A program made the translations under genes and the position numbers. This document shows, piece by piece, positions 1-64,000 of a DNA stretch of 64,000 bases (its first letter is position 1; the number at the start of each line of letters is the position of its first letter). The notes below the pieces were generated by a model. That model did not search any database. It was given only the letters and a program-made list of their open reading frames with translations, and was not told the origin of the DNA. The DNA is from Nemania diffusa (taxonomy: Eukaryota > Ascomycota > Sordariomycetes > Xylariales > Xylariaceae). Where the stretch lies: the NCBI GenBank assembly GCA_038501195.1, contig JBBPUQ010000009.1:806001-870000 (forward strand), read 5' to 3'.

Positions 1-561
1 GTAGGTACTCATTAAGTAAGAAGCCAACAACGTTCTCGGCCAAATTCCTGCCATCTGTGATCATAGAGCCATGTGGGGGGCGAGGGGGGCTTTGCGACTG
101 CTAAACACGATTTACGTGACAGCTTACCAACACTAAAACTATTCAAAGTTTAAAGACCTCTGTCGGCTCAGTGCAGCTTGTCTAACCAATAATATGAGTC
201 ATTTTCCCCTTCGGTGCAGCACTTTGTCTCTATTCCGGCTCATCAATAACAACGATAACTACAGCAGAGGGTGACAAACAAAACATGACATTTAATCGAA
301 TCAACAGCAGCAATAAGTCTAGATCCAGTAAATTCTCGTCCATTCGTCCGTGATACATCGCACTCTATTCTATCTGCCATCTTAACCAGAGCAATCGACG
401 TTTCACAATAAAAGAAAAGTCAGCCCATCTCATTCACACTCAGCCTTGCTGAACCCCTCCACTCGCGCTACCCCGGCTACTACTGGACGCTATCACATTA
501 TTGCCGTTTGTTCTATACTTATTCCTCCTATTCCTCCTACTCCTCCCCGAAGACTAGAAAC
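1..561. other. 5' flank without a gene
   Basis: No gene was recognised here. The stretch directly before the nicotinate phosphoribosyltransferase start is rich in CT and TCC runs (about 505-550), as is usual for a fungal promoter or 5' leader. No clear TATA box was seen. Confidence 0.5.
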
Positions 562-2020
562 ATGGACTTCAACTGGGCTTCTGAGTACCCGGAAGGGGTG
601 CTCTCCTTCCTCGATACCGATCTCTACAAATTAACCATGCAAAACGCTGTCTTCCAGCACTACCCAGATGTCCCTGTGACGTACGCCTTCACGAATCGAA
701 CCCCGGAAAAGAAGTTCTCGAGAAAAGCATTCCTTTGGCTATGTGATCAAATCTACAGTAGGTATCACCCCTTTACATTTTAATATCCATGTAGTTCATC
801 CTCGTATTAATTGCCATTCAGAGCTTGGCCACATTTCTCTCCAAGATGATGAGTTGCGGTTCTTAAAGTCACATTGTAAATACTTGACTACTCCATATCT
901 CAACTTCCTCAGCGAGTTCCGCCTCTCGCCGCGAGAGCAGTTAACACCTACCTTTATTCCCATTGGAGAGGACACAGGCGCAGACGACGTCATTGGAGAC
1001 ATCCACATCCAAATCAGCGGCAAGTGGGTAGACACCATCCTCTACGAGATCCCCCTGCTAGCCTTGACATCCGAGGCCTATTTCAAGTTCATGGACAGCG
1101 ACTGGAATTACGAGGGGCAGGAGGAGAAAGCTTTCGAGAAGGGACTACAGATTCTAGAGGCAGGTTGCACATTGTCCGAATTTGGCACCCGGAGACGCAG
1201 AGACTACCACACTCAGGCATTGGTGTTCCGGGGCTTAGTCAGCGCGAGTAAGGAGGCTGCAAATCGCGGACTCCAGGGTAAATTGACCGGAACTAGCAAC
1301 GTGCACCTTGCCATGCGATTCAATTTGGCCCCAATTGGCACAGTGGCTCATGAATGGTTCATGGGAATTGCCGCTATCACAAATGACTATGAGAGTGCCA
1401 ATGAGGAGGCGCTTCGCCGTTGGGTCGCCTGCTTCGGCGAAGGCGTGCTAGGAATCGCCCTGACGGATACCTTCGGTACCCCTGCCTTCCTGAGGTCGTT
1501 CAGCAAGCCTATTCAGGATATTCCCGAGACGGCCGATACTACTACTAGCGCCACTAAATCACCGCGGACGTATGCGCAGATCTTCACCGGTGTCCGCCAG
1601 GATTCAGGGGATCCCACTAACTTTGTTAAGATCATGCGTGACTTTTACGACAGCCAGGGCATCAAGGAGAAGAAGACAATCGTCTTCTCCGACTCTCTCG
1701 ACATTGAAAAATGCATCGAATACAAGCGGGCTTCTGACGAACAAGGCTTTCAATCAAGCTTCGGCGTTGGGACCTACTTAACGAACGATTTCACGCAACT
1801 GACAACGGGCAAGAAATCTGTCCCTCTCAATATTGTCATCAAACTGAGTTCTGCCGCCGGTAATCCTGCCATCAAGATTAGCGACAATGTCGGGAAGAAC
1901 ACAGGCGACTCAGCGAAGGTGGCTGAAGTGAAGAGGATCCTGGGCTATGTGGAGAAGGAATGGGAGGGCGGAGACGAGACGAAGAGATGGGGAACGGGCG
2001 ACGACACTACAAAGCCCTGA
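562..2020 (+). CDS. NPT1: nicotinate phosphoribosyltransferase (NAD salvage)
   Basis: Two exons, 562-757 and 822-2020, give about 464 residues; the 64 base intron has a GTAGGT donor and a CAG acceptor. The enzyme makes nicotinate mononucleotide from nicotinate and PRPP with ATP, the first step of the Preiss-Handler NAD salvage route. Family marks seen: LLDTDLYKLTM-like N-terminus (FLDTDLYKLTMQ), SGKWVDTILYEIPLL, FGTRRRR (about 187-192), GTVAHEW with the His that is phosphorylated in this family (about residue 242), GVRQDSGDP (about 322-330) and ISDNVGKNTGD. The length matches yeast Npt1 closely. The start at 562 is the first ATG of the conserved frame; upstream codons in that frame contain only non-ATG starts. 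A Ser/Thr-rich insertion (about 299-315) precedes the GVRQDSG motif. The gene looks intact and is an ordinary housekeeping gene. Confidence 0.95.
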
Positions 2021-2837
2021 GGCCAATGACCTTGAGCGGGCCTTTAATGTCTTCGTAGACTACCTATGTACACCACTGGATTGCGCGGATAGAAGGCGCT
2101 CGACTAATTCCCTTGTTTTAATATCTCAGATATTTTCCCCATTATCACAGTTGAAGCTCTTCCTGGTTGAGCCGAAGAATGGGGCATCAACCAGACCGGT
2201 TATCTAGACATTCAAATAGGCGCCAGCTAGCCTTTAGGTGATAGAGACGAACAATACCTAGAGTGGTATTATAATTAGAACAGTTAGATGTCCTTTTGGG
2301 GGCGACGGAATATGAGCCGACTCGCTTTAAAGCATAGAGCTGTAGTCTGACCAGGCCCGCTTACTGTCTATGTTTCTAATCATCGCTGCTCGCCCCCTCG
2401 TTCACATAGTTATCTTAATCGGTTCTATCGCTTGTAGCACAACACTTTTAAATTTGGTGATCTCTAGCTTCAGCGCCCCGATGAATTGCCCAAGAAGTTT
2501 CTTCGTCATATTGGAAGCTAATATTGTTGTGTACTTATGTGAATATCCAATAGAACTGGATTTTAAAACAACTAGGCCTCTTCTTAAGGAGGATCTAGGG
2601 TCAGAGAGACCTGAGGCTATTGAGAAGGTCAGATCTGAATGTTGCAATTTACGTTATCATCTCTTCTTTTTATCTCCTGCCCGCCAATGTTTCGCAACGA
2701 CGCATCGGGCACATAGGGTTTGCCTCCGGAAATTGTCAGCAATAACCGGCACACTTTGGGTTAGACTTATCATTATCTTTGCGTAAATAATAAATTAAGT
2801 TAGGGTAATTTGATTTACATTTTCAGTCTTCTATCAA
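2021..2837. other. intergenic, convergent 3' ends
   Basis: This stretch lies between two genes that end towards each other. Open frames exist on both strands but show no recognisable protein, and I see no repeat or RNA gene. Confidence 0.5.
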
Positions 2838-4574
2838 TTACCAACTGAAAACTTCCTCAACTATCTCCTGAGCGGTTTGCTCTCCCCGAGCGTTCCTAGT
2901 GTAATGAAGACGACCTCCTTTTGCATCGATCTTTAGCAGCGGCCGAGAGCTAAACAGCTCGAGTGCCGCAATATTATCTGTGCAAAGACCCGCAGCTCTC
3001 AGTTCTCTTTCCTCGATTTCAATGATCCTCTCGGCAGCATGTGCTGCAAGTAAACTATTCCAGAGGCCTTCTTGACGGGACACGGAACGAAGAATAGCAA
3101 TAGCTCGTCGACGGATAGTAAGGTCTCGACAGCTACTAGCCACCGCATACATTGGGATAATATAACCAGATTCTAAGCTGAAAGAGGTTATCTTTCCTTC
3201 GCAATTGTTCTCAGACAAAATGAAAAAGATAATTCTCTCACCAAGCAGTAAAGCTTCTTCCAATTGTGGCATGAAATCATCCCAGGTAGAAGATCCAACC
3301 TCGACTTCAAATGAAATCCAAGTGACAAGAACATTGAGCTGGAGCACGGCCGCGGCAAGCTCTTCCTTCAACGTGAAGCTCTCTCCCTTCGATCGCACGA
3401 GCTCTTGGACAGCATGCCAAAATTTCAACGTGAGATTTGCCAAATGGCTTCTAGGGTCTTTCATCAGGCTGTTAGGGAGTTGGACAGAGTCGTCTGATAA
3501 CTTGGCATCCAGACTGCCACTAAACAGACAAGCGCCATTTTCAAATGTGCTCTTAGCCTCATCGATACTAGAGAATTCAATCGGTGCATCACCATAAATC
3601 TGATTAGCATAAGAAGGAGAGGCCGCAATCAAGGGGCGCTGGTAATCCCCAATGATCTGTGGTAAGTTTATCAGCCATGATGTATAGCTATCTGAGATAG
3701 AGGGGGAAAGTCTTACGCTAGAAGCCTGTAAATCTAATAAAGCGAAGATCTTGGCATAAGCCTCCAACGAGGCGTACGAATTGATGCGGGTCATAGACCC
3801 AAAGTGTTGGTGACGGAGAGCTCCAGTGTCCCGATCATATACAGTCTCTCGTAACAGCTTCACGCCATTTTGAATATGGGTGATGGATAAGGCATGGTTT
3901 CCCTGTATGTTCTATAGAACTCAACAATGACTATTAGCGCGATGGCAAAAATATGGAGTGATGAACTGTACCTCAAAGGAAGCAAAGAGGATAGACAATA
4001 TAAGGTAAATATCAACGCTACGATGGCCCTTGCTAAGGGATGGATCTAGTAATCGTCTGATTGCAACGTTGTATTGCTCTAATGCAAAAATGCCCGCCGC
4101 ACCTCTATTTGCCGTCTGCTGCATGGCTAGCTCGTGCCTCGATCCTATGGCGACGATGGCATGACGTATAGCGGGTTCATGATATGCAGCTTGGAGCGCA
4201 ATCCGTTCCCAAAAGCTGGAGCCGAAAAAGCCAGCTAGTTGAGAGCACGTGCGTTGTACGAAGAACGAAAATGATCGCTGGGAACGCTGGCAAGCGTGGA
4301 TCTCGAAAGACGGGCCTGCTAGCACTGGCACGGGTGTGATGGGCGCGTTGACATGAGCGTAGCCGTCACAGTTACGGCCTGTTGATGTACATCGGAAGCA
4401 GGCTGGCAATCCCTCGTCACACTTCACTCGTCTTACTGACCAATGATTGCTAGGTTAGATGTGTACGTTGTATCAAGGATTATTATTTCATTACTTACTC
4501 TTACAAGTGAGACACCCTGATTGAGTCTTCGGCTGATACGCCCGTTGTCTCTTCCCTTTCTTAACTTTAGTCAT
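2838..4574 (-). CDS. Zn2Cys6 fungal transcription factor
   Basis: Three exons on the minus strand, 4574-4499, 4435-3972 and 3911-2838, give about 537 residues. The first intron interrupts the zinc cluster; joining the exons yields the complete Cys-X2-Cys-X6-Cys-X6-Cys-X2-Cys-X6-Cys pattern at residues 21, 24, 31, 38, 41 and 48, starting GCLTCKIRRVKCDEGLPAC. The second intron (60 bases) removes a short stretch before the QGNHAL...HIQNGVKLL segment, typical of the fungal transcription factor middle region. A basic N-terminus (KVKKGKRQR) precedes the cluster. Such proteins bind CGG-containing DNA in the nucleus and often control nearby metabolic genes. It is transcribed divergently from the serine hydrolase at 5235 and lies about 7 kb from the peptide cluster, so a role as pathway regulator is possible but unproven. 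The start is the ATG immediately before the basic region. Confidence 0.88.
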
Positions 4575-5234
4575 CTGGCACTTCGTTTCCAACAGACTAT
4601 TGCACTCTCGCGTTCGACAGCGAATGAGAGAAGTCTGTTGCGTGGAAATAAATGGCGTGAAGAATCAACTCCTACGATGAATGTTTACAAATGCTTTGGG
4701 CATGGTTATGATGTTCTATTTTAAGCCGCTGTTTGATGCGATCCCCTTGTCGGCTTAGCTAGGTATTGTGTTGACACTAGGTAGGATAGAGACATAGTTT
4801 ACCAGCTTAACTTGACTTCCATGGATTACCAAGCGTGTCTGATTGGTGTGCTCGTAAGGGCCTTGTAATATCCACATCAACCCTGTCGCTCTAACTTCAC
4901 CAGGCTAATAATCCCGGCCTTCAACACCTGAATAAAGTCTATGGCCTCCTGAGCTCAGCCTCAACATATAGTTGAACTCTATGGAATCGTGGGTTTAACT
5001 GTCGTTGATCTCCGTATTCCATTAAAGGGGCTCTAGTGAAACAAAGTAATGGGGCTTCAGGGCCATTGCTAGACTTCATTCTAGGCAGCATCCTATTGAT
5101 CATCAATAATGTATAAGAAGCAACTTAGCAGCACTTCTCTGTGACACAACAACACCAAGACAAGTTTATTTCTCAGCTTTCAAAACTCACACTCATTAAG
5201 TTTGTCCAACTCTTTCTTCGCTCCCTTTTTCATT
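4575..5234. promoter_or_regulatory. divergent promoter region
   Basis: This 660 base region separates the start codons of the Zn2Cys6 regulator (minus) and the serine hydrolase (plus), so it must hold both promoters. I found no TTCCGGAA palindrome here, unlike the promoters further right. Co-regulation of the two genes is an inference from the arrangement only. Confidence 0.45.
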
Positions 5235-7203
5235 ATGCTCAATTCCACCTTCTTTGCCCTACTTGGCTTGTCTTCTTTGGGAACTGCATCATGCTCTGGG
5301 AATTGTACCTGGGACACCATCACACCTTCACAGGCTCTTACTTGGTGCTCTTGCTACAATGGCTTCTTTTGTGCGAAACTTGACGTGAGCCTACCTACTC
5401 CATAATCCGTCCTCATCATCATGCTAAATAAATTGTATAGGTACCTCTAGATTATCAAAACCCTACCCTTGGTCGAGCTTCTGTCCCTCTCATCAAACTA
5501 CCAGCCAATACTACGTCATCCGCAGGCCCTTATCAAGGAATGGTTCTGATCAATCCTGGAGGGCCAGGCGGTTCGGGTGTGGATGAAGTTCAGAACAACG
5601 GTGTCGCCTATTATCAAGTTAGTAGCCTTTTGTTGAGACTTTTTGCCCAGTAAAATTTAAATTTGCAGGCCTTTTTTTTTATTCCTGATTCAGACCCCCA
5701 GTGCTAGTGAATTGGTTATTCCCTTCGTTATATGATGCTAACTTTTTCAAAAGTCCCTAACTGGCGATAATTGGGATATTGTCGGATTCGAACCTCGAGG
5801 GATCTACCGTAGCGAGCCTAATATCAACTGCTCGTCCACCCCACAAACTGCTCAAAACGCATCGCTATCCTCTCGGTTTGTTCCAGATGTGACGGACGAC
5901 TTCTTCATTAATTATATTCAAGCTGGAGTACAACTGGGTGAACAGTGCCAAGAATCAGTCGGCGGAGAAATGGACGCTGGCCCTCATATGTCAACTACGA
6001 CAAATGCTAGGGATATGCTTACCATCGTTGACGCGTTTACGAAAACTGCAGATGGGAAAAACAGTGCGAAGCCAAGTCATCTTCTGAATTATTTCGGCTA
6101 CAGCTATGGCACATTCCTCGGACAAGTCTTCGCCTCAATGTTTCCCGACAGAGTCGGCAACATGGTTCTGGACGGTGTTTTGAGCCTCGACTTGGTCCTG
6201 GGAGAGAACTTGACTGATGTAACGACCCCGGCTGATGGCATCATCGCATCCTTTTTCATATATTGTTTCGAAGTTGGGCCATCCCAATGTTCATTCTATA
6301 CCGGCTCTTCAGCACTTGACATCTTCAATCGGTTCAACGAGTCGTTCGTCCAATTGGACGCCGAAAGGGCGAAAGCCGAGAATTGGGCAAATGCAACAGA
6401 TCTCGAGGCAGCATTGGTGACAATGAAAACCGCTCTGTACGACTCCGTCGCAGCGCCAGAGTCTGCATTCGGCATTTTATCTGAAGCTATGGTTACACTT
6501 GAACAAGCTATTGCTTTCCAACAGCTTGCGGTATGGACGGAGCAGATTGTGGCCGTCATCGGAGACCCTACCGCGGCCGGCGAGGCGAACCCGGAATTAC
6601 GACTCGGTACTCTATGTACGGACCAGAGTAATAAGTGGTATAATAAGACGCTAGAAGACTTGAGTCCTGCTATTGAGCATCTTAGGGAAGTAAGCATTGT
6701 CGGGGAGATCGTTGCTAAGTCAATGCTTGGGTGTCTCGGATGGTCTATCGAATCTACGGATGTGTTTTCTGGTCCATTTGGCGGCGATACAGCAACCCCT
6801 ATCCTATTCGTCGGTAACACCTATGACCCTATTTCACCCGTTACGAAGTGAGTAAACAATATCCTATCCTTTTCCGTCGAGTTCATGCTGATGTTATCAA
6901 AAGCGCACTCGCAGCTGCACCGAACTACAAGGATGCCCAAGTCGTCACCGTTGACGCCACAGGAGTGAGTGATATTCTTCTTCATAAGTCGTTTTCTAGC
7001 ATAGACTGATTAGTTTAAAGCACACGTCAAGGGTTACAAATAACTCTTGCCAGAAGGCAAAAGTGAACGCCTATTTTCAATATACCCAGTTACCAGGAAA
7101 TGATTCTTACTGCGCGCTTGAAACTGGTCCTTTTGGCATCACCCTAAACGGAACGCTGGAAGATAACATTTACCAGGCCGGTTTGTCGCAGCTAGTGCAG
7201 TAA
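5235..7203 (+). CDS. secreted TAP-like serine hydrolase (alpha/beta hydrolase, S33 type)
   Basis: Five exons, 5235-5384, 5441-5617, 5754-6847, 6904-6964 and 7021-7203, give about 554 residues with all phases matching. The N-terminus MLNSTFFALLGLSSLGTASC looks like a signal peptide. The oxyanion-loop segment NPGGPGGSG and then DNWDIVGFEPRG are typical of tripeptidyl aminopeptidase-like hydrolases. Catalytic residues visible: Ser at about 226 in GYSYG, Asp at about 467 in GNTYDPISPV, and His at about 495 in GHTS, the first codon of the last exon. The TAP-like C-terminal domain carries the Asp and His. Introns 2 and 5 follow TGCTAAC-like or AAAG acceptors. It probably cleaves peptides or esters outside the cell. 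It lies 5.7 kb from a peptide precursor, so peptide trimming in that pathway is possible; general nutrient hydrolysis is equally likely. Confidence 0.88.
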
Positions 7204-8051
7204 CATAAAGCTACGAGCTGCTAAAAGAGACCGTTTCCGACGCGCCATATTCCTGTCACTTTCGCCTTCATATTGATTATTTAGACATAGAATTAGACTT
7301 AGAAGAGCATCCTAATCTAGTTAACTCTCTAACCTAGACTGCTACACAAGCAGTAAGTTGTGTATAACCCCCCTAATTCCAGAATTTTAAGCTCGTGAAT
7401 AAGCCCCCTAATCTCACTACATTGAGTCTCTCTTACTTTTCGACATGCATACCCGATTGATGATACTACTTTGATCTTTATACCTTTATTCATAGGTAAT
7501 ACAGCGAAGCTTCCTAGAAGATACGATAACTGTCCGTTGGACCTTCGACTGCAACTAGCCATATTAAATACATAGAATAAGAGGTTTGAGAGGCTATCTT
7601 CATCTCTGTTCGTACTTTATGCTGCACATCGGTAGTTGACCATTGCGCGACATCCCTTTGGTCTCTAAACATCCTGCGCCCTCGCTCCTCGGTGATTTGG
7701 CGAACTAATTATGAAGATCGACCGAGATTTAATCAACTAGGGTGATTACCTGCAGCGACCTGCTGCCTCGCTATCTTCTTGCCGAAGTGCCTATATAGTC
7801 ATCGTATTGCCGACACAGCGGAAACTGTCGATCAAAGTTCGTAAAGCAGGGGACTGCAGTTTGACAGCGGCTGCGGTAGGAATTTGGAGCACCTGCATAT
7901 TAAGTAACCGCGTAGATGACAAGCGGCAAGCAGACCTTTACCTTACGGACTATACATACTCAAAAGAAATAATAAGTTCCGAGGCACATAGGTATATAAA
8001 CTTAATATAGTTTTATTTTTTATTATAGAATACCTTTTCTCATCATGCCAT
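7204..8051. other. intergenic, convergent 3' ends
   Basis: No gene was recognised. Short open frames at about 7329-7562 and 7807-8010 have no family features and are probably chance. Confidence 0.5.
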
Positions 8052-9595
8052 TCACTGCTCAGATGGAATTGTTTCCAAAAGGTGCCCTCGTTCCTCGGTA
8101 TGAACTTGTTGCTTAGCAGTTGTTGTATAGAACTGCTCTTTTCTGCGACTCAACTCGGGTACTGCAATCAAGAAAACGATAGCCTCAATAGCAGCGAGAG
8201 TCCCCCAGACCAGCTTGGCAGCTGCCTTTTCTTTCGCAAATAGAATACCACTATTAGACAATTAAAACTCGATCTCAACACACATTGGGTAATCTATACT
8301 TACTATCCGGTGTTAAAAATACCAAGGACAAGTAATAACCTTCCGTTCCATCGATGCAAAAGGGTTGGTGCTGTTCTTCTCTGCAACTTCAAAAAGTTCT
8401 GATGATGCCACCAGCCAAACCATATCTGTATACCTACAAGGACGACAATAACAGTTCCCAAGAAAGGGTGGCCTTTTAAGAGCGTCTCAAACTAAAATAA
8501 TAGATATGAGTAAAATGTAGTAAAAACTCGGTCACGTTCAGATATTTAGCTTACCGCGTTGTTTTTCACGATTGGCCATGCAATGAGGGCAACGCCACCA
8601 AATGTGCTCAAGCTGGCCATCAGTTGAAGAGCCACGTGAGCGCGGAACGCTTTAGTAAACCCGCTCTTGAGTAGTACGGCCCCAGTAGGGAAGAAAACCA
8701 TGAACGCTAGTCCAAGCAGAAGCCCATGGGCTCTGGCCGCAGTAAATCCTGGATCTACATCCGACTCTGAGCCTCCAGATGGAGATCCAAAGTCAGAAGC
8801 GCCGAAAGATCCCTTACTTCTATCCAATGTAGGCGGGACAGCTACTTCTCCTGGGGCGAGGATACCTGCGGTCATGTCAACCCAGAAAAGACCTATTGCT
8901 CACATCAGTGGATCTGCCTTTGAGAATCAAGTGCTAGAAGAAGGCATTACTGTAATGATCGTGCTGTTTGATTCGTGCGTCCAATGTTACTATCTCAAAC
9001 TTTTGATTTAAACCACGAGCCCATATGAATGGATGGCTCTTCTGCGAGGGATCGAAAGTGGCCCATTTGTCGCACGCGTAACAAACAAAGCTGTACTCCT
9101 GCCATACGTCTGTCTGAGAGTTAACTGAGAGTAGTTCAACGGTTGGTGTCTTATCCGGTGCCATCTGAGGCTGAAAATGCCCACTATTGAACGTTAGTGA
9201 TCAAGTTTAACTCTCAGATCTCAGTATAATGACACATACTCGGTTGTACGAACACTGACAACTACATCTGCATATGAGCTTAGTTAGAGATTCAGATTAA
9301 TGCTCAAGCTGGGTGTATGCCTACTTTTCTTCTGGTCGGTAATCGTGAGAAACATTAGAGCCCCAGCCATCTGCTCCCCAATTCCGAGAGCCATCCACCC
9401 TTTCGTGGCGCTCCCCTCAAACCCCAACGTCATAAAAAGATCTGTGCCACTGCTTGTTTCATTTTTGGCTGTGATCATGCCCAGACACAAGTTCACAAGT
9501 TCGTCCTTGTGGCAATATTGGATTGCGGCCGTAGCCCAAGAACAGAACAATATAACCCCAAAGAAGCCGCGTGACAAAAATTGAATCAGAGCCAT
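8052..9595 (-). CDS. DOMON domain plus cytochrome b561 membrane reductase
   Basis: Six exons on the minus strand, 9595-9325, 9267-9240, 9183-8951, 8892-8555, 8491-8304 and 8250-8052, give about 418 residues with consistent phases. Exon 2 is a 28 base microexon. A signal peptide (MALIQFLSRGFFGVILFCSW) precedes an extracellular DOMON (cellobiose dehydrogenase cytochrome-like) domain of about residues 25-185, ending in DGHFQPQ and HDHYSLFWVDMTAG. Membrane helices of a cytochrome b561 core follow. Four candidate haem-ligand His are seen at about 233 (ARAHGLL), 263 (FRAHVAL), 298 (KGHPFLG) and 336 (LLHRWNGRLLL). The family moves electrons across the plasma membrane, for example to ferric or cupric ions. 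Its promoter contains the TTCCGGAA palindrome also found by the peptide precursor. A supporting role for copper oxidases is inference. Confidence 0.85.
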
Positions 9596-11641
9596 CTTGT
9601 AGAGGCCTTTGATGGAAGATGCTCACTAAGAGGGCTAGGTATATGAACGATATAGAATCATTACAAGTAAGTGGCCCGACTATAGTAACAAATGTCGTAG
9701 GTTTTGGGTTTGCAGTGCCTAATACTAGCTGTCCTATAGATAATTTTGAAATGCAGAAAACATGCAGTCAGTATTCAATCAATGACTATAGTCCACCCGT
9801 GGTTATTAGTTAAGCATGTGGGTAAGTATAATAGAAACGGATTCGAAACGGATTCTTCCGGAATTGTACGTTATATCCGCGCTTTCTCTTAACTGTGCCA
9901 CTTATATGCATCATCCCCGCTTGCAAATTTGTCAGCGACGATAAAATATACACGAACCCATGGTAATAATGCTCTTCAACTACTTAGGTAGCTACCAGAT
10001 CTGAACTGCGAGGCAGAACCCCCTGATTCTTAGCCGTTGTTAGCCTGTTACCCACAGTTGCTGGAAAATGATATGTTATCTCCGCTAGGTATTAATATCT
10101 GACCGATTCGTGATCCACTGGCTCGATCGATCCAATGAATTTAGGATTGAGATCCCTGTTGAGGCCAAGGCCATCCTTGTCAAAGCCATGCCTCGTGGGG
10201 AACATACATCCCACCACGTTTTCGCCTCCTCGGATCCTCGGCTACTAGTTAGTACCCTAGAGACTTTTCACTAGTCGGCTAGACGCCAACACCACTCCTG
10301 CTAAGCCTAGTACCTATCTAGATATTATTAGTTTACATAGACGAATGAATTTTCGAGACTAGGTATGTATAGGTTTGCCAAGGTGTCTTATCTTTTCCTA
10401 CCCTGACCACGGGAACTTGGCCTTTGCTGAGTTGTCACTTGCAGCCGCTGTCATTGGCTAGCACCTTGCCTAGAATTAGCTCTATTGTGCTATCCTTGAA
10501 TAATAGACACTAGAGCGGCTGCATGATCTAGGTCGCCAGCATTGAAGTGGCATATGCTTACACTATCACACATTACACATTGAACAGTTGCCGGCGGTGA
10601 ACTTGATTGCCTATTTTGTGCTTATAGCTTCATCTCCAAGTTCGACAAGGAACTAGTGATCCTTGTAGAGTTGCGGAACACTTACCAGAACTGCGATCCT
10701 GCCGAAAGTTGGGGAAGCTAGGAATCCTACGGAGTAGAGGAAATAGCCGTGCTGGTAGAAAACGTACGCATATATAGCAAATGTGTAGTATTAATACGTC
10801 CCTCTGCTTAAATTTTCTTGCGCTTTTAGTTAGCAATATAAGCTTTTCTACCGGTGGTAGTCTCAATAGTCTCGGTAGTCTTACGGCAGCTATGCTGTGT
10901 GGCGTTTTAGTCATAAGTAGCTGAAAAGGCGGGCATAATTTCTAAGCTCCCGGCAATACATTAGATAGCGAACCGTAGCGGGCGGCAGAATAGCGCCATT
11001 AAGGCAGAGGACTCTATTCGCTCTAATGCGAGCCGTTCGCCTCAACCGGACCCAGCTCGTGGGACCGACATGTGATGTGCAAGGGCTTGTTCCAACCTGA
11101 GGTGGCGGTGTGGTTTTAGCTCTCGAAACTACCAAGGGATATACACCCCCTGCTTATACACTAGGAAAACCGGGTCTGTCAGCACAAGGGCGCTGGTGCC
11201 AAAGTAGAAATTACCGAATTAGGCAAATTCTCTGCCTTGGCAAGGTGGCGTTGAAATTCTATGGTTATCACAAGTACTATCTATCGACATAGTAGGTTGA
11301 TGGCCATGTGAAGCTGGGAATCTACGCACGTAAGCACAATTGCTAAATTGACATAGTCTCTACGTAGAATACGGCTCTTATGTAAATAGTACTGTAGAGA
11401 AAGAAAAAGAGCTAAAATTTATATTTCAGCGAAGCTGATTGAACTTGATGTGACGAGATTTAACTAGTTGTTAATAACCGCCTAGGTAGCTAGTAGGTAA
11501 TATTATACTAGAGGACTAAATATAATAAGAATATAGTGAGAAATCATCGATGATATAGTTCACATTTCTATCTGCCGATGGAATATCCTGAATGTCTTCG
11601 CCCTACAGCCCGCCATTATCATTCTAGGGAGAGTGTCTGAC
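9596..11641. other. intergenic, no clear gene
   Basis: About 2 kb with no gene I can support. It holds the promoter of the b561 gene at its left end. A stretch near 10910-11140 is somewhat GC-richer and has open frames on both strands without family features; it could be a decayed gene, but I cannot identify it. Confidence 0.45.
9856..9863. promoter_or_regulatory. TTCCGGAA palindrome upstream of the b561 gene
   Basis: An exact 8 base palindrome lies about 260 bases upstream of the b561 start codon. The same palindrome lies in the divergent promoter of the RiPP precursor (12665-12672). It contains inverted CGG/CCG triplets, the half-sites usually read by Zn2Cys6 regulators. Function is inferred only. 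Confidence 0.35.
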
Positions 11642-12367
11642 CTAGGCTTTTAAGTCACTTCCTGTCTTAATTGGCTGTCTGCACCAACCATAGCCACCTC
11701 CAGAGGGAACCCGAGCGACGATCTCGCCTACGGTAGCCCAGTCCGTCGTCAGGAGTAAACTACTGCAGTGGGCTGTATGATGATATTCGCCCGCCCAGAT
11801 GTTGGTGGCAATCCTCCCTTCCATAGACTTGTGTAGGCGCTTCCACCAGAGCATGCAATGTCCAGTGTGAAACTCCTGAGTAGTCCATATGTCCTGGCCG
11901 GCCATCTCAGATAATTGCTCAAGTGTCTCAAGGTGCTGCGTGCCATTCTTATCGAGATAGAAAGGCCAAGGCCGCACACGCTTCGGTGAACGTAGCCATT
12001 CCTCGAATTCCCTTGCCGTAGACTGGTCTTCACAAGCCGCGGGCCACCAGGTGGCTGAGAGCAGGTCATAAGAGCACCCAAGGGCCCGAGCTTCTGCAGG
12101 TGTCTTGCCACACTGCGAGGTCTCGACGAAAGGCCCTTGAACTGCCGGCGGACCTCCGTTAGGATGCCCAGAGTCAGTGCTGGACAGGAGGCTTGAGGAC
12201 GAGCCGACGCCGAGTCCAATAATGAAGGTGATGGTTGCTGCAAGGCCAGCAAGAAGGGCACTGCGTAAATGTGACCTCGTTTGAGGTCGATGGTGAAGGT
12301 CAAACCCTAGCTGGTTCGCGTCATCTACGCTTTGGACTACTTTTTCATAGTCGGTAGAATACGACAT
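11642..12367 (-). CDS. UstYa-like HxxHC membrane protein (CGxxPAEARxxGC family), copy 1
   Basis: A single open frame of 241 residues with an ATG at 12367. A cytosolic N-terminus is followed by one membrane helix (about 35-57), then a lumenal domain with CGKTPAEARALGC (86-98), SYDLLSATWWPAAC, and two HxxHC motifs, HTGHC (167-171) and HTAHC (197-201). Two HxxHC motifs on a type II membrane protein are the hallmark of UstYa oxidases (DUF3328), where they are thought to bind copper, but the rest of this sequence differs from DUF3328. It belongs to the same family as the gene at 16805. I recognise the CG..AEAR..GC family as recurrent in fungi but know of no assigned function. It shares a divergent promoter with the peptide precursor. 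Probable role, by inference: oxidative cyclisation of the core peptide in the secretory pathway. Confidence 0.75.
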   Translation of the reverse strand: MSYSTDYEKVVQSVDDANQLGFDLHHRPQTRSHLRSALLAGLAATITFIIGLGVGSSSSLLSSTDSGHPNGGPPAVQGPFVETSQCGKTPAEARALGCSYDLLSATWWPAACEDQSTAREFEEWLRSPKRVRPWPFYLDKNGTQHLETLEQLSEMAGQDIWTTQEFHTGHCMLWWKRLHKSMEGRIATNIWAGEYHHTAHCSSLLLTTDWATVGEIVARVPSGGGYGWCRQPIKTGSDLKA

Positions 12368-12664
12368 TGTAATGGAGAATAATATACGGCGAATATGCAG
12401 AGTGGCTATTATATGGCTGAATGTAAGGCGTAGGTTGAATAATATGAGAAGAGTATGGCAATAATTTTAGAACGAGAATGTTGGATGAACAGAGATGAAG
12501 CGGTGCTTGGTGTATACAGTCCGTCGCTAGATTTAACTGTATACCAATGGGAAAGTGGGGTGCCAATGGATTAAATGGAAGACAAGACCCCTTGAGAGGA
12601 TTATGGCTGATAACATGCAACAGGAGTAGCGTGCGGATCCCTATTCTATCGGTACTATTTGTTA

Positions 12665-12692
12665 TTCCGGAAATCAGGATAAGTCGTTCCGG
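12665..12692. promoter_or_regulatory. TTCCGGAA / TTCCGG element in divergent promoter
   Basis: Between the HxxHC protein (start 12367, minus) and the precursor (start 12945, plus) lies a TTCCGGAA palindrome at 12665-12672 and a second TTCCGG at 12687-12692. Paired CGG/CCG triplets are typical Zn2Cys6 operator parts. This is the best candidate regulator site for the cluster; binding is not shown. Confidence 0.4.
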
Positions 12693-12784
12693 TGAGCCTG
12701 ATGACGGATCTTGCTATTAGAGCATGGGGTTTTGGCTAGTGCTGTATTTAGATAGCTGTAGTATTGATCACGTCTTCGAAGTAG

Positions 12785-12790
12785 TATAAA
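12785..12790 (+). promoter_or_regulatory. TATA box of the precursor gene
   Basis: TATAAA lies 155 bases before the precursor ATG, followed by a pyrimidine-rich leader. The position suits a strongly expressed small secreted protein. Confidence 0.45.
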
Positions 12791-12944
12791 ATATCATTCT
12801 CCCCCGAGACTTATGACTAGAAACATCGTACAGAGCATCCAACATCTTCACTATATGTCTTGTACTTTTTAACCCACTCTAAGTTGACTCATTAACTCTT
12901 TTACTTCAATTTTATCCACCGAGGTATCCAAATCGAAAGCCAAA

Positions 12945-13416
12945 ATGAAGACTTCATTTGCCTTGACTTTCTTGTCTCTTATGACAGCTGCTTTCGCTGC
13001 GCCAGTTGTTCACCAAGGTATGACTATTCAGATTTTCCTTTATTTTCACGAATATTAATATTGCTATAGCTTCAACAGAATTAGCAGCTCGCCAGTACCA
13101 GCTTGTTGTTAGCGTCCATGACATTGAAGAGCCAGCGCCAACCGAGAAGCGCGACATAATCAGCTCCCAGGCTCTCGCCGAGCGTCAATATCAACTGGTC
13201 GTTAGCGTTCATGATATCGAGGAGCCCGCACCTGAATCCAAGCGAGCGGTGGAAAGCTCATCTACTCTCGCCGAGCGCCAATACCAGCTCGTTGTTAGTG
13301 TTCATGATATTGAGGAACCCGCGCCAGAGTCAAAGGTGAAGCGAGCGCTAGAAGAGCGCCAGTATCAGCTGGTCGTCAGTGTCCACGATATTGAGGAGCC
13401 AGCTCCTACTGAGTAA
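12945..13416 (+). CDS. dikaritin-type RiPP precursor, four-repeat Kex2 peptide
   Basis: Two exons, 12945-13017 and 13070-13416, give 139 residues. Exon 1 encodes almost only a signal peptide (MKTSFALTFLSLMTAAFA, cut likely after residue 18). Exon 2 holds four exact copies of a 17-residue core, RQYQLVVSVHDIEEPAP, at residues 32-48, 63-79, 94-110 and 121-137. Lys-Arg Kex2 sites follow the first three copies (51-52, 82-83, 115-116); the last copy ends with Thr-Glu and the stop. Spacers are short and variable (LAA, LAE, LAE, LEE before the Arg). This is the architecture of ustiloxin/phomopsin-type (dikaritin) precursors, and the neighbours include a DUF3328 oxidase and two other HxxHC proteins. 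The core matches no peptide I know. The single Tyr per core is the usual site of ether crosslinks in this class. The product structure is unknown. Confidence 0.85.
13090..13407 (+). repeat. four in-frame core repeats of the precursor
   Basis: Core units lie at 13090-13140, 13183-13233, 13276-13326 and 13357-13407, each 51 bases. The protein is identical in all four, while every one of the 17 codons has at least one synonymous difference among the copies. The spacing is 93, 93 and 81 bases. The spacers between cores vary in residues and length, unlike the cores. Confidence 0.9.
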
Positions 13417-14818
13417 AGAAAATCAAATCATATGAGTTGGGAAGCAATAGTAGGGACTCATTATCTACATCAACCACTTGGCAAACATGGCGAAATATTG
13501 TAGATCATGTACTTAGGCTCGCCAGTGCGACATATACGATAGATAGTTTAGAGTTCAAGATGACCGTTACGGAACAGTCTATGATTGAATACATCCCATT
13601 TATTTATTCTTGAATTGCATAAATTAGGTTGCCGCTATATTTATTAGGAACTCCCTTGGATATAAATTTCGAGTCCTTTTTGCTGTCATGTCCCCTTTTT
13701 CTTATTCTGCTGTTGTCTGCTTGGACAGTTAGATTTACTAGCCTTCTATCTTTGTCCACTATACCAATTCTATTACAATTAATGCCTCAGAGCTAGATTA
13801 ATTAGAGCTTTAGCCTTTTTTTCTGCCGTCGACTTCCAAACAGAAGATAATGCAATACTATCGTTGTCGTTGTAATATTAGTCATGAAGTGTCATCCCCC
13901 GCATAGCCCAGCCCAGCCCCGCATATCATGCAGATGCAGCCCAGGGTTTGACATGATGTACCCACTCGCATGCGTCTATATTCCATGCATATTCTGTACC
14001 TAGGTATTGATAAGAGAACCTACATAGTACCTACCGCACATCTCTCCGACGCCATCCGGGGATTAAGAGCTAACAGCCAAGCATCGTATAATACCTATAC
14101 GTAGAAGTACGATGTGCTGTAGGATTCCGTTAGTGGGGTTCTTATTCGGGTAAAGATGCGAACCAGGCGTAGTGTTCTTTTTTTTGGCTCTCCGCAAGTA
14201 AAGAGCCGCCGAAGCCATGAACATGACACAAGTGAGATACCATATAGAAACTACACTACATTCAGGAAGTTCTTAGTTAGTCTGACTCCTTTAATGATGA
14301 CTGCAGAAGGATTACCTATCTTCGGATAATAAACATTAGGATGCTCTACCATATCAAACTAAAAGTACCGGGTAATTCAATCTACCTCTTAATTGGAAGA
14401 GACAACTTGACCGCTCCTCATCCGATTTGTCTAGCCTAATATTTAGTTTACGTAGGGGTACTTAGCTAACTACGCGTCCATTGTTACGCCTGTTTAGCCC
14501 CTGTTTATCTACATAAGCATTGGAGGAAAGGCGTTCTTGCGTAAGTAGGTACTTTTCCAAGAAGGATTGTCGGTAAACATTTTTGTGCAGTGCCCAGTAG
14601 GGACCAGGATTAATACCTCTAGGAGATATCAACAGACTAGGAGATTTTTTCTTCACCGCATTCTCTTCTTGGCTCGGCGGCGTGTCTTGTGATAGTCACT
14701 TTGGAATTTCTCACAAGACTGCTCAGCTGGTCGCCTTCTACTCACCCGAGTATCACCTTGATAACTTAACTCTACGCTCATGAACGCAGATCTAGAGATA
14801 GTCGCTTGATACACTATC
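13417..14818. other. intergenic in the RiPP cluster
   Basis: No gene was found. It holds the precursor 3' end, the UstYa promoter and one copy of a diverged 59 base repeat (13729-13787). Small frames on the minus strand near 14462-14838 show no family features. Confidence 0.5.
13729..13787 (+). repeat. diverged dispersed repeat, copy A
   Basis: This 59 base segment, beginning TTAGATTTACTAGC, matches 17900-17958 at 51 of 59 positions with no gap; seven of the eight differences are transitions. It may be a remnant of a RIP-mutated mobile element lying within the cluster. Confidence 0.6.
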
Positions 14819-15864
14819 ATGTCGTACCCTCTAGACAAGTCTTCTGATGAGGAGTTTCAAGATGAAGGATTATCCTCAGATGCGCGTTTGCTTCGCAAGA
14901 ACGATGTGGAAAACTATCCAGCAGCAAAAATCTGGAAAAAGAAATCCTGGATCTTACCTTTACTCTTTCATACCGCTATCATCGCAACATACACACTATT
15001 CTTCCTTTTCACCCTTTGGAACTTCAAATTCGACTCTAAATGTCGACTACCGGATAGCATTGAATGTGAGAATTTCCTCCCTTTTGAAAATACTGATAGC
15101 TAATTTTGTAGCATCCGCAACTTCATCAATAGAATACGGAACTCGTGTGTTTGATGAAATTGATGATCTCGATGACTACTTTGGAAAGCCGACACCCGAA
15201 TTGGACGCAAGATGGAGAGATCTCTTGAAATGTAAGCATGCCACTTATCATCCTCAATATTGCGATATTGAAATGCTCACTCATCAAAAGATCAATGGTT
15301 ACAGATTCCTGAGTCAGACATGAAAAGACTAGGCCGGCTGGAGGAAGGGATTAAGCTTCCAGATGACGGCTACTTCGCTACGTTAGCTGTGTTTCACGAT
15401 CTCCATTGCTTGGTAAGGGAAATTCTTTATGACATAATACATCGCCTGCTGCAATTTGCTGACAGACATTAGCGGCGCATCCACCACGTATTTCATAGAG
15501 ATCATTATTTCCCAAATATGACTGCAGAAGAGCGATTCCTAGACAGTCGCCATGCAGGTAAGCTCTTTAACAGCCCATAACTAGGTATAGCTAACACATG
15601 GAAGCACATTGTCTTGACAGCCTGCGCCAGAGCGTTCAGTGCGCCGGCGATGTCTCTTTATTGACTATGCGTTGGGGGACGCACACGCGGGAGCCTCTGG
15701 CTAATTTCACGGGTCGACATGAATGTGTCAACTGGGATCACATTCAGGACTGGGCTCACGATCATGTGTATGATGTCATGGCGCCCGGTGTTCTTGTTCA
15801 TCCTGTGTTAGGGCCATCGTACCCAAATGGAAAACCTGGGCTGGGAGTCGGCAGGGACTCCTAA
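14819..15864 (+). CDS. UstYa-type oxidase (DUF3328), peptide cyclase candidate
   Basis: Five exons, 14819-15065, 15112-15231, 15291-15412, 15473-15557 and 15605-15864, give about 277 residues with all phases matching. A cytosolic head is followed by one membrane helix (about 45-66: WILPLLFHTAIIATYTLFFL). The DUF3328 domain then shows EYGTRVFDE, FGKPTPELDARWRDLL, GYFATLAVFHDLHCLRRI with HDLHC at 158-162, and HAAHCLDSLRQSVQCAGD with HAAHC at 190-194; the last motif is split by intron 4. A C-terminal HECVNWDHIQDWA block completes the family pattern. UstYa proteins are copper-type oxidases that form ether and carbon links in dikaritin peptides. With the repeat precursor 1.4 kb upstream this is the clearest tailoring enzyme of the cluster. 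The gene looks intact. Confidence 0.87.
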
Positions 15865-16804
15865 TGTTAAAATTGTATAGCATACGAGAGTCACTAAGTG
15901 TATTATTGCTTAAATTAATATCATCGTCATTTATTTACTACCTACCTCATCCAACATTATGCAATAAAAGCAGTCTTAATCTTCAAGATAGTCATGTAGT
16001 AAAGACAGCCTTAACCTCATAACATACTTATTATAAAACCTAAAATTATACTATATTTACCTATTTGCCTTATAGCAAAGATTTGTACTGAAACTCATTA
16101 GTTTAAGCCAGGTTTGCCTACATATGTGACATCGGTATACGGAGCCAAGTAATTACTAGCTAGGATTAGGAACCTATACCCCTGTTCAAATCTGCCTCAA
16201 AAGGATTATTGCCGAGCACTCCCGGAAGTCTAGCATAAGCGCGGGCTTGCGGCACAGGGTACACGCTATCCATGTTGAGTAAGTAGCTTATACCAAAATC
16301 TCACCCTTGCTGCCTTATCAGTGCAGCGCCTAGCGAATTAGTGAAACATAGCAATACTTAGATCGCATAGCAAGACTATAGGATCCTTAAAGTCCACCAA
16401 TACGGCTTCAGAATCCCCTGAGATGATGCCTTAACGGCTAGGGAATAGTCTTGAGAAAATGGTTCTAGGCAAAACTATCAGATGATTAGTAAATCACCTT
16501 AGCTTGATGCAACTACTAGGATTGCAAATCAAAATGGCATGTTGTCAGGCTATTAGAGCTGTCCTATGATCCGGTGTTAAGTTAATGAGCTATATGGCAG
16601 TTTTAAACTGAAGCATTAGTTACGGTTTTCATGGTAGACCCATGGCAGATCCATGGCATTTCGGATAGCTATTTACATGGGCTCTAGCTAAACCGTATAC
16701 CTGTTGGCGATCACTCTCTTGCCTTATACGCTTCAAAAGCCAACGCGGATGCTATCTGCGTTTCTATCGTTATTCTTTGATCCCATTCTAAATTTCCAGT
16801 CACG
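15865..16804. other. intergenic
   Basis: About 940 bases, AT-leaning, with no recognisable gene, repeat or RNA. It holds the promoter of the following HxxHC gene. Confidence 0.5.
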
Positions 16805-17573
16805 ATGCACTTCTTTGCTAAAATTCGTGTTCCCGAAGTAAAATATCATAGCCTTCGTCTTTCGGAGGAGGATTCCCTTGCCGCAGATGATAAGTATCTT
16901 CTCCAGGAGCATCAATCACGGATGCGCTCGTATCTTTCACGCTGGCACCTCGCTATTATTCATATAGCTCTAGCAGCACTCGCCGTCACATCCATCACTA
17001 TATCAATATTGTATCTACGGCTGCTACACCAATATGCCCCTCGGCCACAACTTACATGCGGGACGTCAGTCGCAGAAGCACGGAAAGCTGGTTGCTCTTT
17101 TGACCGGCTGACCAAAGCTTGGCTTCCGGCCGAGTGTCCACGCTACTACGAAGATGAATACATTCAATTTCCTGCCACATTGAATATGGTCAACATGACG
17201 GGCTGGCATTATTGGGAAGACCGTACCACCGCGAAAGAAATCACCGACCAGGAAATGTCCTTGTTCGCTGAAACAAGACCGCTGGGCGATATGTCATGGG
17301 TGTCGACTAATAGAATGCATCTAGCACAGTACGGTTTCTTCATTTTTCTGAATTACCTCTTCACGAGCAGTTGCTAACTACATTTTGTTCAGTTGCGCGT
17401 TTGTCCTCATGAGACGTGCGGATATTGAGGAAGCTGGTGAAAGGATGGATGCTACTACCGAATTTATTCCGCATATGAAGCACTGCCTACAGATGTTACT
17501 TAATGCAGCCATGAAGGCCCCAGGCATTGATAAACCCCTGGCTGAAGGGCAGGTTGGATTTGGAGCTTGTTAG
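16805..17573 (+). CDS. UstYa-like HxxHC membrane protein (CGxxxAEARxxGC family), copy 2
   Basis: Two exons, 16805-17328 and 17393-17573, give 234 residues. One membrane helix (about 48-74) is followed by CGTSVAEARKAGC (85-97), SFDRLTKAWLPAEC, and two HxxHC motifs, HLAHC (172-176) and HMKHC (202-206). The first motif exists only after splicing: the intron (GTACGG donor, TGCTAAC branch point, TTCAG acceptor) splits the second His codon. The family is that of the gene at 11642, with the same order of features, but the two are clearly diverged. Probable role by inference: second oxidase or partner in core peptide modification. No other function is known to me for this family. Confidence 0.75.
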
Positions 17574-18309
17574 AGCTTGGGAGCTATGTACCTAAAACAC
17601 TACAACAGAGCAGTCTTAAACATAATGTTCTCGAGCATTGGGTATCATGACTAAGGATCGCGTTCAAAGTATGTTGGTCAACAGTAGAACATGTCGATTA
17701 GCAAATTACAATAGATCGAGTTGCTAAACATAAACAGACCTGAAATGTAAGCAGCTCTTACTTTGGTCTAATTAGCAATCAGAGTTCCCGTATAATACTA
17801 GTTCTACATTGGCGAAACCATCAAATTCAGCTGCGAGCCTAGTTTGTTATCTTGTCCAATTTCTCCTATTCTATTGTTATGGGTTTAGACAAGTTAAAAT
17901 TAGATTTACTAGCTTTCTATCTTCGTCTACTCTACCGGTTCTATTATAATTAATACCTATATACAACCAATCGCGAGTCAAGACACTCTGCGTTGGTAAC
18001 TTCATCACCTGTCACATCCCCTTGAGGAAAGAGAGAGGATTCACAGCATATAGTAGGGATCTGCAGTTAGATAGGTAGGGAGTTTGCGCACTAGGGCTCT
18101 GTCATCCTGAAGTTGCATCCCTACATCTGAGGTCTCGGTATCGTCAACAACAGGTATTGTTGCGTGCCTGAGTATATCAGGGGCTTTTAGTGACTATCCT
18201 TTTCCCACACAGCCTGGCCCTCAGAATTCTCCTGCTAAGGGAATAGCACTTGCTGCCTTGAGAAAATGGAAACTGGTGTCCTACAACTGATAGAATCTTT
18301 CCACTTGAG
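17574..18309. other. intergenic with repeat copy B
   Basis: No gene recognised. It contains copy B of the 59 base repeat. The lost N-terminal part of the MFS transporter would be expected at the right end, but nothing of it can be read. Confidence 0.5.
17900..17958 (+). repeat. diverged dispersed repeat, copy B
   Basis: Partner of 13729-13787, same orientation, 51 of 59 positions equal. The two copies bracket the UstYa gene and the second HxxHC gene. Confidence 0.6.
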
Positions 18310-19017
18310 CTTGCAGGCACATGGCACATGGTACTGTTATTTTGCTGGTCGTCCCTCGCCATCGCCAGCGATACTGTCACCATCTACTCTCTTCCCCTTC
18401 TCTATCAATTCTCCTTCAACGATTCTCTACTGCCTGCCGCCCTTTGGACGCTACCCTTCATCGCAGCCCTTCTCGTCAGTGGAGGCCCACTTAGTCCTCT
18501 CTTTCCAAAATTTTCCATCTACAATGTTTGGTTCCTGGGGGCCGGTGTTTTAATGTTAGTGAGCGGCGGGTTGATGTCCTCGATCGATTACGGTACCTCT
18601 CGTGCAGCGATAACCGGGTATGCCGTTATCCAAGGAGTGAGTTGCGGGCCTATCGTCTAATTACCATTCACAGTTGGTCAAGCTAAAGTCCCTCGGTCTA
18701 AATTAGGCCAAGTGACGGCATTCCTCACTTGTTCTTAGATGGCTGGCCTGGTGTTGGCTCTAGGAATCGCGACTGCAGTGTTCCTTAACCGGGCGACCGA
18801 GGAGATTCTCCCTGACTACCCACGATCGCTAATCCAGGCTGCGACAAGCCGGGTTGGTTCGTCGGTTTTTAACAGTTTGGACCCCAACACTCGCCGCGAA
18901 GTCTCTGGGATTGTAGCTCGAAATGTTAGCAAGGTGTTTTATCTCAATCTTGCAGGCGCTGCTCTAGGGTTCTTCACAGCGACCTTCATGGAATGGGAAA
19001 GGCCAGCGCTAGAGTGA
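18310..19017 (+). pseudogene. MFS exporter remnant (DHA2-type C-terminal part)
   Basis: Two readable pieces remain. The first (about 18316-18633) has helices of the late MFS core: YSLPLLYQFSFNDSLLPAAL, LPFIAALLVSGGPLSPLF, FLGAGVLMLVSGGLMSSIDY and GYAVIQG. The second (about 18739-19017) reads LVLALGIATAVFLNRA, a linker and a last helix NVSKVFYLNLAGAALGFFTA ending in MEWERPALE and a stop. A GTGAGT donor and TTAG acceptor could join them. The first 8-9 helices are absent, and the usual QTPxxAVQ...FFxxLG segment between the pieces is missing. A working DHA2 transporter has about 500-560 residues; fewer than 220 remain. It was probably the exporter of the peptide cluster. A short functional protein cannot be excluded. 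Confidence 0.6.
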
Positions 19018-19941
19018 ATGAAGAACAAACCAATTTCTAGCACATGGGGCTATTAGAAGGATCCATACGGTAGAAGAGTTTAATGTAAACAAGTTCTATA
19101 AACGGTTGCAATAGAGGCAGTGCTCCCGATAAGCAAAACAAGTCAAAATAACGCGTTTGCTTTGTTTTGTTTTATTTGATGGCAGAAAAACTCTTATTTA
19201 GTAGACCATTAGCCATGGCAACGATAGACCTATCAGATCTGAGTTGTGACACTGCGCCAAAAGAGTTGGCGTACAAGGTGTTAGGCGTGTGCAACCACCG
19301 GTTTCTACACTATTTCAATGTTTGTGGCTGCGCTCTTGAGCTCGATCTAATCTCTCCATCTAATGTCTCAATTTCTGCCGGGGCTTGTTGACTATAGATT
19401 TGTTATTGTTACACGACAAAAGCCACAATATAGGCCTAACTGAGGCCGCTGAGGCTGTAAGCAATATTACTGTTTAAGGACGAAAGGTACGAGAAATTTG
19501 AGCGGTCGCCTGAGAAAAACTATCCTGGAATGACTACACTGTTTACATATAAACGAAGCAATGATATGTTAAATAAGATGAAAAACAAACTAATAAATGG
19601 CAACGCGATGTTGTAAACTATGATGTTACCCACCCTTCAGTACTACGTTGCTACCTTCCCTGGCGTTCTAACATTCCTTGTGTATATCTCAAAGCCCCTG
19701 GAAGAACATATCAGTTTTTTTTCTCATCGCTTATCTTGCTTCTTGGAAGCTATCTATCATATGGGCCCTTAGCCCTGAATATTTGCCTATAAAAGCTAAC
19801 CTCCCACCTTTCTATCTTCCTTCATCTCATCCATCCACCAGTCCACCTCAGAAATCCCTTTAAGTGACAACATACACAAATCTTTTATATCACCGCTCTA
19901 GTAAACATTATTCAGTCACAGGCAACTATTTTAGTTACGAG
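19018..19941. other. intergenic, TerD promoter
   Basis: No gene recognised. A TATAAAA box (19788-19794) and a pyrimidine-rich leader precede the TerD gene. Confidence 0.5.
19788..19794 (+). promoter_or_regulatory. TATA box of the TerD gene
   Basis: TATAAAA 154 bases upstream of the TerD ATG, followed by a C/T-rich leader with CATCTCATCCATCCACC, a common fungal core promoter layout. Confidence 0.45.
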
Positions 19942-20538
19942 ATGTCTCATATCCTTCAGAATGGAGAAGCCATCAACCTCAGCAAGGGCCTCACAAATCT
20001 CACCGTTGGTGTAGGGTGGGACCCCATCGAGCAGGCGCCCTCCACCGAACCGCTCGACCTGGATGTATACGCTATTCTCATGGCAGACAAGGGCTCGGAG
20101 AACGAGATGGTTAACTATGCCGCAAAGCAAAGCAAGTGTGGATCTATTCGTCTTTCCAAGGATAACATTACCGGCGAGGGAGATGGTGACGATGAACAAC
20201 TCTGGTTTACCCTGAACACAGTGGCGGAAAATATAAAAGAGGTGGATATCTGGATCGTGATTTACAAAGCCAAATCTCGTGGCCAAAGCTTCAGTAAGGT
20301 CAAGGAAGCACACTGTCGGTTGTTCCAGGGAATCGATGGCAAAGAAGAGGAAAACGGACACCTTGCGAGCTTCGACATATCTGGTGGAGACAGCAATGTT
20401 CAGAGCATACATGTTGCAACCCTGTTCCGCCAGGGAGAAAGCTGGAGTTTCCGCCGTGTAGAGGAGGGATACGAATTGGATCATGAAGGAGTACCAGAGC
20501 TATACAAGCTACCGTCAGCAGAGAAGGTCACAAAGTGA
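19942..20538 (+). CDS. TerD-family (tellurium/stress) protein
   Basis: An intronless frame of 198 residues. The whole length fits a single TerD domain: GEAINLSKGLTNLTVGVGWD near the N-terminus, LDLDVYAILM, the calcium-site segment DNITGEGDGDDEQLWFTL, an EVDIWIVIYKAKSRGQSFSKV segment like the bacterial IHxAxxRxQNFGxV, FDISGGDSNVQSIHVATLFRQ and WSFRRVEEGYELD. In bacteria TerD binds calcium and takes part in tellurite, phage and oxidative stress responses. The start ATG at 19942 is the first in the frame that fits the domain; upstream codons of the open frame show no similarity. TerD is mainly bacterial, so an old transfer into fungi is likely. A link to the peptide cluster next door is unproven. 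Confidence 0.85.
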   Translation: MSHILQNGEAINLSKGLTNLTVGVGWDPIEQAPSTEPLDLDVYAILMADKGSENEMVNYAAKQSKCGSIRLSKDNITGEGDGDDEQLWFTLNTVAENIKEVDIWIVIYKAKSRGQSFSKVKEAHCRLFQGIDGKEEENGHLASFDISGGDSNVQSIHVATLFRQGESWSFRRVEEGYELDHEGVPELYKLPSAEKVTK

Positions 20539-21352
20539 ATAGAAGTCCACCAGCTTATAGGGGCTGGTTACTTTATCACCTGACACATACTTACTCGCCC
20601 TATTCGCTAAGTACCTACCTAGGTAAAGTGGTAGGTACAGGGGCCCTACTACTCAATCTTTGCTGAGCTACTCCGACCCAACAGCCTTTCTTTTATGTGG
20701 CCACATTTAGTAGTGCCCGTCCATTATTTATGGTTTAGCTTCAGATCTACAGTTCTGGTTGCATTCGCTCATTATTCACAATACAATTTCAACAGCAACA
20801 TACATCTTGAGACAGCTCTTTAAAATGATTGTGACTTGTTGTATAGAAACGGAACAGGTGAAAAGTACATAACGGGCGCGAGGAATTTAGCGAGGGTTAC
20901 CTGCTGTTTAATACAGTTCTAGGAAGTGCTTATACATAATCCGGTTCTAGCTTTCGCGCGGGGCAACTTACCCGCGAGCCTTCTGTTTTCAATACAACAA
21001 CTTTTTCCACTTGGTTGGTCTAGAAGTCAGTAGCCAATCCCTCTTCAGCCGTTTCACTTCGCCAAAACATTCCCGCGACACATTATCTCAGTATTCTGGT
21101 ATCCAGTCTCTACAGTCAATCTACATACATACAACTTTGAAAGACCTTGATGCATCCGTCTCTCGGCAGCCAGTTGAATGGGCCAAGTTGAGCACTAATA
21201 GTACAAAACGCATCTTGTATGATGAGCGGCTAAGTTTGGAAGGCGCGAACCGATTGCCCCCATCCAAGCCCATTGGAGCTCTCGCTCACGACACTCCTTC
21301 AAGTTGGAATCGGCAGCGCAACACGGCTTTTGAGGTTGAACCGTTCCGGACA
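20539..21352. other. intergenic and possible 5' part of the next gene
   Basis: The frame of the next gene is open back to about 21011 but has no ATG before 21353, so this is either leader or holds an unrecognised upstream exon. Nothing else was seen. Confidence 0.4.
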
Positions 21353-22884
21353 ATGAGACGTTCACTGATTCGGACCGGGGCGCGGCCGTCTGGAGATCAG
21401 CACTCAGACGCAAAGCAGGTGAGTAAAGTATGGCTATGCTACAGATTAACTCATGCTAGCTTGGGAGCGTGATAATTTGGCTTACTTAGTTTCGTGAGAT
21501 TGTGATCTGCCTTTTATCGCGTCTTGAGAATGTCACCTAGCGCAATTCAACGACTAACGGAAAGATCTTGCAGACTGACCTACAACACTCAAGACTTAAG
21601 TCCAAGCGCCGATACGATACCTTTCGTGAACCTACTGTTGACGAGCAAGAACAAGGTTCTCCAGCAAACCACAAAATCGGCCGCCATAGCGATCGTCAGC
21701 CGAAACAAGCGCGATTGACGGAGAAACCAACCAGTAAGATGTTAGGGTGTGCTACCCCCGACTCTATGGCCGAGCCATCAACAACGAAGACTACTTCAAT
21801 GACGACATCTGGTTTTGATACTCTTCAGGCCTACAAGAATGGTCTCGTTGAACCAGAATACTCCAAACCGCCCACAAATCTGCAAGATCTCCGTGCGCGG
21901 CTCTCTAGACCCCGCGAAGCCGCTTCACCTCCCGGATCACAATATAGGGGCTACGTCAATAGAGTTAGAGAAGCCGTCAACGAAGCGACTATGGTTATTG
22001 AGGTTGCCTTAAGTTTACTAAAACAGCACGAAGAGCAAGGCTACAGAAGAGCATTCAAGCAGGCATTTACAAGCTTTCCAAAAAACGTGGGGTTTAATAA
22101 TAACTTTCCTACCCCGCAACCTGGCTTTGTTGAAGGCCTTCAGATGCGACAATACGATCCGTTCTTAGTCGATGAGTATATTGACAGTGTTGTCATTGAT
22201 GAAAATGGCCCTAGTTCTTTAACTCTACCTCATATAGCCGGAGAGTGCAAAGGACGCGGAGGAGATATGGAAACAGCGAGAATGCAAAGCGCATATAATG
22301 GAGCCGCTCTTGTTTACGCTCGGAACCAGGCACTGGCGTTTATCGGGAAACCCGATCCGCCAGGTCACGCTGAAGTAACAACCTTTACCACAGATGGCTC
22401 TCATCTTAATATTTTTGCACATTATAATACTTTATCGGAACAAGACGGCACGCTTAAATACAACCAGTATCTTATCAAATCAACAAATCTTGTAAGCACT
22501 TACGAAGGATTTAAAATGGGCCGACAAGAACTCAGGAATCAGCAAGACTACGCGATGGAACGGTCATACGCCTTAAGAGACCAGCTGAAGGAGCACTGGA
22601 AACAGCTTCATGGTGGCCTACAATCTACCATCGAAGGGGCTCCTGCGTCAGGAGGAGAGCCACCTGATACGACAAAGACAGGCGGAGACAGAGATAAAGA
22701 CAGAGATGTAGATGATAACGGAGACGGAGACGAGGACGGAGATGAAGACCAGGGCGAAGATGAAGACCAGGGCGAAGAGATGGTCGAGCAGCCGCCCGAA
22801 CCCACGCCTCTGACTTCAATTAAACCGAAACGCTTGTCCAAATATAACAAGACTTCAGGTTCCCGAAATCGTTTTCTTGTGTAA
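21353..22884 (+). CDS. DUF7924 fungal protein, nuclease-fold-like
   Basis: Two exons, 21353-21418 and 21574-22884, joined in phase 0 by a GTGAGT...TTGCAG intron, give about 458 residues. The N-terminal 110 residues are basic and of low complexity. The DUF7924 core follows: AFTSFPKNVGFNNNFPTPQP, LQMRQYDPF, SLTLPHIAGECKGRGGDM (GECKG at about 245-249), ARMQSAYNGAALVYARNQAL, TTFTTDGSHLNIFAHY, YNQYLIKSTNLVS and GRQELRNQQDYA. The E-x-K in a beta-strand context resembles the PD-(D/E)XK nuclease fold, but catalysis is not shown. The tail is very acidic (Asp/Glu/Gly repeats, about 385-425) and ends with a basic stretch. Such proteins are abundant and often expanded in plant-associated fungi. The start is uncertain: 21353 is the only ATG in the first exon frame. 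Confidence 0.75.
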
Positions 22885-23969
22885 GTGAGTATTGCAGTAG
22901 TAGCAATACTCAGGAACGAAAAGCATCATCGACGGAGGGTTTCCTTCGTAGGTCATCTAGACTAAAGACTCTAAGAGAAAGATAAGTGCAAGAAATGGCT
23001 ATGGCTCTAGCACTGGTTGGAATGACGAATGAAGGCCATAGGGAGCAACAATCGAGATACTTGAATCACATTTTTGGCCCCTGACTTTGACGGGATGGAA
23101 AAGCCACCTGTCTAGGGGAGGAACTGTAATCATCATTAGTAGTGCCGGGGATTAAGGCCAGGACAAGTCTGGGTCACGGACAGAATTACGTTTTTCATAA
23201 TAATATAGCATGGACGAATAATTCATTGAGGCACTTCTTTCTATAGTTCCTGCTCTCTAACTGCTAACTACCTGAGACCCGGATCTAGGGCTTCTTATTA
23301 GTACCCCTGAAACCGCACCACCCTCCCTTGCGACACATGTGGTGAAAGTAGGTACTCAGTACTGTGAACTTTGAGAAATATATATATGTCCCGTCTAAAA
23401 TGTACTTGCCTGAAAGAGGGGAGGGGGGCTGGTTGTTTTAAGGTTCCAAATGAATCGGAGTCCTTCTAGAAGTATGGGGTATGAAGGACAGTTTATGCTC
23501 GTGATACCTTGCCTAGGTTACGTATATACGTATTATGAATGGTCTCAGCTGCCTCACAAGGCCTTTGTTAATTGAGTCATCATTGTGCCTAGTCTATTTT
23601 TAACACCACTTTCAGGGAACTCAAACGTAAGGAGTACGGTTCTAGAGAACTAGTCCCGCTGACCTAGAGAGTGAAAGATTCCTAGCCAACCCCGGATAAT
23701 AGAAAACTTGAAAGCATGATATACTAGGGCCATCAAGGTCTCCCTAAATTCTAGGGCAGCAAAGCTAATAGCTAAGGTACTAACAACAATTAAGCTTATA
23801 AAAAAGGATCTCTTAGTATTAGTGAGAGGGGGACCATGCTAAAAACGATAGAAGTACTAATTTTTCGGTACCCATCCATGTGCAATAGCTAAAGAGAGTA
23901 TGCAACAGATACTTAGAGAACAGTGAACCACAACCTTTGCCGCAGCCGAACAAAGAGTCAAGGAAGACA
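22885..23969. other. intergenic
   Basis: No gene, RNA or repeat recognised in this kilobase. Confidence 0.5.
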
Positions 23970-24299
23970 ATGGCCACATTGTCACACAACTCGACCCCTG
24001 TATCCTCGCCTCGCAAAACATACATTAGCATCTCTCCTATTCCGCCAAAGTTTGACCTGTCCTTTCCTCCCACCACCCACAGTCCGAAACAAAAGCCTTC
24101 CGATATGTCTACCCTCGCCGTATGCGTTAACTTTTTCATAGCAGCTGTTGTTCTCGGCACCTCAGTCGCTATGTCGATAGCCTCATATCAAGCAAATCTC
24201 TCAAAGTGCGAGGGTATCGCAAGAAATATGCCGACTGAGAGCTCGCGTGACGTCGAGAAGCTTGATGGTCCTGATAACGCCACATCAAAGAACCCTTAG
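23970..24299 (+). CDS. small hypothetical membrane protein
   Basis: A 109-residue frame with ATG at 23970. The first half is Ser/Pro/Thr-rich and polar (SHNSTPVSSPRK, PPTTHSPKQKPSD). One hydrophobic helix follows (about 48-66: LAVCVNFFIAAVVLGTSVAM), then a charged tail ending ATSKNP. No family recognised. The composition looks coding and the single helix is clear, but with no homology in sight it could be a chance frame or part of a larger spliced gene. Confidence 0.35.
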   Translation: MATLSHNSTPVSSPRKTYISISPIPPKFDLSFPPTTHSPKQKPSDMSTLAVCVNFFIAAVVLGTSVAMSIASYQANLSKCEGIARNMPTESSRDVEKLDGPDNATSKNP

Positions 24300-25369
24300 A
24301 GGCCGCCTCTTCGGTATTATGGCGTCGTCATCATTACTATGTTGATCTTCGTAGTCGCGGGCGCCTTAGCGTAGTTTGTCTAGGCAGGTAGGTTTGCAGC
24401 CCCGGTTTGTAGAGGTACATGATGGATCTAAGCATGCAACCTCTATAGACGAGAAATTTCATTGCTACATAGAGTGAATGCCACTCGTAAGATCTACCTC
24501 CTTTTTCTACATCCTTATCCGAGATTTAAAATAATTATCACTGTTCTACTTTCTCTAGCTGCATGATGCCGTGATTTGATTTATGAATAAAACTTTAACA
24601 GTAGGAGAACTAACGTAAAAGATTCTTTCCATCGTAGATTGAGTAAATTCGACATATTTAAACTAATTAGGTAAGGACATAAGATGGCAGCATAGAACAT
24701 GTTCTAGAAAGAGGCGCAGACTTACGAATGCACAAGCAGGTTGAAGATATGGACATCTACATTATTCGTTCTGAGTTAAGACATCAATTTTATACTATTT
24801 ATCACGTAAGACTAAGAAAGACCCAGCACGTAGTGCCAGCTCCGAAGCATGTTTACAAAAAAGAGTGTTATTCTCTTAGACCGCTATGGCAACCTGCCTA
24901 GTAATCGCCTCTGGATTCACCTGTACCTTCACGGGGGTTCCAGCAATGCCTGATTCGGAACCCAGTACGAGGCAAGAGGGATGGGATGATATAAAAATAC
25001 AGCGAGCGGCAGCAACTATAACATGCAGCTAGTAATCCTCCCCCCTGATCGAACCTAAGCCAAACGCCTTCCGGGGTATTTTCCTGTCAATGCAAATGTA
25101 TACCTCCGAGGTCCCCTTGTTAAAAATGCCTGTATCTACTTGTCTTGACCGAACGCCTACCTAACCAGAACCCAAACCGCGTGCGTGTCTAGGTAAGACA
25201 CCCGCTGATGCTAGAAGGAAATAAGGGGCCCATGATGTGGGCTGGATGACTTGGGGAATATGTACATAAGAAGAGTTATCAATCTGTGTTTGGCCTATGT
25301 GCCCTTGTGGGATGGGTGGCCTGGGAAGTAGGCTTCGTAGGCCCTACTCTTAGCTCTTGGCTCGTGTGC
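24300..25369. other. intergenic
   Basis: No gene recognised between the small membrane protein and the DUF7492 gene, which end towards each other. Confidence 0.5.
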
Positions 25370-26596
25370 TTAGTAGCCGTGGAAGCCCCGTCGCGTGTGG
25401 CCGGTGACGCGGGCAGCTCTAACCTTCAGGAACCCGTGGACGGATGTGACTGGGACCAACGACGTCGGGAACGAGTTCACAGCGGAGGTGACGGTTTGCT
25501 TAGTTGTGGCAGCGGTGGCGGTGGTAAATGTAGACGGCTTCTTAGTAGTCAATGCAGATGACTGTGCAGTGGTAGCCTGTCCGTCGCCATCATCACCATC
25601 ACCCATAGTGACGGTTTGGTACTCAGTGACGGTCGCAGGCTCCGCAGTAACAGTGACAGTCTTAACGTGGCCGTGGCTCTTACTACTAGATGAACTGGTC
25701 GGGCTTGCGCCGCTTGAAGCAGTAGGAGTCGCCTCATCAAGGCCGGTGGGTGCAGGGGGGCTGCTGGTACCGATGCCGAGCGCCGTCGCCTCAATGAGGC
25801 TGTGTACTTGCGATGAGATGGCCGCGCTCTGGATATCGGCGTTACTGTTGCTGAACTTAATGATAGACTCGCTCCTAGATGATGCAGTGAGGTTGATCTG
25901 CGCACATGTGGTGTAGATTTCCGTCACATTCTGGGTGTTGGAGATGATTCTCGGCCAATTCCAAACCCACATCAAGGTATATGTGCCTGTGGAAGGCAAG
26001 TCGGTCGGTAGCTGAAGGTCTGTTTGGCAGGGTAACTGGTTGACCCCAAATTTGGCTTGTCGCTCCTCGGCGATGGCATTTCCTGGGGCATCCTGGAAGC
26101 ACTGGCCATCATCAAAATAATGGGTAGCAATAAGCTTGCCTTTTTGGTTCCCACCCTTGCCGTCAGCGGTCCACGAGTTCAATACGTCATTGATGCCATC
26201 GGAATCTTGGTGCTCCATGGTACCATAGACGTACACATTGCCGCCGCGATAAGGCCGTGGCGTCAAGTCCGGCTGCGTGACGTGACCATTCTCTTGATAT
26301 TGCATTGCGATATAGTCGCCCGCACCAGCTTGAAGAGGGGGGTACTGGGCAGTGTTGCTTGATGACAGCGGCTTGCAGACAGCCGGGTTCGTTGAGGTGT
26401 CTAGTATCTTGGTCTGGTGCTGCTCATCGGTTATTCCTTGACTTCGGGGAAGGTAGCCGATAGGGTAGCCTGGCTGTCCGGTAAAGGTCCCACTGGAGCC
26501 GATGTGGTAGAGAAATTCAACCCAGGTGTGGGCATTAACGGTTGGTGCTGCAGCCAGCAGCGAGATGGCGGCGACATTGACGCCCTTTAGACGCAT
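25370..26596 (-). CDS. secreted DUF7492 protein, LPMO-like N-terminal His
   Basis: A single open frame of 408 residues from the ATG at 26596; the frame continues upstream but the signal peptide fixes this start. The signal peptide (1-22, ending TVNA) is followed directly by His23 in HTWVEFLYHIG. Family marks: GQPGYPIGYLPRS, YPPLQAGAGDYIAMQYQENGHV with His105, RGGNVYVYG, LNSWTADGKGGN, YFDDGQC, LPCQTDLQLP, GTYTLMWVWNWP and EIYTTCAQI. A mature N-terminal His plus a second conserved His and an aromatic residue is the copper histidine-brace pattern of lytic polysaccharide monooxygenases, but oxidase activity is not established for this family as far as I know. The last third (about 270-385) is Ser/Thr-rich, probably O-glycosylated, and there is no GPI-type tail. 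Likely a secreted cell-wall or substrate-acting protein. Confidence 0.8.
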   Translation of the reverse strand: MRLKGVNVAAISLLAAAPTVNAHTWVEFLYHIGSSGTFTGQPGYPIGYLPRSQGITDEQHQTKILDTSTNPAVCKPLSSSNTAQYPPLQAGAGDYIAMQYQENGHVTQPDLTPRPYRGGNVYVYGTMEHQDSDGINDVLNSWTADGKGGNQKGKLIATHYFDDGQCFQDAPGNAIAEERQAKFGVNQLPCQTDLQLPTDLPSTGTYTLMWVWNWPRIISNTQNVTEIYTTCAQINLTASSRSESIIKFSNSNADIQSAAISSQVHSLIEATALGIGTSSPPAPTGLDEATPTASSGASPTSSSSSKSHGHVKTVTVTAEPATVTEYQTVTMGDGDDGDGQATTAQSSALTTKKPSTFTTATAATTKQTVTSAVNSFPTSLVPVTSVHGFLKVRAARVTGHTRRGFHGY

Positions 26597-29500
26597 CTTC
26601 GTAAAATACAGGATTTTGGTGTGGTAAAAAGTGGAAGTCGGTTCGTGGTCTCGCCAGCGAGACCGAGGAGAAGGGAAAGAGAAGATAGGGTAGTGTAACT
26701 TAGTACCGCATGCGTAACCGTCAGTGTTGAGTTCCTGAATAGATAGGTTGTTGAGGGGTTGTGGGAGCGTGCGGTGTTCAGAAAAAGAGGAGTGAAGAAG
26801 AAAAGAGGAGAAATAATTAAAGTTTGTAGTCAAAAATGGGGTAAATAATATGAGAGAAGTGACCGAAGATGTTTGTAAACAGATGTTTCTCTGAGTAAGT
26901 CTGGAAATAAGAAAAACCGAGTTCTTTGTGCCGGTCTAGACTCGCATAGCAAAACGTGCTAAACAATAGATAGAACCTCTTAGTTGAGAAACAACGGGTA
27001 ATCAACTAAGCCACTTGTTTGCCTTGCGCTAAATCGAGGGCGCCGGCGCCGGAGACAATGGTCGCAGGAGTTCCAAAAGAAAAAGAAGTGTTTATGTGCG
27101 CTGTGCTTTGTATCCTGTACGTATGCACATGTAAGAATATGTGTGGTGAGAAAAGAAAGGTAGATAGTGCGTAGAATATAAGATGCCAAGAGGTAGTATT
27201 GCTGTAACAAGTGAAGGGCGACGAACTACCTACTGCAGGAGCTTGGCGATCAATCATGGACACGGGAGCGGAATATGGTTGCGGTGAGCCGCCTTCTTAT
27301 TATTGCAGCCTCTATCTCTTCTCTTGCTGCTGCATGGGTCTGGTCTGGCTACGGTCAACGTGAAGCTAGGCTTTTCCTCCCTGTGGGCTTTCGGAACAAG
27401 GAAATGACAAATTCCGAGGCGCAGAGGCGCAGAGGTGCTAACAGAAGGTCAAAAGTAGCCCTACCTCTAATTTTACACAGTTGGGCTATGTGGAATCAGA
27501 CTCGTGACGCTGTGCGTTGCGGGTCTCGTTGCTATCAGGTTCAATTTTCGAATAGGGCCCCAGGCAAATATTATCACTTCCGTGGTCTTTGACCGGGATT
27601 GTTTCCTGGAAAGGAATGATGTGGGGCATGATGCGATGCTGTTTACCAGAGTATTCGGGACTGTCAGATACACGACAGGCCAAAAATATTTCTTCTATTG
27701 AAGTGGGCTGTTTGAGTTGGTATGGTATACGCGCCAGCGCTTGGAGCTAGATCCGCTGTTTGGGTATCGTGAGGTTGAGTAGGTTTAACGGTACATGGTT
27801 TGCTGTGCAAGGATGCAGAGCCGAGACCAACCCAAATTCAGCCTTAATGAGATGCTGATTGGCCACCGCCACTCCAAGGTGCAACTGCTTGCAGGGGTCA
27901 TCAGGGGCTCCGCGCGGGTAGATCAAGTAGGTATACTTATAGTGCTGTGCATACACTACAAGCGCACGGGCCCATCCGCTATAGAATGTGTAACTTGTGT
28001 GTAACTTTTATTGTGATTAAGTTAATATTTTGATGCCTTACCCAGATTTGGTACTTAACTGTACCTTCCATCGATGCCTGTACCTGCATGGCTTCTACAT
28101 TTAGCCTTTCGTTGGAGGTACCTCCCCAAGCACCCCACTTACCTATACCTGTAGCCGGTAAGTATTGTAGGTACCTATCTAGGTGTCCTACTTCTGGCTT
28201 CTCGTTGCGCCCAAGTCTCCGCCCAAAACTCTTCGGCATGTTCTCCGCCAACCAATCTCTGTAGTATTTGCGTTTTGTAACCAACTCGAGGCCGCATAAA
28301 TGTACTAGAAGCCCATCCAACCTGTGGCGGCTATCTCTACGGCCACATTCTAAGGCCCTTTTCTATTATCAAACGCCTCAGTTTTCAGAGCTCTTGTTAG
28401 AAATCAGTCGGTCGGTCATCTTGGCCTGGACAGTGGAAATTGTGTGAAGATGCGCGCGTCTACGCCAAATCAAAAATATGGGTCTAACAACGCTCATGCT
28501 CCACCGCAGCGTCAATTTTTATTTTAACAAGAGACAGCGCTTCTTATTTTCCTACCTTTGTTCCCTTATTCATGCTCACATTCAAAAACTAGCAATCCCT
28601 GATAATCGTGCAGAGGTATACCAAGGACGGATCATGGATCATTTTCTCGCATTAAGTAGCTCTTTCTTGAGGGTGTCCTAGACATCCCTTGGGTGTTTGC
28701 CACCCTCTTTCACTTTCATGTCTGAGATTCCCTAGCAGTCCTTTCTGCTCTATCAGGCGACTGTGCAAGGTGGGCTGTTTAATCACTTTAAGATAGAAGC
28801 GATTTAGGCTATTCATTGACAGGGAGCATCTAGGTAGTTAGGTACAGGTAACCTATGCAAAACATGTTCGTTTGATCTTCTCTATTTTGTGCATCTAGTG
28901 CAAACACTTATAGGTCCATCTTTTATTATCAATATTATACATTATCTCTGTAAGATAGCTCGCTAAGATCGTGTTCATGCGATTAGCGACGTCGGTTGCA
29001 TCCGAAGCGACATTGAATTTGACCTCGTCCTGGCTTTAGATAGGTCCGAGAAGCGAGCGGCTAACGCGCGCGTAGTGGGCAGTTGGACCCGGCCGTCAGC
29101 TGCCGCCCAGGCAATCTCACCAGGCCATTCCCTAGGTACTTAACCCCAACATAAGACCGGGCCTTATTTCTTGCCGACAATTCATTTCGCTTCTGCTTCA
29201 AATAATGAGCCGAACAAGAATAATTGCGCAAAATGAACCCCGTGTCTAACCCATCGCCGTCATCGACTTCTACCTACCCTCCACCCTCCACGGTCGTGAC
29301 GTTTGTGGTTTCAGAGTACTGATGATCGCCCTTGGCCCTTCGATATTTATTCCTTGTTCATCTGCCACCATGAAGCCACCCCCGGACGATCATTCACCCC
29401 AGCGATCACGCTAAGCCCTATTAGCTGCCACTTTAGAATCTAGATACCTTACAATATTACGCGTACGCATAGATGCATCTGTTTTTCCTAGTACATCAGC

Positions 29501-29712
29501 TGGTATTCAAAGCACCCGATCATTTAAAATTCTCCATAAAAATTGGTGTTACAATGCTCTCATTTGTTGTTGGCATGTGCAAGAGAAAGATAAATTTACG
29601 TGGCTGACATTGATGTTTGTCTCACCTTAAAAAGGTTTCCACCAATCTTCAATCTTTTCGATAGAACAGTTGCAGGGGTTAGTATCTTTTATCCATCCTT
29701 TAGGTAAAAGCT
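26597..29712. other. long intergenic, no supported gene
   Basis: Three kilobases without a gene I can defend. A frame at 27275-27592 begins with a signal-like stretch but continues without conserved features. A 29-residue Ser/Pro-rich frame near 29233 is probably chance. Composition is ordinary. Confidence 0.45.
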
Positions 29713-29932
29713 ATGGCTAGGACCAGAGCTTCGGTATTACAGTCTTACTACGTTAAGACGCCAGCTGAATCATTTGACGTCAAAGAATCTCAGACGCCGC
29801 CACCTGCGAGTGACCTAGCTCTCCATAAATCAATTAGGCTTAGGGATGCGTAAGTTCTGTTTCAACAACCGTAATTCATTTCCATACAATAGAGGGATAA
29901 CTTCAACTCCTTCGGCCATACCTAGGTATTAG
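29713..29932 (+). CDS. possible short two-exon gene or gene fragment
   Basis: ATG at 29713 opens a 46-codon frame of coding-like composition (MARTRASVLQSYYVKTPAES...). It runs into a canonical GTAAGT donor at 29850. The acceptor at 29892 restores the frame for 13 more residues before TAG at 29930, giving about 58 residues (exons 29713-29849 and 29893-29932). No family recognised. It could be the surviving first exon of a decayed gene, or chance. Confidence 0.2.
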
Positions 29933-30026
29933 GCTAACCCTTCCTCCCTAACCTTCATTTCACATGTCAATAATCACTTATTACAGCTTATCTACGCAAT
30001 GTATCACATCACGTGATGACTCGTCT

Positions 30027-30111
30027 GCCCGCTTGGCTAAGTGGTATAGCGTGTCACTAGTACTAACTAGATGTCATGACAAGATCAGCGGTTCGATTCC
30101 GCTAGTGGGCA
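30027..30111 (+). tRNA. tRNA-Thr(AGT) with a 13 base intron
   Basis: The full cloverleaf can be drawn. The acceptor strand GCCCGCT pairs with AGTGGGC (one G-T), with discriminator A. The D arm is GGCTAAGTGGTATAGC-like. The anticodon stem TGTCA/TGACA (30052-30056 and 30077-30081) encloses loop CTAGTA...A with anticodon AGT at 30059-30061. The intron 30063-30075 lies one base after the anticodon, the standard nuclear position. The T arm is AGCGG-TTCGATT-CCGCT. A poly-T run follows at about 30116. Confidence 0.9.
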
Positions 30112-30248
30112 ATACTTTTTCCTCTCTCCTTTTTCTTTAACAGGTCATAGACATGGATACGCACTATCAGAAAGAACATTGCTATCGATATAGTCTGAAT
30201 TAATTTTTAATAGTGAGCCGAGAAAACGGGTCAATTCGAGCTAAACAG

Positions 30249-31323
30249 TCAAAACAGAGCCGCCAATAACCACATCGAAAGTAATAACGTAGAGACAAAC
30301 GGCCGCGCATGAGCAAACCCAAGCCCCGCACTGGGCAAATCGGACTTGGCGTGTACGAGCACCACGGCCGGGATGTAGGTGAAGGCGGACACCTGCGAGA
30401 CTCGGACCGTCGTCGTCGTGGGCTCGATCTTCTGCACCTCGGTCACCGACACGACCCGCGTGACAAGCCACAGCGGCGACGGCGCCGTCGCGAGCACCGT
30501 CGTGGCGGAGACGGTCGTGAGGTCCTCGCTTGGCGTGGGGTAAACGCAGTAACTCACCGATGATGGCTCTGTTGGAAGTGGTGTACTGGGGAGGGGTGAG
30601 TAGCACGCGCCCAGGCGGTCTCCTGTGTATTGGCTTCAAGGACACGCGAGGGAGAGGTTAGCGGGTTGTCATACGTGGAAGTTCAACGGCACCGCTATGG
30701 CAGAGACCAAGCGGATACCAAGGCCACTTACTCGGGACAGCACATCACGAGCGTGTTAGACAGCGCAAGGATATTCTGATAATCGGTATTATGGGCAATT
30801 GCGCCCGAGCCGGTTACATTCGGCGTACCCGATACGGTACCCTCGTGTCGTGTGATGTGCGCGGCTTCGGTCCAGGATTCGGGACAGTATATACCGGGCG
30901 AAAAGTAATTTAACACGGCGGTCTTCGTCTTGAAGATGTCGCTGTTCTCTGAATTCCACCTGTCGGCGGAAGGAAAGCAGGCATCGCCATAAGGTTGAAT
31001 AGAACATGTTGGATATCCTGACGCATCGAACCCGAGAGACGAAGCATAGTAGCCGTCCAGATCTAATGTACGTTAGATGTCGTGCTCTAGGGCTAGCTAG
31101 TCTTGAGATGTGCGAGCGGGTAGCGAGGTTAGGCTAAGCCAAACGGAACATCGTCGTCTCCAAGCCTTCAAACGGCTCTAGGATAGTGCTTACAGCCAAA
31201 AGCTATCGCATTAGTTGCGTTTGTGCAGGACGGCGCCGGTGTGAATGTTGTGGTCAAGGGTCCGTAGTTAGACCCAGTACGTGTGGGAAATTCGAAGACA
31301 ACAGAGGTATGCGTGACCGACAT
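30249..31323 (-). CDS. Cys-containing Thr/Ser-rich protein with hydrophobic C-terminal tail
   Basis: Three exons on the minus strand, 31323-31194, 31062-30732 and 30633-30249, give about 281 residues with consistent phases. The N-terminal part reads FTPAPSC, LDGYYASSLGFDASGYPTCSIQPYGDACFPS (broken here by me only for length), then FKTKTAVLNYFSPGIYCPESW, LSNTLVMCCPDQYTGDRLGAC. These Cys-rich CSIQPYGDAC and GIYCPESW...CCP segments are typical of a family of fungal surface proteins of unknown function. Thr/Ser-rich sequence follows (TTVSATTVLATAPSP, IEPTTTTV), then a C-terminal hydrophobic stretch FVSTLLLSMWLLAALF that could be a membrane anchor or GPI signal. There is no clear signal peptide. 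Function unknown; family membership is from memory. Confidence 0.7.
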
Positions 31324-32139
31324 TTTGTTTATAGCCGACTATCTAGTTACATATGTTTAAGGCCGAGCGTTATGATCGCTGTACACTGTATGTAGATGGT
31401 TATTTATACTCTAGGCCATTTTTGGACCCTCCAAGTCATGCTTGCTTGCTTCGAATCAGGGCTGTTGAAACTTATATGTAGACAATCAGAATGCGGCGCA
31501 GCACATCAGGCGTCCACGATGTATAGTTCCTTATCCAATCGCTCCCCCATGTCGGTTCTTGCAGATTGAGGTTAAACGAGGCTTATTGAGTCTTGGCACG
31601 CTCGATTCAGTAGTTGTAGTAAACAAGTGCCATTCTAATCGAGCGGTCGATTTCAGCGATACGCCGTATAGGAGGCTCTTATCTTTCTATTTCCTTTATT
31701 ATTAGTTTTTTTGCGGTTTAGCACGTATAACACTATTTGCGGACGAGCGTGCGTTGACGTGTTATTCTAAAATCAAAGACATAAGGGCTTAGGAGATTAT
31801 ATATAGTTCGCAACTGCCAAAGCGAGGCGGGATTAAATAGCTAATGGCATCTTCCCAGATTTTTTGGGTTTAGAAAGATACATATATACGGAGGCATCGC
31901 AGACGGACCGCGCCGTCTGGATATGCTTTCCTCCGGCCCTCTCCATCTCCGCCCTATCCGCGAAGATCCCAAGACATAGTCCGGTGTCGCTCAAGGCTCA
32001 ATAGTAAATGGCAACTACATTGAGGGGATCCCCTCCCATTCTCTGGATGGTCAATAATGCCACATCTTGAAGCGTCCAAAGCAGTACACAGGCAAGCGCA
32101 CACAAGACAGCGAAACGAGTTGCACACACAAGTGACATC
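31324..32139. other. intergenic
   Basis: No gene recognised. The strand-shared open frames here are short and unsupported. Confidence 0.45.
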
Positions 32140-32785
32140 ATGTCGTCTACCCTAACACCGCAACCCAGGGTTCGGACCCAGTCAGCATCGCCATACTCGG
32201 CTTCGGATGCCTCATCAGCCGCCGGCACACCGGCCACGTTCTCGCCAACCCCTCGTGGCCCTTCTCGACGGTGCGCCAAGCGCTCCTAACCTCGCCGTCT
32301 AGATAGCCCCTAGCGTGCCCTGCTCCCTGAGCGTCGCTGAGATGCTCTCCGCCGCTGATCGCTTGGCTGTAGAAGCTGCGATCGTGTGCACGCCAAACGC
32401 GCACCACGTACCCGTGGCGCTGGAGCTGGCGGACGAGGCCGAGACCAAGGGACAGTCGCAAGGAGAGCCCGTTGATGTTTATCGTATATTCGGTACACAT
32501 GGGACCCTTAGCGTTCCGGATATGACGCTCTAGACATGCGGGGATGAGGCTCGAAGCTGGGAATACTAGCTTAATGTCTAGCATATGGAATGGGATGATA
32601 ACCCTCGTGTTCCCTTTGATCGCTAGCTCGACTACTTTATCGCCATCGTCAGAGGCAAGGTCTCCATCGAGAATGGACTAGGCTGTACTGGCGAAGAGGG
32701 ACTTAGAGTCATTGTAGTATGCGAGGCCGTCATAAAGGGGTTAGATGATGGAGAAGGGGGCAGGGTGGTCGTTGATACTTATTGA
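32140..32785 (+). pseudogene. Gfo/Idh/MocA NAD(P)-dependent oxidoreductase, RIP-type pseudogene
   Basis: Three pieces of the family are readable. The N-terminal Rossmann start (from 32181) is VSIAILGFG...RRHTGHVLANPS, in a different frame from the likely ATG at 32140. From 32315 comes SVAEML...LAVEAAIVCTPNAHHVPVALEL. The C-terminal part follows in the same frame: DVYRIFGTHGTLSVPDMTL, then stops, then LDYFIAIVRGKV, CTGEEGLRVIVVCEAVIKGL and a final stop at 32783. TAG stops at 32531, 32567, 32579 and 32624 sit where Trp (first) and Gln (others) would fit, so all are one C-to-T step on one strand or the other. The catalytic EKP region and about 200 residues of the middle are deleted, and at least two frameshifts are present. 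Intact relatives have about 350-400 residues. Confidence 0.75.
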
Positions 32786-33397
32786 TTCTGCATTTGCAGC
32801 TAGTAGTCCCTATCATCGTTCTCATCATGCAGTGGTATAGATCTCCAGGACATTAAGGATACTAGAATAGAACATGGCTAGCTGGAGTCCAGGTTGCCTC
32901 CACCTCCTCCAACCACCTACGTAGTGAGAAGGCTCAAGGCAGAGGCGAGCAAAGCTATGTGGCTAACAGCTACCTAGGTTTGGCTTGCTGCTAGGTGTTT
33001 GTTCGGTGAGAAAGATGGGGGCAATATGGTAGTGCTTAGATAGCAACGCTCGCGGTCAATCACACCCACTAGATTACTCAGCATATATCTTTCTTCGGCA
33101 TTCGAAGCCACATGATCTATGTAGATAAATCAAGACGTTCTACTATCACGATTTAATGATTACCTCTAGCACGGTAATCTAGTCCTGCCTGCAACAACAT
33201 TAGCAATGCGACTCTTCCACTCCCCATCAAGTACGCACAGGTATTTTCACAGTCGCGGCGGGCGGGCGACAATAGACTATTGACTACTGAGTCCTTCATC
33301 CCTTTCTCGGACGTATAACAGATGCTCTCTCATGCGATCGGCGATTCTCACATACCGATCTCACACCATTATCCGTCACCAGGATCCAACAACAGCA
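32786..33397. other. intergenic
   Basis: No gene recognised. Confidence 0.45.
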
Positions 33398-33485
33398 TGA
33401 CTCGTAGCTCAGCGGTAGAGCATCTGATTCCAGCTCCTTGGAAGCAATATCCAGAATCATCCGTTCAACTTAAATCTTTGAGTTT
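33398..33485 (+). pseudogene. tRNA-Trp(CCA)-like relic with intron
   Basis: A perfect tRNA D arm and A box, TAGCTCAGCGGTAGAGC (33405-33421), is followed by an anticodon stem TCTGA and loop TT-CCA-G with anticodon CCA. Next comes a putative intron containing CTTGG, able to pair with the anticodon, and then CCAGA with one mismatch to the stem. The T loop TTCAACT is present, but its 3' stem reads TAAAT where CGGAT would pair, three transitions of the RIP type. The acceptor 3' strand also fails to pair. Probably not functional. Confidence 0.4.
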
Positions 33486-34430
33486 ATTTTTAATTAAATT
33501 AAGCACCTAATTAAGCATCTACCCCTGTCGCTGCTAGCGCGTGGTGTGAGTTTAAACCCTAGTAGGGCTGGTAGGTGTACAGGGGTTGTTGGATATTGAG
33601 ATGCCGGTATCTAGATAAGCTCACGTACATGCATACATACAACCTATTAAATGATAGTAAATGGTCTTACAGAATTCCAATGTAACGCGACGCGAAGTCA
33701 TCTACTTTACGCGTGTGATTAAGTGGTTTCATGTGAATCCAATTAAGACGCGAGTGATACTTTGTCTGCAACAAAATATATAGCTAGGATAAGAGGGACC
33801 TGCAAAAGGGGAGTAGAGTGTTGAATAGTCTCAGGTCTGGGACTACTGCAAGTGACCGACGGGTAAGTGAATCAATACTGACTTACCTCACAAAGGAATG
33901 ACATCACAAGGGAATTGACTGTAGAGATTCATTTAACATGGCCAAGGCCTATCATTCTGATATTATAGAAACTATCTCAAAACGCGAACGTGTTCGTGTT
34001 GCAGTAACGCAATCAATCAACCCAAATCGCCTCCTAGCGCCAGACAAACAAGCGTATTATCCAGCTGGTCGAAGCCAGTGTGCCGATGTGTATCCTCTCC
34101 ACCACGCCAAGCAAAACCCAAAGACATACTCCTAAGACTCCGCCGCTTCCCCTTTCCAACACCAGCGCCAAGAGCAAACCAACCAACTCCTTAAACCAAC
34201 AAAAAGGAAGAGAAACAACCCCAGGTTTGGGATGTCGTGACAAAAGATGAAACATACCCGCCCCAGACCCATTAAATAGCAATTACGCAGTAAGACATTA
34301 GAAAAGAGCGGGGTGAGACCTCCAGCAAAGTAGTGAGCGATGAGTAATAGCCATTAAAACGCTCCAAGGGAAGGAAAGAGAAACCGCGTTGTAGAACAGT
34401 CGCGCCGACATGTCTGAACAATCCCACCCC
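33486..34430. other. intergenic
   Basis: No gene recognised downstream of the abaA 3' end. The long 3' region has no clear terminator-like structure that I can point to. Confidence 0.45.
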
Positions 34431-37400
34431 TCACAAATATCCCGACCCCTCATCCATAACCGCCGCAGGCACCCCCTCGCCGCCCCGCGGCGCAAACGCC
34501 GCCGCAGCCGACCCCGGCGCCGGGTGATGCGCGAGCTTGCGGATCGAGTGCACGGGGTATCCCACGCTCTCGCCATCCTCATCCCCATCGAGCCCAACGC
34601 TCTCCGTGCGCGACCTCTTGCGCCCCGCCATCGTCGGCGACGGGTGCGACAGCAACGCCGGGATGTGGCCGCTGCCGCCGCCCAGCTGCTGGGCGTGGTT
34701 GCGCAGCGGCGTCAGCCCCGTGCCGGTACCGAGGGTGAACTCGCCGTCGGCGAGGTCGCCGAGCCCCTCTTCGAAGAGGCTCCCGGATGTCCGCCGGCTG
34801 TAGTCGGAGGACATGTGCGTGAGCGCGCCGGAGGGCCAGGACGTCCATGCGTCGTGGAGGTCGCTGTGCGCGGCGAGGTCGGTGGGGCCGCAGGGGTGGG
34901 CGCCGGCGGCGGAGGCGGCGATGGCGGCCCATTGGGGTTCCATCGTGCTGGAGGGTTGGAGGGCGCCTGCGTCGGCCCAGCCGACTCCGGCCACGTCTGG
35001 TGCGGCGTGGCCGTGGTCCATGTAGCGGGTTGTTAGGTCGTTGAGTTGGTGCGCCGCGGATGTGTGGAAGTCGGGCATGTAGTCTGCCACTTCGAGACTA
35101 GATAGGAAGGAGTCAGGAGGGTTCGCACCGCTGCTGGCGAGGAGGCTAGCTCTGGTATGGTCTGATGTGCTTGTGCCGCTTGTTCCGTCGGACATGAAGC
35201 TCAGGTGATGGTGCAGTGTGTGGCCCGAGTCGATGTTTGTGGCGTTGTCGTGGAAGCTGTGAGGGAAGTTGCTCGACAGAGTAGCCGTAGGAGGCGGGGT
35301 GGCAAGTCCGTTCGAAAAGCCATCGAGCATGTCGCCCAGACCTGTGTTGATGTGTAAGTGAGGATGATTATGGGCATGAGTGTGACTGGGCACAGAGAAA
35401 GCAGGCGTGGGGCCGGTGTCGTAAGCAGCGCTGAAATTTTCATGCATCGCCGCATTGAGATGGTGTGCAAATCCAGGGTTCGGGCTCATCACGGTGTCCC
35501 GTGACACAGCCGTCTGCGACCCAGACACGTATGCCTGCTGTTGGTGGTATGATGATGTCGGGTCGACCTTGGTAAGAAAGCGCCAGTTGGTTCCTGGGGG
35601 CACCACCGTAGTCTTGCCCTTCTCGTCGGTATTGTCGTGGACGGGCACGAATGTCCACAGGATCACTCCGCGGCGTGTCCACTTCCCACGGCTTCGCTTA
35701 GAGGATGAATCTTCGTCACCACCCCTGTTTACCGCTTCGCCTTGAGGTGCCGACCATATCTCTTGGTACATGGCAACTTGAGCGAGGAGGTCTTTGGGGG
35801 TAGGGCCTTTCGACTTGAGGTGCGACGATGTCTCCTCGTTCTCCTTCTTCATGCGGGCTGCTTCACGCTCGGCTCGGCCGTTCGCAGTGGAGCGTGTTGC
35901 GCGCTCACGATCTCTCTTCTCTCTCTCCGCCGTCACGTACGGAGCGAGTTTAATGAATGTGTTAGCCCAGCTGACGGCTGGGAATGGGATGGAAATTGTG
36001 TCCCGGCTTCCACGCGCAGTGCAGTCACAACGACCCGCTCCAGTGCATCCAACGCGATGGGATGGGATCACATCGATGGCACTGCTCTCCTCCCAGAATT
36101 CGTTCTCTACGTCAGACATGTATAGCTCGTCAGGCTTGATAACGCTTGTCCTTGATCGCCAGCTATGATTGTGGAGGTCAGGCTTGCTGATCGTGAATTC
36201 AACGAGGCCGTTCAGGTCAGACCCAGGAGGGAATTTGGAACTTGAGTGGAGATCCAGAACAGTTTCGAAATGGAACGTATCACAAGGCCCAACGACACAT
36301 CGCGAGGTCTGCTCATCAGTTGGTTGAGCGTCGTCAAGGGCAGCAGTGAGCTTCTCCCGGAGCTCAGGGAATCTGACATCCCACCTGCTTGAAATCTCTT
36401 TCACCGAAGAGGACTCCTTCTGTGCCAAAGTCCTTGTGTATTCGTGCAGCAGCACAGTCGGCTGGTTTCCTTGGCGTGGTAGGTCTTTGTAGTCCTTGCT
36501 TTCGTTGAGCTTGAGGTGAGGGTAGTCTGCCTCTGTCAAGCACAGCCCATCTGGGTTGCTACCAATTATTTGCTTCTGTGTGGTGCCATCTTCCAACGGG
36601 ATGTGCTTCTCCTTGAGTGTTACCTTGGATGAGGATACAAAGATCCAGCACTGCTTGGGTCGAATGAATACGTCATTCTCGGCGTTCAGTAGCCGCGAGA
36701 AGTACTCATAGTTCGGTCGCTCGTCAGGTAACCGCCCATCAGCTATAGAGATGAGCACTCGGTTGTTCTTGAAGGATTCCGTGTCTTCTTCCTCCTTTAC
36801 GAGCTTCTTGTCATCATCTAGTCCATCCTTCTGTCTAGGGAAAATGAAGTGGACTACGCCGAGTGGTTAGCATGGGGTGACTAGCCAAGCTGCCGAATAG
36901 GCTTACATGTTGACAGGGTAGGGAAGAACCCTTTCAACACCTGTATGTGGCTAGACACCTGTTTTCGCGACCTAAACATGGGGTGCCCGGGGTTTTGTTT
37001 AGTCTTCTCCCTCTGCTTGCCGCATGGGATCCGTTCGCCATTCTTAGGTGGATGAAGAGTCCAATGATAGATCCAAAGATATTCCGTAATCAGCATATTC
37101 CGGCCGTACAGAATTGTCTTTGAGCTAAATTTCTTCCGACCCAACTGAGGAATTAGGAGAAGCGCTAAGGTAGAGGGTTAATACCATATGACTCCGTCGC
37201 CGACAGAATTGGTTTGGGAGGGACATACCATCAAGGAAAGCGTCCTCCAACCAATCCGGCCATACAGGTTGCTCCTTGTCAAGTTCTTTTTGCATTACCT
37301 TGTTTCTGTAGTCTGCAAAGTTTTTGTGGTGATATATAGGGTTTTTCCTGCCCCGTGAGTTACCCATTGGTAAGTCCTGTAAAGATACATGTCGATGTAA

Positions 37401-37676
37401 AGAGCGTTCACCCCGGAGGCTGGTGCCATAGCTCGAAGCCAGGGTTTGGGTGGGAAGTATCGGCGGAGTTGGTATAGAATGAATGGGCGGAGATACCGAG
37501 AGCTGGCTATAACAAAGACCAGCAGGGCCGGCGAAGCTATGAGTCTGAACGTTGCCAGTTGACTCGCTTAGTGGCAGCCGACCAGTAGTAACAACTCCTT
37601 CATGATGATTATCGTATTGGTAGTCAGACGCTTGTGAGTACCGCTGGGACGCCAACACTGGGCGTGGAAGCTGCAT
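34431..37676 (-). CDS. abaA: AbaA/TEC1-type TEA-domain transcription factor
   Basis: Three exons on the minus strand, 37676-37229, 37164-36907 and 36853-34431, give about 1042 residues. The first intron splits the TEA domain; splicing at CTTAG 37165 restores VWPDWLEDAFLDALLLIPQ (138 onward), continuing LGRKKFSSKTILYGRNMLI, EYLWIYHWTL and RKQVSSHIQVLKGFFP (to about 231). The second intron has a perfect GCTAAC branch point. After the domain come FKNNRVLISIADGRLPDERP, LTEADYPHLKL, WDVRFPELREKL and GTNWRFLTKVDP, segments typical of AbaA orthologues. AbaA acts in the BrlA-AbaA-WetA cascade of conidiation and binds CATTCY elements. The C-terminal 350 residues are low-complexity, His/Ser/Pro-rich, and the last 200 are very GC-rich. 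The linker inside the TEA domain, between the YLW helix and RKQVSSH, is longer than I expect. The gene is intact. Confidence 0.87.
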
Positions 37677-38540
37677 CGTGAAAAAGTGAATGAATGAAAG
37701 GATTAAAAGAATGCTTCATGTAAAGATTGAGAATTCTAGCGAATGCCTGTAGGGAACCCAAGAACGCTGGGAACCAGATTAAGATATGTGGAAAGGAATG
37801 GCAGTGGCAAGAATTGCCTATTAGGATACAGTTAAAGATGCTTAAACTGACGAGAGAACTGGCATGGAAGCAGATGATTTCCTATCTTATATGAACTCTG
37901 CCTTGGCCCTCAGGAGCACTGCTGAGTAGAGGGATCATGGCTTGAATAGGAACACGCCCTAGGCACTACCCCGCTAAGTGATGTCAAGGGCGTCGTGAAG
38001 AAGGTCTCAGATAGTATAAACGCCACTATCGAGACACGATCGATTGCTATGGGATAAGAGATGTATGCCATTGGTATGTAAAGAGATAAGATCGAGATGG
38101 TAACGAGACAACAACACACTTACAGGGGAATGTTCAATTTACGAGTCTGCTAACGATGTCTCCTGGCCCTTTCGGCCCGGTGAACACTACAAGACCTGGA
38201 GTGCTGGCCCGCGGGAATGTGACTTTGACTGAGGCACCAATGCCAATGCCAATACTAAGATCGTCAGGTCCCAAGGGCAGCAGCATGTACCTCGGTATAT
38301 TGGGCATTTTTCTATGTGTGCCGTCCTCCCTGCAACATACCCGTCCCTACCTACTTAGGTGTCATGTATGCGACCCGTCTGCCTGGGTTTGACGGGTGGA
38401 GCCCCTTATACTACTGGGCAAGGGAGTCTCACGTAACCAATGAATCAGATGTTCTCGCCCAAAACGGCAATACTTACTCCTTAAGTGGCACAATTATAGG
38501 CACAGGGCAGAATTGACACACATTTAATTGTCGCCGTTTA
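37677..38540. other. intergenic, abaA promoter
   Basis: About 860 bases between abaA and MRD1, both on the minus strand, so it holds the abaA promoter and the MRD1 3' end. A CATTC element (CATTCG or CATTCC type) is present in places, but no specific site can be argued by eye. Confidence 0.4.
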
Positions 38541-41429
38541 TTACTCTCCCTCGTCCCTGTCTCCCCCAACCGTGAACTTTTTCCGGCCTCGGCCCGTGAG
38601 TTCTTGTAGAGCAACCTTATTGACCTGTCCACCTACCTTTCTCTGCATCTTGGCAATTTCTTCTTCAGCATCCACCGCATCTGCTTCTGCATACTGTAGA
38701 ACTAGGCGGCGGCCGAGAAGATGTGTCCCTTCCAGCGCCTGCAGTGCTGAAGCCGCATCCTTGCTCGAGGAGAAGTCTACGAACGCGAATCCTCTCCCAG
38801 CATGGTTGAATTTTTTAGGCATCCTCACGGCCTTGATCTGAGAATATGCAGAGAATAGCGCCTTAATCTCGCGCTTGCTTGCTTGGAATGGCAAGTTCTT
38901 CACTATCAGTGTGCAGGTAGCCTTCTTAGCCATATCCTCCTTCTTCTTTCGCTCCTCAGCGGCATCTACACCACGGTGAGAAGCTCTAATGTGTAGTTTG
39001 TGACCCATAAGGACATGACCATCCATGACCTTTGCTGCAGCAGTAGCCGAGTCACTATTTTCAAACGAAACAAAGCCAAAGCCCATTGAGAGCGTTTGAC
39101 CGGGCCGTTTCACATCTTTCTTTGTCTTCACGAGGGCACTCTTGAATCCTTCTAGATGTTGGAAGGCATCGGCTAGTGCACTAGTGTCGGTGTCGAAATT
39201 CAAGTTTTTCACAAATAAAGTGGCATCCGGTGAGGGTTGTTTGGGATCCTCCCCGAGGAGATCTGATGCGGACAAATTATCGACAGTAACCGGTTTGACA
39301 GAGACCTCCTCGACTGCTGCTGGGACTGAGTCGAAAAATAATCCTTGAGGGGCTTTCTCTAGAAATAATTGTGACGACCCAAAGCGCCGGTATGCTAATT
39401 TCGCGAATGCTCGTTTCCCATCAGATGGAGAGGCGAATTGTACAATTGCAATCACGCCTGTCGGAGGGATCAAAACTCTTAATACTCTCCCATGCTCCTC
39501 AAATAAACTTCGTATCTCTGCGGATTTCGTGTTTGCATCTAAGTTCTTGACCAAAACCACATCATCAGATCGAGGTTTCAGCTTGAAAGACTCGAAGTTG
39601 ACACCGTTGGCGGCAAAGTAAGTTTTGGTGTCTTGTATTATCTCCGATTCAGCAAGAGCCTGCTTAACACCTGCATCACTGCTAGTCGGATCTAATAATT
39701 CACTCTTAGAAATCCCAAGACGATCGGCAACGGATGTATTGACAGCATCTTGTGACATGTACAGTGAATTCCAAGACCACGTTGAAGCGGCCGCCTTCTT
39801 CCTCTTCTTGATTAAATTTTGCTGCCTCAGTGGCAACTTGGCAAGTGCAAATTCGTCGAGGTCGTCTGTTTTCGCCTTCGCTGGTAATAAGTGTAGAATT
39901 CTGCCTTGAAATGTGGTGCGATCCGACTGGAATGCTTTGACAGCGGCGTCAGGGCGGTGAAACAAAACAAACCCCATCTTCAACTATGTGAGCACTACGT
40001 CCGAATAATGATTATGTGATTTTAACTTACACCCCGGTTTTTGTTTGACGCATCGGCTGGAACATGGACCTATCCTCATTTTAGCAGGAATGAAAACATT
40101 GGATGAGGTGTGCTATTGGCTTTAGCAAAGGGAGATTCTCAGAAACCAGAGCATCTACTAAAATACTGGCCCAGGGTTCGCATCAAAAATAATTCAGCTG
40201 TCCCTATCTGGGCTTCATCATAGAATAAATCAAGGGGGGAATATCTGAAGAAAGATTAGTCTCTTACCTCTTCCACTTCACCAAATTTTTCAAAGTGGGC
40301 CCTGAGATCTTCGGTAGTAGCATCGTATGGTAAATTCCGGCAGAAAATTCTCGCAGTCTTCCGAATAGCATCAAGAGTAGCAGCGTCTTGTGAATCTGTC
40401 TCCTGCACCATCTCTCCTATATCAGCCACAGCGTTCTCTTCCGTCATGTCCACGCTATTCGGCGCTACAGTTTCAAATTCCTGTTCTTCGGATGTCATAG
40501 CTGTGGTTGGTTGTGATCTAACAGGGATGATGTCATCCTCGTCGCCTAAGTCTAGAAGTCTGTTTGTCCTATTGCGGAGCCAGTCATCGTCATCACCCAT
40601 GCCAGTGGTGATGTTTTGTGAAGTGTCAACGGGGTGAGAAACTAGCTCTTCCGTAGGCTTATTTGGGAAAGTTGGTTCGTCTATGGACGAGTCAACAATC
40701 GGCACAGCCCGTGGCTTTATCGGTGGCGATTTCGGAACTATCCTAGGTGGCGGTGTTGGAATTCGTTTCCTAGTCGACGCGGGCATAGATTGGTACGCGT
40801 CGTCTGATTCCGCCTCGTCACTCGTAGCAATTTTTTTCGTAGGAGGTTCAAGAACAGAATCATCTTCATGTCCATGTAGTTTGTTCGCTGAGATCTTCGA
40901 CGCCTGCATCACATTCAGAAACTCTTGAAGTTTTGGATCAGCTTCATTCAGAGCTTCTCGCTTGCGCTTCTTCGCGTTGATATCGGGCTGTTCTTCACTC
41001 GGCACTGAGTGCTGTGCCGGCTTGGACTTTGAGGCTCTAGTAGACGACGCATTGGAGGATTCGGTTCTAGCAAGGGAAGGATCCGATATCTACAGAGACA
41101 AAGTTAGCTATGTAAGTAGATTGTACAGGAGATGAACCACGTACAGGCCTAGCTATCTCGACGTTTATCTTGGACATGCGGATGAAAGAACGGTTGAAGT
41201 ACTTGACAGCCGCGGCCGCCTCTTCGGGAGTCTTAAAACCAACATAGCCTATCCTCCTCTGTGGGAAGCACTTGATGTCTGAAACATGGCCTTTTGTGCT
41301 GAAGTGTTTCCTCAACTCAGTCTCTAGGTGATATGTCAATACAGATTTGAAATTCACACGCACGGAGAGCAGCTCACCATTTATTGTCGGCGGGAGGCCA
41401 CGTACAAATATACGTGAGGACTCCATCAT
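38541..41429 (-). CDS. MRD1: MRD1, multiple RNA-binding domain protein of the SSU processome
   Basis: Five exons on the minus strand, 41429-41378, 41323-41145, 41089-40268, 40069-40031 and 39977-38541, give about 842 residues. Five RRMs are seen: RRM1 (about 1-75, SSRIFVRGLPP and RRIGYVGFKTPEEAA), RRM2 (323 to about 398, ARIFCRNLPYDATTEDLRAH and RGMGFVLF), RRM3 (about 504, VVLVKNLDANT), RRM4 (about 616, ATLFVKNLNFDTDT and MGFGFVSFE) and RRM5 (about 719, CTLIVKNLPFQASKR and GRGFAFVDFSS). A charged linker follows RRM1. MRD1 binds pre-rRNA and U3 snoRNA in the nucleolus and is needed for 18S rRNA maturation. Intron 1 is 54 bases and in frame, so it could be misread as coding. Exon 5 has two AG acceptors six bases apart; the downstream one gives the better RNP1. 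Length is close to the yeast protein. Confidence 0.93.
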
Positions 41430-42077
41430 CGCATGCGCAACTTACATCCCGATGCCGCTTTTTCGCGTCTGTTGCTCTTTGTTTTGATTGCGCTTCAGAG
41501 AAAGAAGAAAAAAAAAGCTGGGACCTGAGACTAGAAAACACATGCCTATCTGCACCTTAGAATTTTGGTGGGGACAGAATAGACGCTTGCTCTTATCTTC
41601 ACGTGATTAGAACCATCCCGCCTTTTCCAGGAGCCAATCATAGTACATGTGTAGTCATATTATCCAATAGATCGCCCCAGACCCAGAGCTCCACAACCTC
41701 CCTGCACCTGTGTACGCATAGAAACAAACATCGGACAATTTGTAGGGGACCACTGCCTCTAGGCAGGCACGCGAAGCCTCTATCTAAAACCCCCTTAGAT
41801 AGGTGCCTGTACCCTTTAAACCACCAAAAACGCGACATCGGGCACAGCCTTCTAGTCTACCTCACTCGACCTTAAATCGCAACAATCAGTTTGCACTAAT
41901 ATTTCATTGTAAGTTTAAAATTTCATTGCGAAAATCCTATGTGACAATATTAGCATCCCTCCTTGGACCGCTTGACAGCTTCCAGCTACTTATTGTTGAC
42001 CCCACGCTATCGCGCCTTTACTAAGATATCATATCACAGAATCACAACATCTTGCCCCCTAAAACGCTTACCCGACC
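41430..42077. promoter_or_regulatory. divergent promoter of MRD1 and dynein light chain
   Basis: A 648 base region between two start codons facing away from each other. It contains a TCACGTGAT E-box-like element near 41600, but no other clear site. Confidence 0.4.
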
Positions 42078-42693
42078 ATGGCGGACCAAACATCACCTCC
42101 CCCGGCTACGCGCGAGAAGCTCGATGGTTCGTAAACCTACCCCGTTAAACCCCAATAGTCGATCATGTTTCTAGCTAACGGGACCTCTTGTGCCACAGCA
42201 CAGATCAAGTCAGCAGATATGGTTAGAGAAACCCCAATGGTATAGTAGGGTGTGGCGAACTAGTATGCTAACGGACAGTAGACCGAAGATATGCAGCAGG
42301 AAGCTATCGACGTCGGTATGCGATAATGTCAAGTCCTTACCTATGCACAGGTGTATATCTGACAGGCAATAGCTCAAGAGGCGATGGGAAAGTTCACTAT
42401 TGAGAAGGATATCGCACAGTACATCAAGAAGACGGTAGGATTGCCCTCTTAGTCGACACCCAACTAGTTGGGATAGGGTACTAACCGCAACCAGTTCGAC
42501 GAGCGAAAGGGCCCTACGTGGCATTGCATCGTAGGAAGAAACTTTGGCAGCTTTGTCACTCATGGTACTCAGCATCTAATTCCTCATCACGATTGCGTTG
42601 TTGGAATACTAATACGTTGGGTTGGCAGAGACGAAGCACTTCATCTACTTTTACCTCGGCCACTGCGCTATTCTACTCTTCAAGACTCAGTAG
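42078..42693 (+). CDS. dynein light chain LC8
   Basis: Six very small exons, 42078-42126, 42199-42221, 42282-42315, 42373-42434, 42495-42564 and 42629-42693, give 100 residues; no single exon exceeds 70 bases, so the gene is easily missed. The joined protein shows KSADMTEDMQQEAIDVAQEAM, then [40 protein letters not shown] and HFIYFYLGHCAILLFKTQ, near-identical to LC8/DYNLL. The fungal N-terminus is extended by a Pro/Thr-rich stretch. LC8 is a dimeric hub that binds dynein intermediate chain and many other partners, needed for nuclear migration and hyphal growth. One difference is Gly in EAMGKF, where Glu is usual. Intron 1 uses a weak GTTCGT donor; others have GCTAAC-type branch points. Confidence 0.93.
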
Positions 42694-45600
42694 TAAACCG
42701 CTGAAGCCGCGATATGTGAACAACCGAGCCAGCTGTTTTGGTAATATTTCTTCCTGTCATTGGCATTGGTGACTTGCATTGGTATTGGCGCCGGCGACGG
42801 TCAGGGGAAAAAGAAATGGGAGGGACAAATAGATATGCCCTCACTAGATACGTGGACGCCGGGTAGAGTGGAGAGACTGAGCCAACCTACCCCCTTCCTA
42901 TCAACCCTCGCGTCAGTCTTCTGAGGTGACATCAAACAATTGAACCAAAGAAAACTGTGCACAATGCAAAATTTCGCAAAGCTCGTCAGCAGAAAAAAAC
43001 AATACAAACCAACATAACCCACAACTCTATTTATTCCCTTCTCGTGACTTGACGTAAGGTGGAGCGGACCTAAGACGGGCAATTAATATACAGCATATTC
43101 TCAACAGTGCGTAAGCCAATATCATCTTAACCTATGGCCTACCTAGGTACGTAAGGTGACTCTTTGGAAAGAGATATCAGGTATCAATCATCGCTCGTCG
43201 TTGAAAATTCGTCCCATGTCGATGTCTTTCTTCTTCCATGACGTCGGCCGCCAATTTTAGAAACCCCCCCAACACGTTCAGCCCAGCTTCACACTGCCTG
43301 CCGAAATCCCGGTTTCCGGGGTAGGAAAACAAGGCAGTTACAGGAGGTAGCTTACATGGCGTCTTTCCCGCTTCCGGATTGTCACAGGGTTACAGAATGC
43401 CTCGCATTATGTCGGATCCTGTGGTCAGCTTGTTGGCGTTGTCAAGGTTAGGTAACGAGGCCGTGTTTCAATTGTGCGTTCGCATATAGACCTGAAACAA
43501 GGCAGACTCTTTTTCCTTTCCCTTTTCTTTTTATTCCTTCCTCCTTCCTCTTTTCGCCTTGCTAGCCCGGTGCATATAGCATATAGCGTATAAGTACTGC
43601 CACTCCAGCCTAACGCGATCGATCGCATTAATTATGTTTCAGGCCGTTCCTTAGAGGGAATCATTGCAGGGTGTAAGTAGGGAAAGGGAGACAATACCAT
43701 AGACAATACCATAGGCCATACCTAGCACATCGGTACGCGGGGATGGGATTTGGATTGAATGAAACCTTCGTTCCATTCAGATCGGATCGGATCTGCCAGC
43801 CGAGATACTGTCTCAATTCACCTTTATCCTAGCCGCCGATTTAAGAGCCTTCTGTTTTGGGTCATCCACGGTACCTGGATTTGCCGTGGGTCAAATTGAA
43901 ATCAAAATCAATCTAATCAAGGCACGGATCCCAAAGCTTATGTAGCTACTGAAACACTCCTTCAATAACAGATCACTTATGTGGCGTTGTCTGAGCCACA
44001 TGGATTCAAATCACTGGATCGTAGTATAGGCGCTGGATCGCAGTATAGGTAGGTTAGCTATGTAGTCTCAAGATCCCGATTTCCGACGGTATCGTACTCG
44101 CTCATTATCTATGTACATACTTATATAGATGCTCACCTATGCATTATGTGTGCAGCTTAGGCAGCAAATAGAATGCTACGCTTAATCTATCCAGAGTTAC
44201 CAACGTCTAGACTAAAGTTCGGCCAACGACCCCCAGGACTTCGCTGCATGCAACCACTATGTGGGAATAAGCAGGAGTTTCCATACATAGCAGGCCGTGA
44301 TAAATCCAGGAATAACGTCATTGGGCGGGCGACTCGGTTATCAGCCTGCATGCTTACATACTGAACTTCCACGCATACCCAAGTATGTAAGCTACTTACA
44401 TGGGATATGCGTACCTATGCTGTACTTGCGCGCACCTGCATCCGTGGTGTGCTGATGCTGCACCGCTCGATTGGATGGCCCTAGCAGCAACTGGCCTCGG
44501 GTAGAAATACGTGGCTGACGAGCCGGGATATCGCGTGTTACGGCAGCAGAGACACGCATATACTGCGTCCGGACCTGGACAGCCTGGCCAGCCTTGAATG
44601 TGACCCTACGCACTTACAACGCCGATAGGAAATCTACGCATCCATCCCACGCCTGTCTCTGGCACCTCAGCATCAAACCGACAAGCAATCGCAGCCGGGA
44701 CTCCCCAGCGCAGCAGCAGAAGTACGCAGACGGTACTTTCGACGCCCAAGTAGTTGTGGTTGTGGTTGTGGTGACCTACAGTGCACGTTCTCGAATCCCT
44801 CGTACCAGTGGACGACACGGGACGGCGAGAACACCGTCTCGAAAGCCCTCAAATGACCCGTACGTGTGCGACGAGGAAGTCAAGTCATGCCGCGCTTGCG
44901 TGCCACGAACAAGCCACCAAGATAAGACATCGCGGGGCCCCAATGCGATGTGCCCTCAACGCCTGATACCGCGCGCCGTCGAGCTCCCGTCGACAACTCG
45001 GAGGCGTTCGCTCTCAGGCCACTTTCGCCCACATGGGCGACTGTCGTGTAAGTGCCCGTCGTGCAACTTGCGCGCAGGACTTTACGCCGTATAAGTAGTC
45101 TACTCGGCGAAATACTAAGGGATCACTTATCTGGCCAACAGTTACCTTTGGTGGCGTTTGGGGGCAGGTTTGTTGGTAGTCTGCAATTCATCTCCGTTTC
45201 GGGAAATTCTAACATGTATGTGAAGAAGCAAAATAAGATAAAAGCCAAAGTACATGTCACATAACACAAGTGTATACGTAGCCCGCCGTAACAATAATAA
45301 ATTGGTACGCAGTAACAAGATAGGCATCTACCTAAGTTACTATGCATAGGTACGCAATAACTACTAGTATCTAAGTAATTAGATACCTCAAGCCACAGAT
45401 CAGATAGGTAGATATGTCGGGATCATATATTTAGACATGTAGGTACACCATACACCATACTCAACTACCTCCCCATCTAACAACTCCCGTAAGTCACCTG
45501 GGGTAATAATTTCCCATCTACCGATACCCACCCAATTTTCAGCTCGGGGTGGCGTCTTGTCTCCCACCAGCCTATCTAGAGATAAATACACACTACCTAC

Positions 45601-46888
45601 CAACTTGAGCAGATCCCGGGAATCTGAGAAGTTGTCGTGGGCATTGACAAGTCTGGTAATCTGTAATAGATACCGAGATAGGCCAATTCCCAATCCGTCG
45701 CACGCTTCGGCCCGTCTACCTATCAAGCCTGCGTACGTATAGTCAGAGGCGGTTTAGCCGCAACGTAGATGACCCCATCCGCACACAGTACACGCGGCTT
45801 TATTATACCAACTTATCTCTCTAACCTCACAAGTACGCTTCGCAACTCTGTGCGTACGCATGTGTAGGCTCGTTGCTTATAGTTACTGTAGGTACAGCAG
45901 TGAATACTGCATGGGCAGAATACCTATCGCCATGTGACACCCAAGATACCGTACATAGCGAGGTAATTAGCCCAGTCGCTTACTTGCATCCATGTCGCTT
46001 ATCCCTCATTCGCGTGGGTTCGTTCTACTTCTACTGCGTAGATAATTGATATCTGTGCCTATCTAGATAATAGTGATGTTATTATAAATGTTCCATGCGA
46101 GTGAAATATAGGGCTTCTATCACATATAGCTACGCGGTCCTATACATATCACAGGCGACGCGTCCCTAGGGCACATTCTCGAGCGTCGTTGTGGACCCCA
46201 AACGTTTGGAAACATCGGCCGAATCGCGGCCTAGCGATGTCCAAAGTGTGAAGTAATGCGTAAGCTTCCCAAAGTCCTCCAAATTCTTCGCATTCGCACT
46301 TATTCTCCCGTAGGATTCCTAAAAACAATAAAGTTATGTGACGGTGACTGAGGTACAAAATAATGAGGGGGTATATGTTTGCTCTTCAGGTCTGTATTAT
46401 AATTCGTTCTCACGGGGCGGCTGTAAATTTACGCATAAGGAGTTTAGGTTAGTCGCCAATGGAAGTTCGTATACTAAATTCTGTAATTAACAGCGCATGA
46501 TCCCTCTATTCTCAATTTTGAATGTCCAGCCGAGCTATTTTGGATTTAGTCTAGCTAGACTCTAACCTTAGAACAGAACGAACCTCGTTATGAGTGGTGC
46601 ATGATAAACTAAAGCTTAATAGTCCGCTGAAGAATCTAAGAGAGCCATGGGAAGCACATAGAGACGCATACTGAACACCAACTGCCCGTTTCTCGTTCGC
46701 AGTCCTATGGCATAAGTACATGATGTACTTATTTGTAACTTGTAAGGCATCTCTAAGCTGGATTTGTAAGGCTAGTTACTGAAGTGAGGACTAGCTCGTT
46801 GGCTAGAACCCGGTCTAGTGCACACCACTTCCTACATCCGGGGGGCTGTAAGGCCAAACCAAAGGCGGGGGAGCCGCCTGTGTACTGA
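42694..46888. other. gene-poor DNA
   Basis: Four kilobases of ordinary composition with no gene I can support. The frame at 44594-45094 includes a (GTTGTG)n run read as poly-Val and has no family features. Short palindromes of the ACCTAGGT type begin to appear. Confidence 0.45.
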
Positions 46889-47422
46889 TTGAGTAGAGTC
46901 GCGAACACCAAAAAAGACGCACATCTATACCTCTTTGAAACTAGATATCAGCTTGGACGGACAGACATGGCAATGCGAAGAAGCGCTGAAGAGCGCCGGG
47001 CTTTGCTAATGGATTGGCGTGGAGACAGGAAGTACCCTGCGGAGATCATCGACGACGAATGGGCGATCTGCGACTGGTACCTTGCTTACTCGTTCGGATG
47101 AACGGTGCATACGTAGGTGGGAACCTGGGAACCGAGCCGAATAAGCGAGACTCTTGTTAGGAAGTTCCAGAGAGATGCAGAACATTTCGACGATGCCTAT
47201 CAATCGCTTCCTTATCTACCTGACGTTCCATCTGGTTACGTTGTTGATAGGGCATTGACAAAAAGCGTGGGGTGGGTTGAGTCGGAATACAGCGGACTTA
47301 CTTCTCTGGAGGAGCGAGCATGGGGAGGGAGGAAAGGTGAGGTTAGGTTGGTGTGTGCAACGGCTCATTCCGTAGCTACGACGGCGAGCACAGTACAGGA
47401 GATATTCCCCGCGTGGCTTTGA
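46889..47422 (+). pseudogene. unidentified broken frame
   Basis: Two open segments in the same frame, 46889-47101 and 47117-47422, are separated only by TGA and TAG. The first segment (RRSAEERRALLMDWRGD, AEIIDDEWAICDWYLAY) and the second (ISETLVRKFQRDAEHFDDAY, LPYLPDVPSGYVVDRALTKS) both look coding in composition. The stops TGA and TAG would be CGA and CAG before C-to-T change, so this may be a RIP-touched relic. No family recognised; a chance frame is also possible. Confidence 0.3.
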
Positions 47423-50400
47423 GGGTGGTTTGCTCCGGTCTCACGCTACGCAGACACACCTGTGTGATGGTACCAGGTAAGTAAACAGCCAGGAGCGAAG
47501 GCTAGCTGGGCCGTCGGATGGAGGATGGCCACATTCCCCAGACTCTCATACGTAGGCATCTACTCTGAACCGGGAAACGGTATATTGGCCTAGCTGCACG
47601 ATCAAATGATCGCGACGATTTCGTTGGCGAGGACAGCGGTGCCCATTCGCGGGGAAAGGGGACGTTAATATATATAGATATATACGCATATATATATACA
47701 TATATATCGAAGCAGATCCAATCCAAGTGATCGAGGTGCAGTGGGTGAACCGTCCCGTCCCTACCCGCCCCAAGTGCGCACACTACTGCGTAGATAGGTA
47801 CGTACGGCCCACTCTTCTTGCTATACCTATCTCTATCTCTGTTGATTCTTCTATTCCCCTTTTGGGATATGGTAGTTCGGGCAAACCAGCCCGAGGGCCC
47901 GGCCGGCGAAGTTTGTCGTAACAAATCCATCTAAAACCTTTAGACAACCTGGGAGCTTTTAGACGACGTGCCTACCTAGTACATAGGTAGTGTCTCTCGT
48001 TGCACGTGCCGGAACTTCGTCATGCGCACTGCTGAATAGGGACTGGAATTACAGAGTAATTAGCAACACCTGTTGCCCAAGTGTGTAGAGCAAGAGAGGG
48101 ACAGGCCAAGCATTGCTCCTATTATCGGAAGTCGGTCAGCTCGACAGTGGGCTGTCTTCGAGCAGGATGACAGAGCAGAGCTTCGATACCTATAATAATC
48201 CGGGTTGCGTTCGCATACAACTGTGCTGATTAGGTATGCAACGGCTTGCATCCACAGCAACAAGAACTTGAAAGTCATGCCACACTTTATGCTTCATGTA
48301 GCATGATGTACATATGGTTGGTACTTATGTGATGAGCGAATTGCCACTCGGAAAATCTTGTACCTACCAATCTCGGTCGCATCTTGAGCTGCAGGTGCTC
48401 GTTAGTGTCTCGAATAGTCATGGAGAAATGGCTGGCTGGGTGTCCCAGCTAAGTTGAGACACTCTCGTTGACGAAGTCTCGCTTCTGAATACTCTAGTAT
48501 TCCAATCGTTTGGTAGAGCATTGACGAGCGAGATTACCTGATTGAACAAGACGCAATAGTCTCGCGTTGCGTGGGAAGAAGCAGGTCAATCCCATTGTTA
48601 ATGAGACTTACATACCTAGGTCGGTATTTATTAGATAAATGTCGATGGAGTTCAGCTCGAATTGTGGATACAGTGCACATATCCGCCGTGGTGTTGATTG
48701 AGACTGTATGTTGTTACTTGGTCACAATGTACAATATTTGGGTGAGGAATCAGTCCTCGGCAGTCACAGCGTGTTACCCGCCTGCCAAATCTTGTCAACA
48801 GGTGGTTAGGTAGTAGCCATGTCTTAGCGTACAGGCGTCTCACCAGAGGCTGTGCCCCTCGATCGGTACCTGAAAGCTTGCCTCGCTATTCCACCTAGGT
48901 AGATACAGTCAGAGTTAATCAATAGCAACTCTTTGCACTAGGTATCGAACCTTACAACGCCCTCGCAAATTTAATCATGAACATAATTTAAAGTATGTAT
49001 GATGAGAAACCTTATAGTTGGTAAAGTAGGTATCCAACAGCGGTAGTATTCATGTTGAACCCCTTACCCACTCACTAATAATCTAGATAGGTAGGTACCT
49101 ACCTAGGCTAGATAGTGTTGGTAATTCTTGAGACAGTCGAATCGATGCAACTAAGTTCTGCGGGTAGACCGACGGAAGCCTCTTGTTTCGTATATCTGTG
49201 ACGGACTTCCCATCCATACAGAAGAAAGATTATTCAACATGACTACATGTAGCCCCAAGTTATGCCCTATTTACCTGGTAAGCTTCAGCCACCCGGCGCA
49301 TTGAGGTAGCCAAAGAGACAAACCGAGAAACGAAAAGAGATGTGACTGCACAGAACTGTCTCGGTCAGATCTGGGACCTACAGTAATTAGTGTCTCTGTA
49401 TCCCCGTGACGAGAGTGTGCCCGGATTGGGTACCAGCAGCCGACGACCAAGATGCCCAGAGTCCCAATCAGGAGGTCTGCGTCCCATCTGTCGCTGCATG
49501 GTCAGCAGCGTCCGCAGCAGCTGCCATCATCTATTTGCTGCGCTGACTGAGCGGGCACATCAAGGGCACGTAAAACTTGTCAGTCAGCTATGTACGTAAA
49601 CTACTCGGTAGGTGGGAAGGAAACCAAAGATAGCTGACTATCTTTCTTTTTGCTTTTTTTTCCTCTCTCGTGCTTTGGTGGTGGTGCATGGGTATACGCA
49701 AATCGCCAACATTTAAACTCTTAACTCTCAGGCATACTCAGGCATAGGTATGTCGTGGCATTGCCTGCCTACGCATACTCTCCAGTCAAGGCAAAGATCC
49801 AGTTGAAGGGGGGAACCTTGTTCCTTTTATAGTATGAGTTCCTCCGTACAGACACCTACAGCACGTTTACGACGCCAAGTGTATCTTTCCTGCGTACATG
49901 TAGGTACATACAATTATACCTATACCGCCGAGTCTCGTGCTAAATTTGGACCTGTACAGTTTGATACCCTGCCGTACATCACAGTAGCAGTAGTGGGCTT
50001 GTCCCTGATCACTTGATCATGGTAGGGAGGTACAGTACGGTGCCCTGCTAGCAGCTCTACACTGTACCATCCTGCTGCAAGTATGGAATACGAATGCATG
50101 AGGAATACAAAACGCAGATTGGCTTCTCTCTTTCTCTTCGAACATATAAATATAGCTAGCTGTATCCCCTTGCGTTGCGCCCAGCCATTGTTGTTTACGA
50201 TAAATATCTATGTTAGCCTTCTTTCTGTATTGTTTTCCTTGTCTTTCTGAAACTTACCCTGCCTGCCTAACCTACCTACATATGTACCTAGGTAAGTTAT
50301 TTAGCGTACCTTGTTTGCCGGTACAGTATTTACTCAACAGACAGGCCCATTTATTACAGTAGGCCTCGCAGCTACTGCGTAAGTGAGGTATGTATTCTAT

Positions 50401-50928
50401 GTAGGTATCCATTGGTACTTATTTCGTGTCTAGACTCTACAGCATCTACATGTACCTGTGCGCAATACGTATGCTCTTTTACGACGAAGTAGGTATACGA
50501 TCTTGAAATAAGGAAGTATATGTACTTGATTCGTATTGTTTAGGTGTTTCGGTATGTAGGTAATGTGTAGGCAATTACGGACGAGGCCGGACACTCACCG
50601 AATCTTTATGGGCTCCCGCTTCACTCAGAAAATAATCTACCTAGGTGGATTGCATGTGATGAGCTGGCTTGCCTGGCCTCCGCTACTTGCGCGCAAATAC
50701 TAATCATTAATCTACTGCGTATCTACCTAGGTAGATACATGCCTACGTATTCCATCCATACTAATTGTAAAGGCAAACTTACATGTCACGCCTTTAAAAG
50801 TAGGTATTATCAGGCTCCTAGGCATGCCAGATGGGCAGTGCTATATTTAATAGATTACTACGGTTGCCCACAGGGCTTACTGTCTTATAATTCAATTTAG
50901 GTAACTACGCCGACACCACTGGGCCCAC
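47423..50928. other. gene-poor DNA next to the AT block
   Basis: No gene recognised. An (AT)n-rich microsatellite lies at about 47667-47710. The CCTAGG-centred palindrome is dense here, with copies at about 48598, 48892, 49096, 50287, 50639, 50725 and 50818. Composition is ordinary until the abrupt edge at about 50928. Confidence 0.5.
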
Positions 50929-53900
50929 TTTTTTTTTCTACCTTTTTTTTTAAATCAAATTTGCAACCTAATTTTTTACAATCATTTTTTTAATTTAGTA
51001 ATAATTTATTTAAACTTTTATACAAATTAACATATATATAGTTGATTTAATTATATTTTAAAATAGCTATATAGATTAAGCGTAGTTTTTTTAAATTAAA
51101 TTTATTATATATAATTTATAAGCGTGCTAGTTTTATGCAGCTTGTATATTTTATTTTTTTATCAATTTTATTTTATTTGCTATAATTATTATAGTTGCTA
51201 TGTAATTTTATACAAATAAATTTTATTTTTATATTTTTAATAGTATTAAAAACAACTGCAGATGTTTTTAAATATTTTAGTTTGTTTTAAATTGCATAAG
51301 CAGTTTTTAATTTGTTAGTAAGTGTATTTGCTAGCTACAACTATATTTTACGCTAACAAGTATTGTTTTTATATTTTTAGCAGTATCAATTTTAACTGCA
51401 AACATTTTTAGCTATTTTAGCTAACTTTATATTGTATAAGTATATTTTAACTTGCTAATAAATATATTAAGTAGCAGCGACAATATTTTATATTAACAAA
51501 TATTGTTTTTATATTTTTAGCAGCATTAACTTTAACAGCTAACTTTTTAAAAAACTTAAAACTTTTTTATACTGTATAAGCTTATTTTAATTTGCTAATA
51601 AATATATTTTATAGTAGCTATAGTATATTATATTAATAAATATTGTTTTGATATTTTTAAAAATATTATTTTTAATTGCTAACAGTTTTGAAAATTTAAA
51701 AACGTTTTAAATAATATAAGTATAATCTAATTAAACAGTATATATATTTTTATTAAAGCTAAAAAATTTAGTTAGCGCATTTTTTAATTAAAACTTTTAA
51801 AAATAAATCTGCATTATTAATAAAAATATAAATTTATATAAATATATTATTTATATTGCAACTATAGCAGCACTATTATATAATACTTTGATTGCTTTGC
51901 TAATATGTTATATAATAAAACATTTAAAAAATTAAAACATAGTTAATTAAAGCGAAAATAATATTATTAAACAATATGTTTTATTTTTTAATTTTTAATA
52001 TATTGTTTTTTTTTTGCTATATAGAATTGCAGTAATTTTAATTATATTGTATAAAATATATAAACAGTTTATTAAAATCAAATTTGATTAAATATACAAT
52101 TAATAATGCAGCATTATTAAAGCTTATAAAAGTACAAAAATATATAAAGCAACATTGAAGTATATAATTAATTTAAATATTAGCTAATTAATACAGCTTT
52201 TTATTTATTAATTTGTTAGTATTTAAGTTACTTGCTTTTGCTTTTTACGCTTTTTAACTTTTTTATATTTTGCAAAAATTTTTTTTTATGTACTTTCGTT
52301 GCGCTTTATTCTGCTTATTTTTTTTTTATTATTTATATATTGTTAATTTTTTGCTTTAGTTATTATTATGCTTTTTTTTTCAATTAATATTATTTGATAT
52401 AACCAGCGATATTTACTAGTTGTTTTTAACTATTTTAAAAACTGCAACACTTTTATAATTAAAACTATTTAAATTACTAAAGTGCTTTTTTAGTTTTTTT
52501 ATAACAAAGTTTACTACATTTTAAATAAATCTAAAATATAATTTTTTAATATATGTTATATTATACTGAGCTAATATAATTTGTTATAAATTATTTAGCG
52601 CTTAATTAACTTTGTTATAATTTATAAAAACAGAAAATTAGAAAATATAAAATAAAAGATCAATTGGGTTAAACGTGCAACTGCTATTGCACTGTATATA
52701 TTCGACAGAACTAAAACAGAAGTAATATGTTATATATATTAGCAAAAAAATTATAATAACTTAATAAAGCGATATATTGTTATAAATAGCACAAGTTTTA
52801 AAAGCGCTTGTATAAACTGCTATTATTTTAAATAAAACAAAAAATGTTTGCTTTATGTTAGTAAGTTTTAACTTTAGTAAACTAAACATAAATAAACATT
52901 TATTAATTAGTATAAAATTAAAAAATATAGAAAAAAAAAAAAGGTCAAAGTTTTTAGGAATTTTTGCTAGGTTTATAGCAGAAATAGCAGAAATAGCAAG
53001 TTTGCAAAAGTTAAAAGTTTAGCTTAGTTAAATTAAAAAAAAAATCAAAGTACAAGCTAAAGCTATATATATTATAAAAAAGCGACATAAATGTATTAAT
53101 AACAAAAAAAAAAATAAATAAGCAATAAAAAAATAAATAATATATTAAAGCTTTAAACTGTTTATAATTAAGTTATTATATTTAATAACTAAAAAGTTTA
53201 ATAATATAAAATTAAATAAATTAAAAAAATATAAAGCTTTATATATATAAATACTACAAAGTATACCCGACTTTTTATACAATTAGACTCAAACTATAAA
53301 ATATAGTATTGTTTTAATTTAATCAAACTTGTTTTAGCTATATTGTTTTTGTATCTTTTTAACTATTACACTTTATATTTATTTGCTATTATTATTTACT
53401 GTTTTTTTTTATTTATTGTTTGTACCTGTTACTTTATACAATATGTAATAAATGCTGCTTTATAACAAACCGTTTATATTTAATAATGCGTAAGCAAAAT
53501 TTACGCTAAAAAGTCTGCGTATATAATTAATATTTGCTTTTAATGAAAATTATTACATCTTTATCTCTTTCGTTGCAACAACTTTAACAAGCTTTATTAT
53601 TTACTGTTATATTTTTGGTTTAACTTTTATTTGTTTTGTTTTTATTAATTAATTTTTTACTGTTATTTAATATATTGTTATTTGTTTTTTTTTTTGTTTT
53701 GCTTGTACTATTTTAACGCTTTAGTTTATTATTGTTTTTTTTATTAGTTTTGCAAAATGTATAGATTGCAAAAAATCAAAACATATATAAAACTACTTTA
53801 AATCGAAATTTTATAATCAAAAAAGTTTTGTTTATATTTTAGTTAATTATAGCAGCGTATATTTGCAATAGTGTTAACTATATCAATTGTATCAATAAAA

Positions 53901-54900
53901 TCGAACATATTTATAGTTTCGATTTAATTAATATATATATATATGATTTATATAATAATTATATAAGCTTTATTAATTAAGTTTTTGCTTTTTTTACTAT
54001 TGTAAACTAAGTGTATAGAAACTATATAAAAGCAAACATAAGCTTTTTTAAACAAATTACTTTAAAAAATAGTGCATTAGCAAATATTTTACTTGTTAAT
54101 ACTTATGCATTTTTTACTTTAAACGATATTATTAAATATTACAAAGTTAAAACTAACAATAATTTAATAATTAATATTAGTGCGATACTTTATATTTACA
54201 ACGAAAAAAATAAAGATTTAAAAAAAGCTTAAAAAACCCAACTAGTTTTAGATGTTCTAAAGCTAACTAGTTGCAAGTTAAAAAACAAAAAAGCAAATAC
54301 AACAGTTTTGATTGCAACTAAAGCAGTTGTAAATAATAGAATTTAAATTAAGCAAAAATACACAAATAAACTACAAATTAAAAAAAATATAATCAGTTAA
54401 ACTTATAAATATAAATGTAATTATTAATATAAAATTATTATAAAGCTAATATATAATTTGCTTTTAATACTAGCGTTTGAACTGATATATAGTAAAGCAA
54501 ACACTAGCAAATTTAATTTTATCGGAACTTATACAAGCTACTTTAAAGCAGCTGCAGCTTTATTTGTTACAAGTAATTACAGTAAATCAAGCTTAATTAA
54601 ATTAAATTATTAGAAAAAAATAATAAGTAAAAAAGCTTATAGTTTACTTAATTAAAAATTTGATAATTTAAATAAACTACTGCTACTATAGAAAGTTTTA
54701 AATATATTGAATATATTTGTAACTAATATATGCAACTTTAATCGTAAACGCTTTAGTAATATTTTAAACAAAGAACAAGCAGCAAAAAAAACTGCGAAAT
54801 AAATAGATGTTTTATTAATAGAAACAAAAGTTAAAATATAAAATTTGTAGCAATATATTTATTTAATAATTAAAACTTTTTAATATAAAGTTTTAAAATT
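50929..54900. other. AT-rich block, part 1 (moderate residual G+C)
   Basis: At about 50928 the sequence switches within a few bases from ordinary composition to very AT-rich. Scattered G and C remain, many as GC or GCA/TGC triplets. No intact gene; the one longer frame (54011-54232) is a by-product of low stop density on a biased strand. The block probably represents several old mobile elements mutated by RIP, but no element can be named. Confidence 0.6.
51220..51781. repeat. tandem repeat of about 140 bases, four units
   Basis: Units begin with ATTGTTTTTATATTTTTAG-like sequence at about 51220, 51362, 51502 and 51642, spacing 142, 140 and 140 bases. Each has an internal TATAAG and a closing ATATTAACAAAT-type end. 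Similarity falls from the middle units outward. Confidence 0.65.
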
Positions 54901-55104
54901 ATAATATATTTTTTTATTTTTAAATTATTTTAACTGTATTTTATATTTAATTTATAAATTTTGTAAAATTAAACTTGTAAATATTAAATATATATTATTA
55001 TATATTAATTACTTTAGTAATAATTTTAATAAAACATTTTTATTGTTTTTTTAAAAATAAATTTACTAAAATTTTATTAAAAAATTTTAAAATAATATTA
55101 AATA

Positions 55105-56657
55105 TTAATAAATAATAAATAAATATAATAAATAAATAATAATAAATATAATAATAATAAATAAATAATAATAATTAATAAATAATAATAAATATAATAA
55201 TAATAAATAAATAATAATAATTAATAAATAATAATAAATATAATAATAATAAATAAATAATAATAATTAATAAATAATAATAAATATAATAATAATAAAT
55301 AAATATAATAAATAAATAATAATAAATAATAAAAAATAATAAAAAATAAAATAAATAATAATAATAAATAAATATAGTAAATAAATAATAATAAATAATA
55401 AATAATAATAAATAAATAATAATAAATAATAAATAATAATAAATATAATAATAATAAAAATAATAATAATAAATAAATAATAATAAATAATAAATAATAA
55501 TAAATATAATAATAATAAAAATAATAATAATAAATAAATAATAATAATTAATAAATAATAATAAATATAATAATAATAAATAAATATAATAAATAAATAA
55601 TAATAAATAATAAAAAATAATAAAAAATAAAATAAATAATAATAATAAATAAATATAGTAAATAAATAATAATAAATAATAAATAATAATAAATATAATA
55701 ATAATAAAAGTAATAATAATAAATAAATAATAATAAATAATGATAATAATAAATATAATAATAATAAAAATAATAATAATAAATAAATAATAATAATTAA
55801 TAAATAATAATAAATATAATAATAATAAATAAATATAATAAATAAATAATAATAAATAATAAAAAATAATAAAAAATAAAATAAATAATAATAATAAATA
55901 AATATAGTAAATAAATAATAATAAATAATAAATAATAATAAATATAATAATAATAAAAGTAATAATAATAAATAAATAATAATAAATAATGATAATAATA
56001 AATATAATAATAATAAAAATAATAATAATAAATAAATAATAATAATTAATAAATAATAATAAATATAATAATAATAAATAAATAATAATAATTAATAAAT
56101 AATAATAAATATAATAATAATAAATAAATATAATAAATAAATAATAATAAATAATAAAAAATAATAAAAAATAAAATAAATAATAATAATAAATAAATAT
56201 AGTAAATAAATAATAATAAATAATAAATAATAATAAATAAATAATAATAAATAATAAATAATAATAAATATAATAATAATAAAAATAATAATAATAAATA
56301 AATAATAATAAATAATAAATAATAATAAATATAATAATAATAAAAATAATAATAATAAATAAATAATAATAAATAAATATAATAAATAAATAATAATAAT
56401 AATAATAATAATAAATAATAATAATAATAAATAATAAATAATAAATAATAAATAATAAATAATAAATAATAAATAATAAATAATAAATAATAAATAATAA
56501 ATAATAAATAATAAATAATAAATAATAAATAATAAATAATAAATAATAAATAATAAATAATAAATAATAAATAATAAATAATAAATAATAAATAATAAAT
56601 AATAAATAATAAATAATAAATAATAAATAATAAATAATAAATAATAAATAATAAATA
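55105..56657. repeat. A/T-only AAT satellite with higher-order structure
   Basis: About 1.55 kb made almost only of AAT, AAAT and TAT words, purine-rich on the plus strand. A marker segment AAAAAATAATAAAAAATAAA recurs at about 55331, 55613, 55861 and 56156, so blocks of 250-295 bases were duplicated. A single G in ATATAGTAA recurs with each block. From about 56425 to 56655 it turns into a pure 7 base tandem (ATAAATA). Confidence 0.85.
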
Positions 56658-59600
56658 TATTTAATATTAATAAGTTTTTTTATAAATTTTGTTATATATA
56701 ATAAATTTTATAAAAATAAATTAATAATATTTAAATTTAAAAAAATTTAAATAATTTTAATTAAAAATTAAATATAACAAATATATTATTATAATTATTA
56801 TAAAAATATAATAGTTTTAAAATATTTTTAATATAAATTAATAATATATATAAATATAAATAATTAATTAAAATTTTAAATATATATTATTTATTTAATA
56901 TTATAATTATAAATATATAAATATTAATTAATAAATTTAAAAAATAAATATAAATTAATAAAATTATTAAATTATATTTATTTAAAATAAAAATATTATA
57001 AATATATTTTTAAAAAAAACTAATTTTAAAAATATTATAAAATATAATAAATAAATTTTATTTTTAATAATATATTTTAAAAGTAATTATTTATTAAAAA
57101 ATATTATTTTATATAAACATTATATAAATATATTTTAATATATTTATATTTTAATGTTTTATATTATAAATAAATAATTATTATAAATTGATATTTAGTT
57201 TATTATTAAATAAATATAAATCTTTTTAAAAAAAAGCTTTTATTTAAAACTATATTAATTATTTAAAAAAAATAAACAAATATTTATATAAAAAACAAAA
57301 TATAAATATAAAATTAATATTTAATTATATATTATAAAATAAATAAATATATTTTATAAAAAATATAATATATTTATTTTAAATTAAAAAAATAATTAAA
57401 AGTTTTAATATAATAAAAAAAATAATTAAAAGTTTTAATATAATAATAATATTTATAAAATATTAATTTTATAATTAAAATAATTTATATTATAATTAAA
57501 TTAATTAAAATTTATATATTAAATATATTTATTTTATTTTTATTATTATAATAAAATATAATTATATATTATAAAAAAAGTTTAAAAATTTTAATTATTA
57601 ATTTAATTATTTAAATGTTTTAAATTTAATATAAAAATTAAATATAATTTAATTTATAAATTATAATTAATAATAAATAAATTATTAAGTAATTATTTTT
57701 ATATATAAATATTTTATTTTAAATTATTTAATTTTTAAAGTTTAATTTAATTTAATTTTAATAAATATAATTTAATAAATAATTATAAATATTTTAAATT
57801 AAATAATTAAATTTTATAATTTATTATTTATAATATTAAAATTTAAATTATATTTTATATTAAATATTATAAAAAATTATAATTAATATAATATATTAAT
57901 TTAATTATATTATTATTATAAAGTTATAATAACTTTATAATATAAAAAAATAATAATTTAATTTATATTTTAAATTATATATTAATATAAAAAATTAAAT
58001 TATTAAATTTTTAATTTTTTAAATAAAATATATTAATAATTATAAATATTAATATTTATAAAAATAAAATAAAATAAAAATTAATTATAAAATATAATTA
58101 ATATAATATTATAAAAAATTATTTATATAATAAAAATTAAAAATATTAAAATATAATATAAATAAATTAATTAATAAATTATAATTAATATAATAATATT
58201 ATAATATATATTTATATTTAATATAAATAAAAATATAATTATTATTTTAGTAATATTTTAAATAATATATATAAATAAATAATTTTAAATATAATAAATA
58301 TATTAATTTTATTATATAAAAATTAAATTATATTATTAATATTTTCTTTTTATAATATTTTAAATTTAAATAAAGTTTTATTATTATAATATTATTATTT
58401 ATTAATAATAAATAAATTTAAAATATTTATTTTAAATTTTTAATTTATTAATAAATAATAATATTGTTATTATTTTATATATATTAATTAATTTATAAAT
58501 AAAATATTATTAATTTTAAAAAATATATAAAATTATTTAATATAATAAATTAATTAATTTATTTTTATAATTAATTTTTTTTAATATAAAATATAAATTT
58601 AAAATTAAATTTGATTTTAAGTTTTATATATTAATAAAATATTTATATTAATTTTATAATTAATATTAATAATAAAACAATTTAATTTTTCAAAATATTA
58701 AAATATTTATATTTTTTTATATTGTTTTTATAATAATTTTATAAATTTATTTATAATTTTGTATTAATTAATAAATATTTTTATATTATTTAATTATATA
58801 ATATTATTATTAAGTTTATATTTTAAAGTTTTTAATATATATAATTATTATTAAAATTATATATATAAATAATTAAAATAATTTATAAAATTTAAATATA
58901 TATTTAATTTTTTATTTTTTATATTAATATATAAATATATAAATTTTATTTATATATATTAATAAAACTTTAATTATATATATTTAAATATATTTATATA
59001 AATTAAATTAAAAAATAATAATATAATAATATTAATTTAATTATTTATTAATTTTAATTATTTTATAATATTTATATTTTTTAAAAATTATTTTATAATA
59101 ATTATTAATTATATAATTATTTTTGAATTTTTTTAAAATATATATAATATATAATATATAAAATATAATAATTTTAATAAAAAAAATATAATATAATTTA
59201 TTAATATTTATAAAATTTATAAATTATATATATATATATATATAATATTTTATTAATATTAATTAATAATTATAAAATATAAATATAAATTAATAATTAT
59301 ATTTATATTAAAAATTAATTATAATTAAAAATAATTTTTATAATATATTATTAAGTTATTATTTTAATTATTTTAATTATTTTTATATTTATTATTATTT
59401 ATATTTAAAATAATAATAATAAATATAAATTAATAAATTAATAACTTTATATAATAAAAATAAATTTAATTATAAAAATATAATTAAAGTAATTTAAAAT
59501 ATTATTATTAATATTATTAATATATTAAAAATATTATAAAATTAAATATTAAAAATAAATAATTTATAAATATATTTAAAATTAAATAATTAAAAACAAA

Positions 59601-62600
59601 TTTATATATATTATTAAATAATTATATATAAAAAAATAATAATATTATAATTAATAATATTTAAATATTTAAATATATTAAATTTATAAAAATATATTAT
59701 ATTAATAAAAATTATAAACTTTTATTTTAATATATTATTAATTAAAAAATATTAAAAATATTATAATATAATATTTTTTTAAATTATAAATTAAATAAAA
59801 TAAAGTTTATATAATATTTAGTAAATATTTAATTTAAATAATTAATTATAATTAATATTATATAAATTAAATTATTTTTATTTTTATTTAAATAAAAAAA
59901 CAATTTAATAAAAATAATATTTAAAATTTTTAAATTTTTAATTAATAAATTATAATTTATATAATATATATTAAATAGTTTAATTATTATATAATTTTAT
60001 TTTAATATATTTTAATTTAAAGTTTTTTTAATTAATTAAAAATTTATAATTAATATATTATTTTTTAATTTATAAATTATAGTATAAATATTTAATAAAA
60101 AAATTTTTAAAATTAAAAATAAAATAAATTTATTATAAAATAATAAATTTAATAATAAATTAAATAATAAAATAAAAAATAAAAAAAAATAATATTTTAA
60201 TATATTAATTATATTTTTATTATAAATAATATATATATATATAAAATTAAATATTAATATTTTATAATATTTTTAAAAAATAATTAATATATTATAACAT
60301 ATAATTAAAATTAAAATTTTATATATATTTATTTTAATATAAATAAAATATATTTAAATAATAATTATTTTAATTATAATTAAATTAATTAAATTTTATT
60401 TAAATAATTATTATAAAATATAAATTTATTATTTAATTATTTTAATATTAATTAATTAAAAATTAAAAGTTATTTTATAAAATAAAAAATTATAAAATTA
60501 TTATAAATAATTAAATATTTAAAATTAATATTTTATATTTAATAATTAATTTTATAAAGTTTTTTTTTATAAATATTATTTAAAATATATTATATTATTA
60601 TTAAAATTTAATATTTTCAAAACTATTTAATTATATTATATATAACTTTAATATAAATTTTATAATAATATATTATTATATATAAAAAAAAATAATATAA
60701 ACATTTATAAAATTTTTAAATAATAATATTAAATTAAATAATATTATATTTAATTTATTAATTTTTAAAATAATTTTTAAAATTAATTATAATAAATTTT
60801 TTTATTTAAAAATATTTAATAATATTTATATAAAAATTAATATTAATTAAATTAAATAAATTTAAAATAAATAAAGTTTTTATAATTAAAAAATATAATA
60901 TTATAATTAATTTATTATATAAAAAAATAAATTTATATAAAAAATTTTAAAATATTAAATAATTATAACTTTAATATAAAACTAAATTAAAAAAAACTAT
61001 TTATATTTATTAAAAAGTAATAATTAAATTTTAATTATATAAAATTATAAAAATAATAATAAAATTTTAAATTTAATATAAATATTAATAATTTAATTTA
61101 ATATTACTATTATTATTATATTAAATTTTAATATTAAATAAATAATTTATTTAAAATAATATAATTATTATATATATTAATAAAATTAAAAATATATTAA
61201 TTTAATATATATTATAAATATTATTATAATAAATTAAAATATAACAATATTTATATATATTTAATATTTAATATATATTAAAAATAATTTTAATAAATTT
61301 ATAATTATAAAATTATAAATTAATAATAATTTAATTTTTATTTTTAAATATATTAAATAATATTAATATTTAAATATTTTAATAAATAAATAAAAGTTTT
61401 TTTTTTTTATAAAAAATTAATTATTATATAAAACCTTTTTTTTTATAATATATTATTTTTAAATTATAATTAAAAATATTATATAATTTAATAATTATTA
61501 TTAATATTTAATAAATTTTAAATAAAATATTAAAATATTAACTATATAAATATATTAATAAATTAATAATATAATTTTATAAAAAACTATTTATATATTA
61601 AAACTATTAATTATATTATTAATAATATATATAAAATTTTAATTTATATATAAATATTAAATTAAATTAAAAACAATATTAAAAAAATTATTTAAAATTA
61701 ATATTATATTATTTTAAAAAATATAAAATTATAAAATATTAACAATAAAAATAAATTTATATTAAATATTTAAAAAATTAATTATAATATAAATATTAAT
61801 TATATAATAATTTATATAATATTATTAATATATATAAATTTATAAAATATTATTTTATATTATAATTTAAATAATTATATTAAAAAATTTTAATATTAAA
61901 TTAATAATTTATTTTATTTTATAAATATATATTTTAATAATTATATATAAAAATTATAAAAAATAAATAAATTTAATAAAATTTATTAATATTATTAATT
62001 TTATTTATAATTAATAATATATTATTTATATAGTTGTTATTAATTAATATAAATATAAATTTAATTTAAATTTTAATATTAATATTATTATTATATATTT
62101 AATAAATAAATATAAAAGTTTTTATAATTTTTTATAATTTTTTAATTTATATAATAATTAATAAATTATATAATATTTATATTTAATATAATAATATAAT
62201 ATAAATATTTAATTTATTTTTATATAAAATAATAATTTAATTATTATTTATAAATATTATTTAAATATAATATTTAAAATATTATTATTTTACAATTTTA
62301 ATTATAAATTTATTAAAATTTATTATTTAAATAAATAATAAAATTATAACGAAATAATTAAATTTAATTTTAATAGCAAAAAATTAAATAAATAATAAAA
62401 AGTTTATTAAAATATTTCTTTAAAAATAATTTATTTATATTATTATATATTTATTTTTTAAAATTAAATAATTATAATTATATAATTATTTTTATTAATT
62501 TATTAATATTTTATTAAAATATAATATTATTATAATTAATTTATTAATAATTATATAATAATTAATATTAATTTAATATATAATTTTTTAATAAAATTAA

Positions 62601-64000
62601 TAAATTATAAAAGTATTTTTAAATTTATATAATAAAATATTTATTATTAACAAAAAAAAAGTTTTTTTTATTATATATTAATATAAATAATATAATTTTT
62701 TATTTAAAACAGTTAATATAATAAAAAAAATTAAAATATTAAATTTATTAAAATTTTATTAAAATGTAATAAATATAAATTATTTTATTTTATTATTATT
62801 TTTATAATATTTTATATAATTTAATTAAAAGATTTTATTTGTATAAATTTAAAATTTTAAAATTGTATTTTATAATTTTAAATAAAGTTATAATTTATAA
62901 AAAAAATTCTAAAATAATTATAATAATTTAAATTTTTTAAAAATATATAAACAAAATTAATTTTTAATATTTTAAAACAAATATAATTTTTAATTAAATA
63001 AATAACTATTTAATATTTTTATACAAAGTTTTTAATATATAATAAAATTATATATAAATTTATATAATTTTATAAATAATATATTATATTTTAATAATTA
63101 TTTTGAAATATAATATTTTAATTAAATATATATTATAATAAAAAAAATTTAATATTAATATAATATATTTTAAATTTTTTATTATTTAAAATAAAATATT
63201 TATATAATTATATAATATATATTTAATTTAAAATATTTAATAAATATAAAAATAAAAACTTTAAATTATATTAATTTAATTAAAATAATTTTTTTATATT
63301 TAAAGTTTTTATATAAAAATTTTAAATTATTATATATATTTAATATATAATAATAAATAAATTTTTAATTAAATCAAAATTATAATATTATATAAAAATA
63401 AAAATAATAATATTTTATATATAAACTTTTTAAATAATTAAAATAATTTTAAATTTAAATATATATAAATATATTTATATAATTATTATATTAATTAATT
63501 ATTATATTTATATTATACTTAATTTAATATTAATTATAATATTTATTTATAAATTTTTAATTAATTTATTAATAAAACAAATATTATATAATTATAATTA
63601 TTAATATAATTTATATTAAACTAATAATTTAATAAAACTTATATATATATATTAAATATATACAATTAAAACTTAAATTATAATTTTTATTAAATAATTA
63701 AATAAATAAAAAATATAAAAATTTATTAAAATTTATAAAACTTATAAATTATATATATATATATATATAAATAATTTATATATAACTTTTTTAGTTATAT
63801 TTTTTTTTATAAAATATATATATAAATTAATATAAAACTTTAAAATTTAAAAATAAAATTTAAATTTTATAAATTATTTTAAATCTTTTTATATATATAT
63901 ATATATAAAGTTTTATTAATATTAATTAATAATTATAAAATATAATTATAAATTAATAAAATAAAAAAGCAGAAATTAATTATTATTAAAAATAACTTTT
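56658..64000. other. extremely AT-rich block, part 2
   Basis: More than 7 kb nearly devoid of G and C. The few left are mostly in AGTTT or AAACTT context, that is ApG/CpT, with few CpA. No gene, RNA or telomere repeat was seen, and the block runs to the window end. This is what complete RIP of repeated DNA would leave. A centromeric or pericentric location is the first guess, and subtelomeric the second. Confidence 0.65.

Follow-up and report, generated by a model that had tools for sequence, protein, structure and literature searches.

Ustiloxin and phomopsin clusters include a tyrosinase, and the phomopsin core is Y-V-I-P-I-D; the ustiloxin B and phomopsin clusters, like the one reported here, combine a Kex2-repeat precursor with UstYa-type oxidases. 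The asperipin-2a cluster of Aspergillus flavus (aprA/aprY/aprT/aprR) consists of four genes without a tyrosinase, among them a UstYa-type oxidase, a transporter gene and, as here, a repeat precursor with a Tyr core, FYYTGY (PMC6514808). In PMC12048977 DUF3328 is the enzyme that defines the dikaritin class, and PMC12435403 treats it as a family of copper enzymes; the latter work showed biochemically that the HxxHC...HxxHC site of CctR, from cyclochlorotine biosynthesis, forms a binuclear copper centre. Tyr occurs in 65.6% of DUF3328-associated repeats (PMC7329392). CctR has a membrane helix and HxxHC...HxxHC, as do the HxxHC proteins considered here; unlike what is proposed for these, it acts on a non-ribosomal peptide.

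The locus lies in a 64-kb window, the whole stretch of DNA that was analysed (C9:806001-870000), from Nemania diffusa, a root- and wood-dwelling fungus. The features central to the argument are as follows.

11642-12367, minus strand: HxB, 241 aa, the second of two divergent membrane proteins with HxxHC...HxxHC, intronless; HTGHC, HTAHC
12945-13416, plus strand: precursor gene encoding 139 aa, with a signal-like N-terminus, three Lys-Arg sites and four identical units of 17 residues
12945-13017 and 13070-13416, plus strand: precursor exons (intron 13018-13069, ATG 12945, stop 13414-13416)
13090-13140, plus strand: core unit 1, RQYQLVVSVHDIEEPAP
13183-13233, plus strand: core unit 2, same residues as unit 1
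13276-13326, plus strand: core unit 3, same residues as unit 1
13357-13407, plus strand: core unit 4, same residues as unit 1
13147-13152, 13240-13245 and 13339-13344, plus strand: the three Lys-Arg sites, between units
14819-15864, plus strand: UstYa/DUF3328 oxidase, 277 aa, five exons (14819-15065, 15112-15231, 15291-15412, 15473-15557, 15605-15864)
16805-17573, plus strand: HxA, 234 aa, the first of two divergent membrane proteins with HxxHC...HxxHC; exons 16805-17328 and 17393-17573 (intron 17329-17392); HLAHC, HMKHC
18328-19017, plus strand: degenerate MFS-like transporter remnant; its two short ORFs share a frame and are separated by two in-frame stops

Compared with asperipin-2a, the Nemania cluster has two divergent HxxHC proteins in addition to UstYa, a degenerate transporter-like gene and another unit, of 17 residues. 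Unlike the ustiloxin and phomopsin clusters, the window contains one oxidase above the Pfam cut-off and no tyrosinase or S41 peptidase match: at E<=0.001 the genome has 26 PF00264 exon matches and three PF03572 matches, none of them in the window, although divergent S41 members could escape such a search. The position of the tyrosine is similar, with an aliphatic residue two on in ustiloxin (Y-A-I-G; PMC6514808), in the phomopsin core given above and in the present unit (Y-Q-L-V).

The first-pass annotation had proposed a signal peptide, four identical 17-residue cores and three Lys-Arg sites, and all of these are borne out by the coordinates above, the signal peptide being judged only by eye (N-terminus MKTSFALTFLSLMTAAFA) and by hydropathy (Kyte-Doolittle peak of 1.82 at residues 4-22, 19-residue window). 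The four units vary in nucleotide sequence at each of the 17 codons but never in the encoded residue: the six pairwise comparisons show 8-13 synonymous changes each and no non-synonymous one, with at least 19 changes in total, while about 23% of random changes are expected to be synonymous. The whole 17-residue unit is thus under selection at the protein level. Each unit has a single Tyr. Within its own genome the precursor matches its own two exons only, and no relative at E<=1 was found among 5.8 billion annotated proteins (3177 candidates scored); small genes are often unannotated. Of four core strings, three are absent from 5.39 million open papers, and the fourth, QYQLVV, occurs in a single one, on peptide synthesis. 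Within this scope the description of the locus as undescribed holds, and the core appears to be new; the type of cluster is well known, with many in fungi.

The single UstYa-type oxidase announced earlier is confirmed: its protein scores 175 bits with PF11807 (E 2.7e-51), for which the cut-off is 25, and the spliced model carries the two HxxHC motifs, HDLHC and HAAHC. It shares 81% identity with the N-terminal portion of the public model P0007 and 67% with the N-terminal portion of P0020. The splice sites of the cluster gene models were picked by eye so as to keep the HxxHC motifs, and the residues at these splices agree with public models (P0001 for HxA; P0007 and P0020 for UstYa). No solved structure related to UstYa by sequence was found (best E 0.46).

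Two further HxxHC membrane proteins had been noted within 6 kb; they are HxA and HxB, with motifs intact. The HxB gene and the precursor gene are transcribed divergently, with 577 bp between them. The most hydrophobic 19-residue windows (residues 51-69 in HxA and 37-55 in HxB) lie N-terminal to the motifs. HxA and HxB are related to each other (hhalign probability 98.3%) and probably to the UstYa family, which they resemble only weakly: against 11 UstYa sequences the hhalign probabilities are 11.6% and 18.9% (E 0.0026 and 0.0012, respectively). Neither window protein matches Pfam at E 0.01 or reaches the PF11807 cut-off. At the family level, 15 of 16 HxA members match PF11807 at E<=10 (best 2.4e-5), the member P0001 scoring 18.0 bits against the curated cut-off of 25, and one of ten HxB members does (best E 0.091). 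All six HxxHC motif residues are invariant in the 16 HxA-family and 10 HxB-family rows. The HxA rows comprise 15 of the 20 protein-search hits and the C7 paralogue, leaving out P0004 (first motif missing from its model), the partial sequences P0006 and P0008, and the fused P0007 and P0020; the HxB rows are the window protein and all nine hits. The predicted structures have pLDDT values of 70.5 (HxA family) and 37.4 (HxB). Searches that rely on the PF11807 cut-off would miss proteins of both types.

In each of four other fungi, the contig carrying an HxA relative and the contig carrying an HxB relative have one and the same length: Xylariaceae sp. AK1471 (3,712,617), Nemania sp. FL0916 (153,124), Stachybotrys elegans (2,728,842) and Lasiodiplodia mahajangana as named (17,246; genes g3269 and g3272). 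In Nemania sp. FL0031 and in S. elegans, a single public gene model joins UstYa to HxA (P0007, P0020). Taken together, these data indicate conservation of the enzyme set, extending to another order, that of Stachybotrys. In the N. diffusa genome, four of the five HxA/HxB-family genes found lie within UstYa loci. One of these loci (C7:210225-214342) resembles the window in having UstYa exons and an HxA paralogue of 53% identity, as well as a small ORF in which two imperfect FDYxNNI units and a start resembling a signal peptide were made out by eye. Unlike the window precursor, this ORF lacks Lys-Arg sites, and the repeat script did not flag it; the locus has no close HxB relative, the HxB query matching the HxA paralogue there at 31%. 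The fifth family gene, on C4, is the sole one outside a RiPP-like context: no UstYa match lies nearby, and in the surrounding 24 kb the script flagged only a low-complexity stretch.

The script found repeat precursors at 7 of the 16 UstYa loci of the genome (loci read over at least 7 kb); the flags dropped there were other-frame echoes of accepted hits and one other row. Its controls were limited to the rest of the window, the 24 kb around the C4 gene and one further region, and in this control DNA no flagged repeat had, by eye, a signal-like start with dibasic sites. The control flags in the window were low-complexity arrays at 55-56 kb and low-complexity or single 6-residue repeats at about 21.5-22.9 kb; one further flag was in DNA near the C4 gene.

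We consider it likely that this is a dikaritin-type RiPP cluster, whose peptide would be cut by Kex2, oxidised by copper enzymes and probably cross-linked at Tyr. The assignment, already made in the first-pass annotation, follows from the Kex2-repeat precursor together with the UstYa oxidase: the defining features that a sequence can reveal (a DUF3328 gene, two HxxHC motifs, a repeat precursor with Kex2 sites, and Tyr in the unit) are all present, and the enzyme set recurs in other species. We presume that the precursor, given its signal-like N-terminus, enters the secretory pathway, and that Kex2 cleavage after the three Lys-Arg sites would give four fragments with one unit each. The unit may then be oxidised with O2 by three membrane-anchored HxxHC...HxxHC enzymes, through a binuclear copper centre like that of CctR (PMC12435403). 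By analogy with ustiloxin and phomopsin, the likeliest product would have the single Tyr cross-linked to the aliphatic residue two on (Tyr-Gln-Leu), possibly with further oxidation by HxA and HxB; the flanks of the unit would then be trimmed by a peptidase. We infer a cyclic peptide from YQLVVSVHD, the exact core within the 17-mer being approximate. The computed monoisotopic [M+H]+ values are 1980.0185 for linear RQYQLVVSVHDIEEPAP, 1978.0028 minus 2H and 1975.9872 minus 4H; with 2H removed, QYQLVVSVHDIEEPAP gives 1821.9017 and YQLVVSVHD gives 1057.5313.

The oxidases could instead modify the peptide without closing a ring (by hydroxylation, halogenation or similar), so that the product is a linear RiPP. 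Such chemistry is conceivable, as HxA and HxB fall below the PF11807 cut-off, and there is precedent: the DUF3328 enzyme CctR carries out a hydroxylation, and halogenation and isomerisation have also been linked to its family (PMC12435403). Yet Tyr is the cross-link donor of ustiloxins, phomopsins and asperipin-2a (PMC6514808, PMC9233826, PMC7329392), and its retention in 4/4 units speaks for the ring, albeit weakly, since all 17 residues are kept; we regard a linear product as unlikely. It is very unlikely that the cluster is decaying and yields no product in this strain: the transporter-like gene is broken, but the precursor, UstYa, HxA and HxB are open with motifs intact, and the four units differ only synonymously.

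A highly improbable reading is that Kex2 releases from the precursor a secreted peptide that stays unmodified and has a signal, surface or pheromone-like role, the oxidases serving another substrate. The unit is long and constrained throughout, no precursor relative stands beside the conserved enzymes among annotated proteins, and 6120 of the 7878 repeat precursors in Umemura 2020 have no DUF3328 gene nearby (PMC7329392). Against this, the precursor has oxidase genes to either side within 6 kb, linkage of the enzymes recurs in other species, and nearly all pheromone-type precursors in the same survey are without DUF3328 neighbours (PMC7329392). The cross-linked dikaritin-type peptide remains our preferred reading.

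Three neighbouring genes are of uncertain membership.

2838-4454, minus strand: Zn(2)Cys(6) transcription factor, 5' end approximate
5235-6854, plus strand: alpha/beta hydrolase, signal-like start and weak sub-cut-off TAP-like C-terminus; end approximate
8052-9595, minus strand: DOMON/CDH-cyt and cytochrome b561 protein, 418 aa, six exons (script model), intact

The transcription factor is a possible regulator of the cluster, and the hydrolase a possible candidate for the trimming peptidase. As for export, the earlier mention of an MFS remnant stands in part: the ORFs are degenerate, with two stops, but neither matches Pfam at E 0.01, and the label was given by eye and from weak matches of the first ORF (26-31% identity) to six other genomic places. 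With this gene degenerate, export may have been lost or be provided from elsewhere. A shared promoter motif, AGCATCC, seemed over-represented upstream of seven cluster genes when compared with shuffled sequence. It was rejected: two of the gene starts are approximate and two pairs of promoters overlap; when five independent regions are used, no other 7-mer occurs in four of them, but 1117 of 2000 random sets of real chunks gave at least one such 7-mer.

The DOMON-cytochrome b561 gene lies 2 kb from the cluster. Its role as electron donor is speculative, as is its membership, and the fuller proposal, that the three HxxHC oxidases act in turn on one core while the b561 neighbour keeps the copper as Cu(I) by transmembrane electron transfer, is quite improbable. 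An enrichment of DOMON/b561 genes at UstYa loci was sought and discarded: the paralogues (C1, C2, C5) and all three genomic PF03188 matches lie away from UstYa matches, and the only PF16010 match near UstYa (C7:187526-188136) is 22 kb from the C7 UstYa locus. At their thresholds the PF03188 and PF16010 searches do not list the b561 gene of the window itself, so divergent members go uncounted. DUF3328 and cytochrome b561 were not found together in the open-access literature.

The available open literature contained no RiPP report for the genus Nemania, the nearest concerning Hypoxylaceae and Xylaria, and Xylariales and DUF3328 were not found together in the open-access literature. The present locus adds to the fungal RiPPs a clean cluster that is conserved in part and has a new core. 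An accessory electron donor for CctR was postulated by its authors (PMC12435403); if the proposal above is true, the b561 neighbour would be that donor, and the powering of DUF3328 copper enzymes would become testable.

Once the intron at 13018-13069 is spliced out, the precursor gene (12945-13416, + strand) yields a protein of 139 residues with a hydrophobic N-terminus, followed by four RQYQLVVSVHDIEEPAP units with Lys-Arg within the variable spacers between them. The four copies are identical as protein, yet 17 of their 17 codons vary: pairs of units show 8 to 13 synonymous and 0 amino-acid-changing differences over about 11 synonymous sites. This divergence is near saturation; the copies are therefore old, and selection maintains the full 17-residue unit, not merely a short core. 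A search of 5.8 billion database proteins gave no relative of the precursor at E<=1, and the precursor's own exons are the sole matches to it across the genome searched (55,621,613 bases in 16 contigs, with the window at C9:806001-870000; the published assembly is slightly larger, 55,636,603 in 19 scaffolds, PMC11320954). Nemania diffusa YAFEF818, of the order Xylariales, is a root endophyte of Artemisia argyi (PMC11320954).

The gene at 14819 is a true UstYa (PF11807, 175 bits, with the five-exon spliced model). The two genes flanking it, HxA (at 16805) and HxB (at 11642), give no Pfam hit at E 0.01; their proteins each contain two HxxHC motifs and a hydrophobic stretch. All 16 alignment rows for HxA (15 of the 20 database relatives plus a paralogue; five sequences that were partial, fused or mis-spliced are excluded) and all 10 rows for HxB keep the six motif residues unchanged. 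In the wider 20-row HxA alignment the first two His are nearly invariant only, because the gene model of one relative, P0004, omits that stretch. Compared as profiles, the families of HxA and HxB match (probability 98.3%, E 1.6e-14), and the pattern CGxxxxEARxxGCxxDxLxxxWxPxxC is common to the two proteins of the window. Against PF11807, 15 of the 16 HxA family members match at E<=10 (lowest E 2.4e-5; a score of 18.0 for the first member, below the cut-off of 25), and 1 of the 10 HxB members does (E 0.091). Aligned directly by hhalign with 11 UstYa sequences, the two families reach probabilities of 11.6% and 18.9% (E 0.0026 and 0.0012). These scores suggest a weak relation to UstYa, and we therefore do not class HxA and HxB as its members; they resemble it, and their function is probably similar.

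The protein search returned 20 relatives of HxA and 9 of HxB. Both were found on contigs of equal length in four fungi:

Xylariaceae sp. AK1471
Nemania sp. FL0916
Lasiodiplodia mahajangana (as named): g3269 and g3272, with two gene numbers between
Stachybotrys elegans

HxA is annotated as fused to UstYa in Nemania sp. FL0031 and S. elegans (81% and 67% identity to the UstYa of the window), which is best read as adjoining genes joined by annotation. Under the remaining organism names only one of HxA and HxB was seen; because the database groups proteins at 90% identity, a missing partner tells little. Stachybotrys belongs to Hypocreales, unlike Nemania, and the patchy distribution together with the 63-75% identity to Stachybotrys would fit a transfer. 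Two public HxB entries (P0023, P0022) are filed as Hypoxylon argillaceum (99% identical to HxB of the window over 218 residues) and as Lasiodiplodia mahajangana (85% identical, a name from another class); these organism names may be wrong.

The borders of the cluster are less certain. The neighbours are as follows:

8052-9595, left of HxB: intact DOMON/CDH-cyt and cytochrome b561 gene, 418 aa (PF16010, E 7.3e-16; PF03188, 24.8 bits, cut-off 23)
left of HxB: alpha/beta hydrolase with a signal-like start, its TAP-like end below cut-off
left of HxB: Zn(2)Cys(6) factor
beyond these left neighbours: nicotinate phosphoribosyltransferase
right of HxA: MFS-like remnant
19942-20538, right of HxA: TerD-domain gene (PF02342, E 3.4e-37)

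The TerD family is chiefly associated with bacterial tellurite resistance. A role in a RiPP cluster would make sense for the b561, hydrolase and Zn(2)Cys(6) genes; neither conservation nor a shared motif tying the left neighbours to the cluster was found. The DOMON/b561 type was seen at no other UstYa locus, save for a CDH-cyt gene (PF16010) at C7:187526-188136, 22 kb from the locus on contig C7 with UstYa and an HxA paralogue; of the PF16010 matches listed by the genome search, it is the only one near a UstYa match. The PF16010 and PF03188 genome searches do not list the window's own gene at their thresholds, and divergent members would escape this census.

The sequences 3' of the precursor (13437-13787) and of HxA (17577-17958) are homologous: blastn gives E 6.5e-18 with 74% identity over 116 columns, identity rises to 86% in the best 59 bases, and the gapped alignment scores 168 (best of 50 shuffles, 63). 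A 76-base probe revealed no third copy in the genome at E<=0.001. Such homology points to a local duplication having shaped the cluster, or to a shared 3' element. Elsewhere in the window, the GC content over 50001-64000 falls from 0.47 through 0.285 and 0.175 to 0.093, then stays at 0.011-0.024 over 56-64 kb up to the window end; a block this extremely AT-rich could be, for example, a regional centromere or a stretch of heavily mutated repeats.

PF11807 has 52 exon matches in the genome, hand-grouped into 29 loci. Sixteen were inspected over at least 7 kb (the window, L033, L034 with L035, L037-L042, L046-L052) using a repeated-peptide script and a check by eye for a signal-like start, on unspliced sequence outside the window. 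Repeat precursors occur at 7 of the 16, the window included:

Repeat precursors at the other UstYa loci
L035: TQIYTIDTKAAEVD, six copies, one dibasic site only
L039: SPAPPIVDGGLD, two copies
L048: contig C5, 2660-3106, - strand, IWLW, eight copies, adjoining UstYa genes
L049: contig C6 near 2681.3 kb, 5834-6178, + strand, EAD[AS]DYIFIDLPDKR, four copies, adjoining a UstYa gene
L050: DTDGPV units, two with GYYDHGSDVEP
L052: 38-residue unit

The L048 repeat contains Trp and lacks Tyr. L049 is a clean Kex2 precursor, and its Y-I-F-I-D resembles the phomopsin core, Y-V-I-P-I-D. L033 has a weak candidate, noted by eye alone; the script and the eye found no precursor at 8 of the 16 loci (at least 7 kb each). 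One more repeat precursor, at L007 (3.5 kb inspected), lies outside this count. The window locus is therefore one among several such clusters. A second dikaritin-like cluster (L034 with L035, C9:2498000-2516000) has two places with UstYa matches, a gene of the HxA/HxB family, the Y-T-I-D unit of L035 and, like the ustiloxin type, a tyrosinase match (C9:2506228).

The ustiloxin/phomopsin ring joins an N-terminal Tyr to an internal Ile, two residues after Tyr in Y-A-I-G (PMC6514808, PMC9233826), and HxxHC(x)nHxxHC in CctR is a binuclear copper site that consumes O2 and requires electrons (PMC12435403). The place of this Tyr and Ile is taken in the window unit by Tyr-Gln-Leu. Given this position and the CctR chemistry, we would expect Kex2 to free four fragments, a cross-link to form from the Tyr of the unit, HxA and HxB to oxidise the peptide further, and the fragments to be trimmed. 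The sequence itself shows the gene anatomy, the selection on the unit, the family of the UstYa and the linkage of the enzymes, and the steps beyond these are inferred.

In the Umemura survey, 1345 strains yielded 7878 repeat precursors; DUF3328 genes lie near 1758 of these, and 2560 of the full 7878 lack homologues (PMC7329392). A novel unit beside UstYa is thus to be expected. The cluster type is already known, and this cluster adds to it; less ordinary in the locus are the two divergent oxidases and a possible electron donor.
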